A stretch of 64,000 nt of DNA from the NCBI RefSeq assembly GCF_045679555.1, contig NC_092091.1, positions 77,122,461 to 77,186,460 on the forward strand, given 5' to 3'. Source of the DNA: Salvelinus alpinus (Eukaryota; Chordata; Actinopteri; Salmoniformes; Salmonidae). The translations under genes were made by a program, and so were the position numbers. The first letter of the stretch is position 1, and every line of letters begins with the position of its first letter. This document shows positions 1 to 64,000 of this stretch, one piece after another. The notes beneath the pieces were generated by a model. That model had not been told where the DNA came from, made no database searches, and saw nothing but the letters and a program-made list of their open reading frames with translations.

Positions 1-1457
1 GACAATAAATTTCACATGCTGTTGTGCAAATGGAATAGACAAAAGGTGGAAATTATAGGAAATTAGCAAGACACCCCCAAAAAAGGAGTGATTCTGCAGG
101 TGGTGACCACAGACCACTTCTCAGTTCCTATGCTTCCTGGCTGATGTTTTGGTCACTTTTGAATGCTGGCGGTGCTCTCACTAGTGGTAGCATGAGACGG
201 AGTCTACAACCCACACAAGTGGCTCAGGTAGTGCAGTTCATCCAGGATGGCACATCAATGCGAGCTGTGGCAAAAAGGTTTCCTGTGTCTGTCAGCGTAG
301 TGTCCAGAGCATGGAGGCGCTACCAGGAGACAGGCCAGTACATCAGGAGACGTGGAGGAGGCCGTAGGAGGGGCAACAACCCAGCAGCAGGACCGCTACC
401 TCCGCCTTTGTGCAAGGAGGTGCACTGCCAGAGCCCTGCAAAATGACCTCCAGCAGGCCACAAATGTGCATGTGTCTGCTCAAACGGTCAGAAACAGACT
501 CCATGAGGGTGGTATGAGGGCCCGACGTCCACAGGTGGGGGTTGTGCTTAAAGCCCAACACCGTGCAGGACGTTTGGCATTTGCTAGAGAACACCAAGAT
601 TGGCAAATTCACCACTGGTGCCCTGTGCTCTTCACAAATGAAAGCAGGTTCACACTGAGCACATGTGACAGACGTGACAGAGTCTGGAGACGCCGTGGCG
701 AACGTTCTGCTGCCTGCAACATCCTCCAGCATGACCGGTTTGGCGATGGGTCAGTCATGGTGTGGGGTGGCATTTCTTTGTGGGGCCGCACAGCCCTCCA
801 TGTGCTCGCCAGAGGTAGCCTGACTGCCATTAGGTACCGAGATGAGATCCTCAGACCCCTTGTGAGACCATATGCTGACACATGCACATTTGTGGCCTGC
901 TGGAGGTCATTTTGCAGGGCTCTGGCAGTGCACCTCCTTGCACAAAGGCGGAGGTAGCGGTCCTGCTGTTGGGTTGTTGCCCTCCTACGGCCTCCTCCAC
1001 GTCTCCTGATGTACTGGCCTGTCTCCTGGTAGCGCCTCCATGCTCTGGACACTACGCTGACAGACACAGCAAACCTTTTTGCCACAGCTCGCATTGATGT
1101 GCCATCCTGGATGAACTGCACTACCTGAGCCACTTGTGTGGGTTGTAGACTCCGTCTCATGCTACCACTAGAGTGAGAGCACCGCCAGCATTCAAAAGTG
1201 ACCAAAACATCAGCCAGGAAGCAAAGGAACTGAGAAGTGGTCTGTGATCACCACCTGCAGAATCACTCCTTTTTTGGGGGTGTCTTGCTAATTGCCTATA
1301 ATTTCCACCTTTTGTCTATTCCATTTGCACAACAGCATGTGAAATTTATTGTCAATCAGTGTTGCTTCCTAAGTGGACAGTTTGATTTCACAGAAGTGTG
1401 ATTGACTTGGAGTTACATTGTGTTGTTTAAGTGTTCCCTTTATTTTTTTGAGCAGTG
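1..1457 (+). mobile_element. Tc1-like DNA transposon, fold-back derivative (left tip outside window)
   Basis: A Tc1/mariner element whose right half is an inverted copy of its left half. Bases 1-476 pair with 877-1353 (base i with about 1354 minus i); a unique loop of about 400 bp lies between them. The right tip continues to 1457 and is followed by the TA target dinucleotide at 1458-1459. The left arm begins inside the element, so roughly the first 100 bp lie before the window. The loop is forward-oriented transposase sequence that stops near 876, where the inverted 5' end takes over, so the 3' half of a normal element is missing. The element abuts a 45-bp minisatellite and lies in a ctnnd1 intron. 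Confidence 0.9.
192..876 (+). pseudogene. Tc1-type transposase fragment, frameshifted and truncated
   Basis: The N-terminal part starts with [14 protein letters not shown] and reads as a paired-type helix-turn-helix domain. The frame then shifts near base 370, where the left arm has one extra G compared with its inverted copy, and continues as a DDE-domain fragment containing [15 protein letters not shown]. The first catalytic position of the family, usually in FTDES, is Asn here (LFTNESRF), and the part that should hold the second Asp and the Glu is absent because the inverted arm replaces it. It cannot encode active transposase. The reverse-strand frame from the right arm repeats the N-terminal domain. 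Confidence 0.85.
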
Positions 1458-1459
1458 TA

Positions 1460-1715
1460 TATACACCTGCAGCACCTCACCTTTAAGAACGACAAGGTAA
1501 TATATATACACCTGCAGCACCTCACCTTTAAGAACGACAAGGTAATATATATACACCTGCAGCACCTCACCTTTAAGAACGACAAGGTAATATATATACA
1601 CCTGCAGCACCTCACCTTTAAGAACGACAAGGTAATATATATACACCTGCAGCACCTGCGACCTATATATATATATATATATCTCACCTTTTTAAGAATG
1701 ACAAGGCAATATGTG
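1460..1715 (+). repeat. 45-bp minisatellite made of a ctnnd1 exon end plus donor site
   Basis: Four and a half copies of a 45-bp unit (cctgcag starts at 1466, 1511, 1556, 1601, 1646), then a decayed copy at 1681-1715. Each unit contains about 31 bases that translate as LQHLTFKNDK, followed directly by gtaatatata. Human p120-catenin has YLQHLCYRNDK immediately before VKTDV, and the first ctnnd1 exon in this window begins with VKTDV in phase 0, so the repeat is the end of the preceding exon with its donor. No copy has the rest of that exon, so these are duplicates; the functional exon probably lies left of the window. Confidence 0.8.
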
Positions 1716-2949
1716 ACTTGCTCTATGATAATCAGTCACATTGACCCCAAAACCATTTGGAGTTTTAGACAGTGCTGGAAAGAAGAGAATGGTATCTTTT
1801 GTAAGGAGGCCAACATGGTCTCTCTACTCCAAATATCCAACGAGTTGCATGTCATTACATGTTGAGTCCCCACACCATGTTTTTGAGAGAAACTAGGTCA
1901 AAGTTTGCAGTTCGTTTTAAGACCTTTATTCAAATAATGAATACGAAAACACAAAACATGAAATCCAGTAACATGTTCTTTCTCTCTCACACATACGCGC
2001 TACATATACATTCCATCTGGCTCTAACTATACCGACATAGTTGTTGCGTACACATGTATACGTGACCACATTTGTACACATACAAGCAACAGAATGTATT
2101 GGCTGCATTCACTTAATGTTCACACGTGCACATACATGACAGAGAAACACTTGGAAAGACTAAGGGTCACAACCATATGTGCAAAGACTACATGCGGCGT
2201 GCACGTGTTTGAACATGTACACACACACACACACACACGTGCACATCATGTAGTCCCTGCACATATTATGGTTGTGACACTTTGTCTTTCCAAGTCAGAT
2301 TCCATTCGGAGAGGCTTGGGAAGATAAATAATGAATCAGTTGCCATGTTAAATAATATATCTTATAATTTCATGTCACAGAGAATGTGTTTAGGCTATAT
2401 TCAAACACATTTTCCCTATGTCACACGATCCTGGGGACAGCACATGCAGATGTGCCCAAACGACCCTCTCACAAACCCAGGACCTGACACCCATGACAGT
2501 CACAACGAGTAAACTACCTCTGAATAGAGCTAAACAAGAGAACGGGATGGAGGGGGTGAGAGGTAATATGGGTCAGAGTAAGCTCTGGTCTCTCTAAGCA
2601 GCAACTAAAAGGAGAAACGTTAGACAATATGACCGCACGGCACCAGAGTACAGACTGACCATCTCTCTGTCTCTCTTGTTCATGTGGGCGTTGATTAGTC
2701 TTTGCCGCTGGTCCACTGGTTTGAGCTGTTCAACGTTCCATGCAAATATAAGTATCAAGATTTAGGAAAGCACTCACCATGATCACGCATCAAAGTTTTG
2801 CACTTGGGCCACACAGAAGGTCTGACATGTCGGCCTCTTAAATCCATCCCGGGCGCGGCATCGCGTGAACATCTGTCAAAATGTTGATGTAGTGGATGAG
2901 TCTCTGAGTGTCGTCGTAGGACGGCACCCGTCTGCTGGTAATACAACCA
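1716..2949. other. Intronic stretch without a recognisable gene
   Basis: Apart from the inverted repeat at 2149-2295 I see no exon, RNA gene or assignable element. Short open frames on both strands have no recognisable domain. Confidence 0.5.
2149..2295. repeat. Imperfect inverted repeat around a short CA run
   Basis: The left arm starts acttggaaagac (2149-2160) and the right arm ends gtctttccaagt (2284-2295). Inside, gtcacaacca pairs with tggttgtgac and gactacatg pairs with catgtagtc. A short CA microsatellite lies near the centre. It looks like a small fold-back MITE; a hairpin RNA is possible but unsupported. Confidence 0.6.
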
Positions 2950-3144
2950 CCACACTGCTTCTTCAACCACCACACCGCTTCTTCAACCACCACACCGCTT
3001 CTTCAACCACCACACCGCTTCTTCAACCACCACACCGCTTCTTCAACCACCACACCGCTTCTTCAACCACCACACCGCTTCTTCAACCACCACACCGCTT
3101 CTTCAACCACCACACCGCTTCTTCAACCACCACACCGCTTCTTC
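2950..3144. repeat. 20-bp minisatellite, about 10 copies
   Basis: Tandem unit cttcttcaaccaccacaccg, nearly perfect, within the first visible ctnnd1 intron. Open frames across it come from the simple sequence. Confidence 0.9.
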
Positions 3145-3737
3145 CTTGGAGCCACACCGTGTTCCTTCTAGAACCTTATCACTGCAGTCAGCTTGTCTGT
3201 AGAAATTCTGAAACCAGAAAGTCAATTATTTAAAAGTGCTGAACAGTCATTCTGAAAAGCACTTTTTCTCTCCTGGCTAAATACCAGGAGGTTTGAAAAG
3301 ACAGGCTGAGTGGGCGTGGAGCTTATATTCATGAGCTCGCCTTGACTGACAGCTCTTTGAAAAGCCTTTGTCAAGCAACTTGGATGCAGTGTTGCAGTAA
3401 AATCACCTCAAGCAAATGTGGTGAAACACAAAGAACCTCAAACAATGTTGCATCAATTATGGAATTGCATTAATTATATATTTCTATATATTTTATATAC
3501 ATCTCCCGTTTAGAATGTATTTGATGTGGTTCACGGCAGCACTGACACGTGTTGACTTGACAACTGCGTATGAGTTTTGAAAGAGACCCCCTCTTTGTTC
3601 CATGCTGACTGAAGACCCAGCTAGCCAGTATCTAGCGAACACCAGACACAGATGAAAGGGGAAACGCATAAGTATCTTTGCCATAGATGAATAGGGTAAA
3701 CTCTAATTATATTTGCTGAAAACCTACAGTCACATTT
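3145..3737. other. Intronic stretch, nothing recognised
   Basis: Moderately AT-rich sequence between two minisatellites with no exon, element or motif that I can support. Confidence 0.4.
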
Positions 3738-4301
3738 TGGCCCCAGTAGAGTAGCCATGGCCCCAGTAGAGTAGCCATGGCCCCAGTAGAGTAGCCATGG
3801 CCCCAGTAGAGTAGCCATGGCCCCAGTAGAGTAGCCATGGCCCCAGTAGAGTAGCCATGGCCCCAGTAGAGTAGCCATGGCCCCAGTAGAGTAGCCATGG
3901 CCCCAGTAGAGTAGCCATGGCCCCAGTAGAGTAGCCATGGCCCCAGTAGAGTAGCCATGGCCCCAGTAGAGTAGCCATGGCCCCAGTAGAGTAGCCATGG
4001 CCCCAGTAGAGTAGCCATGGCCCCAGTAGAGTAGCCATGGCCCCAGTAGAGTAGCCATGGCCCCAGTAGAGTAGCCATGGCCCCAGTAGAGTAGCCATGG
4101 CCCCAGTAGAGTAGCCATGGCCCCAGTAGAGTAGCCATGGCCCCAGTAGAGTAGCCATGGCCCCAGTAGAGTAGCCATGGCCCCAGTAGAGTAGCCATGG
4201 CCCCAGTAGAGTAGCCATGGCCCCAGTAGAGTAGCCATGGCCCCAGTAGAGTAGCCATGGCCCCAGTAGAGTAGCCATGGCCCCAGTAGAGTAGCCATGG
4301 C
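3738..4301. repeat. 20-bp minisatellite, about 28 essentially identical copies
   Basis: Unit ccccagtagagtagccatgg, repeated with no visible variation until the last copy, where cccc becomes cacc. The homogeneity implies very recent expansion or recent homogenisation. Open frames on the minus strand are by-products of the repeat. Confidence 0.95.
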
Positions 4302-5342
4302 ACCAGAGATCTTGACAATGAGCACTAGATGTTTTTCATCAGAAAAGACGAATAGCAATAAATAATTATTTAAGTCCGTCAATGTCATAATCTATTCTAG
4401 TCGATACATTTAAAACTGATATCAACACACACACAAATGACACAACCTGCACTCATTGAAATGCATGCGTGAACACACACACACACTTTTATTAGTATTG
4501 TAAATGGGTCATGTTTGATATTAAGATATTTGGTTACTGTAGATGGCCATTTCATGTATTTATGTAACCTGTCTTGGACAAATATAAACACACACACATG
4601 TTTATTATTTCTCTTTTTTCCCCTCTCTGCATTGTTGGGAAGGGCCGTAAGCAGGTCACTGTTAGTCTACATCTGTTTACCTGTAACGTGTACGCTAATA
4701 ATCAGGAAGCAGGTTCAGGGAGGGAATTTAATAAATAAATCAACATGGAACAAAACAAGAAACACAAGTAGTGTACAGACATGGAACGTATAAACAGAAA
4801 CAATAACGCCTGGGGAATGAACCAAAGGGAGTGACGGATGTATTAGAGGTAATCAAGAAGGTGATGGAGTCCAGGTGAGTATCATGAAGCGCAGGTGCGC
4901 GTAACGATGGTGTCTGGTGTGTGTAATGATGAGTACACTGGTGACAATGAGCGCCAGAGAGGAGGAGCGCGAGTAGACGTAACATTAGCCCAATCATGTG
5001 ACTAATAAACATTTATTCTATTTGACAAATACATTCCCCACTTCTCATGGTCAGTCACTCCCTCAACTACAAACACACACACAGGTCCCATAAGTTACTA
5101 GCTACATAGAAATCTAGGTTGCATGGGCAGAACATCCCCCACTTCTCTCTCTCCCATGCCACACATTCACTCTCACTCACGCGCACACACATACACACAC
5201 ACTTGGCTTTAATACACACAAGGTAATATATACACCTGTAGCACCCACCTCACCTTTAAGAATGACACGGTCATATCTTTATCTATACACACTTCCTTTA
5301 TATACACAAATGGTACCTGCAGCACGTCACCTTCACACCCAC
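4302..5342. other. Intronic stretch with repeat fragments
   Basis: Contains CA runs and a fragment at about 4603-4690 (ctctctgcattgttgggaag) that matches the 3' tail of the element at 5343-5602. The stretch 4690-5000 reads like dispersed repeat DNA of a type I cannot name. No exon is evident. Confidence 0.45.
5221..5275 (+). repeat. Decayed orphan copy of the ctnnd1 exon end plus donor
   Basis: Reads aaggtaatatatacacctg followed by cacctcacctttaagaatga, clearly the same unit as the 45-bp array at 1460-1715 but diverged and about 3.5 kb away in the same intron. It has lost the donor (acacggtcat where acaaggtaat is expected). Confidence 0.65.
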
Positions 5343-5602
5343 AGCTTTACAGCCCCTTGCATATCTATCTCAATTACCTCGTACCCCTGCACATCCACTC
5401 TGTACTGGTACCCCGTGTATATAGCCAAGTTATCATTACTCATTATGTATTTATATACTTTTGTTATTAAGTGTTATTACTTGTCTATAATTTTTTCTAT
5501 TTTCTTTCTCTCTGCATTGTTGAAGGGCCCGTAAGTAAGCATTTCACTGTTAGTCCACACTTGTTGTTTACGAAGCGTGTGACAAATAAAATTAGATTTG
5601 AT
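5343..5602 (+). mobile_element. LINE 3'-end fragment
   Basis: Sequence running from the cttgcatatctatctc region through ctctctgcattgttgaaggg to the tail gtgacaaataaaattagatt. I recognise this as the 3' end of a dispersed teleost non-LTR element. The reverse complement of the same type of tail is seen at about 21058 (end of the full LINE) and 32036. It is 5' truncated, as usual for target-primed retrotransposition. Confidence 0.6.
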
Positions 5603-5921
5603 TACCCACACACCCTTTATCTAGTCATAAACACAGGCATGATGCGGGCTACCTAGCTACTGTCTTTCATGTCAGAATGAGAGCCACACACAACCACTAA
5701 CACCTCTCCCTCCTTCCCTCTACCTCCGTTCCCTCTACCTCCGTTCCCTCCCTTCTCTCTCCCTCGTTCCCTCCCTTCTCTCTCCCTCGTCCCCTCCCTT
5801 CTCGTTCCCTCCCTTCTCTCTCCCTCGTTCCCTCCCTTATCTCTCCCTCGTCCCCTCCCTTCTCTCTCCCTCGTCTCCTCCCTTCTCTCTCCCTCGTCTC
5901 CTCCCTTCTCGTCCCCTCCAG

Positions 5922-8900
5922 GTGAAGACAGATGTCCGTCGTATGAAAGGTATCCCATCCCTGGTGTCCATGTTAGACAACCCTAAGAAGGAGGTCCACC
6001 ACGCCGCCTGCGGAGCGCTCAAAAACATCTCTTACGGACGAGACGCTGACAATAAGATCGCCATCAAGAACTGTGATGGAGTACCGGCCCTGGTCAGACT
6101 GCTGAGGAAGACCAGAGACCAGGACCTGACTGATACTATCACAGGTAATACTACTGCGGTTACGACTAGTGTACTACTGCTGTTACTACTAGTGTACTAC
6201 TGCTGTTACTACTAGTGTACTACTGCTGTTACTACTAGTGTACTACTGCTGTTACTACTAGTGTACTACTGCTGTTACTACTAGTGTACTACTGCTGTTA
6301 CTACTAGTGTACTACTGCTGTTACGACTAGTGTACTACTGCGGTTACGACTAGTGTACTACTGCGGTTACGACTAGTGTACTACTGCGGTTACGACTAGT
6401 GTACTACTGCGGTTACGACTAGTGTACTACTGCGGTTACGACTAGTGTACTACTGCGGTTACGACTAGTGTACTACTGCGGTTACGACTAGTGTACTACT
6501 GCGGTTACGACTAGTGTACTACTGCGGTTACGACTAGTGTACTACTGCGGTTACGACTGATGGTACTACTGCGGTTACGACTGATGGTACTACTGCGGTT
6601 ACGACTGATGGTACTACTGCGGTTACGACTGATGGTACTACTAGTGTACTACTGCGGTAAGTGGGAAACGGTAGTGTGTGGTGATGATGATGATCCGTCA
6701 CCCTCTTCCTCAGGCACGCTGTGGAACCTGTCGTCTCACGACTCAGTGAAGATGGAGATCGTTGACCACGCCCTGCACGCCCTCTCAGACGAGGTGATGG
6801 TAGCTCACTCGGGCTGGGAGAGAGGGAACGAGGCAGGAGGAGAGGAGAACCTCAAACCACGACACCTGGAGTGGGAGACGTCCCTCACCAACACAGCTGG
6901 CTGCCTGAGGTACGGAGAGGGAGCGAGAGAGAGAGAGAGGGATGGATTGTACAGGGAGAGGAAAAAGAGGAGGGTGATATGGCCATAATATCATATCACA
7001 ATATGTTTCTCATTTTTTACGGTATTTTAAAGTTTCTGAATAATAAAAGTTGTAAATATGTTTTATGCTTCAACATTGACTGTAGAATTGCAACAAATGA
7101 ATTCTTAATGATTTTATTGGTCTTTTTCCATTCTGATGGTTTTATACTCAACCAAGCTAGGACCAAACTGACTGTGATGTCGTCCAATTTGTCAAACTTT
7201 TCATTTAACTTAGCGCTGTATCAAAATATCATGATAGACCGTATTGTAAAAATACATACCAGTATTGAAGATGTATCAGCCTGCCCTAAAACAGTCATGT
7301 ATAGTCCATGAGTGACTGGTCTTGCAGTGCTGTGTGTGTGTATGTGCATGTCTGTTGGTCTTGCAGTGCTGTGTGTGTATGTACATGTCTGTACAGGTGT
7401 GCCTGAGGAATTCCCAGAAGGTAGGGCAGAGTGGGAATGTGCTGTGTTCTCCAGTGGGTGTGTCTGTCTCTGTTAAAGGCAGGCTACAACACAATGACTT
7501 GCCCAGTAACCTAATCTACGATCTCACTGTCTCCTCACTAGACTGGAGTTTAACAAACACAGGTTGCGTCCTAAATGGTCCCCTATCCCCTATATGGGCA
7601 TCCCTAACATTAGTGCACCACATAGAGAATAGGGTGCTTTTTGGGACGTGACCACACTCTTTCAGTCTCTGAAAGCAACACACTGACATAGGACCACTCA
7701 GTGTTTACCTACTAATGGTTGTGTTGTGTGCTGGAATCCTATTGTGGCCATTGATTGTAGCCACTCTCATTCCTCTCTCCCTCACTCCCTCTCTCTCTGC
7801 CCATTTTATTCTGTCCCCCTCTGTTTCTGTATTGCTTGTTGTTTTTGCTTTCTCACACACCCCTTCTCTCCCTCTCCTCCCCCCTCTCTCTCCCGCACTC
7901 TCTAAAACAGGAACGTGAGCTCAGAGCGCAGTGAGGCCAGGAGGAAGCTGAGAGAGTGCACAGGATTGGTCGACTCGCTCATGTACATCGTCCAATCACA
8001 GATCAACCTGAAAGACGTGGACAACAAGGTGTGGCCCAAGGCTGTTTTTCTTCCGATCCTGAACTTTGATTGTGTGTCCGCATGTATTTTAATCCTGTTC
8101 TCCTTTTCCTTCCTCTTATCCCTTTCTCTCTCTCGCCCTCCCTCACCCTCTCTCTTTCCCTCCCACACCCTCTCTCTTTCCCTCCCACACCCTCTCTCTC
8201 TGTCTCCAGCTGATAGAGAACAGTATGTGTCTGCTGAGGAATCTGTCCTATCAGGTACTGTTGTAGTTGATATTGTTCTCCTTTCTGTTTCTTTCTACAG
8301 TGTTTCATCCTGCCTTTTTAGTAATGTGTTGTGACCTTTTGAATTGTACTTTAAAGAGATTCTCTGGTACTTCTGTAGACTTTTTAGCCTGTAGTTCTTA
8401 GTGTCGCATGGTATACCCAAACTTCTGTACTTTTTCCAATACCAGCTCATGACAAAGGGTTCGGTACTCGATAAAAATAATATGTTTGGTGCTTCTGTCA
8501 AATGAGTGTCACGTCGTCTACTGATTGAGAGAGGATCGCGTTTGTTTATCAGCGCAGCCGAGGTCCCCTTATGGCGTGAGAGTCCGGTACCTGCTCCACT
8601 TCCCCATGGCTAGCACTAGCCTGTCCTGGGGAAACACTGCATCACCATGGCTAGCACTAGCCTGTCCTGGGGAAACACTGCATCACCATGGCTAGCACTA
8701 GCCTGTCCTGGGGAAACACTGCATCACTGGGAGGCTGGGCTGCATCACCATGGCTAGCACTAGCCTGTCCTGGGGAAACACTGTATCACTGGGAGGCTGC
8801 ATCAACATGGCTAGCACTAGCCTGTCCTGGGGAAACACTGCATCACTGGGAGGCTGCATCACCATGGCTAGCACTAGCCTGTCCTGGGGAAACACTGCAT

Positions 8901-11900
8901 CACTGGGAGGCTGCATCAACATGGCTAGCACTAGCCTGTCCTGGGGAAACGGCTGCATCACCATGTTGCACAGAAGTTAACACTTGAATAAAGCAACACG
9001 GCATGTAGAAACTGTTAATCGCAAAACAATGTCCATTACAGACTAGAACACTTTACAGTGCAAGAAGATACCGGTAGCTTCCAGCTTTGTAGGCTAGTTT
9101 TCCTTGCTAACTTACAGCTGAAGCTAACGTCAATTCACTACCTTAGTACCTTGTTTGTGATAACATGCCTTGAACAAAATCGGACATTTAAAATGTAATG
9201 ATATTGAACTCGAAGATGTGTCTGGATCAGGTGCCATGGTATCGTTTTTTTGCCACAGTATCGTTTTGGTACAGTATTGTTTTGGTACAGTATCGAGTGT
9301 TGTGATACTTAACCTGGTATCTGTATCGAAGTTTAAATTCTGGCATCGTGACAACACTGTTCACAGTTCTGAAAGTAGCGCCAGCGAGCCACAAGTGGTC
9401 CCTGAAAATTGCATACTACGTCACATATGTATAGATATGTGCACAACGTCAGTGCTCTTGCTAGCTGTCACTCAAATTGCGAGGGGCTGAAGCTCATTGG
9501 CTAGAACTTGAAATCCTAGTGGGCTGACCCACATGGGGGACAATGTAGGGATAATGGCGCAGTATAGTTCCCAGAAAAAGTTACTTTCAAACTATGGATT
9601 TCGTGGCTAATTGAGTTAAGACAGTAATTCTGCTCCTAGATTCTGAATGTATGAACAACATGTTGACACATCAGCCCAAAGCCGGAGGGGTAAAGAAAAT
9701 ACTTAGTAGGCACCAAAGTTTCGCAGCATGTGTTTAAATAAGCAATATTATACTATATGATTGTAAACTTGACTTGACCTTAGGTTCACCGGGAGGTGCC
9801 GGGCGCTGAGCGCTACCAGGAAGCCATGTCCCTCAACCAGGGCCCCGCCCCCTCCACTGGAAAGACCAACCGCTTCAGCTCCCGCAGGGGCAAAGGTCAG
9901 TGTGTGGGTGCCTGTCTGTCTTGCCTGTCTGAGAGTGTTTATATTATCTGTCTGTGGAAGGAAGGCAGATGGAGAGTGATGCAATTGTTGACTTTAGTGT
10001 GTGTGAGTGTACACAGTATAGTGACAGTGTAGCAGGAAAGAGAGACAGCAGAGAACCAGTGGTTGGCCTGGGATGTTGAATGCTATTTACCCCCATCCTA
10101 AAGAATGTTCAGTATCACTCCTTAATGTCTGTGTGTCTGATGTCTGTGTGATGGAAATGATTTGTTTCTCTATTTGTGAACAGACATTTTATTTTTGATG
10201 GTTTGTCTTTGTGCTGGCGTGCATGTTGGTGTGTTTTTGCTGCGATAGTTTCTAATCTAATCCTACATTTGATCTATGCTGGTGCTTTGGTGGGAGGAGG
10301 TGTCTTGGTGGCTGGGTCACTGCTGCTGTTCTCGCTTGACTCAAATCATCCTCTCTCCTATCATTTATTCCTCCCTCATTCTGCTGTCCTTCTGTCTGCT
10401 GTGGAACAGATGACTGGTGTTCTAAAGGTAAGCTCTGACTCTCTGACCTCTGCTTGTCTGCTGGTTAGAGCATTAATTAGGACTGGCTAATGATGTCAGT
10501 CTCCTAACTCTATGCATGCATTGTCATGCTCTCTGCCGTCTCCTAGAGGACGGTGTGTGTAAGAGAGGCAGTGTGCAGCATGTGTGTAAGAGAGGCAGTG
10601 TGCAGCAGAGCACCATAGCGGGCAGGGGGTTCTGGAGCACCATAGCGGGCAGGGGGTTCTGGAGCACCATAGCGGGCAGGGGGTTCTGGAGCACCATAGC
10701 GGGCAGAGGGTTCTGGAGCACCATAGCGGGCAGGGGGTTCTAGAGCACCATATCGGGCAGAGGGTTCTAGAGCACCATAGCGGGCAGGGGGTTCTGGAGC
10801 ACCATAGCGGGCAGAGGGTTCTAGAGCACCATAGCGGGCAGAGGGTTCTGGAGCACCATAGCGGGCAGAGGGTTCTAGAGCACCATAGCGGGCAGAGGGT
10901 TCTGGAGCACCATAGCGGGCAGAGGGTTCTGGAGCACCATAGCGGGCAGGGGGTTCTAGAGCACCATAGCGGGCAGAGGGTTCTAGAGCACCATAGCGGG
11001 CAGGGGGTTCTAGAGCACCATAGCGGGCAGGGGGTTCTGGAGCACCATAGCGGGCAGGGGGTTCTGGAGCACCATAGCGGGCAGGGGGTTCTGGAGCACC
11101 ATAGCGGGCAGGGGGTTCTGGAGCACCATAGCGGGCAGAGGGTTCTGGAGCACCATAGCGGGCAGAGGGTTCTGGAGCACCATAGCGGGCAGAGGGTTCT
11201 GGAGCACCTTAGCGGGCAGAGGGTTCTGGAGCACCTTAGCGGGCAGAGGGTTCTGGAGCACCATAGCGGGCAGAGGGTTCTGGAGCACCATAGCGGGCAG
11301 AGGGTTCTGGAGCACCATAACGGGCAGGGGGTTCTAGAGCACTGTAGTGTGGGCAGGGGGTTCTAGAGCACTGTAGTGTGGGCAGGGGGTTCTAGAGCAC
11401 CATAGCGGGCAGGGGGTTCTAGAGCACCGTAGTGTGGGCAGGGGGTTCTAGAGCACCGCAGTGTGGGCAGGGGGTTATTGAGTGTTCTGTGCGTCTGTTT
11501 CTGAGTGTTCTGATGTTCTGTTGCAGGGAGAAATGAGGACGGAGCCGATATGATTGACATTCCAAAGAGGACTACACCTGCCAAAGGTAACACAGTATAA
11601 AGTGGCATCATGTAGACTGGAATATGTTTCTCCTGTCCACTCCTCTGTTGTACTGATCTGAAAGAAGTGACCAGGTGAAGCTAAGCCAGCCTAATGACCT
11701 GCCATCCGAGCTCTATGAGGAGGCCCGAGTTTCTAACTTGGAATTCCAAGTTGGATGACCGTTCAAAGTGACCCCCCCCCCGAGCTCCCAGTTCTCTTGA
11801 ACTCCCTGAAGTCTGAGATTTCTGAATGCAGCAACAGTGCAGGTGTAAATGAGAAGACAAGGAGACGTGTCTACATGTTTCTAACACCTCTCCCTCCGTG

Positions 11901-14900
11901 TCCGTCCAGGTTATGAGTTGTTGTTCCAGCCGGAGGTGGTGCGTGTCTTCATGTTTCTAACACCTCTCCCTCCGTGTCCGTCCAGGTTATGAGTTGTTCC
12001 AGACGGAGGTGGTGCGTGTCTACATGTTTCTAACACCTCTCCCTCCGTGTCCGTCCAGGTTATGAGTTGTTGTTCCAGCCGGAGGTGGTGCGTGTCTACA
12101 TGTTTCTAACACCTCTCCCTCCGTGTCCGTCCAGGTTATGAGTTGTTGTTCCAGCCGGAGGTGGTGCGTGTCTACATGTTTCTAACACCTCTCCCTCCGT
12201 GTCCGTCCAGGTTATGAGTTGTTGTTCCAGACGGAGGTGGTACGTCTCTACATGTTTCTAACACCTCTCCCTCCGTGTCCGTCCAGGTTATGAGTTGTTG
12301 TTCCAGCCGGAGGTGGTGCGTCTCTTCATGTTTCTAACACCTCTCCCTCCGTGTCCGTCCAGGTTATGAGTTGTTGTTCCAGCCGGAGGTGGTGCGTCTC
12401 TTCATGTTTCTAACACCTCTCCCTCCGTGTCCGTCCAGGTTATGAGTTGTTGTTCCAGACGGAGGTGGTGCGTGTCTACATGTATCTAACACCTCTCCCT
12501 CCGTGTCCGTCCAGGTTATGAGTTGTTGTTCCAGCCGGAGGTGGTGCGTGTCTTCATGTTTCTAACACCTCTCCCTCCGTGTCCGTCCAGGTTATGAGTT
12601 GTTGTTCCAGACGGAGGTGGTGGGTGTCTACATGTATCTAACACCTCTCCCTCCGTGTCCGTCCAGGTTATGAGTTGTTGTTCCAGACGGAGGTGGTGCG
12701 TGTCTACATGTATCTAACACCTCTCCCTCCGTGTCCGTCCAGGTTATGAGTTGTTCCAGACGGAGGTGGTACGTGTCTACATGTATCTAACACCTCTCCC
12801 TCCGTGTCCGTCCAGGTTATGAGTTGTTGTTCCAGACGGAGGTGGTGCGTGTCTTCATGTTTCTAACACCTCTCCCTCCGTGTCCGTCCAGGTTATGAGT
12901 TGTTGTTCCAGACGGAGGTGGTGGGTGTCTACATGTATCTAACACCTCTCCCTCCGTGTCCGTCCAGGTTATGAGTTGTTATTCCAGACGGAGGTGGTGG
13001 GTGTCTACATGTATCTAACACCTCTCCCTCCGTGTCCGTCCAGGTTATGAGTTGTTGTTCCAGACGGAGGTGGTGCGTGTCTACATGTATCTAACACCTC
13101 TCCCTCCGTGTCCGTCCAGGTTATGAGTTGTTGTTCCAGACGGAGGTGGTACGTGTCTACATGTTTCTAACACCTCTCCCTCCGTGTCCGTCCAGGTTAT
13201 GAGTTGTTGTTCCAGACGGAGGTGGTGGGTGTCTACATGTATCTAACACCTCTCCCTCCGTGTCCGTCCAGGTTATGAGTTGTTGTTCCAGCCGGAGGTG
13301 GTGCGTGTCTACATGTATCTAACACCTCTCCCTCCGTGTCCGTCCAGGTTATGAGTTGTTGTTCCAGACGGAGGTGGTACGTCTCTACATGTATCTAACA
13401 CCTCTCCCTCCGTGTCCGTCCAGGTTATGAGTTGTTATTCCAGACGGAGGTGGTACGTGTCTACATGTTTCTAACACCTCTCCCTCCGTGTCCGTCCAGG
13501 TTATGAGTTGTTCCAGACGGAGGTGGTGCGTGTCTACATGTATCTAACACCTCTCCCTCCGTGTCCGTCCAGGTTATGAGTTGTTCCAGACGGAGGTGGT
13601 GCGTGTCTACATGTATCTAACACCTCTCCCTCCGTGTCCGTCCAGGTTATGAGTTGTTCCAGACGGAGGTGGTACGTGTCTACATGTTTCTAACACCTCT
13701 CCCTCCGTGTCCGTCCAGGTTATGAGTTGTTCCAGACGGAGGTGGTACGTGTCTACATGTATCTAACACCTCTCCCTCCGTGTCCGTCCAGGTTATGAGT
13801 TGTTGTTCCAGACGGAGGTGGTGCGTGTCTACATGTATCTAACACCTCTCCCTCCGTGTCCGTCCAGGTTATGAGTTGTTCCAGACGGAGGTGGTACGTG
13901 TCTACATGTTTCTAACACCTCTCCCTCCGTGTCCGTCCAGGTTATGAGTTGTTCCAGACGGAGGTGGTACGTGTCTACATGTTTCTAACACCTCTCCCTC
14001 CGTGTCCGTCCAGGTTATGAGTTGTTCCAGACGGAGGTGGTACGTGTCTACATGTATCTAACACCTCTCCCTCCGTGTCCGTCCAGGTTATGAGTTATTC
14101 CAGACGGAGGTGGTGGGTGTCTACATGTATCTAACACCTCTCCCTCCGTGTCCCTCCAGGTTATGAGTTGTTGATCCAGCCGGAGGTGGTGCCTGTCTAC
14201 ATGTATCTAACGCCTCTCCCTCCGTGTCCGTCCAGGTTATGAGTTGTTGTTCCAGACGGAGGTGGTGGGTGTCTTCATGTTTCTAACACCTCTCCCTCCG
14301 TGTCCGTCCAGGTTATGAGTTGTTATTCCAGACGGAGGTGGTGGGTGTCTACATGTTTCTAACACCTCTCCCTCCGTGTCCGTCCAGGTTATGAGTTGTT
14401 GTTCCAGCCGGAGGTGGTGCGTGTCTACATGTATCTAACACCTCTCCCTCCGTGTCCGTCCAGGTTATGAGTTGTTCCAGACGGAGGTGGTGGGTGTCTA
14501 CATGTATCTAACACCTCTCCCTCCATGTCCGTCCAGGTTATGAGTTGTTCCAGACGGAGGTGGTGGGTGTCTACATGTATCTAACACCTCTCCCTCCATG
14601 TCCGTCCAGGTTATGAGTTGTTATTCCAGCCGGAGGTGGTGGGTGTCTACATGTTACTAACACCTCTCCCTCCATGTCCGTCCAGGTTATGAGTTGTTCC
14701 AGACGGAGGTGGTGGGTGTCTACATGTATCTAACACCTCTCCCTCCATGTCCGTCCAGGTTATGAGTTGTTCCAGACGGAGGTGGTGGGTGTCTACATGT
14801 ATCTAACACCTCTCCCTCCATGTCCGTCCAGGTTATGAGTTGTTCCAGACGGAGGTGGTGGGTGTCTACATGTATCTAACACCTCTCCCTCCATGTCCGT

Positions 14901-17900
14901 CCAGGTTATGAGTTGTTCCAGACGGTGGTGCGTGTCTTCATGTTTCTAACACCTCTCCCTCCGTGTCCGTCCAGGTTATGAGTTGTTATTCCAGACGGAG
15001 GTGGTACGTGTCTTCATGTTTCTAACACCTCTCCCTCCGTGTCCGTCCAGGTTATGAGTTGTTGTTCCAGACGGAGGTGGTGCGTGTCTACATGTATCTA
15101 ACACCTCTCCCTCCATGTCCGTCCAGGTTATGAGTTGTTCCAGCCGGAGGTGGTGGGTGTCTACATGTTTCTAACACCTCTCCCTCCGTGTCCGTCCAGG
15201 TTATGAGTTGTTGTTCCAGCCGGAGGTGGTGCGTGTCTACATGTTTCTAACACCTCTCCCTCCATGTCCGTCCAGGTTATGAGTTGTTGTTCCAGACGGA
15301 GGTGGTGCGTGTCTTCATGTTTCTAACACCTCTCCCTCCGTGTCCGTCCAGGTTATGAGTTGTTATTCCAGACGGAGGTGGTACGTGTCTACATGTATCT
15401 AACACCTCTCCCTCCGTGTCCGTCCAGGTTATGAGTTGTTGTTCCAGACGGAGGTGGTGCGTGTCTACATGTTACTAACACCTCTCCCTCCGTGTCCGTC
15501 CAGGTTATGAGTTGTTGTTCCAGACGGAGGTGGTACGTGTCTACATGTATCTAACACCTCTCCCTCCGTGTCCGTCCAGGTTATGAGTTGTTATTCCAGA
15601 CGGAGGTGGTACGTGTCTACATGTATCTAACACCTCTCCCTCCGTGTCCGTCCAGGTTATGAGTTGTTGTTCCAGACGGAGGTGGTGCGTGTCTACATGT
15701 TTCTAACACCTCTCCCTCCGTGTCCGTCCAGGTTATGAGTTGTTATTCCAGACGGAGGTGGTGGGTGTCTACATGTTTCTAACACCTCTCCCTCCGTGTC
15801 CGTCCAGGTTATGAGTTGTTGTTCCAGACGGAGGTGGTGGGTGTCTACATGTTTCTAACACCTCTCCCTCCGTGTCCGTCCAGGTTATGAGTTGTTGTTC
15901 CAGCCGGAGGTGGTGCGTGTCTACATGTATCTAACACCTCTCCCTCCGTGTCCGTCCAGGTTATGAGTTGTTGTTCCAGACGGAGGTGGTACGTCTCTAC
16001 ATGTTTCTAACACCTCTCCCTCCGTGTCCGTCCAGGTTATGAGTTGTTGTTCCAGCCGGAGGTGGTGCGTGTCTACATGTATCTAACACCTCTCCCTCCG
16101 TGTCCGTCCAGGTTATGAGTTGTTGTTCCAGACGGAGGTGGTACGTCTCTACATGTTTCTAACACCTCTCCCTCCGTGTCCGTCCAGGTTATGAGTTGTT
16201 CCAGACGGAGGTGGTGCGTGTCTTCATGTTTCTAACACCTCTCCCTCCGTGTCCGTCCAGGTTATGAGTTGTTATTCCAGACGGAGGTGGTGGGTGTCTA
16301 CATGTTTCTAACACCTCTCCCTCCGTGTCCGTCCAGGTTATGAGTTGTTGTTCCAGACGGAGGTGGTGCGTGTCTTCATGTTACTAACACCTCTCCCTCC
16401 GTGTCCGTCCAGGTTATGAGTTGTTATTCCAGACGGAGGTGGTGCGTGTCTACATGTTACTAACACCTCTCCCTCCGTGTCCGTCCAGGTTATGAGTTGT
16501 TATTCCAGACGGAGGTGGTGGGTGTCTACATGTTTCTAACACCTCTCCCTCCGTGTCCGTCCAGGTTATGAGTTGTTATTCCAGACGGAGGTGGTGCGTG
16601 TCTACATGTATCTAACACCTCTCCCTCCGTGTCCGTCCAGGTTATGAGTTGTTGTTCCAGACGGAGGTGGTGGGTGTCTACATGTATCTAACACCTCTCC
16701 CTCCGTGTCCGTCCAGGTTATGAGTTGTTGTTCCAGACGGAGGTGGTACGTCTCTACATGTTTCTAACACCTCTCCCTCCGTGTCCGTCCAGGTTATGAG
16801 TTGTTGTTCCAGACGGAGGTGGTACGTCTCTACATGTTTCTAACACCTCTCCCTCCGTGTCCGTCCAGGTTATGAGTTGTTATTCCAGACGGAGGTGGTG
16901 CGTGTCTTCATGTTTCTAACACCTCTCCCTCCGTGTCCGTCCAGGTTATGAGTTGTTATTCCAGCCGGAGGTGGTGGGTGTCTACATGTTACTAACACCT
17001 CTCCCTCCGTGTCCGTCCAGGTTATGAGTTGTTATTCCAGACGGAGGTGGTACGTGTCTACATGTTTCTAACACCTCTCCCTCCGTGTCCGTCCAGGTTA
17101 TGAGTTGTTATTCCAGACGGAGGTGGTGCGTGTCTACATGTATCTAACACCTCTCCCTCCGTGTCCGTCCAGGTTATGAGTTGTTATTCCAGACGGAGGT
17201 GGTGGGTGTCTACATGTATCTAACACCTCTCCCTCCGTGTCCGTCCAGGTTATGAGTTGTTATTCCAGACGGAGGTGGTGGGTGTCTACATGTATCTAAC
17301 ACCTCTCCCTCCGTGTCCGTCCAGGTTATGAGTTGTTATTCCAGACGGAGGTGGTGGGTGTCTACATGTTTCTAACACCTCTCCCTCCGTGTCCGTCCAG
17401 GTTATGAGTTGTTGTTCCAGCCGGAGGTGGTGCGTGTCTACATGTTACTAACACCTCTCCCTCCGTGTCCGTCCAGGTTATGAGTTGTTATTCCAGACGG
17501 AGGTGGTACGTCTCTACATGTTTCTAACACCTCTCCCTCCGTGTCCGTCCAGGTTATGAGTTGTTGTTCCAGACGGAGGTGGTGCGTGTCTTCATGTTAC
17601 TAACACCTCTCCCTCCGTGTCCGTCCAGGTTATGAGTTGTTATTCCAGACGGAGGTGGTGGGTGTCTACATGTTTCTAACACCTCTCCCTCCGTGTCCGT
17701 CCAGGTTATGAGTTGTTATTCCAGCCGGAGGTGGTGCGTGTCTTCATGTTTCTAACACCTCTCCCTCCGTGTCCGTCCAGGTTATGAGTTGTTGTTCCAG
17801 ACGGAGGTGGTGCGTGTCTACATGTATCTAACACCTCTCCCTCCGTGTCCGTCCAGGTTATGAGTTGTTGTTCCAGACGGAGGTGGTGGGTGTCTACATG

Positions 17901-20900
17901 TTTCTAACACCTCTCCCTCCGTGTCCGTCCAGGTTATGAGTTGTTATTCCAGACGGAGGTGGTGCGTGTCTTCATGTTTCTAACACCTCTCCCTCCGTGT
18001 CCGTCCAGGTTATGAGTTGTTATTCCAGACGGAGGTGGTGCGTGTCTACATGTATCTAACACCTCTCCCTCCGTGTCCGTCCAGGTTATGAGTTGTTATT
18101 CCAGACGGAGGTGGTGCGTGTCTACATGTCTCTAACACCTCTCCCTCCGTGTCCGTCCAGGTTATGAGTTGTTATTCCAGACGGAGGTGGTGCGTGTCTA
18201 CATGTATCTAACACCTCTCCCTCCGTGTCCGTCCAGGTTATGAGTTGTTATTCCAGACGGAGGTGGTGCGTGTCTACATGTTACTAACACCTCTCCCTCC
18301 GTGTCCGTCCAGGTTATGAGTTGTTGTTCCAGCCGGAGGTGGTACGTCTCTACATGTTTCTAACACCTCTCCCTCCGTGTCCGTCCAGGTTATGAGTTGT
18401 TGTTCCAGACGGAGGTGGTACGTGTCTACATGTTTCTAACACCTCTCCCTCCGTGTCCGTCCAGGTTATGAGTTGTTATTCCAGACGGAGGTGGTGGGTG
18501 TCTACATGTATCTAACACCTCTCCCTCCGTGTCCGTCCAGGTTATGAGTTGTTGTTCCAGACGGAGGTGGTGCGTGTCTTCATGTTTCTAACACCTCTCC
18601 CTCCGTGTCCGTCCAGGTTATGAGTTGTTATTCCAGACGGAGGTGGTGCGTGTCTACATGTTTCTAACACCTCTCCCTCCGTGTCCGTCCAGGTTATGAG
18701 TTGTTATTCCAGACGGAGGTGGTGCGTGTCTTCATGTTTCTAACACCTCTCCCTCCGTGTCCGTCCAGGTTATGAGTTGTTGTTCCAGACGGAGGTGGTG
18801 CGTGTCTACATGTATCTAACACCTCTCCCTCCGTGTCCGTCCAGGTTATGAGTTGTTATTCCAGACGGAGGTGGTGCGTGTCTACATGTATCTAACACCT
18901 CTCCCTCCATGTCCGTCCAGGTTATGAGTTGTTATTCCAGACGGAGGTGGTGCGTGTCTACATGTATCTAACACCTCTCCCTCCGTGTCCGTCCAGGTTA
19001 TGAGTTGTTGTTCCAGACGGAGGTGGTGCGTGTCTACATGTATCTAACACCTCTCCCTCCGTGTCCGTCCAGGTTATGAGTTGTTATTCCAGACGGAGGT
19101 GGTGCGTGTCTACATGTATCTAACACCTCTCCCTCCGTGTCCGTCCAGGTTATGAGTTGTTGTTCCAGACGGAGGTGGTGCGTGTCTACATGTTTCTAAC
19201 ACCTCTCCCTCCGTGTCCGTCCAGGTTATGAGTTGTTGTTCCAGCCGGAGGTGGTGCGTGTCTACACCTCTCTGCTGAAGGAGAGTAAGAACCCCACCGT
19301 GCTGGAAGCCTCCGCCGGAGCCGTGCAGAACCTGTGTGCCGGACGCTGGACCGTGAGTCAACCACACCACCACACACCTTGAGACACCACGGCCTGTTAG
19401 TTTAACACAACCACCACCAGGCCCAACACCACCACACACTTTGAGACACCACAGCTGTTAGTTTAACACAACCACCACCAGGCCCAGCACCACCACACAC
19501 CTTGAGACACCACGGCCTGTTAGTTTAACACAACCACCACCAGGCCCAACACCACCACACACCTTGAGACACCACGGCCTGTTAGTTTAACACAACCACC
19601 ACCAGGCCCAACACCACCACACACCTTGAGACACCACGGCCTGTTAGTTTAATACAACCACCACCAGGCCCAGCACCACCACACACCTTGAGACACCACG
19701 GCCTGTTAGTTTAACACAACCACCACCAGGCCCAACACCACCACACACCTTGAGACACCACGGCCTGTTAGTTTAACACAACCACCACCAGGTCCACACA
19801 TCCGTTTCAGCCTCCTTACTTGACCTCTAACAGAACCCTTTACACCTGGACCGTAAGTCAACCACAGTAGAATCACAAACTCCACCTCCAACCAAGACAC
19901 CACCTTTCTAGACCCTTATTAAACCACAGTCTAGTACTCAAAACAGTCTGTCCACTTCCTGAACACAGATACACTAGAATAATCATTGATCTGTATGTAT
20001 TCCCTCTGTGTCTCAGTATGGGCGGTATATCCGTGCGTTGTTGCGTCAGGAGAAGGGACTTCCCATGATGACAGAGCTGTTGGCCCATGGGAACGACCGG
20101 GTGGTCAGGGCCATGTCTGGAGCTCTGAGGAACCTGGCTATCGACGCTCGCAACAGAGACCTGCTCGGTTAGTACTGTTTCTGTGGAACCTTTTTTTCTC
20201 TCCCTATTTCTCTCGCTCTCCCTCTCTTTCTCCCTCTCTCCCTCTCTTTGAGCCAACCTGTGTTATTAAATACTATAGCTATATATCTCTAACTCTTGTC
20301 TCTGTAGGTAAACATGCAGTTCCCCACCTGGTATCCAACCTGCCTGGTGGGGGTCAGAGCCAGCCTGTGAGGGCTCTGTCAGAGGAGACGGTGGTGTCTG
20401 TACTGAGCACCCTTCATGAGGTACTGGGCTCCAGCCTGGACGCTGCCAAGATCCTCAGAGCCTCGCAGGGCATCGAGAGACTGGTGCTCATCAATAAGGA
20501 CGGGTAAGCTGGTGTGTGTGTGTGACCAATAGAGGTGCATGTGTCTCTATCCATCAGTAAGGATGATGTAGAACAGGAGTGTCAAACTCAATCTCTGGTG
20601 GGCTGAGGGTCTGCAGGGTTTCTCCCTTTGATCAATTAGACACTAATTGAAAGGAAATACCAAAAACCAAAAGAGCCACGTCCCTCCAGAGATGTAGTTG
20701 ACCTCCACCCGGGGTGGACTGGGGGGGGGGGGGGTTGACCTCCACCCGGGGTGGACTGTGGTGGTGTAGTTGAATCACCTCTTTCTGTTTGATGCTGTTT
20801 CTCTTTCTGAGTCCTCTAGTTCTCTCTCCTGATAGGAACCGGTCAGAGCGAGAGGTGCGTGGTGCAGGCCTGATACTACAGTTAGTTTGGGGCTATAAGG

Positions 20901-23900
20901 AGTTGAGGAAGACCCTGGAGAAGGATGGCTGGAAGAAGACAGACTTCATGGTGAACCTCAACCCGCCTAACAGCACCCAGCCCCGGGTCAACGGAGGATA
21001 TGAAGACAGTACGCTGCCGCTCATAGACAGGGGTGAGACAGACAATAACATCTAGCTAAATCAAATTTTATTTGTCACATACACATGGTTAGCAGATGTT
21101 AATGCGAGTGTAGCGAAATGCTTGTGCTTCTAGTTCCGACAATGCAGTAATAACCGACGAGTAATCTAACCTAACAATTTCACAACAACTACCTTATACA
21201 CACAGTGTAAAGGAATGAAGAATATGTACATACAAATATATGAATGAGTGATGGTACAGAACGGCATAGGCACGATGCAGTAGATTGTATCGAGTACAGT
21301 ATATACAGTGGGGAGAACAAGTATTTGATACACTGACGATTTTGCAGGTTTTCCTACTTACAAAGCATGTAGAGGTCTGTAATTTTTATAGGTACACTTC
21401 AACTGTGAGAGACGGAATCTAAAACAAAAATCCAGAAAATCACATTGTATGATTTTTAAGTAATTAATTTGCATTTTATTGCATGACATAACTATTTGAT
21501 CACCTACCAACCAGTAAGAATTCCGGCTCTCACAGACCTGTTAGTTTTTCTTCGTGTTCTCCACTGCACCTGTTTGAACTCGTTACCTGTATAAAAGACA
21601 CCTGTCCACACACTCAATCAAACAGACTCCAACCTTTCCACAATGGCCAAGACCAGAGAGCTGTGTAAGGACATCGGGGATAGAATTGTAGACCTGCACA
21701 AGGCTGGGATGGGCTACAGGACAATAGGCAAGCAGCTTGGTGAGAAGGCAACAACTGTTGGCGCAATTATTAGAAAATGGAAGAAGTTCAAGATGACGGT
21801 CAATCACCCTCGGTCTGAGGCTCCATGAAAGATCTCACCTCGTGGGGCATCAATGATAATGAGGAAGGTGAGGGATCAGCCCAGAACTACACGGCAGGAC
21901 CTGGTCAATGACCTGAAGAGAGCTGGGACCACAGTCTCAAAGAAAACCATTAGTAACACACTACGCCGTCATGGATTAAAATCCTGCAGCGCACGCAAGG
22001 TCCCCCTGCTCAAGCCAGCGCATGTCCAGGCCCGTCTGAAGTTTGCTAATGACCATCTGGATGATCCAGAGGAGGAATGGGAGAAGGTCATGTGGTCTAA
22101 TGAGACAAAAATAGAGCTTTTTGGTCTAAACTCCACTCGCCGTGTTTGGAGGAAGAAGAAGGATGAGTACAACCCCAAGAACACCATCCCAACCGTGAAG
22201 CATGGAGGTGGAAACATCATTCTTTGGGGATGCTTTTCTGCAAAGAGGACAGGACGACTGCACCGTATTGAGGGGAGGATGGATGGGGCCATGTATCGCG
22301 AGATCTTGGCCAACAACCTCCTTCCCTCAGTAAGAGCATTGAAGATGGGTCGTGGCTGGGTCTTCCAGCATGACAACGACCCGAAACACACAGCCAGGGC
22401 AACTAAGGAGTGGCTCCGTAAGAAGCATCTCAAGGTCCTGGAGTGGCCTCGCCAGTCTCCAGACCTGAACCCAATAGAAAATCTTTGGAGGGAGCTGAAA
22501 GTCCGTATTGCCCAGCGACAGCCCCGAAACCTGAAGGATCTGGAGAAGGTCTGTATGGAGGAGTGGGCCAAAATCCCTGCTGCAGTGTGTGCAAACCTGG
22601 TCAAGAACTACAGGAAACGTATTATCACTGTAATTGCAAACAAAGGTTTCTGTACCAAATATTAAGTTCTGCTTTTCTGATGTATCAAATACTTATGTCA
22701 TGCAATAAAATGCAAATCGATTACTTAAAAATCATACAATGTGATTTTCAGGTTTTTTGCTTTAGATTCCGTCTCTCACAGTTGAAGTGTACCTATGATA
22801 AAAAATTACAGACCTCTACATGCTTTGTAAGTAGGAAACACTGTCGATTTTGCAGGTTATCAAATACTTGTTCTCCCCACTGTACATATGAGATGAGTAA
22901 TGTAGGGTATGTAAACATATAAAAGTGGCATTGTTTAAAGTGGCTAGTGATACATTTTTTACATCAATTGTTACATTATTAAAGTGGCTGGAGTTGAGTC
23001 AGTATGTTGGCAGCAGCCACTCAATGTTAGTGGTGGCTGTTTAACAGTCAGATGGCCTTGAGATAGAAGCTATTTTTCAGTCTCTCGGTCCCTGCTTTGA
23101 TGCACCTGTACTGACCTCGCCTTCTGGATGATAGCGGGGTGAACAGGCAGTGGCTCGGGTGGTTGTTGTCCTTGATGATCTTTATGGCCTTCCTGTGACA
23201 TCGGGTGGTGTAGGTGTCCTGGAGGGCAGGTAGTTTGCCCCCGGTGATGCGTTGTGCAGACCTCACTACCCTCTGGAGAGCCTTACGGTTGTGGGCGGAG
23301 CAGTTGCCGTACCAGGCGGTGATACAGCCCGACAGGATGCTCTCGAATGTGCATCTGTAGAAGTTTGAGTGCTTTTGGTGACAAGTCGAATTTCTTCAGC
23401 CTCCTGAGGTTGAAGAGGCGCTGCTGCGCCTTCTTCACCACGCTGTCTGTGTGGGTGGACCATTTCAGTTTGTCCGGGATGTGTACACCGAGGAACTTAA
23501 AACTCTCCACCCTCTCCACTACTGTCCCGTCGATGTGGATAGGGGAGTGCTCCCTCTGCTGTTTCCTGAAGTCCACGATCATCTCCTTTGTTTTGTTGAC
23601 ATTGAATGTGAGGTTATTTTCTTGACACCATACTCCGAGGGCCCTCACCTCCTCCCTGTAGGCCGTCTCGTCGTTGTTGGTAATCAAGCCTACCACTGTA
23701 GTGTCGTCTGCAAACTTGATGATTGAGTTGGAGGCGTGCGTGGGTGAACAGGGAGTACAGGAGAGGGCTCAGAACGCACCCTTGTGGGGCCCCAGTGTTG
23801 AGGATCAGCGGGGTGGAGATGTTGTTACCTACCCTCACCACCTGGGGGGCGGCCCGTCAGGAAGTCCAGTTGCCAGTTGCACAGGGCGGGGTCGAGATCC

Positions 23901-26900
23901 AGGGTCTCGAGCTTGATGACGAGTTTGGAGGGTATTATGGTGTTAAATGCTGAGCTGTAGTCGATGAACAGCATTCTCACATAGGTATTCCTCTTGTCCA
24001 GATGGTTTAGGGCAGTGTGCACTGTGGTTGCAATTGCGTCGTCTGTGGACCTATTGGGGCGGTAAGCAAATTGGAGTGGGTCTAGTGCGTCAGGTAGGGT
24101 GGAGGTGAAATGATCCTTGACTAATCTCTCAAAGCACTTCATGATGACGGAAGTGAGTGCTACGGGGCGGTAGTCGTTTAGCTCAGTTACCTTAGCTTTC
24201 TTGGGAACAGGGACAATGGTGGCCCTCTTGAAGCATGTGGGAACAGCAGACTGGGATAAGGATTGATTGAATATGTCCGTGAACACACCAGCCAGCTGGT
24301 CTGCGCATGCTCTGAGGACGCGGCTGGGGATGCCGTCTGGGCCAGCAGCCTTGCGAGGGTTAACACGTTTACACGATGGCTGCAGTGAAGGAGAGTCCGC
24401 AGGTTTTGGTAGCGGGCCGTGTCAGTGGCACTGTATTGTCCTCAAAGCGGGCAAAGAAGTTGTTTTGTCTGACTGGGAGCGAGACATCCTGGTCCGCGAC
24501 GGGGCTGGTTTTCTTTTTGTAATCCGTGATTGGCTGTAGACCCTGCCACATACCTCTTGTGTCTGAACCGTTGAATTGCGACTCTACTTTGTCTCTATAC
24601 TGACGCTTAGCTTGTTTGATTTCTTTGCGGAGGGAATAGCTACACTGTTTGTATTCGGTCATGTTTCCGATCGCCTTGCCATGATTAAAAGCAGTGGTTC
24701 GCGCTAATGCTGCCATCAATCCACGGTTTCTGGTTTGGGAATGTTTTAATAGTCGCAGTGGGTACGACATCGCCGATGAACTTGCTAATAAACTCGCTCA
24801 CCGAATCAGCGTATTCGTCAATGTTATTGTTTGACGCAATGCAGAACATATCCCAGTCCACGTGATCGAAGCAATCTTGAAGAGTGGAATCAGATTGGTC
24901 GGACCAGCGTTGAACAGACCTGAGCGCGGGAGCTTCCTGTTTTAGTTTCTGTCTGTAGGCGGGGAGCAACAAAATGGAGTCGTGGTCAGCTTTTCCGAAA
25001 GGAGGGCGGGGGAGGGCCTTATATACGTCGCAGAAGTTAGAATAACAATGATCCAGGGTCACTACACACACACACACACACACTGAGGTCTTCACAGGTC
25101 TACCCCAATATCTGTGACCCGACCCGATTTTGGACTCCGGAACTAAGTGTCTGAGTCCAAAATTGTCCCTGGGGTCTGGGTTGGATCCATGTTTGATTGC
25201 CACGGGTCTCTGGTCTATGTAACTACAGCTGATGGACCGGACCCAACCATGGCTCTGGATAGCCTATAGCGGTTGTATTCAGTGGTTTTCTGTGGGACCC
25301 CATTTCCCCCCCCCCCCCCCCCAGAATTTCTCACAACCCACACCCCACCACAAATCTAATGACGCAACCCTGACATTTTGTCCATTTCGATTTTGACGTC
25401 AACCTTTTAATCATGACATTTTCATCTATCTGATAAATACATTTACTCAATAAAATTATAACATTTCTCAAAAGAGTTTGTATGTTCTCCCAATCTGTAC
25501 TCGTAATTAAAACCAAAAAAGCTGTATTTGTTTATGTGGGGACCCCAGTCACCTCACTACAATCCCTGACCACTGGCCTATAACTACACACTATAACCTA
25601 CACACTATAACCTACACACTAGCTGTCTCTCATCCTGTGACTGTGTTTGTTTGTCAGGAGGAGGAGACAAGAGAGACATGATTCCACTAAATGATATGGG
25701 ACCAGGTATGTCTGTACACACAAACACGCCTATACACACACACACACACACACACGCCTACACACACAGTTGTTAACAGGCCTTGGCTGTCTTCCAGATG
25801 CCTACTCCACACTGGACCAGAGGGGGAGGAAGAACACTCTGGACGGAACACTCAAGCCTGCTGACAAAGACACAGCACAGGTACACACACACACACACAG
25901 AGAGCATGTTCTCGCATGTCTCACTAAATACTGTGGCTAGCTTCTTTTCTCACAAACGATTTCTCACTTAACTTCTGACACTAACCCTCTCTCTCTTCCC
26001 CGCTCTCTCTCTTGTCCCCCCTCTCTCTCTCGCCCCCCCCTCTCTCTCTCGTCCCCCCTCTCTCTCTCTCGTCCCCCCTCTCTCTCTCTCGTCCCCCCTC
26101 TCTCTCTCTCGTCCCCCCTCTCATCTGATTCTTCTGGTTTTCATATTGTTCGTTCTGAACACACCCTTCTCTCTTTCTCTTTTTTCTCTCTCTGCTTCAA
26201 CCCACCACCTTTCTTCCCTCTTCTCCCTCCCCTTTTCTCTCTCCTGTCTTCCTTACCACCCTTCTTCTCCCCCTCCTCCCCATTCTTTCTCCCCCCTTCT
26301 CTCTTCCCCCTCTCAGGGAGGGCTGTATGAGGAGAGGCGGGACTCTGTTCCTCTCATGGACTCTTATGACGGTTAGGCCACACCCCCTCACACACTGCAT
26401 GTGAGCGCATGGTATGTGTGTCCACCGACTGAACACCTGCCTCTCTCACTAAACCGCATGGCCTAACTAACCTCTCTCTGTGTGTCCCCCCCATTGTATT
26501 GGTGTTTGTTTCTTGCTCCCTCTGCTGGTGATTTTGTATATTTGATGTAGTATGTTGTTGATCTTGTGTCTTGATGTTCGTTTCGTTTGTTTCATGTCTG
26601 TATACATCTGGAATTCTGTCTTGTGTGTGTTTGATCTCTTTTCAAGCATCTGTGTGTGTTCATGTTGTCTGTGTGCCTCATGTATTGATTGGTAATGTTT
26701 AGGCTGTGACCGATATTGTCTTCACTAGCAGGCTCTGTGTCCTCTCAATCCTCTAAGTTTATACGGCTGGTTTATGAGTTGCACTAGTACAACAAATATT
26801 GCACATGGTAGTAACCCTTCACTCTGTCTCTGTCCTGGTCTTCCCACAGAGAAACTGATAGTGTGCATCACTAGAAGAGAGCAGCCTCTACCGGCCTACT

Positions 26901-26911
26901 GCCCCTGCTGA
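5922..26911 (+). CDS. ctnnd1: p120-catenin (catenin delta-1), 3' part, 14 exons
   Basis: Armadillo-repeat protein that binds the juxtamembrane tail of classical cadherins, stabilises them at adherens junctions and modulates Rho GTPases. Exons: 5922-6144, 6714-6909, 7911-8028, 8210-8254, 9784-9895, 11527-11586, 19225-19352, 20017-20167, 20308-20503, 20836-21032, 25658-25705, 25798-25880, 26317-26371, 26850-26911. All have GT-AG sites and compatible phases; the joined frame is 557 codons plus stop. Diagnostic stretches: [73 protein letters not shown]. The Arm repeats start in the first exon and the low-complexity C-terminal tail in exon 10. [19 protein letters not shown] and the PKRT motif favour p120 over ARVCF or delta-catenin. 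The N-terminal exons lie left of the window. The stop is ambiguous: splicing after codon GAC gives [20 protein letters not shown], reading through gives Gly-stop at 26374. Confidence 0.93.
6145..6655 (+). repeat. 23/24-bp minisatellite starting at a ctnnd1 donor site
   Basis: About 21 copies of a unit like ctactgcggttacgactagt plus gta; late copies have gactgatggta. The array begins at the first intron bases (gtaatactactgcggttac), so the intron's 5' end is itself a repeat unit, though no exon sequence is included. Confidence 0.9.
6910..7910 (+). other. ctnnd1 intron with one palindromic repeat
   Basis: Nothing recognised except the short element at 7565-7649 and a long pyrimidine-rich tract before the acceptor at 7910. 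Confidence 0.5.
7565..7649. mobile_element. Small palindromic salmonid-type MITE, decayed
   Basis: Ends gtcctaaatggtcccctat and agggtgctttttgggacg are near-inverted copies. The same family (ccaaatggcaccctat ... atagggtgccatttgg) occurs at 29098, 34086, 44551, 56690, 57748 and 57914. Confidence 0.6.
8606..8965. repeat. Minisatellite of 39-57 bp units, about 7 copies
   Basis: Unit contains ggctagcactagcctgtcct followed by ggggaaacactgcatcac, with or without tgggaggctgcatca. Inside the ctnnd1 intron between the 45-nt exon and the next exon; unrelated to either exon. Confidence 0.9.
8966..9783. other. ctnnd1 intron, nothing recognised
   Basis: Unique-looking sequence up to the acceptor at 9783. 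No exon, domain or element could be supported. Confidence 0.4.
10410..10427 (+). other. ctnnd1: ctnnd1 18-nt microexon, homologue of alternative exon C
   Basis: Eighteen bases (atgactggtgttctaaag) flanked by gtggaacag and gtaagctctg. Spliced between the exons ending at 9895 and starting at 11527 they keep the frame and change GKGRNE to GKDDWCSKGRNE. Mammalian p120 has an alternative six-residue exon C at the same place, giving GKDEWFSRGKK. Size, position, phase and the DxW core agree, so this is very probably the functional optional exon. It was too short for any open-frame scan. Confidence 0.85.
10599..11470. repeat. 27-bp minisatellite, about 32 copies
   Basis: Unit begins gagcaccatagcgggcag and ends ggggttctg, with A/G and G/A variants and later copies ending in agtgtgggcagg. 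It fills the intron between microexon C and the exon at 11527. The repeated text is not exon derived. Confidence 0.92.
11867..19266 (+). repeat. 7.4-kb minisatellite of 3' splice site plus exon start (about 97 copies)
   Basis: Unit 76 bp, or 73 bp when one gtt is missing. Each unit holds a branch-point match (tttctaac or tatctaac), the pyrimidine tract acacctctccctccgtgtcc, gtccag, and then about 41 exon bases starting gttatgagttgttgttccag. The first acceptor AG is at 11909 and the last at 19224; only after the last does sequence continue into the ctnnd1 exon ([10 protein letters not shown]). Units differ by a few recurrent substitutions. Since 76 and 73 are both 1 mod 3, use of the acceptor one unit upstream gives a stop soon after [14 protein letters not shown]. 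Confidence 0.95.
19353..19870 (+). repeat. 62-bp minisatellite right after a ctnnd1 donor, with a second donor copy at its end
   Basis: About seven copies of a unit containing ttgagacaccacggcctgtt and taacacaaccaccaccaggc. It begins immediately after the exon end (gctggaccgtgagtcaacca, 19344-19363). At 19848-19868 a near copy of that exon end and donor reappears (cctggaccgtaagtcaacca), so the array is bracketed by two versions of the splice site. Confidence 0.85.
20574..20690. mobile_element. MITE-like fragment
   Basis: Starts aggagtgtcaaactcaatct and includes aattgaaaggaaataccaaa. I recognise the general form as a dispersed salmonid palindromic element; only part is present. Confidence 0.45.
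21306..22882 (+). mobile_element. Tc1-like transposon, full length (1577 bp)
   Basis: Terminal inverted repeats cagtggggagaacaagtatt and its reverse complement ending at 22882, flanked by TA at 21304-21305 and 22883-22884. Longer inverted similarity extends inward (ggtacacttcaactgtgaga pairs with tctcacagttgaagtgtacc). It carries one transposase frame and is inserted in the 3' region of the LINE, so it is younger than that copy. Confidence 0.95.
21643..22665 (+). pseudogene. Tc1 transposase, one in-frame stop and first catalytic Asp changed
   Basis: Starts [20 protein letters not shown] (helix-turn-helix DNA-binding domain) and ends [19 protein letters not shown], the normal 340-residue layout. 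One TGA at 21826-21828 interrupts the frame; the same frame resumes directly with [17 protein letters not shown], so the damage is a single nonsense change. The family's first catalytic residue (SDETKIELF) is Asn here (SNETKIELF). The second Asp ([10 protein letters not shown]) and the Glu of [11 protein letters not shown] are present. It should be inactive in cis, though the ends look mobilisable by a related enzyme. Confidence 0.93.
25083..25657. other. ctnnd1 intron with a C homopolymer
   Basis: Apart from a run of C at about 25305-25322 and short repeats of cacactataacc near 25590-25620, nothing was recognised. Confidence 0.4.
25975..26316 (+). repeat. Pyrimidine-rich simple repeat before the ctnnd1 acceptor
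   Basis: Repeats of ctctctctcgtccccc and related CT runs fill most of the intron upstream of the acceptor at 26316. It provides a very long polypyrimidine tract. Confidence 0.8.
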
Positions 26912-29375
26912 ACCTCTGGATACTCACTGAGGGACCACTGACTCCACTAGGACTGGACTCTCTCCTTCTGCGTCTCTTTTCTTTCTCTCTTTTTCCTGTC
27001 TTCTCTATCTCCCAATTTCTTCATCTTCTTTCCCTCTTATCTCTCTCGGGTTCTGTGACATAAGCCACTTGCATGTCCTTCAGCCTTCCTCACCTCCCTA
27101 TCTCTCTCCCTCCCTATCTCTCTCTCATTCCTCTATTTAGACTGTGACTTTTAGCCACTAAAGGAACACTATGGACTCCTGACATCCTCCTGACATCCCT
27201 CTTCTAGCTGTCGACACTACTATGACATAACACCACTTCTAATTTAGTAACTCCTCCCACCACAGTGACACACTAACCCCCAACACTACACTCGCTCCTC
27301 CCACCACAATAGGGACAGTTGTGACTTCATCTGGGAACTGGGAACGTTCACCACCACAGTAGCAAAGCTAATCAAAAGGGAAGTGTTGGAATGGGATTCA
27401 AACTGTAACTGAACTTAAACTGACAAACCCCCTTTTTTACTGGAATGGTTAAAACTGCATTTCTAGAAGTAATTGTGAAGATTTCCAGTCAACGTTTTTT
27501 TCCCTTGTGATAACTAATTACCACTAAACTTCTGTTTCCCAACAAAGAATCAATGTTTGTTGATCTACCGCCGGCGTTGCTTTCGTCTGTTTGAAGTGTG
27601 ATTGCTGAGTTGTGGTTCTGACTACAGTGATGAACACGTGCCAAACTACACACCACTATTGCACTAACTTTCTACTACAGAGTATTTCTGAACACTACTT
27701 CTCTTCTCAGAGCCACATCTGTTGTGATGTTATAGTGTATATGACATCATTGGGTGATGTCAGACGGGCAGTGTTGTGGCAAAGTATTGTGGGAAAGTAA
27801 GTAGCTTGACGACCACTTTAACATTTTACACATGGGTCTTGCGTCACAGAACATTCTTGATAGTCTGTTCTGCAGAGTATATTTCTATGATTTTCAGCCG
27901 TGTATAATAGACCAGTGAACCGTTTTGGCTCTATTCAATACATTTCTATCTGTGGGGCTCTTTAGCATCATTGTTATACCCCCTTTCTCAACTCCCTCTG
28001 GTTCTAATGGTTCTCCTGAAGCTATGGGAGAAACCACAGATTTGATTGTTGATCCAGTAGGTGCATTTCTTTCAATCTGCAAGTCTATATATATATGAAT
28101 GTGTAAATATGTGATCGCCTTCAACTACGTCTGTGTGGCTATTGGCTAACTGGAGTGCCTCGTTCGTTGATTGGTCTAATGGGGGGAGGGGGTTGGTGTT
28201 TTTAAGGTGGGATGGGGGTTTGCCCTGGGGATATCATTCACTAGCAGCTACATTCCAGAACATTGCATCCAAATGGAATGTATAGAACAGTTTTTTTGTG
28301 TGTTCCGCATAATAACACAATGGAATGTATAGAGTTGATATGATTGATGCTCTGCATATGGAACAGAGAGAACCATTCTAGTGCCATACATTCCACGTCA
28401 GACTGGAGTGTGCCAGCCTACTGAACCTACGCCTGGGTGTCCATCTACCCTGCTGGACTGGCTGGTGTCCATGGAGACCTCAGAACACTAAGAGGGGAGA
28501 GGACACATTTAGCTGGTTTTCCCCCAGACAGAGTTCCTTTAGTACCGTAGACGGCATTATTATTCTCAGTGCAGAGTAAGATGTAGATATTTTTTCAGTA
28601 GATTAAAGCACTAGGGGTTAAAGCGTTTCTTGGTTCCTTTGATTATTTTCATGCCAATCCAACACTACAAATGGTCAGTCTCAGAAAAATGTAAATGAGT
28701 TGCCTTGTAACCAGATATAGTCCTAGAATGAGATGATCTAGAACCGATACAGGAAATAATGTGGGAGTGGAATCCAATGGGAAATTGGGACTAAAGAGGG
28801 GCGGAGCATAACATTTGCAAGATTGTTATGAGTGCAAAGACCAGATTTTGATTCTAGTTGCTATTTAAAAAAAGCAAATTTAACTATATATACACAAGAT
28901 AAATATTTGTTAATTTGAATGGTTTTATGTATTTTTCTTTTCTTAAAAATATTTTATGATTTGGGTTTATTCGTCTTGCAGGTAATTGTGGGTGAACGCA
29001 TATGCAATCGGGTTTATTTTTTAATTGAGAAACATTTATGGTTTATATATTTTAATTAAAGATAAAACAAGAAAAACACAATGTAAAATCAATTTTGCAT
29101 TCCAAATGGTCCCCTATTCCCAATATAGTACACTACTAAATGGCCTGATATGGCTCTGGGTGAAAGTAGTTAACTATATAGGGGGCCTTTTAGGAGACAG
29201 TCCAACTCTCAATTTCTGTCATCAGTTTATTATTGGAACGCTGATCTAAAATGTGATTCTGAATGAAAACCTTAATCTCTTCTATGCCTTGGCTCTTAAT
29301 GTTGCACATTTCTCTCATGAATGGAATATGTAACAAGCAATACTGTTTATAATAAAATAAAGTGCATTTTTCAAT
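26912..29375 (+). other. ctnnd1: ctnnd1 3' untranslated region
   Basis: About 2.4 kb without further exons between the last stop and a clear polyadenylation signal, AATAAA at 29351-29356 (followed by aataaagtgc). The length is typical of p120-catenin 3' UTRs. It includes CT-rich runs at 26960-27140 and one small palindromic element at 29098-29195. The UTR assignment is inferred from position and the signal. Confidence 0.7.
29098..29195. mobile_element. Small palindromic salmonid-type MITE in the ctnnd1 3' UTR
   Basis: Starts ttccaaatggtcccctattc and ends near tatagggggccttttaggag; same family as at 34086 and 44551. Confidence 0.6.
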
Positions 29376-29938
29376 ACTGGCCTTGACTTTTTCTCTCTAG
29401 CTCTGTGTGTGATTTGAGAAATACATGTGTTATAGTAAATGTTAGTAGTTCTCGCTGTACAGTTGTACTCTTCATAAACAAACATCAGTCATCATACGGT
29501 GTCATGCAGTGTTGAGACGCTGAAATCAATGGTTGAAGTAACACACGCCTCTGATTGGCTAAAGTCAAGAGAATACTTTTCAACATTGAATTGAAGATTT
29601 CAACAGGTTTGCACTTGATCAGATCAAATGGCTGCGGAACAACAGAAGTTGATCAACGACGAGCCGAAATGACCCCATGATTCGAAAATGCAGTTAACCC
29701 CATCTAGGCTTTTCCAACGTTAACTGTAAGTATGAGCACGCACGATCGCCCCTCGCGATTTTGACGTGAACTCTTTTCTGAAGTGTGACGTAAGTCCGTG
29801 AATTTGGCCAAGTTGTGGGAATCGATCAACTATGGAATATGTCAACATTAACTATTTGAAACAAATTGGTTGGCGATATACAGATTTTTGACAAAGCAAG
29901 TCACCAGACAAGAAAAAGCCCTGACTGGCATCGAAAAG
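29376..29938 (+). other. Intergenic region and probable btbd18 5' untranslated exon end
   Basis: Between the ctnnd1 polyadenylation signal and btbd18. A good donor at 29939 (catcgaaaag followed by gtaagcatgt) could end a 5' untranslated exon spliced to the acceptor at 30927. The start of transcription cannot be placed from sequence alone. Confidence 0.45.
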
Positions 29939-30946
29939 GTAAGCATGTGCATTAGCTAGCCGTCCAGCTAACGTTAGCTAACACATTTAGCTAACGTCAC
30001 CAGACTTTAGTTTCCAGTTCCTCCTCCGGTACGAGGGTACTGAAAAGTATATAAAATAAACGAATTAGATAGAAAGCTGTACCACACTTGCAGTTGTTTG
30101 AAAACGAAATTTAATGTGCACTAATGCAACACATTAACATTTGTGTTTTTGATTGTAGGCCTATTGTCAGTGTGTCTTATTGATAAGCGGAAGTCGTCCA
30201 CAACACGCTTTGAATTGCATGGCTCTTGCAAGCGTTCCTACGGAACAAGCTGTGTTTGCTAGCAATACCACTGACTAACAAGTGATACGACAAGCTGAAC
30301 TTTTTTTCTTCTAGTCATAAAACAAACGTGTTAACCTGCCAATTGTCATGTATTAGTTTTCACGGAGTTCCAAATGTAAAGTACTAGCCACTCACCCCAG
30401 TTGTGTGTATTTATGGATGCCAAGTGAAGCCAGTCTTACCCCAAAAATGTGCCAAGAAAAAGAAACATTTTCGTATTTCTGTGTTTCATAATTTTCCTTC
30501 AATTCGCAAGAGGCTGAATGTAGTATCTCACTGGAGAAAGCATCTGAGCGAGCGAAACAGCGCCCCTCTGTCTCTCTACGTGTAGGCCATCTATCTGACG
30601 TTGTCTGGTCCAAACAAGTATGACATTGTTGCTGACCGTAACATCTCACAACCAACTTCACACCTTGTCTGTTCAGCCCAGTCTTCTCCAAGCACGCCAT
30701 TTTGAGACAATGAATGAAAATCAGGTTTTACCATTGTTTCACTTTGTCAAATTCTGTATACTGTCAGATCAATCTGCAGTCATTTAAATCACTCCCCCCC
30801 TTTTCCCCTCCCAACTCCATCCCTCTCTCCTTGCTATCCACTGCCCCCCCCTTCTCCCCACATCCCTTTTCCCTCTGTCTCCCCTCCCACTCGATCCCCC
30901 CTCTCCCAACCCACCCCTCCCTCTCAGGGTGGAGGCCAAGAAGAGG

Positions 30947-33900
30947 ATGATGTGGAGGTACCGTCTACCTGGCTATGAGTTGAGGCTCCTAGAGGAACTA
31001 CAGAGACAGAAGCACAACAGTCTCTACTGTGATACCCTGTTACAGACCGATGGTGAGGGAGGAGGGGAGTGATGGAGAGACAGCAGTCTACTGTAATACC
31101 CTACTACAGACTGAGGGGGAGGGAGGGAGAGAGAGGAGGGGAAATGGAATCAATCAGAGCATATGAGCAGAGATGAGCGGTTGGAAATCACACTCATCGC
31201 TCATGTTGCGCAGCGCTCCAGTGCGCCATGTCCTTTCCTACCGCTCAGCTAAAAAGCGTTTCGCAGTCACAGGAAAAAATAAACTTCCGCTCCGAATTCA
31301 CTCTATTCATTAAGATCACAATTTAACCAACACCCATCTATTTTTGTGACTACCTGGACCTACCAATTGGTTTTTAAGTATTGAAACCAAACCATATGGA
31401 TTTAAATGAAAAGTATTTGAATAAACATTCCAAATAGGCTACATGTCATAAACACTCTAAATAGGTCAGGAGCCAGAACGGGAGCCTAAGAAGGAATGAA
31501 AATGAATGAATTAGGCTATATTATTTCAAGGCTATAGCCTACTTAGAAATACATTGTGAAGCATTTGCGAGTGTGACACAATAGGCTGGTATGCACATAA
31601 AGCATTTAAACAACATTTTGTTGTATTAAATAATTATAGTCTATAAATTGTGCATATCGGCTGTGAGTTACTTAGAATTAAATACAAATGAAATGATAAA
31701 TGACTTATTAGAGCCTTTTGAAAATGTTGAGTTTGGCCAGTCTGTGGCTTCATGCGATGGTGCCTGGAGAGCAGACCAGCAGCAGAGAATATCCCCTTCA
31801 CACTTGCAGAGCCACTGGGGATGATAAACACCCTTTTGGCCATTCTTGCCAGGCTGGGCAGAGTTGTTTTATACATTTTTCTATAGGTAGGCCTAAAGGT
31901 TTTTAGGCAAAATAACACAATCAAAATGGAAAGCTCTTTGAACGTGGGAATATGCCAGGCCTATTGGGCCAAAATCAGTTATGGCCTATTGTATAGATAA
32001 TAGAACGAAAATGAACTAAACTTTTAAGAGATCTCAAATCAAACTTTATTTGTCACATGCGCCGAATACAACAAGTGTAGACCTTACCGTGAAATGCTGA
32101 CTTACAAGCCCTTACCCAACAGTGATTTGTAGTTTATAAATACTTCACTACAATGACACACTTAATTAGATACCCACCTCGTTCCTTTCTGTTAGCATGT
32201 GCACATAGTAAGTACCCCATCATGCTTTCGGGATATGTGTCTTTTCAGATTCCACAATGATTCTTTAGTTGTGGACACAACGTCATCGCGCTCCCTCTCT
32301 TGCTCTTGGTCCTCATCTTTGTAAGTCATGTTGATTTGGCACCTGTGTGTTTTATCTGTTTCTTTATGACAATATTTAGTGAACTTCATGACAGTAGCTA
32401 AAGCAAGGGGCTGTAGCAGCACACAAGTAGACTACAAATGCATGCTGGGCCGGGCATGCCCTGAGCTGGTGAAGTGAGCGAAAGTGGAGCGGGCGAGACG
32501 GCCGACCCTCCAGACTTTGGGAATCTGGCTCCACGCTCCAGTTACATTGGGCACGCTCCGCTCACATACTCTGGAATCAATGGAACGGTATCAAACACAT
32601 GGAAACCACATGTTGGAGTCTGTTCCATTCCAGTCATTAAAATGAGCCTGTCCTCCTATAGCTTCTCCCACCAGCCTCCACTGGTCTCTACTGTGATACC
32701 CTGCTATAGACTGATGGTGGGAGGGACAGTAATGACATGATGGAAAGTAGCCAAATGATTGATGTACATTAGGGAGACATAATGAGGTTTAGATTGAGGA
32801 TAGTAAAGGGATCAATCAAATCCAACTGCCATTCTTCCTCTCCTTCCACATGCCCTTATTTCAAACCTAAACCCCATTAGGCCTACATCACATTTCCTAA
32901 CCTGCATTATAAATGTAGCTAATGATGTCACATTTCTCTCTTCCCACAGGATTGTCAGTCCCGGCCCACAGCTGTGTCCTGGCTGCCCTGAGCCCCTACC
33001 TGTCCAAGGCCCTGTCCAACCAGTCATCCCCCCTCCCGGCTGGGCAGAGATGGCCACTCAAGCTCCAGGCTGTGAAGGCCCAGACCCTGCTGAAGCTGGT
33101 GGATCTCCTGTACTCCGGAGAGCTGGAGGGAGAGGGCACCATGGAACAAGAAGAGGTTATGGCTGCTGCCTGTAAGCTGGGCATAGGCCGCTTGGTGGAG
33201 GGGTGGAAGGACCGGGGGAGGGAGGGAGAGGGGGAGGAGGAGAGGAGGTGCAGTCTTAGAGACGTGGGGGTGCAGACGGAGGGAGGAGAGACACAGGTGG
33301 ACGTGGGGGCGTTGGTGGAGACAGGGACACAGACTGTGGACTGTAATGGAGGTATTTACATGACTTTCCTCAGTCCTCTCCCTGATGCTCTCCCTACATC
33401 CACATCCACACCCTCACCTCCACCCCTCCTACTAGTCCAGAGCAGCAGTGAAGGGCAGCAGCACACAACTCACATGGCACCCCCTTCCCTGAGTCCCCAG
33501 ATTATGACCCCCACTTCACACCCCAGTTCCACCCCACCCAGCGTCAAAGCAACGGTCAACTGTGGAATAGCTCCCTTTAGAACCCACCCTCGGACCTCCG
33601 AACCGGAGGTCACAAACCTCTCATCGTCCTCTGTTGTCCTGAGCGGTGACATGGTCGCCCCGAGTGACGATTCGGACCACCCCACGACACCCCGGGAGAA
33701 GAGTTCCGTCCCAGAATGCTCTGTGGTGGAGAACGGTGTGACGGAGCGGAGGACGGAGAAGAAGCTGACATCACACACTGGGAGAGCAGAGGAAGGAGGA
33801 ACAGGGGAGTGTCTGGAGAGGAGAGGTATGAGGGGATGACAGTTATTTTACACATCCTTTGGGGTTTTAGAGTTATTTTATCAATCTCATATTTAGCATG

Positions 33901-36900
33901 TTGTTTATTTGTATTCGTGTCATGTACTTTAAGTGTGTTGCCATGTATAACTGCACTGTAAATAAGATGTGATGTGATTGTGAGGTGTGGTTGGGAGGAA
34001 CTGGCTGACCGGACAGAGGCTGGAGAACACTCCGATCTCCATCAAGGTCAAGCTGAGGAGGAGGACCAGGGGACAGGTAGGTGGGGTGTCCAAAATGGCA
34101 CCCAATTCCCTAAATAGTGCCCTAGTTTTGACATGGGCCCTGGTGAAAAGTAGTGCACTGTGTAGTGAATAGGGTGCCATTTTGGTTGTGGAGTTTTTCT
34201 TTGCTAATGTGTGCCTCTGCTTGCTGTCTGGAGTACAGGCCGGGTTAATGTAAAACCCCTTATTCTCACTCTTTTGATCTAAACACTGCTTTATCAATAC
34301 ATTTGATTGATTGTTTAACAGGTGTGGGAGCTGGTCAGTGGGCAGGAGACGGACGGAACCATCTCACCTGGTCAGGGGCAGGAGACGGACGGAACCATCT
34401 CACCTGGTCAGGGGCAGGAGACGGACGGAACCATCTCACCTGGTCAGGGGCAGGAGACGGACGGAACCATCTCACCTGGTCAGGGGCAGGAGACGGACGG
34501 AACCATCTCACCTGGTCAGGGGCAGGAGATGGACAGAACCATCTCACCTGGTCAGAGACAGTTGGTCCTCGCTGCTCTGAAGAAGGTGAGTGGCACAGTA
34601 ACGATGAAACCGTTCCAATACTTCCAATGCCATTCTAACTGATTGTTGTCAGCAAAGTAAGAGAGTAATTTGAGGGCTACATTTTCACTCTAGAACATTT
34701 TTGCCCATTAGTTTTGATACAGTGACTAGCCATTACCATGTTAGGAAGCCATTGAGGGGTTTCTGAATACTCTGTCCATTATTCAAGTTAATCTGAGCTG
34801 TCAAAACAGCAGCACAACAGTTAAAATATATATTTCCTAAACATTACTTTTGAAACCCTGTTCAGATGAAACCCTGCTGAAGACAGAATAGGTGTGTAAA
34901 CGTTAGTATATAAATGTAATGGAGCCATGCCTCCTTTTATTCTGTCACGGCAGGAAACGCATGATCGCATGAGGACAAGACAACTACCACGCCAGCCTCT
35001 CCCCCCACCCCAGTCCCCAGCCCTCCCCCCACCCCAGTCCCCAGCCCTCCCCCCACCCCAGTCCCCAGCCCTCCCCCGGTGCTCTCCCCTCGACACAGCT
35101 TTCCTCACCCCTCCACCAGACCTCCACGTCTCCCCTCCACCCCGATCCCGCCCCACCTCCAAAACCACCACCGCCCAGTCAACCTCCCTCAAACACTGCA
35201 GCTCCACCCATCATCCGACCCCACACCCAGCACATGAACCGCAGCTCGCCTTGTCCCAGCCTCCGGTATATTCATTTATTTGACGATTAAAAAAAATTAA
35301 AAAAAATAAAAATTCAACCACACATTTGAAAATGATCCAGGTTAACACAGAAAACATTGTGGTCCTCTTGTTTTGGCCGGCAGGTAGAGGAATCGGACGA
35401 GCAGATTGAGAAGATGCTGGAAGACATCATGATGGGGTTGAACATACTGCCCCCTGTGGTTCTGGATAGGGACTGCGACCACCGCCACCATCTCCAAAGC
35501 CACGACAGACCGTCGTCCTGCACTCATCATCCCGTCCACGCAAGGCATTGTGGGATGCACAGCGCCGTTGGCTCGGCTTCTCGTTGCGTGTGTTCCCATG
35601 GCTACGCGACAGGAAGTGATGATGCGTCGTCGACTGAAACAGGTATGTTTTGTAACATGTTATGTGATTGACCACCTTTCTCTACTGTTGTATCTACATC
35701 TGAGAATACTTCATCTTTACATTTAGCAGATGCTCTTATCCAGAGCAATTAGGGTTAAGTGCCTTGCTTAAGGGCACATCAACAGATTTTCCATCTAGTC
35801 AGCTTGGGATTTGAACCAGCAACCTTTCGGTTACTGGCCCAGCGCTCTTAACCCTAGGCTACCTGCTGCCTTGAATCTGAACCAGGCTCCTTGTTAACTA
35901 TGTTGTAAGGCTTTCTAGCGACTTAGGTCAGTGTTTCCCAAATCCAGTCTTCCAGCAGCCCAACTCCGGTCCTCCAGTATCCCCAACAGCACACCTTTGT
36001 GTTGAAGCCCCAGACAAAAACGCTGATTCAACTTGTCAAAGGCTTGATGGTTAGTTGACAAGTAGAGTCATGTGTGCTTGTCAAGGGCTTGATGATTAGT
36101 TGACAAGTAGAAGCAGGTGTGCTGTTGGGGGTACTGGAGGACCAGAGTTGAGAAACACTGACTTAGTCTATGTATGATAAGTCATGTACATTTTAAATGC
36201 CTGCCCTTCCTCAACTACTCACGGCATTGCTTGCACTTATCTCAGTGTCATCCATTACAATAGATCGATATTAGCACCCACACTTAGCTACCACCAGGCT
36301 GACCTCTATCTCTCTGTCTTTCTCTCTCAAGCCTTCCACTCCATCACCTCCTCCCATTTTGTCACCACGACAACCTCCTGCACCGTCACCCCTGACCTTT
36401 CCCTGGACCCACAACCTCTGACCCCTCACCAATGCTCCACCTATCACCCCTCCACCCCACTCTCTCACCCCCACGTCTCATGTAATGATTACTCCTCTGA
36501 CTGGGCCTCCTATTGTTCAGGTGTCCAGTGCTCCTCTGAGAACGCCAAGAACCACCAGGAACTCCTGATCCGGTTCCAGAACTCTCAAAACCAGGAACTC
36601 CAGAACCGGAACTCCAAGAGCCTGGTGGTTGGATGTGGTGGCAGCAGCAGCATCATGCCAGTCCACTCAGGCTCTTCACCAAGGCCTCCCCACCACCACC
36701 AGTCCCTTCCTCAGAGCCAGGCCTCTCTACTTTACACAGGGGAAGAGGACCGAGATCCAGGGTGCTGGAAGGGTTCTTCTGCCCAGACGGGCGTTCCGTC
36801 GACATACAGAGAACATGTTTGTAATCTGTCCTCTGCGGATTGTCTGTCGACCAATGGAGAGACCACTCCTAGTCAAGTGAATGGAGACACTACTCCAAGT

Positions 36901-39900
36901 CAAGTGAATGGTGAGGCCATTCCTAGTCAGAGTCCAAGTCAGGCCAGTACGAATCAGGAAGTTCCACAAGAAGAGGAACCAACGGCTGTCACCCCCAGTT
37001 TCCTACCCCCCTCTGAAACTGATGCTTCTGAACCACAACACCCAGCATGCCCACCAGATGCCTCTCCCGGGAGAGGACTACGTTTCCCAGAACTCCTTTC
37101 ACTGCTGTCTCTAGGAAGCGAAACCCAGCCTTCCCAATCTCCTCCTCCACATTGGGAAGAGCTACGCCTGCCAAAATGTCTCTCACCCTTAAATTCACCA
37201 GAACCCTTACCCCCACCATCTCCGTCGAAACCCTTCCTTAAATCCCCATTCCGGCATCCTGTAACTCCATTCCATAGAATCCCTCAGCTGTCAAAGCTAC
37301 CACGTTGGCTCTGCTGCACTCCGAGAAGACTACAGTTTCCACTCAGCTCCATGATTCACTCTCCACGCTCCCCTGGAAATCTGTGTGAATCTAAAAAATG
37401 CCTTGGGTTGCCGTGGGAATCCAACAACAACTCCGAGCAGATGACTGATGGTCAAGACAAGGCTAGCATTAGCAACAACGCAAGACTGACCGGAAAAGAG
37501 GACGAGGAGGAGAGGAAAAGGAAGAAGGTCGCGACCACCACTGCGGGGCGAAGGCTTGAGAAACCAAAGGCGAAGAGAAGAGAGGGAGATGAAACCTGGA
37601 AGCCCCACAGTAACAGAATCCGTGTGAGGAGAAAGGAGGGTTTGGAGCCCGAGCAGGGGCGAAGGATTGAGAAACCAAAAGCAAAGACCGAGAGGAGACA
37701 GGAGGATGAAACCTGGAGTCACCACAGGAAGATAATCCGTGTGAGGAGAACAGAGGGTTTGAAAGCGGAGCAGGAACAATCAGAGGACAGTGAGACCCCA
37801 GAGCCTCCTCGGAAAAAGAGGAAGCGCAACGTCTCTACAAAGATAGAAGATAGTCCTTTAGTGAGGACAGAAAGGGTGAAACTCAACGACAGAACGAAGA
37901 CTGAGAACGAACAAGTGAAAATAAGCCTCTGCTCTGTCAGTCTGTCAACCAACAATGTCTTAGCGAGCGAAAGATTAGGACGGTACCTTTCCAACACCTC
38001 CACGAAGTCTTTGTCCAGCCTTGGTGAGGAAGCCAACCGACCTCCAGAAGGAACAAAGATGCTGGGAAGGGAAACGGGGAACCCAGTAAGGGTGCTCCGA
38101 GCCAGGGATCGAGATGTGAAACGCCCTCCTAACGTTTGGACCGCAACCAGGAGCAGCTCCCCAGTAAAACTTCACCAAGAAGACAAGCAGTCGAACATGT
38201 CTTCTGAAACTCCCAGTCCCTCCTTCTCCGAATTTCAAGCTCTGGCCAAAGTAGTTGAACTGCTCCAAATCCCACCAACACCACCCCCGAAACGGAAACG
38301 TGGTAGACCCCGTAAGATACGACCAGGAAAAAAACAGGTTTCCCAGGCTGGTGGTTTATTTCCCACCAGTGCCATAACAACAGGCATCCATGATGCGGAA
38401 GCTGTTGAGCACAAAAAGGAAAGAGGAGGAGGAGAACTGCAGGGAAAGGAAAGAGGAGGAGGAAAACTGCAGGGAAAGGAAAGAGGAGGAGGAGGAGAAC
38501 TGCAGGGAAAGGAAAGAGGAGGAGGAGGAGAACTGCAGGGAAAGGAAAGAGGAGGAGGAGGAGAACTGCAGGGAAAGGAAAGAGGAGGAGGAGAACTGCA
38601 GGGAAAGAAAAGAGGAGGAGGAGAACTGCAGGGAAAGGAAAGAGGAGGAGGAGAACTGCAGGGAAAGGAAAGAGGAGGAGGAGAACTGCAGGGAAAGGAA
38701 AGAGGAGGAGGAGAACTGCAGGGAAATGAAAGAGGAGGAGGAGAACTGCAGGGAAAGGAAAGAGGAGGAGGAGAACCGAAGAGAAAGAAGAATGGAAGAG
38801 AACCACAGAGAAAGAAGAATGGAAGAGAACCTCAGGGAAAGGAGAAAGGAGGAGGAGAACCTCAGGGAAAGGAGAAAGGAGGAGGAGAACCTCAGGGAAA
38901 GGAGAAAGGAGGAGGAGAACCTCAGGGAAAGGAGAAAGGAGGAGGAGAACCACAGGTAAAGGAAAAAGGAGGAGGGGAACCACAGGGAAAGGACGATAAG
39001 CGAAAGAAGTGCAGGAAAAGGGTTAAGCTCAGGGAGGGACATGGCAAAGGAGAGAGAGCAGAGTTGTTCCAGAGACTACCTGTGATGTCTAAATCTAAAA
39101 CAGTTGCTCAGAAGCCTAGCTCGCAGACAACTTCGCCCAGTACCCATGAAGAGCAAGTTCCTGCCAACTGTTCAGGGATTGGAACCGGAACCATTCTGCA
39201 ACCCCAGCCGTCTGGTCAGCCACAGAACTCCAGTCCAGAAAGATCTGGAGAGACTGAATCAGACAGAGACCAATTGAGACCCCCTGCTGTCAAGCGGACC
39301 CCCTCCAAGGGTCGGGCACCCACTGTGTCTCTCAAGAAGTTCCAAGAACTCCTGAAGCACAGGCACCAAAAGACGAGGAAGTCCACCAAAAGCAAGGAGA
39401 CAAAAGAAAGTGAAACTGAAGGACAGAAACAAAGTGAAAGAAAATTATTGAAACCCAATGAAAGTGACAGCGGTCAAAATGAATCAAGACTGATGAACAA
39501 AAACATAAGTTCTTCCCAGTCTCTAGAAAGAGAGTCAGCCTTTCGACCAACCGTTGAAAATTACGATCAGACCAACCGAACAGAGAGCGACCATCCAGAG
39601 GAAAAAGATGGAGGACACAACAGCAGCACTTGTGGACAGGAGACAGAGTATCAAGATCTCATCTACAAAGAGACTGAAAGAGAAAACGTTGAGAATAGAG
39701 AACATTTTGAGAACACAGAAAACGTTTTAGTCGGGGAAAACGTGGATGCGTCCGGAGACTTTTTCGAACTCCAAGAGGAGCTGGCTACCTTATCAATGTT
39801 ATCGATGACAAGGACAAAGGAAATGGTGGATCCTCAACGGACCGACAAAGGCAACAAGGAAGGAAGAGATCTGGTTACCAAGAAGAACAGAGAGAGGGAA

Positions 39901-41217
39901 ACAGACTCGTCTACAGAGACAAACAAGAAGACCGAAAAAGGAAAAGGATCCGTGGTGGAGGCATATAGGAGAAGTGTGATCATCCAAGAGGTGGAGGAGA
40001 AAATGGAGGATGGGTATTTGGAGATGGAGATCTCCAGCGAGGAGTTGGATGTGGTTGAGGTCCACCAGACGTTGGGCTACGCCGGGACTGAGGAAGTGAG
40101 TGGTGAAGAGGAGGAGATAGATGTAGAGGAAATGGGTCCAACGATGTATCCTGATGCAGGTAAATCAATTTGAACCTGAATTCATTTTCAATTTTGAGGG
40201 AAATGTACACTGAGTGTACAAAACATGAGGAACACCTTTCCTAATATTGAGTTGCAACCTTTTTTCCCTCAGAACAGCCTCAATTTGTTGGGGCATGGAC
40301 TCTACAAGGTGTCAAAAGATCCACAGGGATGCTAGACCAATGTTGACTACCAATGCTTCCAACAGTTGTCAAGTTGGCTGGATGTCCTTTGGGTGGTGGA
40401 CCATTCTTAATACACACGGGAAGCTGTTGAGCTTGAAAAACCCAGCAGCGCTGCTGTTTTTGACACATTCAAACCGGTGCGCCTGGCACATACTACCATA
40501 CCCCGTTCAAAGGCACTTATATTGTCTTGCCCATGCACCCTCTGAATGGCACACATACACAATCCATATCTCAATTGTCTCAAGGCTTAAAAATCCTTCT
40601 TTAACCAGGTCTCCTCCCCTTCATCTACACAGATTTTGAAGTGGATTTAACAGGTGACATCAATAAGGGTTCATAGCTTTCACCTGGATTCACCTGGTCA
40701 GTCTGTCATGGAAAGAGCAGGTGTTCCTAATGCTTTGTACACTCAGTGTAGTAGTAGTAGCTACTGGCAGTTACTTTTCATATTTTAATCTAGTTTGAGC
40801 TTAAATAGTCTCAATTATGTTACCTCTTTTAAATGTTTACTCTGGGTGTCTTTATTCGTAGCTTGGCAAGAGGTTCCCGGTGCCAGAGAAGTGGACCAAG
40901 CGAGTTCCACCATGGCCAGCTTCAGAGGCATCACCCACAACCACATCCATCTCCCTCAGAAAATCAAAATGGTGACCGCTGCCGACGTGAGTATCCCGAC
41001 CCCTCTGGAGGCAGAGCCTTCCACGCTGACATCACAAAGGGTCACCACAGGGTCAACAGGAAGCTGGGAGCCAGAGGAGGAAGAGGACGTGGAGGTGGAC
41101 GTTCTTGAGTGGTCGCCGGACGTGGGACCAAGAGTGTGGGGGGCGGGGCTTGAGCAAGGCGTCACAGAACTGACCGAGGAAGACGAGATAGACGTGATGG
41201 GAGAGGAAACGGACTGA
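30947..41217 (+). CDS. btbd18: BTB domain-containing protein 18
   Basis: Nuclear BTB protein; mouse BTBD18 is needed for transcription elongation at pachytene piRNA precursor loci. Coding exons: 30947-31052 (exon from 30928), 32950-33825, 33985-34076, 34322-34585, 34954-35265, 35384-35642, 36332-40159, 40862-41217. Phases agree and the joined frame is 2030 codons plus stop. The start is MMWRYRLPGYELRLLEELQ; the BTB fold spans about residues 15-110 (SLYCDTLLQTDG, then VPAHSCVLAALSPYLSKAL). In-frame repeats lie at 34346-34560, 35007-35078 and 38404-38990. An AT-hook core, KRKRGRPRKIRPGKK, is near residue 1290. The acidic end, EEEIDVEEM and EEDEIDVMGEETD, resembles the EEEEIDVVDW tail of human BTBD18. 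It is about three times the human length, mainly from the 3.8-kb exon. The acceptor at 33984 is weak. Confidence 0.88.
31084..31118 (+). repeat. Decayed copy of the first btbd18 coding-exon end
   Basis: cagtctactgtaataccc followed by tactacagactgag corresponds to the exon end cagtctctactgtgataccc and gttacagaccgatg at 31018-31052. The donor is lost. Copy spacing is about 66 bp. Confidence 0.7.
31155..32573 (-). mobile_element. hAT transposon remnant with 8-bp target duplication
   Basis: Imperfect terminal inverted repeats cagagcatatgagc (31155) and gctcacatactctg (ending 32573) are flanked on both sides by the identical 8 bases gaatcaat (31147-31154 and 32574-32581), as expected for hAT. On the minus strand, 32192-32422 encodes a BED-type zinc-finger fragment (ESLWNLKRHISRKHDG) and about 31720-31870 encodes the C-terminal dimerisation motif (ARMAKRVFIIPSGSASVKG, IFSAAGLLSRHHR). 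The catalytic middle is missing, so it is non-autonomous. A LINE tail fragment lies inside it. The insertion sits inside another repeat of the kind seen at 63324-63434. Confidence 0.85.
32030..32115 (-). mobile_element. LINE 3'-tail fragment inside the hAT element
   Basis: tcaaatcaaactttatttgt followed by cacatgcgccgaatacaaca and ttaccgtgaaatgctgactt is the reverse of a common salmonid non-LTR 3' end. Confidence 0.65.
32582..32683. mobile_element. Part of a dispersed salmonid element split by the hAT insertion
   Basis: ggaacggtatcaaacacatg through cccaccagcctccactg matches in reverse or forward parts the element at 63324-63434 (cagtggaggctgctgaggg, aatggcatcaaacacatag). Confidence 0.55.
32684..32725 (+). 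repeat. Second copy of the first btbd18 coding-exon end plus donor-like site
   Basis: gtctctactgtgataccctg then ctatagactgatggtgggag matches the exon end at 31019-31060, including the junction GATG followed by gtgggagg. It is about 1.6 kb downstream because the hAT insertion separates the copies. Confidence 0.75.
34086..34187. mobile_element. Small palindromic salmonid-type MITE in a btbd18 intron
   Basis: gtgtccaaaatggcacccaa and the inverted end agggtgccattttgg, with the inner pair aaaatagtgccctag/gtagtgcactgtgtag. Confidence 0.7.
34346..34560 (+). repeat. btbd18: 36-bp coding repeat in btbd18
   Basis: Six in-frame copies of a 12-residue unit, GQETDGTISPGQ, the last diverged (GQEMDRTISPGQ). 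The 36-bp period keeps the reading frame. Acidic and Gly/Gln-rich; probably a disordered spacer. Confidence 0.9.
35007..35078 (+). repeat. btbd18: 24-bp coding repeat in btbd18
   Basis: Three identical in-frame copies encoding PPPQSPAL in a proline-rich, probably disordered region. Confidence 0.9.
35715..35873 (-). mobile_element. tRNA-derived SINE
   Basis: On the minus strand it begins ggcagcaggtagcctagggt, has a box B match ggttcaaatcc, and ends gataagagcatctgctaaat. The two-box pol III layout and the tail fit a teleost tRNA-derived SINE; the subfamily is not resolved. Confidence 0.7.
35985..36165. repeat. Palindromic dispersed repeat
   Basis: Contains two near copies of caaggcttgatgattagttg-like sequence and ends agcacacct/aggtgtgct, with tgagaaacactg at the right edge. 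Related core sequence occurs at 58734-58923. Confidence 0.55.
38404..38990 (+). repeat. btbd18: 30/33-bp coding repeat in the large btbd18 exon
   Basis: About 18 in-frame units: ERGGGELQGK (some with GGGG), then NGREPQRKK, then EKGGGEPQGK. Unit lengths are multiples of three, so the coding frame is preserved despite indels. The other frames are also open (EENCRERKEE on +, FPFPAVLLLL on -) because the repeat is GA-rich; these are shadows. Confidence 0.92.
40206..40750. mobile_element. Non-autonomous TIR element (545 bp) in the last btbd18 intron
   Basis: Ends tacactgagtgtacaaaaca and its inverse tgctttgtacactcagtgta, with inner match ggaacacct/aggtgttcc, and a TA at each end. No transposase is encoded. 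This looks like a Tc1/mariner-type MITE. Confidence 0.8.
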
Positions 41218-42618
41218 GTGGGATGGTGTACTCTTAGGGACGTGTTAATTTAGAATCCATAATTTAAAAAAAATAATACAACGTTGCCAATGGAGAACGC
41301 AAATGTGTATTCTTCAACATAAAGGCTAGCTTTGCATGTGTGTGTTCTTCATTGGAAACGTTTATTATTTGCAACAGATTCTAAACAGTGTGTACTTGAG
41401 AAGAAAGGCTACCGTTCCTAAGCAACCTCCCCGCTCCTCCTCTCCACACTGTTAACTATCAGAGCAGCCCCAACCTTCCACACTGACTTGATGAGACTAA
41501 CTCACAAAATGAGGGTGAGTCTCGCTGTATAAAAAAACCCAACCTTTGTTGATTTGTGATTTTGTTGTTGTTTTTGTTGTACTGTTCTTCAGCAGAATGC
41601 CTTATGAGCCCTAGACTAGAGACTCGGCAAACGCAGCTACTCTTTTGTTACACTACAGGGCCCGTATTGACAGCTTCTCAGGGTACGAGTGCAGATCTCG
41701 GATCAGTTTAGCCTTTTTTAAGTCATAATGAATAACAGGGCCTACTCTGAGACGCTTGGTGAATACTGGGCCCTGGTGTTCATGCTGGTTATTTTTTGTA
41801 CCTTCAGAATCAGTCAGTCAGTGTCCAATCAGAAGCACTTAAATATGTTTATCTGACACTTTTGACAAGTTCTTTATTTGTATATTCATTGTTTGTATAA
41901 CTTTGTAAATTAGAAAGAAAGCCAAAGGCCTGTCATTTAAATATAATAATTTTGTTGTATTAAAATGTCTTTCTTGACCACAGCTGTCCAATATATTTGT
42001 TTTCTCAAGCATGGTCATTTTGTATTTGCTTAAACCTAGCTATTGAAGTAAACATTTAACTTTGCCTACTATGCTCAATGTTTGTACTCATGCTCAATGT
42101 TTGCTCACATTAAATTACAATGTTCTAGCCTCCCAGTCAAGTCATCCTTGTTCAAACAAAAAGGAGTTTGTTTGATGTTCTGTTGGGCCCATAATGAGAA
42201 TGGACTGTCACGTGCTGTCTAGGAGATCTCGTCCCAATACTTTAACAATGCATTCTTATTTTCTACCTCCCTTGAACAATTGCTCACTGAACATGGCAGG
42301 ATATGTAGGGTTCCTGTAAATAGTTTACAGAGATATTTTCTTATCAGATGTATTGTGTCAATCATGAGGTAAAAGAAAAAGGTCAAGGATATATGGGCAA
42401 AATATTAAAAACTGTCCCATTGATTTGACAGCTGTTTGAATACGCAACTTTATTGACAGCGGAAGTAGTTCTTGAGAGGGAAGGAACAACGCACGTGTAT
42501 TCCTTAATCTGAAGGTTAAATAAGCCGGTGGTCGGGTGTGTTTGTTGGCCGCTGAGAGTGGTCGTTTGGACGGTTCGATTTTGGAGAGAGTACAGTCTGG
42601 AGCGGGCACAACGCAGAC
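41218..42618 (+). other. btbd18 3' UTR and intergenic region to timm10
   Basis: No gene or element recognised. Possible ATTAAA-type polyadenylation signals are near 41958 and 42110. The timm10 transcription start probably lies in the last 200 bases. Confidence 0.4.
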
Positions 42619-43589
42619 ATGGACCCAGAGAAAGCACAGCAACTGGCGGCGGAACTGGAAGTGGAAATGATGGCTGATATGTACAATCGGTAAGACTGGC
42701 TAACTAGCAATGGAATGTTAGCTAGCTTGTTTAACGTCCTTTCTCCACTGAAATGCTAGAATGTGCTAATTACAGTGTAACACGCTGCATTTGCATGTAG
42801 CTAGTCAGCTAATTTTCACTGTCGTGTTTAGCTTTTGGTGGTCAGATAAAAGCATCATGTTAGGTTGATTCTCAAGCTAGCTAGCTTTATAGCGTTAGCT
42901 AGTTATCGTGCTACTGAACGTCAGACCAAATCAATCGATTTAGAATAGAGTACTATTTTATAACGCACACACTCGACTACATTGCTGTACATGCATAAGC
43001 AAAAACAAAGGGAAGACCATCTCTAGTTAGCTAGTTAAGTCATGTTATTGAGAGCCCATTCAAATGGAATTGATTTAGCTAGCTATGTTGCCAGCTAGGA
43101 GTGCACGCACACATTGACTTTTCATAACATAATCAGAATGACGTGTTCTATGACCTTGCACATACATGGAGATTTTGATTCCTCGCATCCTGTCTCCTCT
43201 CCTTGTTCTCAAAACATCTGAGGGAAGCGAGGAGAGCACTGGGGGAGATCTCATCCCAATGCTCTCCTGACATTCCTCTCTTGCCTTTAAGGTTTTGACA
43301 AGGAAAAAAGGAAAAGACACTTGAGATACAGCCCTCATTATCGTAACCTACAATGTCTTAATGCCCTCTTCTTTCTCTCCATCTTCCTCCTCGCAGGATG
43401 ACCAACGCGTGCCACAGGAAGTGCGTGCCCCCCCACTACAAGGAGGCGGAACTGTCTAAAGGGGAGGCGGTTTGTCTGGACCGCTGTGTGGCCAAGTACC
43501 TGGATCTACACGAGAGGCTGGGTCGCAAGCTCACCGAGCTCTCCGTTCAGGACGAGGAGATGATGAGGAAGAACGCTATTGGACAATAA
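42619..43589 (+). CDS. timm10: Mitochondrial import inner membrane translocase subunit Tim10
   Basis: Small Tim chaperone of the mitochondrial intermembrane space; with Tim9 it forms a hexamer that carries hydrophobic carrier precursors to the TIM22 complex. Exons 42619-42689 and 43397-43589 join to 87 codons plus stop, close to human TIMM10 (90 residues). The sequence begins [20 protein letters not shown] and contains the twin CX3C motifs CHRKC and CLDRC, whose cysteines form the family's two intramolecular disulfides, followed by [15 protein letters not shown]. The start is the only Met that gives the conserved N-terminus. The donor splits the Arg codon (CG, then G). No defects seen. Confidence 0.97.
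42690..43396 (+). other. timm10: timm10 intron
   Basis: Single 0.7-kb intron, rich in gctagct motifs, with no recognisable element; GT-AG ends. Confidence 0.8.
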
Positions 43590-44467
43590 TATATATATAT
43601 TTTTAGGGAGGGATGGGGGTGGGTTAGTGCTAGGGTTACCATGCTTTCTGTGCAAGGGGGGGTAGAGAGGGAGAGCAATAGGGTGGGATGGAGCGATGGG
43701 GTGGGTTTAAAAAAACATGGCAATTATGGAGTTGCTGTCCAGAGTGGGTAGGGTGGGTTTGAAGAGCAAGGTGCTTGTAAGGAAGGTTTGTTTGTGATTA
43801 CGTTGTGGAGGGGACATTGGGATGGATGAAGCCTGTTTTGTGTGATCAGTGGTTGTACTTGTGGTTTGAGCCAAGCTCATTTCTTTTTTTTTACCACAGC
43901 AAAGACACTAATATGCATAGTTAACTATTTTATGTTCAGCCAATCAGTACTCTTTCTGCATCGTGTGTAACTAGGGAAACTGGTTGCTGCTTGGCCCTTT
44001 TTAGTTATGTGGGTGTGTCAAAAGTGATGAATTGAGAAATGCCCCAATAATGTTTAATAAAACGCTTTCAGTGTTCCATAGTGCAGTATTCTTCAAGCCA
44101 TTCCTTAGGAGGACACTGGGAGGTGCTCCTTTTTGCTCTAGCCCTGGACTAATACACCTGGACTAATACACCTGTCTCAACTGCTGAAGGGCACCCGTTG
44201 GGCTCATATTCCTAGTGTCTCAGAGTAGGAGTGCTGATCTAGGCTTTATGAGTACGGGCCCTTGTCCTGGAGGAATAGATGGAGACACTGCTGTAGTCAA
44301 TACCAGGACCATGCCTATATGAGTCTTTTCTTTACATTTTGATCCACCTCAGTTTGTTCATTTGCTTTGTATTTTCTTCATGTTGAAAGTGTACAAATGT
44401 TGTACAAAGTTTTCTTTTGTGACATTTTAGAGACCTTTTTTTGTTTGTCGTTTTAAATCTGAATAAA
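43590..44467 (+). other. timm10: timm10 3' untranslated region
   Basis: Two polyadenylation signals follow the stop: AATAAA at 44056-44061 and at 44462-44467, suggesting short and long forms. Extent is inferred. Confidence 0.6.
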
Positions 44468-44550
44468 TATTGTTATAGTATATTTTTTAGTTATGCATTC
44501 TACACTGTATTTTCTTCACAGTAATACAATAACACTGTACTTATACTTAT

Positions 44551-44656
44551 GTTCCAAATGGCACCCTTTTTCCTATGTAGTGCACTATTTTTGACCAGAA
44601 CACTATGGTCCTTGGTCAGGAGTAGTGCACTATATAGGGTGCCATTTGGGATGTAT
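44551..44656. mobile_element. Small palindromic salmonid-type MITE
   Basis: gttccaaatggcaccctttt pairs with agggtgccatttgggatg, and tagtgcactatttttgacca pairs with the inner right arm ggagtagtgcactatatagg. Confidence 0.75.
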
Positions 44657-45018
44657 AAGCCTTATTCAATGTTAAACATTGCAGGAAAATAAGGTGTTCA
44701 ATCTCAAACATGTTTTACTTAGTAGACTTGTATGACTTTTCTCTCAGTTTCTTCAAACCACCCTCCCATTGCAAATAAAATCAACTGTCAATTTCAAGGG
44801 TCATATTGACTTTACAACACACATGCGCAGTCAATGCACTGCACGTTGCTTTTTCGAGATGGAACCTACATTTCGTAGGACGATGTATACATGCGTATCC
44901 CGTACATACAACTAATACAACTTAAAACGAAATATACTCTAGCTTTTAAGACAATCTAATACAACGTAAAACTAAAAATGCTCTGTAGCTTTAAGACAAA
45001 CATTATGGAAAGGGTTAA

Positions 45019-45055
45019 AAAGAGGAAGTGAGCACACAGCGGAGTTTCGTTTCCC
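45019..45055 (+). promoter_or_regulatory. ETS/PU.1-like and IRF-like motifs upstream of unc93b1
   Basis: aaagaggaagtg (about 45019-45030) matches the PU.1 core GAGGAAGT. agtttcgtttccc (45043-45055) has the two TTTC half-sites of an interferon response element but one spacer base instead of the usual two. Both lie about 170-200 bases before the probable first donor (45224). UNC93B1 serves endosomal TLRs in myeloid cells, so immune factors are plausible; binding is not shown. Confidence 0.35.
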
Positions 45056-45220
45056 TAATGAAAGTTTTAATTTGGGATCTGAGCTTTAGCACTAGAAAGG
45101 AGAAGCGCAAGTACAGTAGTACGCGACAGGGTACCAAGAAAGAATACGCAGTTTTATTCGTGCACATGACAATACAAAAGCCCTGAAGTGCGACAGAACG
45201 ACGCCGATCCTGACATAATA

Positions 45221-45223
45221 ATG
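45221..45223 (+). other. unc93b1: unc93b1 upstream exon end with an in-frame ATG at the junction
   Basis: The probable untranslated first exon ends in atg directly before gtgagtgt. Spliced to the acceptor at 45656 it would read ATG-ATG-GCG-GAG, so translation could start one codon early. I chose the second ATG for the gene entry; the resulting proteins differ by one Met. Confidence 0.55.
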
Positions 45224-45656
45224 GTGAGTGTATTGCATGTATTGAATCGCACTCTCGTATTTTATACGACATTGATTTAAAGGTTTGTTTTCATAAATAT
45301 GTATATATTCAAGTTAGCAGTATTGTCCGCCATTGTAGATGGTCACTATTTAAAATGGTGTTCTTCTTGGTCACACTGTTTTAGAAGTTAAAAACGTTTT
45401 AATGCAATCTAATTATCAACGTAGATGTGTTCTTTGATAATGGAATAATAGTTGTATTTCTTATTTCTTTGACCTTTGAATGATTGATCATGAAGCAGCA
45501 AGCTACTGTGCTCAACTCAACCAAATTCCCTCATGGTTAAAACGTCATTTTTACACGTTTATTACATCGTACTTCATTAGTAGTCTATTTTCATTGAAGT
45601 GTCAAAAGAATTTCAATCTTCATGTGCTTACTGCTGTTCTCTGTATCGTCCGACAG

Positions 45657-55643
<9,987 letters not shown>

Positions 55644-55687
55644 TAGAGAGAGGGAGAGGGATAGAGAGAGGGAGGAGATTTCCTCTA

Positions 55688-56612
55688 CTCTAGGTGTTCT
55701 CTAGCTGTCCTCTAGCTGTCCTCTAGGTATCCTCTAGGTATCCTCTAGCTGTCCTCTAGGTATCCTCTAGGTGTCCTCTAGGTATCCTCTAGGTATCCTC
55801 TAGGTATCCTCTAGCTGTCCTCTAGCTATCCTCTAGCTATCCTCTAGGTATCTTCTAGATGTCCTCTAGGTATCCTCTAGGTATCCTCTAGCTGTCCTCT
55901 AGCTATCCTCTAGCTGTCCTCTAGGTATCTTCTAGGTATCCTCTAGCTGTCCTAGCTGTCCTCTAGGTATCCTCTAGCTGTCCTCTAGCTATCCTCTAGC
56001 TGTCCTCTAGGTATCCTCTAGCTGTCCTCTAGGTATCCTCTAGGTATCTTCTAGCTGTCCTCTAGCTGTCCTCTAGCTGTCTTCTAGCTGTCCTCTAGCT
56101 GTCCTCTAGGTATCCTCTAGCTGTCCTCTAGGTATCCTCTAGCTGTCCTCTAGCTAGCTATCCTCTAGCTGTCCTCTAGCTGTCCTCTAGCTGTCCTCTA
56201 GCTGTCCTCTAGGTATCCTCTAGCTGTCCTCTAGCTATCCTCTAGCTGTCCTCTAGGTATCCTCTAGCTGTCCTCTAGGTATCCTCTAGGTATCTTCTAG
56301 CTGTCCTCTAGGTATCTTCTAGCTGTCCTCTAGCTGTCCTCTAGCTGTCCTCTAGGTATCCTCTAGCTGTCCTCTAGCTGTCCTCTAGGTATCCTCTAGC
56401 TGTCCTCTAGCTATCCTCTAGGTATCCTCTAGCTGTCCTCTAGCTATCCTCTAGCTGTCCTCTAGGTATCCTCTAGCTGTCCTCTAGGTATCCTCTAGCT
56501 GTCCTCTAGCTATCCTCTAGCTGTCCTCTAGCTATCCTCTAGCTGTCCTCTAGGTATCCTCTAGGTATCTTCTAGCTGTCCTCTAGCTATCCTCTAGCTG
56601 TCCTCTAGGTAC
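55688..56612 (+). repeat. 11-bp minisatellite in the unc93b1 3' region (about 84 copies)
   Basis: Unit tcctctagctg or tcctctaggta, starting about 45 bases after the stop codon. If transcribed it is part of the 3' UTR. Interspersed tct variants (tcttctag) give local higher-order patterns. Confidence 0.92.
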
Positions 56613-56689
56613 TTTCCCCAGTCCAGCTCTCTTACATCAGTGCAGATTAAGGAAATGAGTTGAATCAGAAGAAGAAACAAAACGGGTGT

Positions 56690-56805
56690 GTCTCAAATGT
56701 AACCCTTTTCACTTCATAGTGCCCTACTTTTGACCCCGAACTTTAACCCTGGTCACCCTGGTTAACCCTTGTGCACTATGAATAAGGTCCCATTTGGAAC
56801 GCAGA
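56690..56805. mobile_element. Small palindromic salmonid-type MITE, diverged
   Basis: tctcaaatgtaacccttttc and the right end aggtcccatttggaacgcag with inner tagtgccctacttttgaccc. Confidence 0.6.
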
Positions 56806-56885
56806 CAGTACTGTATGTCTAGGCTATTGACACGCACCTAGAGGGGGATTGACATATATAGATAATAAACCCAGTCATAATTGAA

Positions 56886-57588
56886 GAGGTTCATCCACAG
56901 GAGGATAAAACAGAGCGGTACAGGAGGATAAAACAGAGCGGTACAGGAGGATAAACAGAGCGGTACAGGAGGATAAACAGAGCGGTACAGGAGGATAAAA
57001 CAGAGCGGTACAGGAGGATAAAACAGAGCGGTACAGGAGGATAAAACAGAGCGGTACATGAGGATAAAACAGAGCGGTACAGGAGGTTAAACAGAGCGGT
57101 ACAGGAGGATAAAACAGAGCGGTACAGGAGGATAAAACAGAGCGGTACAGGAGGATAAAACAGAGCGGTACAGGAGGATAAAACAGAGCGGTACAGGAGG
57201 ATAAAACAGAGCGGTACAGGAGGATAAAACAGAGCGGTACAGGAGGATAAAACAGAGCGGTACAGGAGGATAAAACAGAGCGGTACAGGAGGATAAAACA
57301 AAGCGGTACAGGAGGATAAAACAGAGCGGTACAGGAGGATAAAACAGAGCGGTACAGGAGGTTAAACAGCGCAGTACAGGAGGATAAAACAGAGCGGTAC
57401 AGGAGGATAAAACAGAGCGGTACAGGAGGATAAAACAGAGCGGTACAGGAGGATAAAACAGAGCGGTACAGGAGGATAAAACAGAGCGGTACAGGAGGAT
57501 AAAACAGAGCGGTACAGGAGGATAAAACAGAGCGGTACAGGAGGATAAAACAGAGCGGTACAGGAGGATAAAACAGAGCGGTACAGGA
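56886..57588. repeat. 23-bp minisatellite, about 30 copies
   Basis: Unit aggaggataaaacagagcgg plus tac, nearly uniform, with a few 22-bp (ataaacag) and gttaaac variants. The minus-strand frame rich in PPVPLCFILLYRSV is a by-product. Confidence 0.93.
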
Positions 57589-57747
57589 GGAAAGAGAAGA
57601 ACGGGGTATTTTACACAGAACGAAAGAGGATGAAGAGAGGACAGGAATTCAGTTTCGAAGGTTTCTCATAACACAACTGAAAAGGGAAGAAGTTATTCAC
57701 TTCAAATATAAACCAGTTTCCCTCTAGTGCATGATCACATGGGTTAT

Positions 57748-57993
57748 GGCCCAAATGGCACGCTATTTACTATATGGTGCACTCATTTTGAACAGGGCCC
57801 ATTAGGGCTCTGGCCAAGAGTAGTGTACTATATAGGGAATGGGGTGCCATTTCGGACGCACCCATACTGTATAGACACCTGAAACATATGTGAAGTTAGG
57901 TACGTCACAGGCACTTTTGACAGGGTACATACAGGGCTCTGGTCAAAAGTAGTGCACTATAGAGGGAATAAGGTGCCATCTGGGACACAGCCT
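57748..57993. mobile_element. Two adjacent palindromic salmonid-type MITE copies
   Basis: A complete copy at 57748-57862 (cccaaatggcacgctattta ... gggtgccatttcggacgc) and a second, left-truncated one at about 57914-57993 (gacagggtacatacagggct ... aggtgccatctgggacac). Confidence 0.7.
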
Positions 57994-58733
57994 TTGTATT
58001 TCAACAGTATCACTGTATTGTATTGTTAGTCAGCTGTGTTGTCATGGTTCCTAGCTCAGGTGTTTTGAGTGGCCTACATTTTGTTGTTTTTTTGTAAGGA
58101 ATTTATTCAATCAATGATTTTGAAGAAATTGAATAATAGTCATGAATTATAATGAGAATATATTGATTGTAATTGTTTTTTTTATGACTGAAGTGAGTTT
58201 TGAAGTTGTTTTCTGAGTATAAAGCTGGTTTTGTGCCTCTTGATGTGGGTGTTCTGTTATCAAAGACCAACTAATATCACCATGGAAACTTAGTTCATAA
58301 AAGTGAACACCTTATATGCTTAGTTAAATAAAAAAGTCACTCCTACACTGTAAGAAAGCCGTAAAGATATATATAATAAACAAAAATACATTCACTTATT
58401 TTATAAGACTTGATCTTAATTTGGATCCGCATGAGCTGACGCCATGACAACAGCTAAATGTGTACATACAGTCAACACACACACACAAATACATTTAAAG
58501 GTACACTGTGAGTGTAAAATGACTCTTTTTTTAACTCAAATGTTGGTTTGAGAGGTGACTATGTTTCATATACACATATGGTATTATATGAATCAATTTG
58601 TTTCTTGTTAAACCACACAGCCCTTAGTAGGCTAGTAATAAAAGCTTTAAGTCATGGGTGTGGGGAGGTATGCCCCTTTGTGTGTGCTCCAATGAGGTCA
58701 TTCCTGGACTATTTCTGTCCATTGAGTTAAGGC
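57994..58733. other. Intergenic, nothing recognised
   Basis: AT-rich sequence with an AATAAA at about 58326 but no exon or element that I can support. Confidence 0.4.
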
Positions 58734-58923
58734 AGTTTCCCGACCCTCTCCTTGGGCCTCCCCAGACGTTTCACATTTTCCTTTTAACCTTAAATTGGCA
58801 CACCTGGTTCAATTAGTCAAAGGCTTGATGATTAGTTGACTAATTAAATCAGGCGTGCCAGTTTGAGGTTAAAACAAAAATGTGAAATGTCTGGGGGAGC
58901 CCAAGGAGAGGGTCAGGAAACCC
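58734..58923. mobile_element. Fold-back MITE, about 190 bp
   Basis: The left arm cagtttcccgaccctctcct, ccagacgtttcacatttt pairs with the right arm aaaatgtgaaatgtctgggg, gagagggtcaggaaacc. The centre (gattagttgactaattaaat) is itself palindromic. Confidence 0.8.
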
Positions 58924-59059
58924 TGATTTAAGGGACCTCTTTTGGCTCAAGAGCACCTCCCAGAGGCAAAGATTATGTATAGTACAATAGAAGTTGAGTA
59001 CACAGTACAGATGTACAGTATAATACAAGTATATACTATATGTAGTAGATGTATTGTAG

Positions 59060-61985
59060 ATATGTGTGTGAAGACATTTAGATGTATCTATATAGAAGAC
59101 ATGTATATATATATTACAGTATATAGTAGATATGTGTATGAAGACATAGTACAGTATATAGTAGATATGTGAATGAAGACATATGTACAGTATATAGTAG
59201 ATATGTGTATGAAGACATATAGTACAGTGTATAGTAGATGTGTGTATGAAGACATATAGTACAGTATATAGTAGATATGTGTATTGAAGACTATAGTACA
59301 GTATATATGTGTATAGAAGACTATATAGTACAGTATATAGTAGATATGTGTATGAAGACATATAGTACAGTATATATGTGTATAGAAGACTATATAGTAC
59401 AGTGTATAGTAGATGTGTGTATGAAGACATATAGTACAGTGTATAGTAGATATGTGTATGAAGACATATAGTACAGTGTATAGTAGATATGTGTATGAAG
59501 ACATATAGTACAGTATATAGTAGATATGTGAATGAAGACATATAGTACAGTATATAGTAGATGTGTGTATGAAGACATATAGTACAGTATATAGTAGATG
59601 TGTGTATGAAGACATATAGTACAGTGTATAGTAGATGTGTGTATGAAGACATATAGTACAGTGTATAGTAGATATGTGTATGAAGACATATAGTACAGTG
59701 TATAGTAGATATGTGTATGAAGACATATAGTACAGTGTATAGTAGATATGTGAATGAAGACATATGTACAGTATATAGTAGATATGTGTATGAAGACATA
59801 TAGTACAGTATATAGTAGATATGTGTATGAAGACATATAGTACAGTGTATAGTAGATATGTGTATGAAGACATATAGTACAGTGTATAGTAGATATGTGT
59901 ATGAAGACATATAGTACAGTATATAGTAGATATGTGTATGAAGACATATAGTACAGTATATAGTAGATATGTGAATGAAGACATATGTACAGTATATAAT
60001 AGATATGTGTATGAAGACATATAGTACAGTGTATAGTAGATATGTGTATGAAGACATATAGTACAGTATATAGTAGATATGTGTATGAAGACATATAGTA
60101 CAGTGTATAGTAGATGTGTGTATGAAGACATATAGTACAGTGTATATTAGATGTGTGTATGAAGACATATAGTACAGTATATAGTAGATATGTGAATGAA
60201 GACATATGTACAGTATATAGTAGATATGTGAATGAAGACATATAGTACAGTGTATAGTAGATATGTGTATGAAGACATATAGTACAGTGTATAGTAGATA
60301 TGTGTATGAAGACATATAGTACAGTGTATAGTAGATATGTGAATGAAGACATATGTACAGTATATAGTAGATATGTGTATGAAGACATATAGTACAGTAT
60401 ATAGTAGATATGTGTATGAAGACATATAGTACAGTGTATAGTAGATATGTGTATGAAGACATATAGTACAGTGTATAGTAGATATGTGAATGAAGACATA
60501 TGTACAGTATATAGTAGATATGTGTATGAAGACATATAGTACAGTATATAGTAGATGTGTGTATGAAGACATATAGTACAGTGTATAGTAGATGTGTGTA
60601 TGAAGACATATAGTACAGTGTATAGTAGATATGTGTATGAAGACATATAGTACAGTATATAGTAGATATGTGTATGAAGACATATAGTACAGTGTATAGT
60701 AGATATGTGTATGAAGACATATAGTACAGTATATAGTAGATGTGTGTATGAAGACATATAGTACAGTGTATAGTAGATATGTGTATGAAGACATATAGTA
60801 CAGTATATAGTAGATATGTGTATGAAGACATATAGTACAGTATATAGTAGATGTGTGTATGAAGACATATAGTACAGTGTATAGTAGATATGTGTATGAA
60901 GACATATAGTACAGTGTATAGTAGATATGTGTATGAAGACATATAGTACAGTATATAGTAGATATGTGTATGAAGACATATAGTACAGTGTATAGTAGAT
61001 GTGTGTATGAAGACATATAGTACAGTATATAGTAGATATGTGTATTGAAGACATATAGTACAGTATATAGTAGATATGTGTATGAAGACATATAGTACAG
61101 TATATAGTAGATATGTGTATGAAGACATATAGTACAGTGTATAGTAGATATGTGTATGAAGACATATAGTACAGTATATAGTAGATATGTGTATGAAGAC
61201 ATATAGTACAGTGTATAGTAGATATGTGTATGAAGACATATAGTACAGTATATAGTAGATGTGTGTATGAAGACATATAGTACAGTGTATAGTAGATATG
61301 TGTATGAAGACATATAGTACAGTATATAGTAGATATGTGTATGAAGACATATAGTACAGTATATAGTAGATGTGTGTATGAAGACATATAGTACAGTGTA
61401 TAGTAGATATGTGTATGAAGACATATAGTACAGTATATAGTAGATATGTGTATGAAGACATATAGTACAGTATATAGTAGATGTGTGTATGAAGACATAT
61501 AGTACAGTATATAGTAGATGTGTGTATGAAGACATATAGTACAGTATATAGTAGATGTGTGTATGAAGACATATAGTACAGTATATAGTAGATGTGTGTA
61601 TGAAGACATATAGTACAGTGTATAGTAGATATGTGTATGAAGACATATAGTACAGTGTATAGTAGATATGTGTATGAAGACATATAGTACAGTGTATAGT
61701 AGATATGTGTATGAAGACATATAGTACAGTATATAGTAGATGTGTGTATGAAGACATATAGTACAGTGTATAGTAGATGTGTGTATGAAGACATATAGTA
61801 CAGTGTATAGTAGATATGTGTATAGAAGACTATAGTACAGTATATAGTAGATGTGTGTATGAAGACATATAGTACAGTGTATAGTAGATGTGTGTATGAA
61901 GACATATAGTACAGTGTATAGTAGATGTGTGTATGAAGACATATAGTACAGTATATAGTAGATGTGTGTATGAAGACATATGTAT
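59060..61985. repeat. 37-bp AT-rich satellite-like array, about 79 copies
   Basis: Unit gtatatagtagatatgtgta then tgaagacatatagtaca, with recurrent variants gtgtatag, gatgtgtg, gtgaatgaag and a shorter form lacking tag before tac. Near both ends a form with tatagaagactatag occurs. Because 37 is 1 mod 3 the minus strand stays open for over 1000 codons, cycling three frames of the same unit; it is not a gene. Confidence 0.95.
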
Positions 61986-62370
61986 AGTACAGCTCCGTTT
62001 GTCTTGTATTCCCAAACTCACAATGTATCCCTTTTTCTACACACCAGTCAGTGAAGCAGGTAAGTGTCCACTTTGTTTGTTTCACGGTGTTCTTTTCGTT
62101 TTGTTTTCTCTCAAATTCATCAAACGCTTATTTTCTACATCGGCATGCCAAACTATTGTGGATGTAGCCATTTTAATAAAGGGGAAAAGGCTCAATGATA
62201 TGAAGGTGAAAAGGCTAAACGTCATAGTATACGGTCTCACATACACACGGCTGAATGCTGTTTTAGCCAATCAGCATCCAGTATCCAAACTACCCTGTTT
62301 ATAGTACGGTATATAGTGAATGTGTACAAACATATACTACCCAAGAAGAACACAGGACCCAGGTTTGAGG
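61986..62370. other. Intergenic stretch, nothing recognised
   Basis: Between the 37-bp array and the crystallin 3' end. A donor-like agcaggtaagtg at about 62057 follows a short open stretch, but no homologous protein was recognised. Confidence 0.35.
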
Positions 62371-62380
62371 TGAGCGTGAG

Positions 62381-62386
62381 TTTATT
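62381..62386 (-). promoter_or_regulatory. Polyadenylation signal of the beta-A crystallin gene
   Basis: tttatt on the + strand is AATAAA on the minus strand, about 560 bases after the stop codon; no closer canonical signal was noticed. Confidence 0.55.
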
Positions 62387-62610
62387 GGTCAGTGATGATC
62401 CCTCCCTCCTCTCTCACCACCACTGTCTATTGCTGTTATTGGTGCTGGTGAACCAAAGTCCCTGATGTATATCTGTGATATATACTACAACCTGCTAGGC
62501 CGTTATTACACTATAACGGTCCTCTACAACATGTGTTGTGTTACGGTGATGACTTAACTCGTCTCACGTTGCTGTTGACGTTACGGGACTGATATACGAG
62601 TCGCCTCTCG

Positions 62611-62832
62611 TAGAAATAATACCCTGTTGTGTTATCAACCAGAGTATCTGAGGACGTCCGTGACGGAGTTGAGATGTGTTAGTAGAAATAATAACCTGTT
62701 GTGTTATCAACCAGAGTATCTGAGGACGTCCGTGACGGAGTTGAGATGTGCTAGTAGAAATAATACCCTGTTGTGTTATCAACCAGAGTATCTGAGGACG
62801 TCCGTGACGGAGTTGAGATGTGCTAGTAGAAA
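62611..62832 (-). repeat. 72-bp repeat, three copies, in the crystallin 3' UTR
   Basis: tagaaataat starts at 62611, 62683 and 62755, and a partial fourth at 62827. The unit includes ccctgttgtgttatcaacca and gaggacgtccgtgacggagt. It lies between the crystallin stop and its likely polyadenylation signal. Confidence 0.85.
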
Positions 62833-62948
62833 CTGTGGGATGGTTCTGACTGTGTTTGTGGTGGTCGTGCTGTGACAAGGCCCCAGTAGACCCAGCCCTA
62901 GGCCGAAGCCTGAGGCTCTGTTAGGGGTACGGTCCGCTCTGGGCCCGG

Positions 62949-63637
62949 TTAGTGCTGGATACGGCGGATAGACTGGATCTGGGGGGTCTGGCAGTGGGAA
63001 CCCCAGTTCTTCCAGTGCTGGTAGTCTCCACTGTGTCTCTCACACTCCATGATGTACTGCTGGCCCCTGTAGCCGGGGAACTGGTAGCACACAAAGCTGT
63101 GGGAGAGAGAGGGAGAGGGAGAGAGGAGAGAGAGGGAGCGGAGGGGGGAAGGGAGAGAGGAGAGAGGGAGAAGGATGGCGGGAGAGAGGGTGATAGGTGG
63201 GGTGCAGAGGGAGTGAGAAACATGTTTGGCTTAGAGTGGAGTTTCGCTTGACACTGAATAGAATTGTCACACAATGTTTTGCTTTCATTGTCTCACTATA
63301 GCAAGATTGGAGTGTGTTTGTGTCAGTGGAGGCTGCTGAGGGGAGGACGGCTCATAATAACGGCTGGATCAGAGCAAGTGGAATGGCATCAAACACATAG
63401 AAACCACGTGTTTGATACCATTCCACGTATTGCCATTGTGTTTTTGTACAGTATCTAATTAGTGAGTGTGTGCTTGTGTTTAATGTTGACTTACGCGCCA
63501 CACTGAACGTGCATGGATCCGACCTCAGGCAGGCACCAGCCCATGGCCCTCAGAGAGGGGTAATCATCACACAGCTCAGCGCTGCGGCCCATGAAGTTCT
63601 CTGTCTCAAAGATCTGCATACGACTGCTCTGGTGGGA
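62949..63637 (-). CDS. Beta-crystallin A-type (A1/A4-like), last two exons
   Basis: Structural lens protein built of four Greek-key motifs in two domains. On the minus strand, exon 63637-63495 encodes [34 protein letters not shown] and [13 protein letters not shown] (third Greek key), and exon 63096-62949 encodes [34 protein letters not shown] and IQSIRRIQH followed by TAA (fourth Greek key and C-terminus). The acceptor before SHQ gives a 143-bp exon and aligns with the NHKESKMTIF boundary of human CRYBA1. The tail QIQSIRRIQ is shared by CRYBA1 and CRYBA4 and differs from CRYBA2 (QLQSIRRVQH); I cannot separate A1 from A4, so no symbol is given. The N-terminal domain lies beyond the window's right edge. 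It is transcribed convergently towards unc93b1. Confidence 0.93.
63324..63434. mobile_element. Dispersed salmonid MITE-like element in the crystallin intron
   Basis: cagtggaggctgctgagggg followed by aatggcatcaaacacatag and the inner inverted pair acacatagaaaccacgtgtt. Same family as 32582-32683. Confidence 0.6.
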
Positions 63638-63639
63638 CT

Positions 63640-64000
63640 GGGAGGGGAAGGAGGAGAGAAGATAGAGGGGGAGAGAGGATAGAGGGGGAGAGGATAGAGT
63701 GAGAGAGGATAGAGGGGGAGCGAGGATAGAGGGGGAGAGGATAGAGTGAGAGAGAGAATAGAGGGGGAGAGAGGATAGAGAGAGAGAGGATAGAGGGGGG
63801 GAGAGGATAGAGGGGGAGTGAGGATAGAGGGGGAGAGAGGATAGAGGGGGAGCGAGGATAGAGGGGGAGTGAGGATAGAGGGGGAGAGAGGATAGAGGGG
63901 GAGCGAGGATAGAGGGGGAGAGAGGATAGAGGGGGAGAGAGGATAGAGGGGGAGAGAGGATAGAGGGGGAGAGAGGATAGAGGGGGAGTGAGGATAGAGG
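63640..64000. repeat. GA-rich minisatellite in the crystallin intron
   Basis: Repeats of gatagagggggagagag with gtgag and gcgag variants, about 17 bp, running to the end of the window. Confidence 0.9.

What the first reader, a model, noticed from the sequence alone, without database searches (positions are those of the whole stretch)
11867..19266. About 97 tandem copies of a complete 3' splice site plus exon start in ctnnd1
Seen: each 73/76-bp unit has a consensus branch point (ctaac), pyrimidine tract, cag, and the first 41 or so bases of the real exon, so the spliceosome faces about 97 near-identical acceptors and only the last, at 19224, leads into the full exon. Unit lengths are 1 mod 3, so choosing the acceptor one unit upstream puts a stop soon after. 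Inference: correct splicing would need strong preference for the last copy (exon definition by the downstream donor at 19353 is the obvious candidate), or the gene tolerates a high error rate. The junction sequence CAG followed by GTTATG is also donor-like, so recursive splicing through the array is conceivable.
Basis: partly seen in the sequence, partly recalled or inferred. Interest (0 to 1): 0.88.

Follow-up and report, generated by a model that had tools for sequence, protein, structure and literature searches.

The report
Splice site repeated 98 times over
In a fish cell-adhesion gene the signal that marks the start of one exon stands 98 times in a row, similar arrays sit at other exon edges of the same genome, and one of them looks like a newly made intron, so the cell must pick the right copy among near-identical decoys.

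Summary
The array is real: 98 of 98 units hold CAG|GTTATGAG, with 98 CTAAC motifs; unit lengths are 76 bp (80), 73 (17) and 70 (1). The gene is ctnnd1. Splicing to any of the 97 upstream copies gives a stop 74-80 nt on; only the last stays open. The last acceptor's -44..+42 context is identical to two decoys, so the choice must come from the exon body or donor. It is not unique: five more exon-boundary arrays lie in ctnnd1 and unc93b1 (a sixth is less certain), including 73 intact donors and 8 acceptors at the two ends of one unc93b1 intron. One exon of a duplicated gene pair has 3 and 39 acceptors. In ctnnd1, just upstream of the window, 25 whole units form a 1,898-nt intron that both paralogues lack: apparent intron gain. 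The kind is known ('mirages' of amphioxus). New: the copy number, several arrays in vertebrate genes, the array-made intron. Best reading: a minisatellite founded between 10-bp repeats, with splicing at the exon-proximal copy by exon definition and errors degraded. No RNA or raw reads: splicing and array length are inferred.

The parts
11866..19266 (+). array of 98 tandem 76/73/70-bp units, each with CTAAC, pyrimidine tract, CAG and the first exon bases of ctnnd1 (97 decoy acceptors + the true one)
11866..11875 (+). left (intronic) copy of the 10-bp direct repeat CGTGTCTACA at the array edge, probable founding breakpoint (inferred)
   Evidence: 98 units + 10 bp; the C7 paralogue locus holds the 10-mer once, in the exon; the C4 locus not at all
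19257..19266 (+). right (exonic) copy of CGTGTCTACA at the array edge
   Evidence: present in the homologous C7 exon, absent from C4
11527..11586 (+). ctnnd1 exon upstream of the array (donor AAAG|GTAACA at 11587)
19225..19352 (+). true ctnnd1 exon [12 protein letters not shown]...GRWT, 128 nt; acceptor AG ends at 19224, donor GTGAGT at 19353
19277..19291 (+). purine-rich stretch (contains GAAGGAGAG) in the true exon, outside the repeated part; candidate splicing enhancer
   Evidence: longest purine run 9 vs 5 in the unit; function inferred
1458..1657 (+). 45-bp donor array of ctnnd1 (end of exon ..LQHLTFKNDK + GTAATA); 4 donors here, 3 more in L009, split by a Tc1-like insertion (Tc1 by recall)
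47109..47762 (+). donor array of unc93b1, mostly 58-62-bp units (exon end ..[14 protein letters not shown] + CAG|GTATAC), 9 intact donors; the true one is the first (exon ends 47150)
48517..51837 (+). 38-bp donor array of unc93b1 (exon end ..LYNVKHC + TG|GTAAAC), 73 intact donors by strict pattern, 79 unit cores; the true one is the first (exon ends 48538)
52035..52490 (+). 54/53-bp acceptor array at the other end of the same unc93b1 intron, 8 copies of CAG|GTGCGG plus a diverged first copy; the true one is the last (52460)

Best explanation
It is an exon-edge minisatellite ('mirage'). A duplication between two 10-bp direct repeats, one in the intron and one in the exon, copied the branch site, pyrimidine tract, AG and first exon bases of a ctnnd1 exon; unequal exchange or slippage then expanded it to 98 copies. 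The gene still works because splice-site choice runs across the exon. The downstream donor and exon body (with a purine-rich stretch that the decoys lack) define the closest acceptor, which is the last. Use of any of the 97 decoys gives a premature stop, and the product should be destroyed by nonsense-mediated decay. Shown: anatomy, reading frames, local identity of the last site with two decoys, local homogenisation, absence of the array from two paralogues. Inferred: founding event, exon definition, enhancer, decay, and that this gene copy makes protein.
For: 98/98 intact acceptors; 97/97 decoys give a stop, only the last is open. Array = 98 units + 10 bp flanking repeat; the exonic 10-mer is in the C7 paralogue exon, the only copy in that locus. 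Paralogues on C4 and C7 have the same intron position with 67 and 78 nt and one acceptor. Adjacent units are more alike than in random order (2.72 vs 3.18 differences, 0 of 2000 permutations as low). C6 against C4/C7 over three exons: dN/dS 0.08 and 0.09. 79 of 98 units carry Pro->Thr in the exon part; the last keeps Pro, as do both paralogues and PDB 3l6x. In the three arrayed unc93b1 sites the join that fits the recalled human protein uses the exon-proximal copy (donor arrays first, acceptor array last). Literature: under exon definition the sites closest across the exon are favoured (PMC9225289, abstract and sections 5 and 9 read).
Against: The same paper finds an overall upstream preference for alternative 3' sites >=20 nt apart, which exon definition reduces; exons of 128 and 204 nt are both ordinary, so a perfect choice of #98 over #97 is not guaranteed. 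The exon's own donor is weak on my rough scale. The last acceptor is not more accessible in predicted RNA structure (rank 66 of 98 for the pyrimidine tract, 86 for the AG). The 10-mer is absent from the C4 locus, so it is not fixed in the family. 18 decoys also keep Pro. dN/dS mostly reflects time before the array. No transcript evidence.
Confidence: 0.7

Rival explanations
1. Leaky reading: decoys are used often and the gene tolerates a high loss to nonsense-mediated decay, so array length tunes ctnnd1 output.
For: All 97 decoys keep AG and CTAAC and every one gives a premature stop; two further ctnnd1 copies on C4 and C7 could buffer loss.
Against: unc93b1, matched at one locus only, carries three such arrays, so buffering by copies is not a general answer; amphioxus mirages are reported not to disturb splicing (PMC3087553 and PMC3902484, passages seen).
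Confidence: 0.3
2. Step-wise (recursive) splicing: each CAG|GT junction acts as acceptor and then donor, so mis-spliced products are re-spliced until the last unit is reached.
For: Every unit starts GT and ends AG, and a wrong first splice leaves AAAG|GTTATG. In the L009 array CAG|GTGGGT scores 9.5, above all nine ctnnd1 donors scored (max 9.0). unc93b1 CAG|GTGCGG scores 7.6, top 1.1% of window GTs.
Against: For the 98-copy array the junction donor is weak (3.7; 15% of window GTs as good), and the best GT in the consensus unit is GTG|GTGCGT at exon base 30 (5.9), which would break the frame. The scale is a recalled approximate matrix, not MaxEnt.
Confidence: 0.12
3. Assembly artefact or one unusual haplotype: the true copy number is far smaller.
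For: Such arrays are hard to assemble; an aberrantly assembled mirage was reported in the amphioxus draft (PMC3087553, passage seen).
Against: 52 distinct unit sequences with local order are not what a collapsed or looped copy gives; independent arrays of different units occur in two genes and on C8/C10.
Confidence: 0.1
4. The array is maintained for a function (for example a sponge for U2AF/SF1/U2, or a timer delaying splicing by 7.4 kb).
For: 97 of 97 decoys keep AG and CTAAC.
Against: Only 19 of 76 columns vary at all, so intact cores are expected from recent homogenisation alone; the two paralogues do without it.
Confidence: 0.05

Closest known systems
[quoted passage not shown] similar, imperfect repeats in PGBD5)
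   Same: Tandem units span the end of an intron and the start of an exon (or the reverse) with AG/GT signals; the authentic copy is at the edge; local homogenisation; 3 vs 6 copies between haplotypes of BflGb6 (PMC3087553 passages; PMC3902484 passage).
   Different: Here 98 copies against 3 and 6 for BflGb6; vertebrate genes; several arrays in two neighbouring genes plus a duplicated gene pair; donor and acceptor arrays at both ends of one intron; one array makes up a whole intron absent from two paralogues. The Adh3 paper itself is not held, so its copy numbers were not compared.
[quoted passage not shown] potato RdRp case PMC4974935, review PMC3443670)
   Same: The L009 array: an exon segment starting GT after CAG is duplicated, giving GT and AG ends; removal restores the paralogue's reading frame. 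The review already lists cases in human and mouse and one in the jawed-vertebrate ancestor (passages).
   Different: 25 tandem units rather than one duplication, with 32 bp of unknown origin per unit. Abstract of the potato paper and passages of the review seen.
Human genes in segmental duplications with variable internal tandem repeats at exon-intron boundaries (PMC2812944)
   Same: Tandem repeats at exon edges can change splicing and form introns (passages).
   Different: There on average 30-bp units repeated 4 times; here up to 98 copies.
Minisatellite giving multiple splice donor sites in an interferon-induced transcript (IFI6/G1P3; recalled)
   Same: An array of donor sites, like arrays 47109-47762 and 48517-51837.
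   Different: Only a search listing of papers citing it was seen; details recalled. Much shorter units; donors, not acceptors.

Membership tests
Mirage (exon-boundary minisatellite) | tandem units spanning an exon-intron boundary | tested here: met
   a 76-bp unit is 34 bp of intron end and 42 bp of exon start
Mirage (exon-boundary minisatellite) | splice signals inside the repeated units | tested here: met
   98/98 CAG|GTTATGAG, 98 CTAAC
Mirage (exon-boundary minisatellite) | concerted evolution, with edge copies escaping homogenisation | tested here: inconclusive
   adjacent units more alike (0 of 2000 permutations); units 1, 3 and 4 identical to unit 98, suggestive only
Mirage (exon-boundary minisatellite) | normal mRNA is made in spite of the array | not testable with these tools
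   no RNA data
Mirage (exon-boundary minisatellite) | copy number varies between haplotypes | not testable with these tools
   one assembly; a duplicated gene pair differs 3 vs 39 copies
Intron gain by tandem duplication (L009 array, not the 98-copy array) | intron absent from closest relatives, exon contiguous there | tested here: met
   2 of 2 paralogues (C4, C7) contiguous..LDPYAAQPQVGRG..
Intron gain by tandem duplication (L009 array, not the 98-copy array) | intron consists of duplicated exon sequence with GT and AG from the duplication | tested here: inconclusive
   1,898 nt = 24 x 76 + 74, 26 of 26 CAG|GTGGGT: whole intron is repeat units and the GT is exon-derived; but 32 bp of each unit, including the AG, is not exon-like and its source is unknown
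Intron gain by tandem duplication (L009 array, not the 98-copy array) | outgroup shows absence is ancestral | not tested
   no other vertebrate genome was at hand
Intron gain by tandem duplication (the 98-copy array) | intron new at this position | tested here: not met
   C4 and C7 have an intron at the same place, 67 and 78 nt
Tandem (NAGNAG-type) acceptors | acceptors a few nt apart sharing one branch site (definition recalled) | tested here: not met
   spacing 70-76 nt, own CTAAC in each unit
Recursive (ratchet) splice sites | strong donor regenerated at the junction (definition recalled) | tested here: inconclusive
   98-copy array weak (3.6-3.7), L009 array strong (9.5), unc93b1 7.6, on a recalled matrix

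The most novel reading that the evidence does not exclude
This vertebrate genome has a running intron factory: exon-edge minisatellites arise repeatedly, are tolerated because exon definition (and, where the unit is GT...AG with a strong junction, re-splicing) hides them, expand to tens or a hundred copies, and some become or enlarge introns. The 98-copy ctnnd1 array, the double-ended unc93b1 intron, the 25-unit ctnnd1 intron and the C8/C10 pair with 3 and 39 copies would be stages of one process.
Probability: 0.4. Interest if true: 0.92.

Novelty: new variant of a known kind. Interest (0 to 1): 0.8.

Why it matters
Duplicated splice sites are a classical laboratory test of how exons are chosen (recalled); here nature offers a 98-fold acceptor array, arrays of 9 and 73 intact donors, and an intron with arrays at both ends. 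By their geometry, the protein-matching site in these arrays is the exon-proximal one, so they separate exon definition from intron definition cleanly, and sequence differences between units (52 distinct of 98) would let many RNA reads be assigned. The neighbouring 25-unit array looks like an intron gained by tandem duplication. [quoted passage not shown]

Tried and rejected
RNA structure hiding the decoys: unit z-scores 0.29 and -0.58, last-acceptor region -0.62; accessibility of the last acceptor unremarkable. Rejected as the discriminator. Coding read-through: from each of the 97 upstream acceptors the frame stops in the next unit. Skipping of the 128-nt exon: frame lost, stop 51 codons on. 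Selection keeping decoy signals intact: too little variation to test. Enrichment of arrays at exon edges: 6 of 17 complex arrays span an edge, expected 1.3-2.1, P 0.001-0.01; without the array-made intron 5 of 16, P 0.003-0.03; with four low-complexity arrays added 5 of 20, P 0.03-0.14 (a smaller earlier version, 4 of 8 and 4 of 12, is). The set and definitions are mine and after the fact, and the exon set is partial: suggestive only. Random-genome control: not obtained; I used the 14 loci chosen by homology to ctnnd1 instead. Origin of the 32-bp filler in the L009 unit: the search did not complete. In one search the unc93b1 frame was wrong (bad first exon); one search replaces it. The C4-C7 dS of 0.275 fits a salmonid genome doubling only by recall.
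Full report
THE OBSERVATION. Tandem Repeats Finder gives one array at 11866-19266, period 76, 98.1 copies, 95% match. I count 98 acceptors: 98 of 98 with CAG|GTTATGAG, exon-first bases 11910 to 19225, and 98 CTAAC. Units are 76 bp (80), 73 bp (17, three bases shorter) or 70 bp (1); 52 distinct sequences; 19 of 76 columns vary. In the whole 2.37-Gb assembly the unit's core 33-mer occurs 87 times exactly, all inside this array.

THE GENE. Joining the exons of the window gives an open frame that matches PDB 3l6x, Catenin delta-1, at E 5.6e-175, straight through ..[17 protein letters not shown]... The arrayed intron is 11587-19224; the true exon is 19225-19352 (128 nt). Two paralogues in the same genome, on C4 and C7, have the same intron position with 67 and 78 nt and one acceptor; no tandem array of period >=20 and >=4 copies was found in either 10-kb locus. 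C4 and C7 differ by dS 0.275; C6 differs from them by dS 0.8-0.9 at dN/dS 0.08-0.09 over three exons.

CONSEQUENCES. For each acceptor I joined the upstream exons to it and read on. All 97 decoys give a stop 74, 77 or 80 nt after the junction; only number 98 stays open. The last acceptor's context from -44 to +42 is letter for letter that of the acceptors at 12059 and 12135, so local signals cannot mark it. What is unique is downstream: the exon body, with a purine run GAAGGAGAG at 19277 (the longest in the unit is GGAGG), and the donor at 19353. Predicted RNA structure does not single out the last site. 79 of 98 units carry a Pro->Thr change in the exon part; the terminal unit keeps Pro, as do both paralogues and the solved Catenin delta-1. 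This fits the last copy being the translated one, although 18 decoys keep Pro too.

ORIGIN AND TURNOVER. The array equals 98 units plus 10 bp: CGTGTCTACA stands at both outer edges, in the intron at 11866 and in the exon at 19257. In the C7 paralogue the 10-mer occurs once in the 10-kb locus, inside the homologous exon; in the C4 locus it does not occur. A duplication between these two repeats is the simplest founding event (inference). Neighbouring units are more alike than random order allows: 2.72 against 3.18 differences, 0 of 2000 permutations as low. Units 1, 3 and 4 are identical to unit 98.

NOT AN ISOLATED CASE. In unc93b1 (PDB 7c76 match, E 8.5e-44; matched at one locus in this genome) I found three more: 9 donors CATCAG|GTATAC (mostly 58-62 bp apart, 47109-47762), 73 intact donors in 79 copies of a 38-bp unit (48517-51837), and 8 acceptors CAG|GTGCGG (52035-52490). 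The last two are the two ends of one intron. The join that fits the recalled human protein uses the first donor, the first donor and the last acceptor: the exon-proximal copy each time. Later donors give a stop at +31 nt in the first array (8 of 8) and at +44 or +56 in the second (72 of 72; the natural first donor is the open one). In the acceptor array the last six choices stay in frame and the first two stop. In ctnnd1 a 45-bp donor array has 3 donors in L009 and 4 in the window, with a Tc1-like insertion (named by recall) in the middle. Less certain: upstream of the start-codon exon a 42-bp array holds 26 copies of CTACTCAG, the presumed acceptor of that exon, and shares only about 4 exon bases with it.

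AN ARRAY THAT IS AN INTRON. In L009 (just upstream of the window) the ctnnd1 exon ..LDPYAAQPQ ends at 5454 and VGRMGSALELSG.. starts at 7353. Between them lie exactly 25 units (24 x 76 + 74 = 1,898 nt), with 26 of 26 CAG|GTGGGT. Each unit is 44 bp like the following exon's start plus 32 bp holding a branch-like TATTAAC (24 copies counted) and TATTGTCAG. The joined frame reads through; unspliced it stops in the first unit. In both paralogues the same stretch is one contiguous exon. An intron that is nothing but whole repeats, and is missing from the two nearest copies, is best read as gained by tandem duplication. Loss in the ancestor of C4 and C7 is not excluded, as no outgroup genome was at hand, and the source of the 32 bp is unknown.

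ELSEWHERE IN THE GENOME. I looked at 14 loci of 10 kb taken for their similarity to ctnnd1 (C4, C7 and 12 others; 69 matched stretches counted as exons). One exon (W|SVYIRAAVRKEKGLP) carries an acceptor array in two of them, on C8 with 3 and on C10 with 39 copies of CAG|TGGT. In the other 12 loci no array (period >=20, >=2.5 copies, score >=100) touches a matched exon. Arrays with period >=20 and >=4 copies cover 7,923 of 140,000 bases in those loci against 20,914 of 64,000 in the window, 6,983 of 10,000 in L009, 2,421 of 10,000 in L010 and 3,619 of 10,000 in L011: this stretch of C6 is rich in arrays, but the phenomenon is not confined to it.

HOW IT PROBABLY WORKS. Under intron definition the nearest pair across the intron would win, which is the wrong site in every one of these arrays. 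Under exon definition the pair closest across the exon wins, which is the right one. A human transcriptome study states this rule for short and long flanking introns (PMC9225289, abstract and sections 5 and 9 read); it also finds that for 3' sites >=20 nt apart there is an overall upstream preference, which exon definition reduces. I therefore expect some use of the last few decoys, cleared by nonsense-mediated decay (established pathway; not tested). The donor at 19353 scores low on my recalled matrix (4.9; nine donors 4.7-9.0), so the exon body probably matters. Recursive splicing is weak here (CAG|GTTATG 3.7) but strong in the L009 array (9.5) and fair in unc93b1 (7.6).

WHAT IS KNOWN. Tandem repeats spanning exon-intron boundaries are called mirages in amphioxus (Adh3, globins, TnC, and similar repeats in PGBD5); BflGb6 has 3 and 6 copies in two haplotypes, and the authors proposed that they seed introns (PMC3087553, PMC3902484; passages seen). 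Intron gain by tandem duplication is an accepted mechanism with cases listed for human and mouse (PMC3443670 passages, PMC4974935 abstract; PMC2812944 passages). The listings of ten full-text searches showed no paper that I recognised as describing such an array in a fish or other vertebrate at this copy number. I opened only six of the listed papers, in abstracts, passages or sections; some lists were capped, and the library lacks most subscription journals, so this is weak evidence of absence.

LIMITS. One assembly, no raw reads, no RNA, no second fish genome. Splicing statements are inferences from sequence, frames and protein conservation.

Noticed in passing
L009:5455-7352 (G000:C6, upstream of the window): 1,898-nt ctnnd1 intron made of exactly 25 tandem units with 26/26 CAG|GTGGGT; both paralogues have a contiguous exon here. 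Likely intron gain.
   Followed up: yes
L053 about 8019-9916 (C10) and L048 reverse complement 6240-6313 (C8): The same exon of a duplicated gene pair carries 39 and 3 tandem acceptors CAG|TGGT respectively.
   Followed up: partly
window 48517-52490: unc93b1 intron with a donor array (73 intact donors) at its start and an acceptor array (8) at its end; the 54-bp acceptor units are in frame and would add 18 aa each.
   Followed up: yes
L009:9890 to window 1457: Tc1-like element (by recall) inserted inside the 45-bp ctnnd1 donor array, so the array is probably older than the insertion.
   Followed up: partly
L009:4286-4955: 48-bp x 14 intronic array resembling an internal piece of the next exon (MTRTVIPSVSDNLS) but without the AG of an acceptor.
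   Followed up: partly
L010:8125-8747 and L009:7625-8448: Intronic arrays whose units hold branch site, pyrimidines and AG (CTAACTCCCCCCAGGT, 7 exact; CTACTAACCCCTACCAG, 8 exact): further decoy acceptors.
   Followed up: no
L010:5895-7528: 42-bp array with 26 CTACTCAG, ending at the presumed acceptor of the ctnnd1 exon with the start codon.
   Followed up: partly
window 38415-38993: 30-bp x 19 array inside a long open frame (btbd18-like by recall), unit length a multiple of three.
   Followed up: no
consensus unit of 11866-19266, exon base 30: Cryptic donor GTG|GTGCGT scores above the exon's true donor on the rough scale; would make a 29-nt microexon. Some units differ at these bases.
   Followed up: no
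window 21853-22665 and 23283-25203: Open frames that look like transposase and reverse transcriptase (by recall), downstream of the mapped ctnnd1 exons.
   Followed up: no
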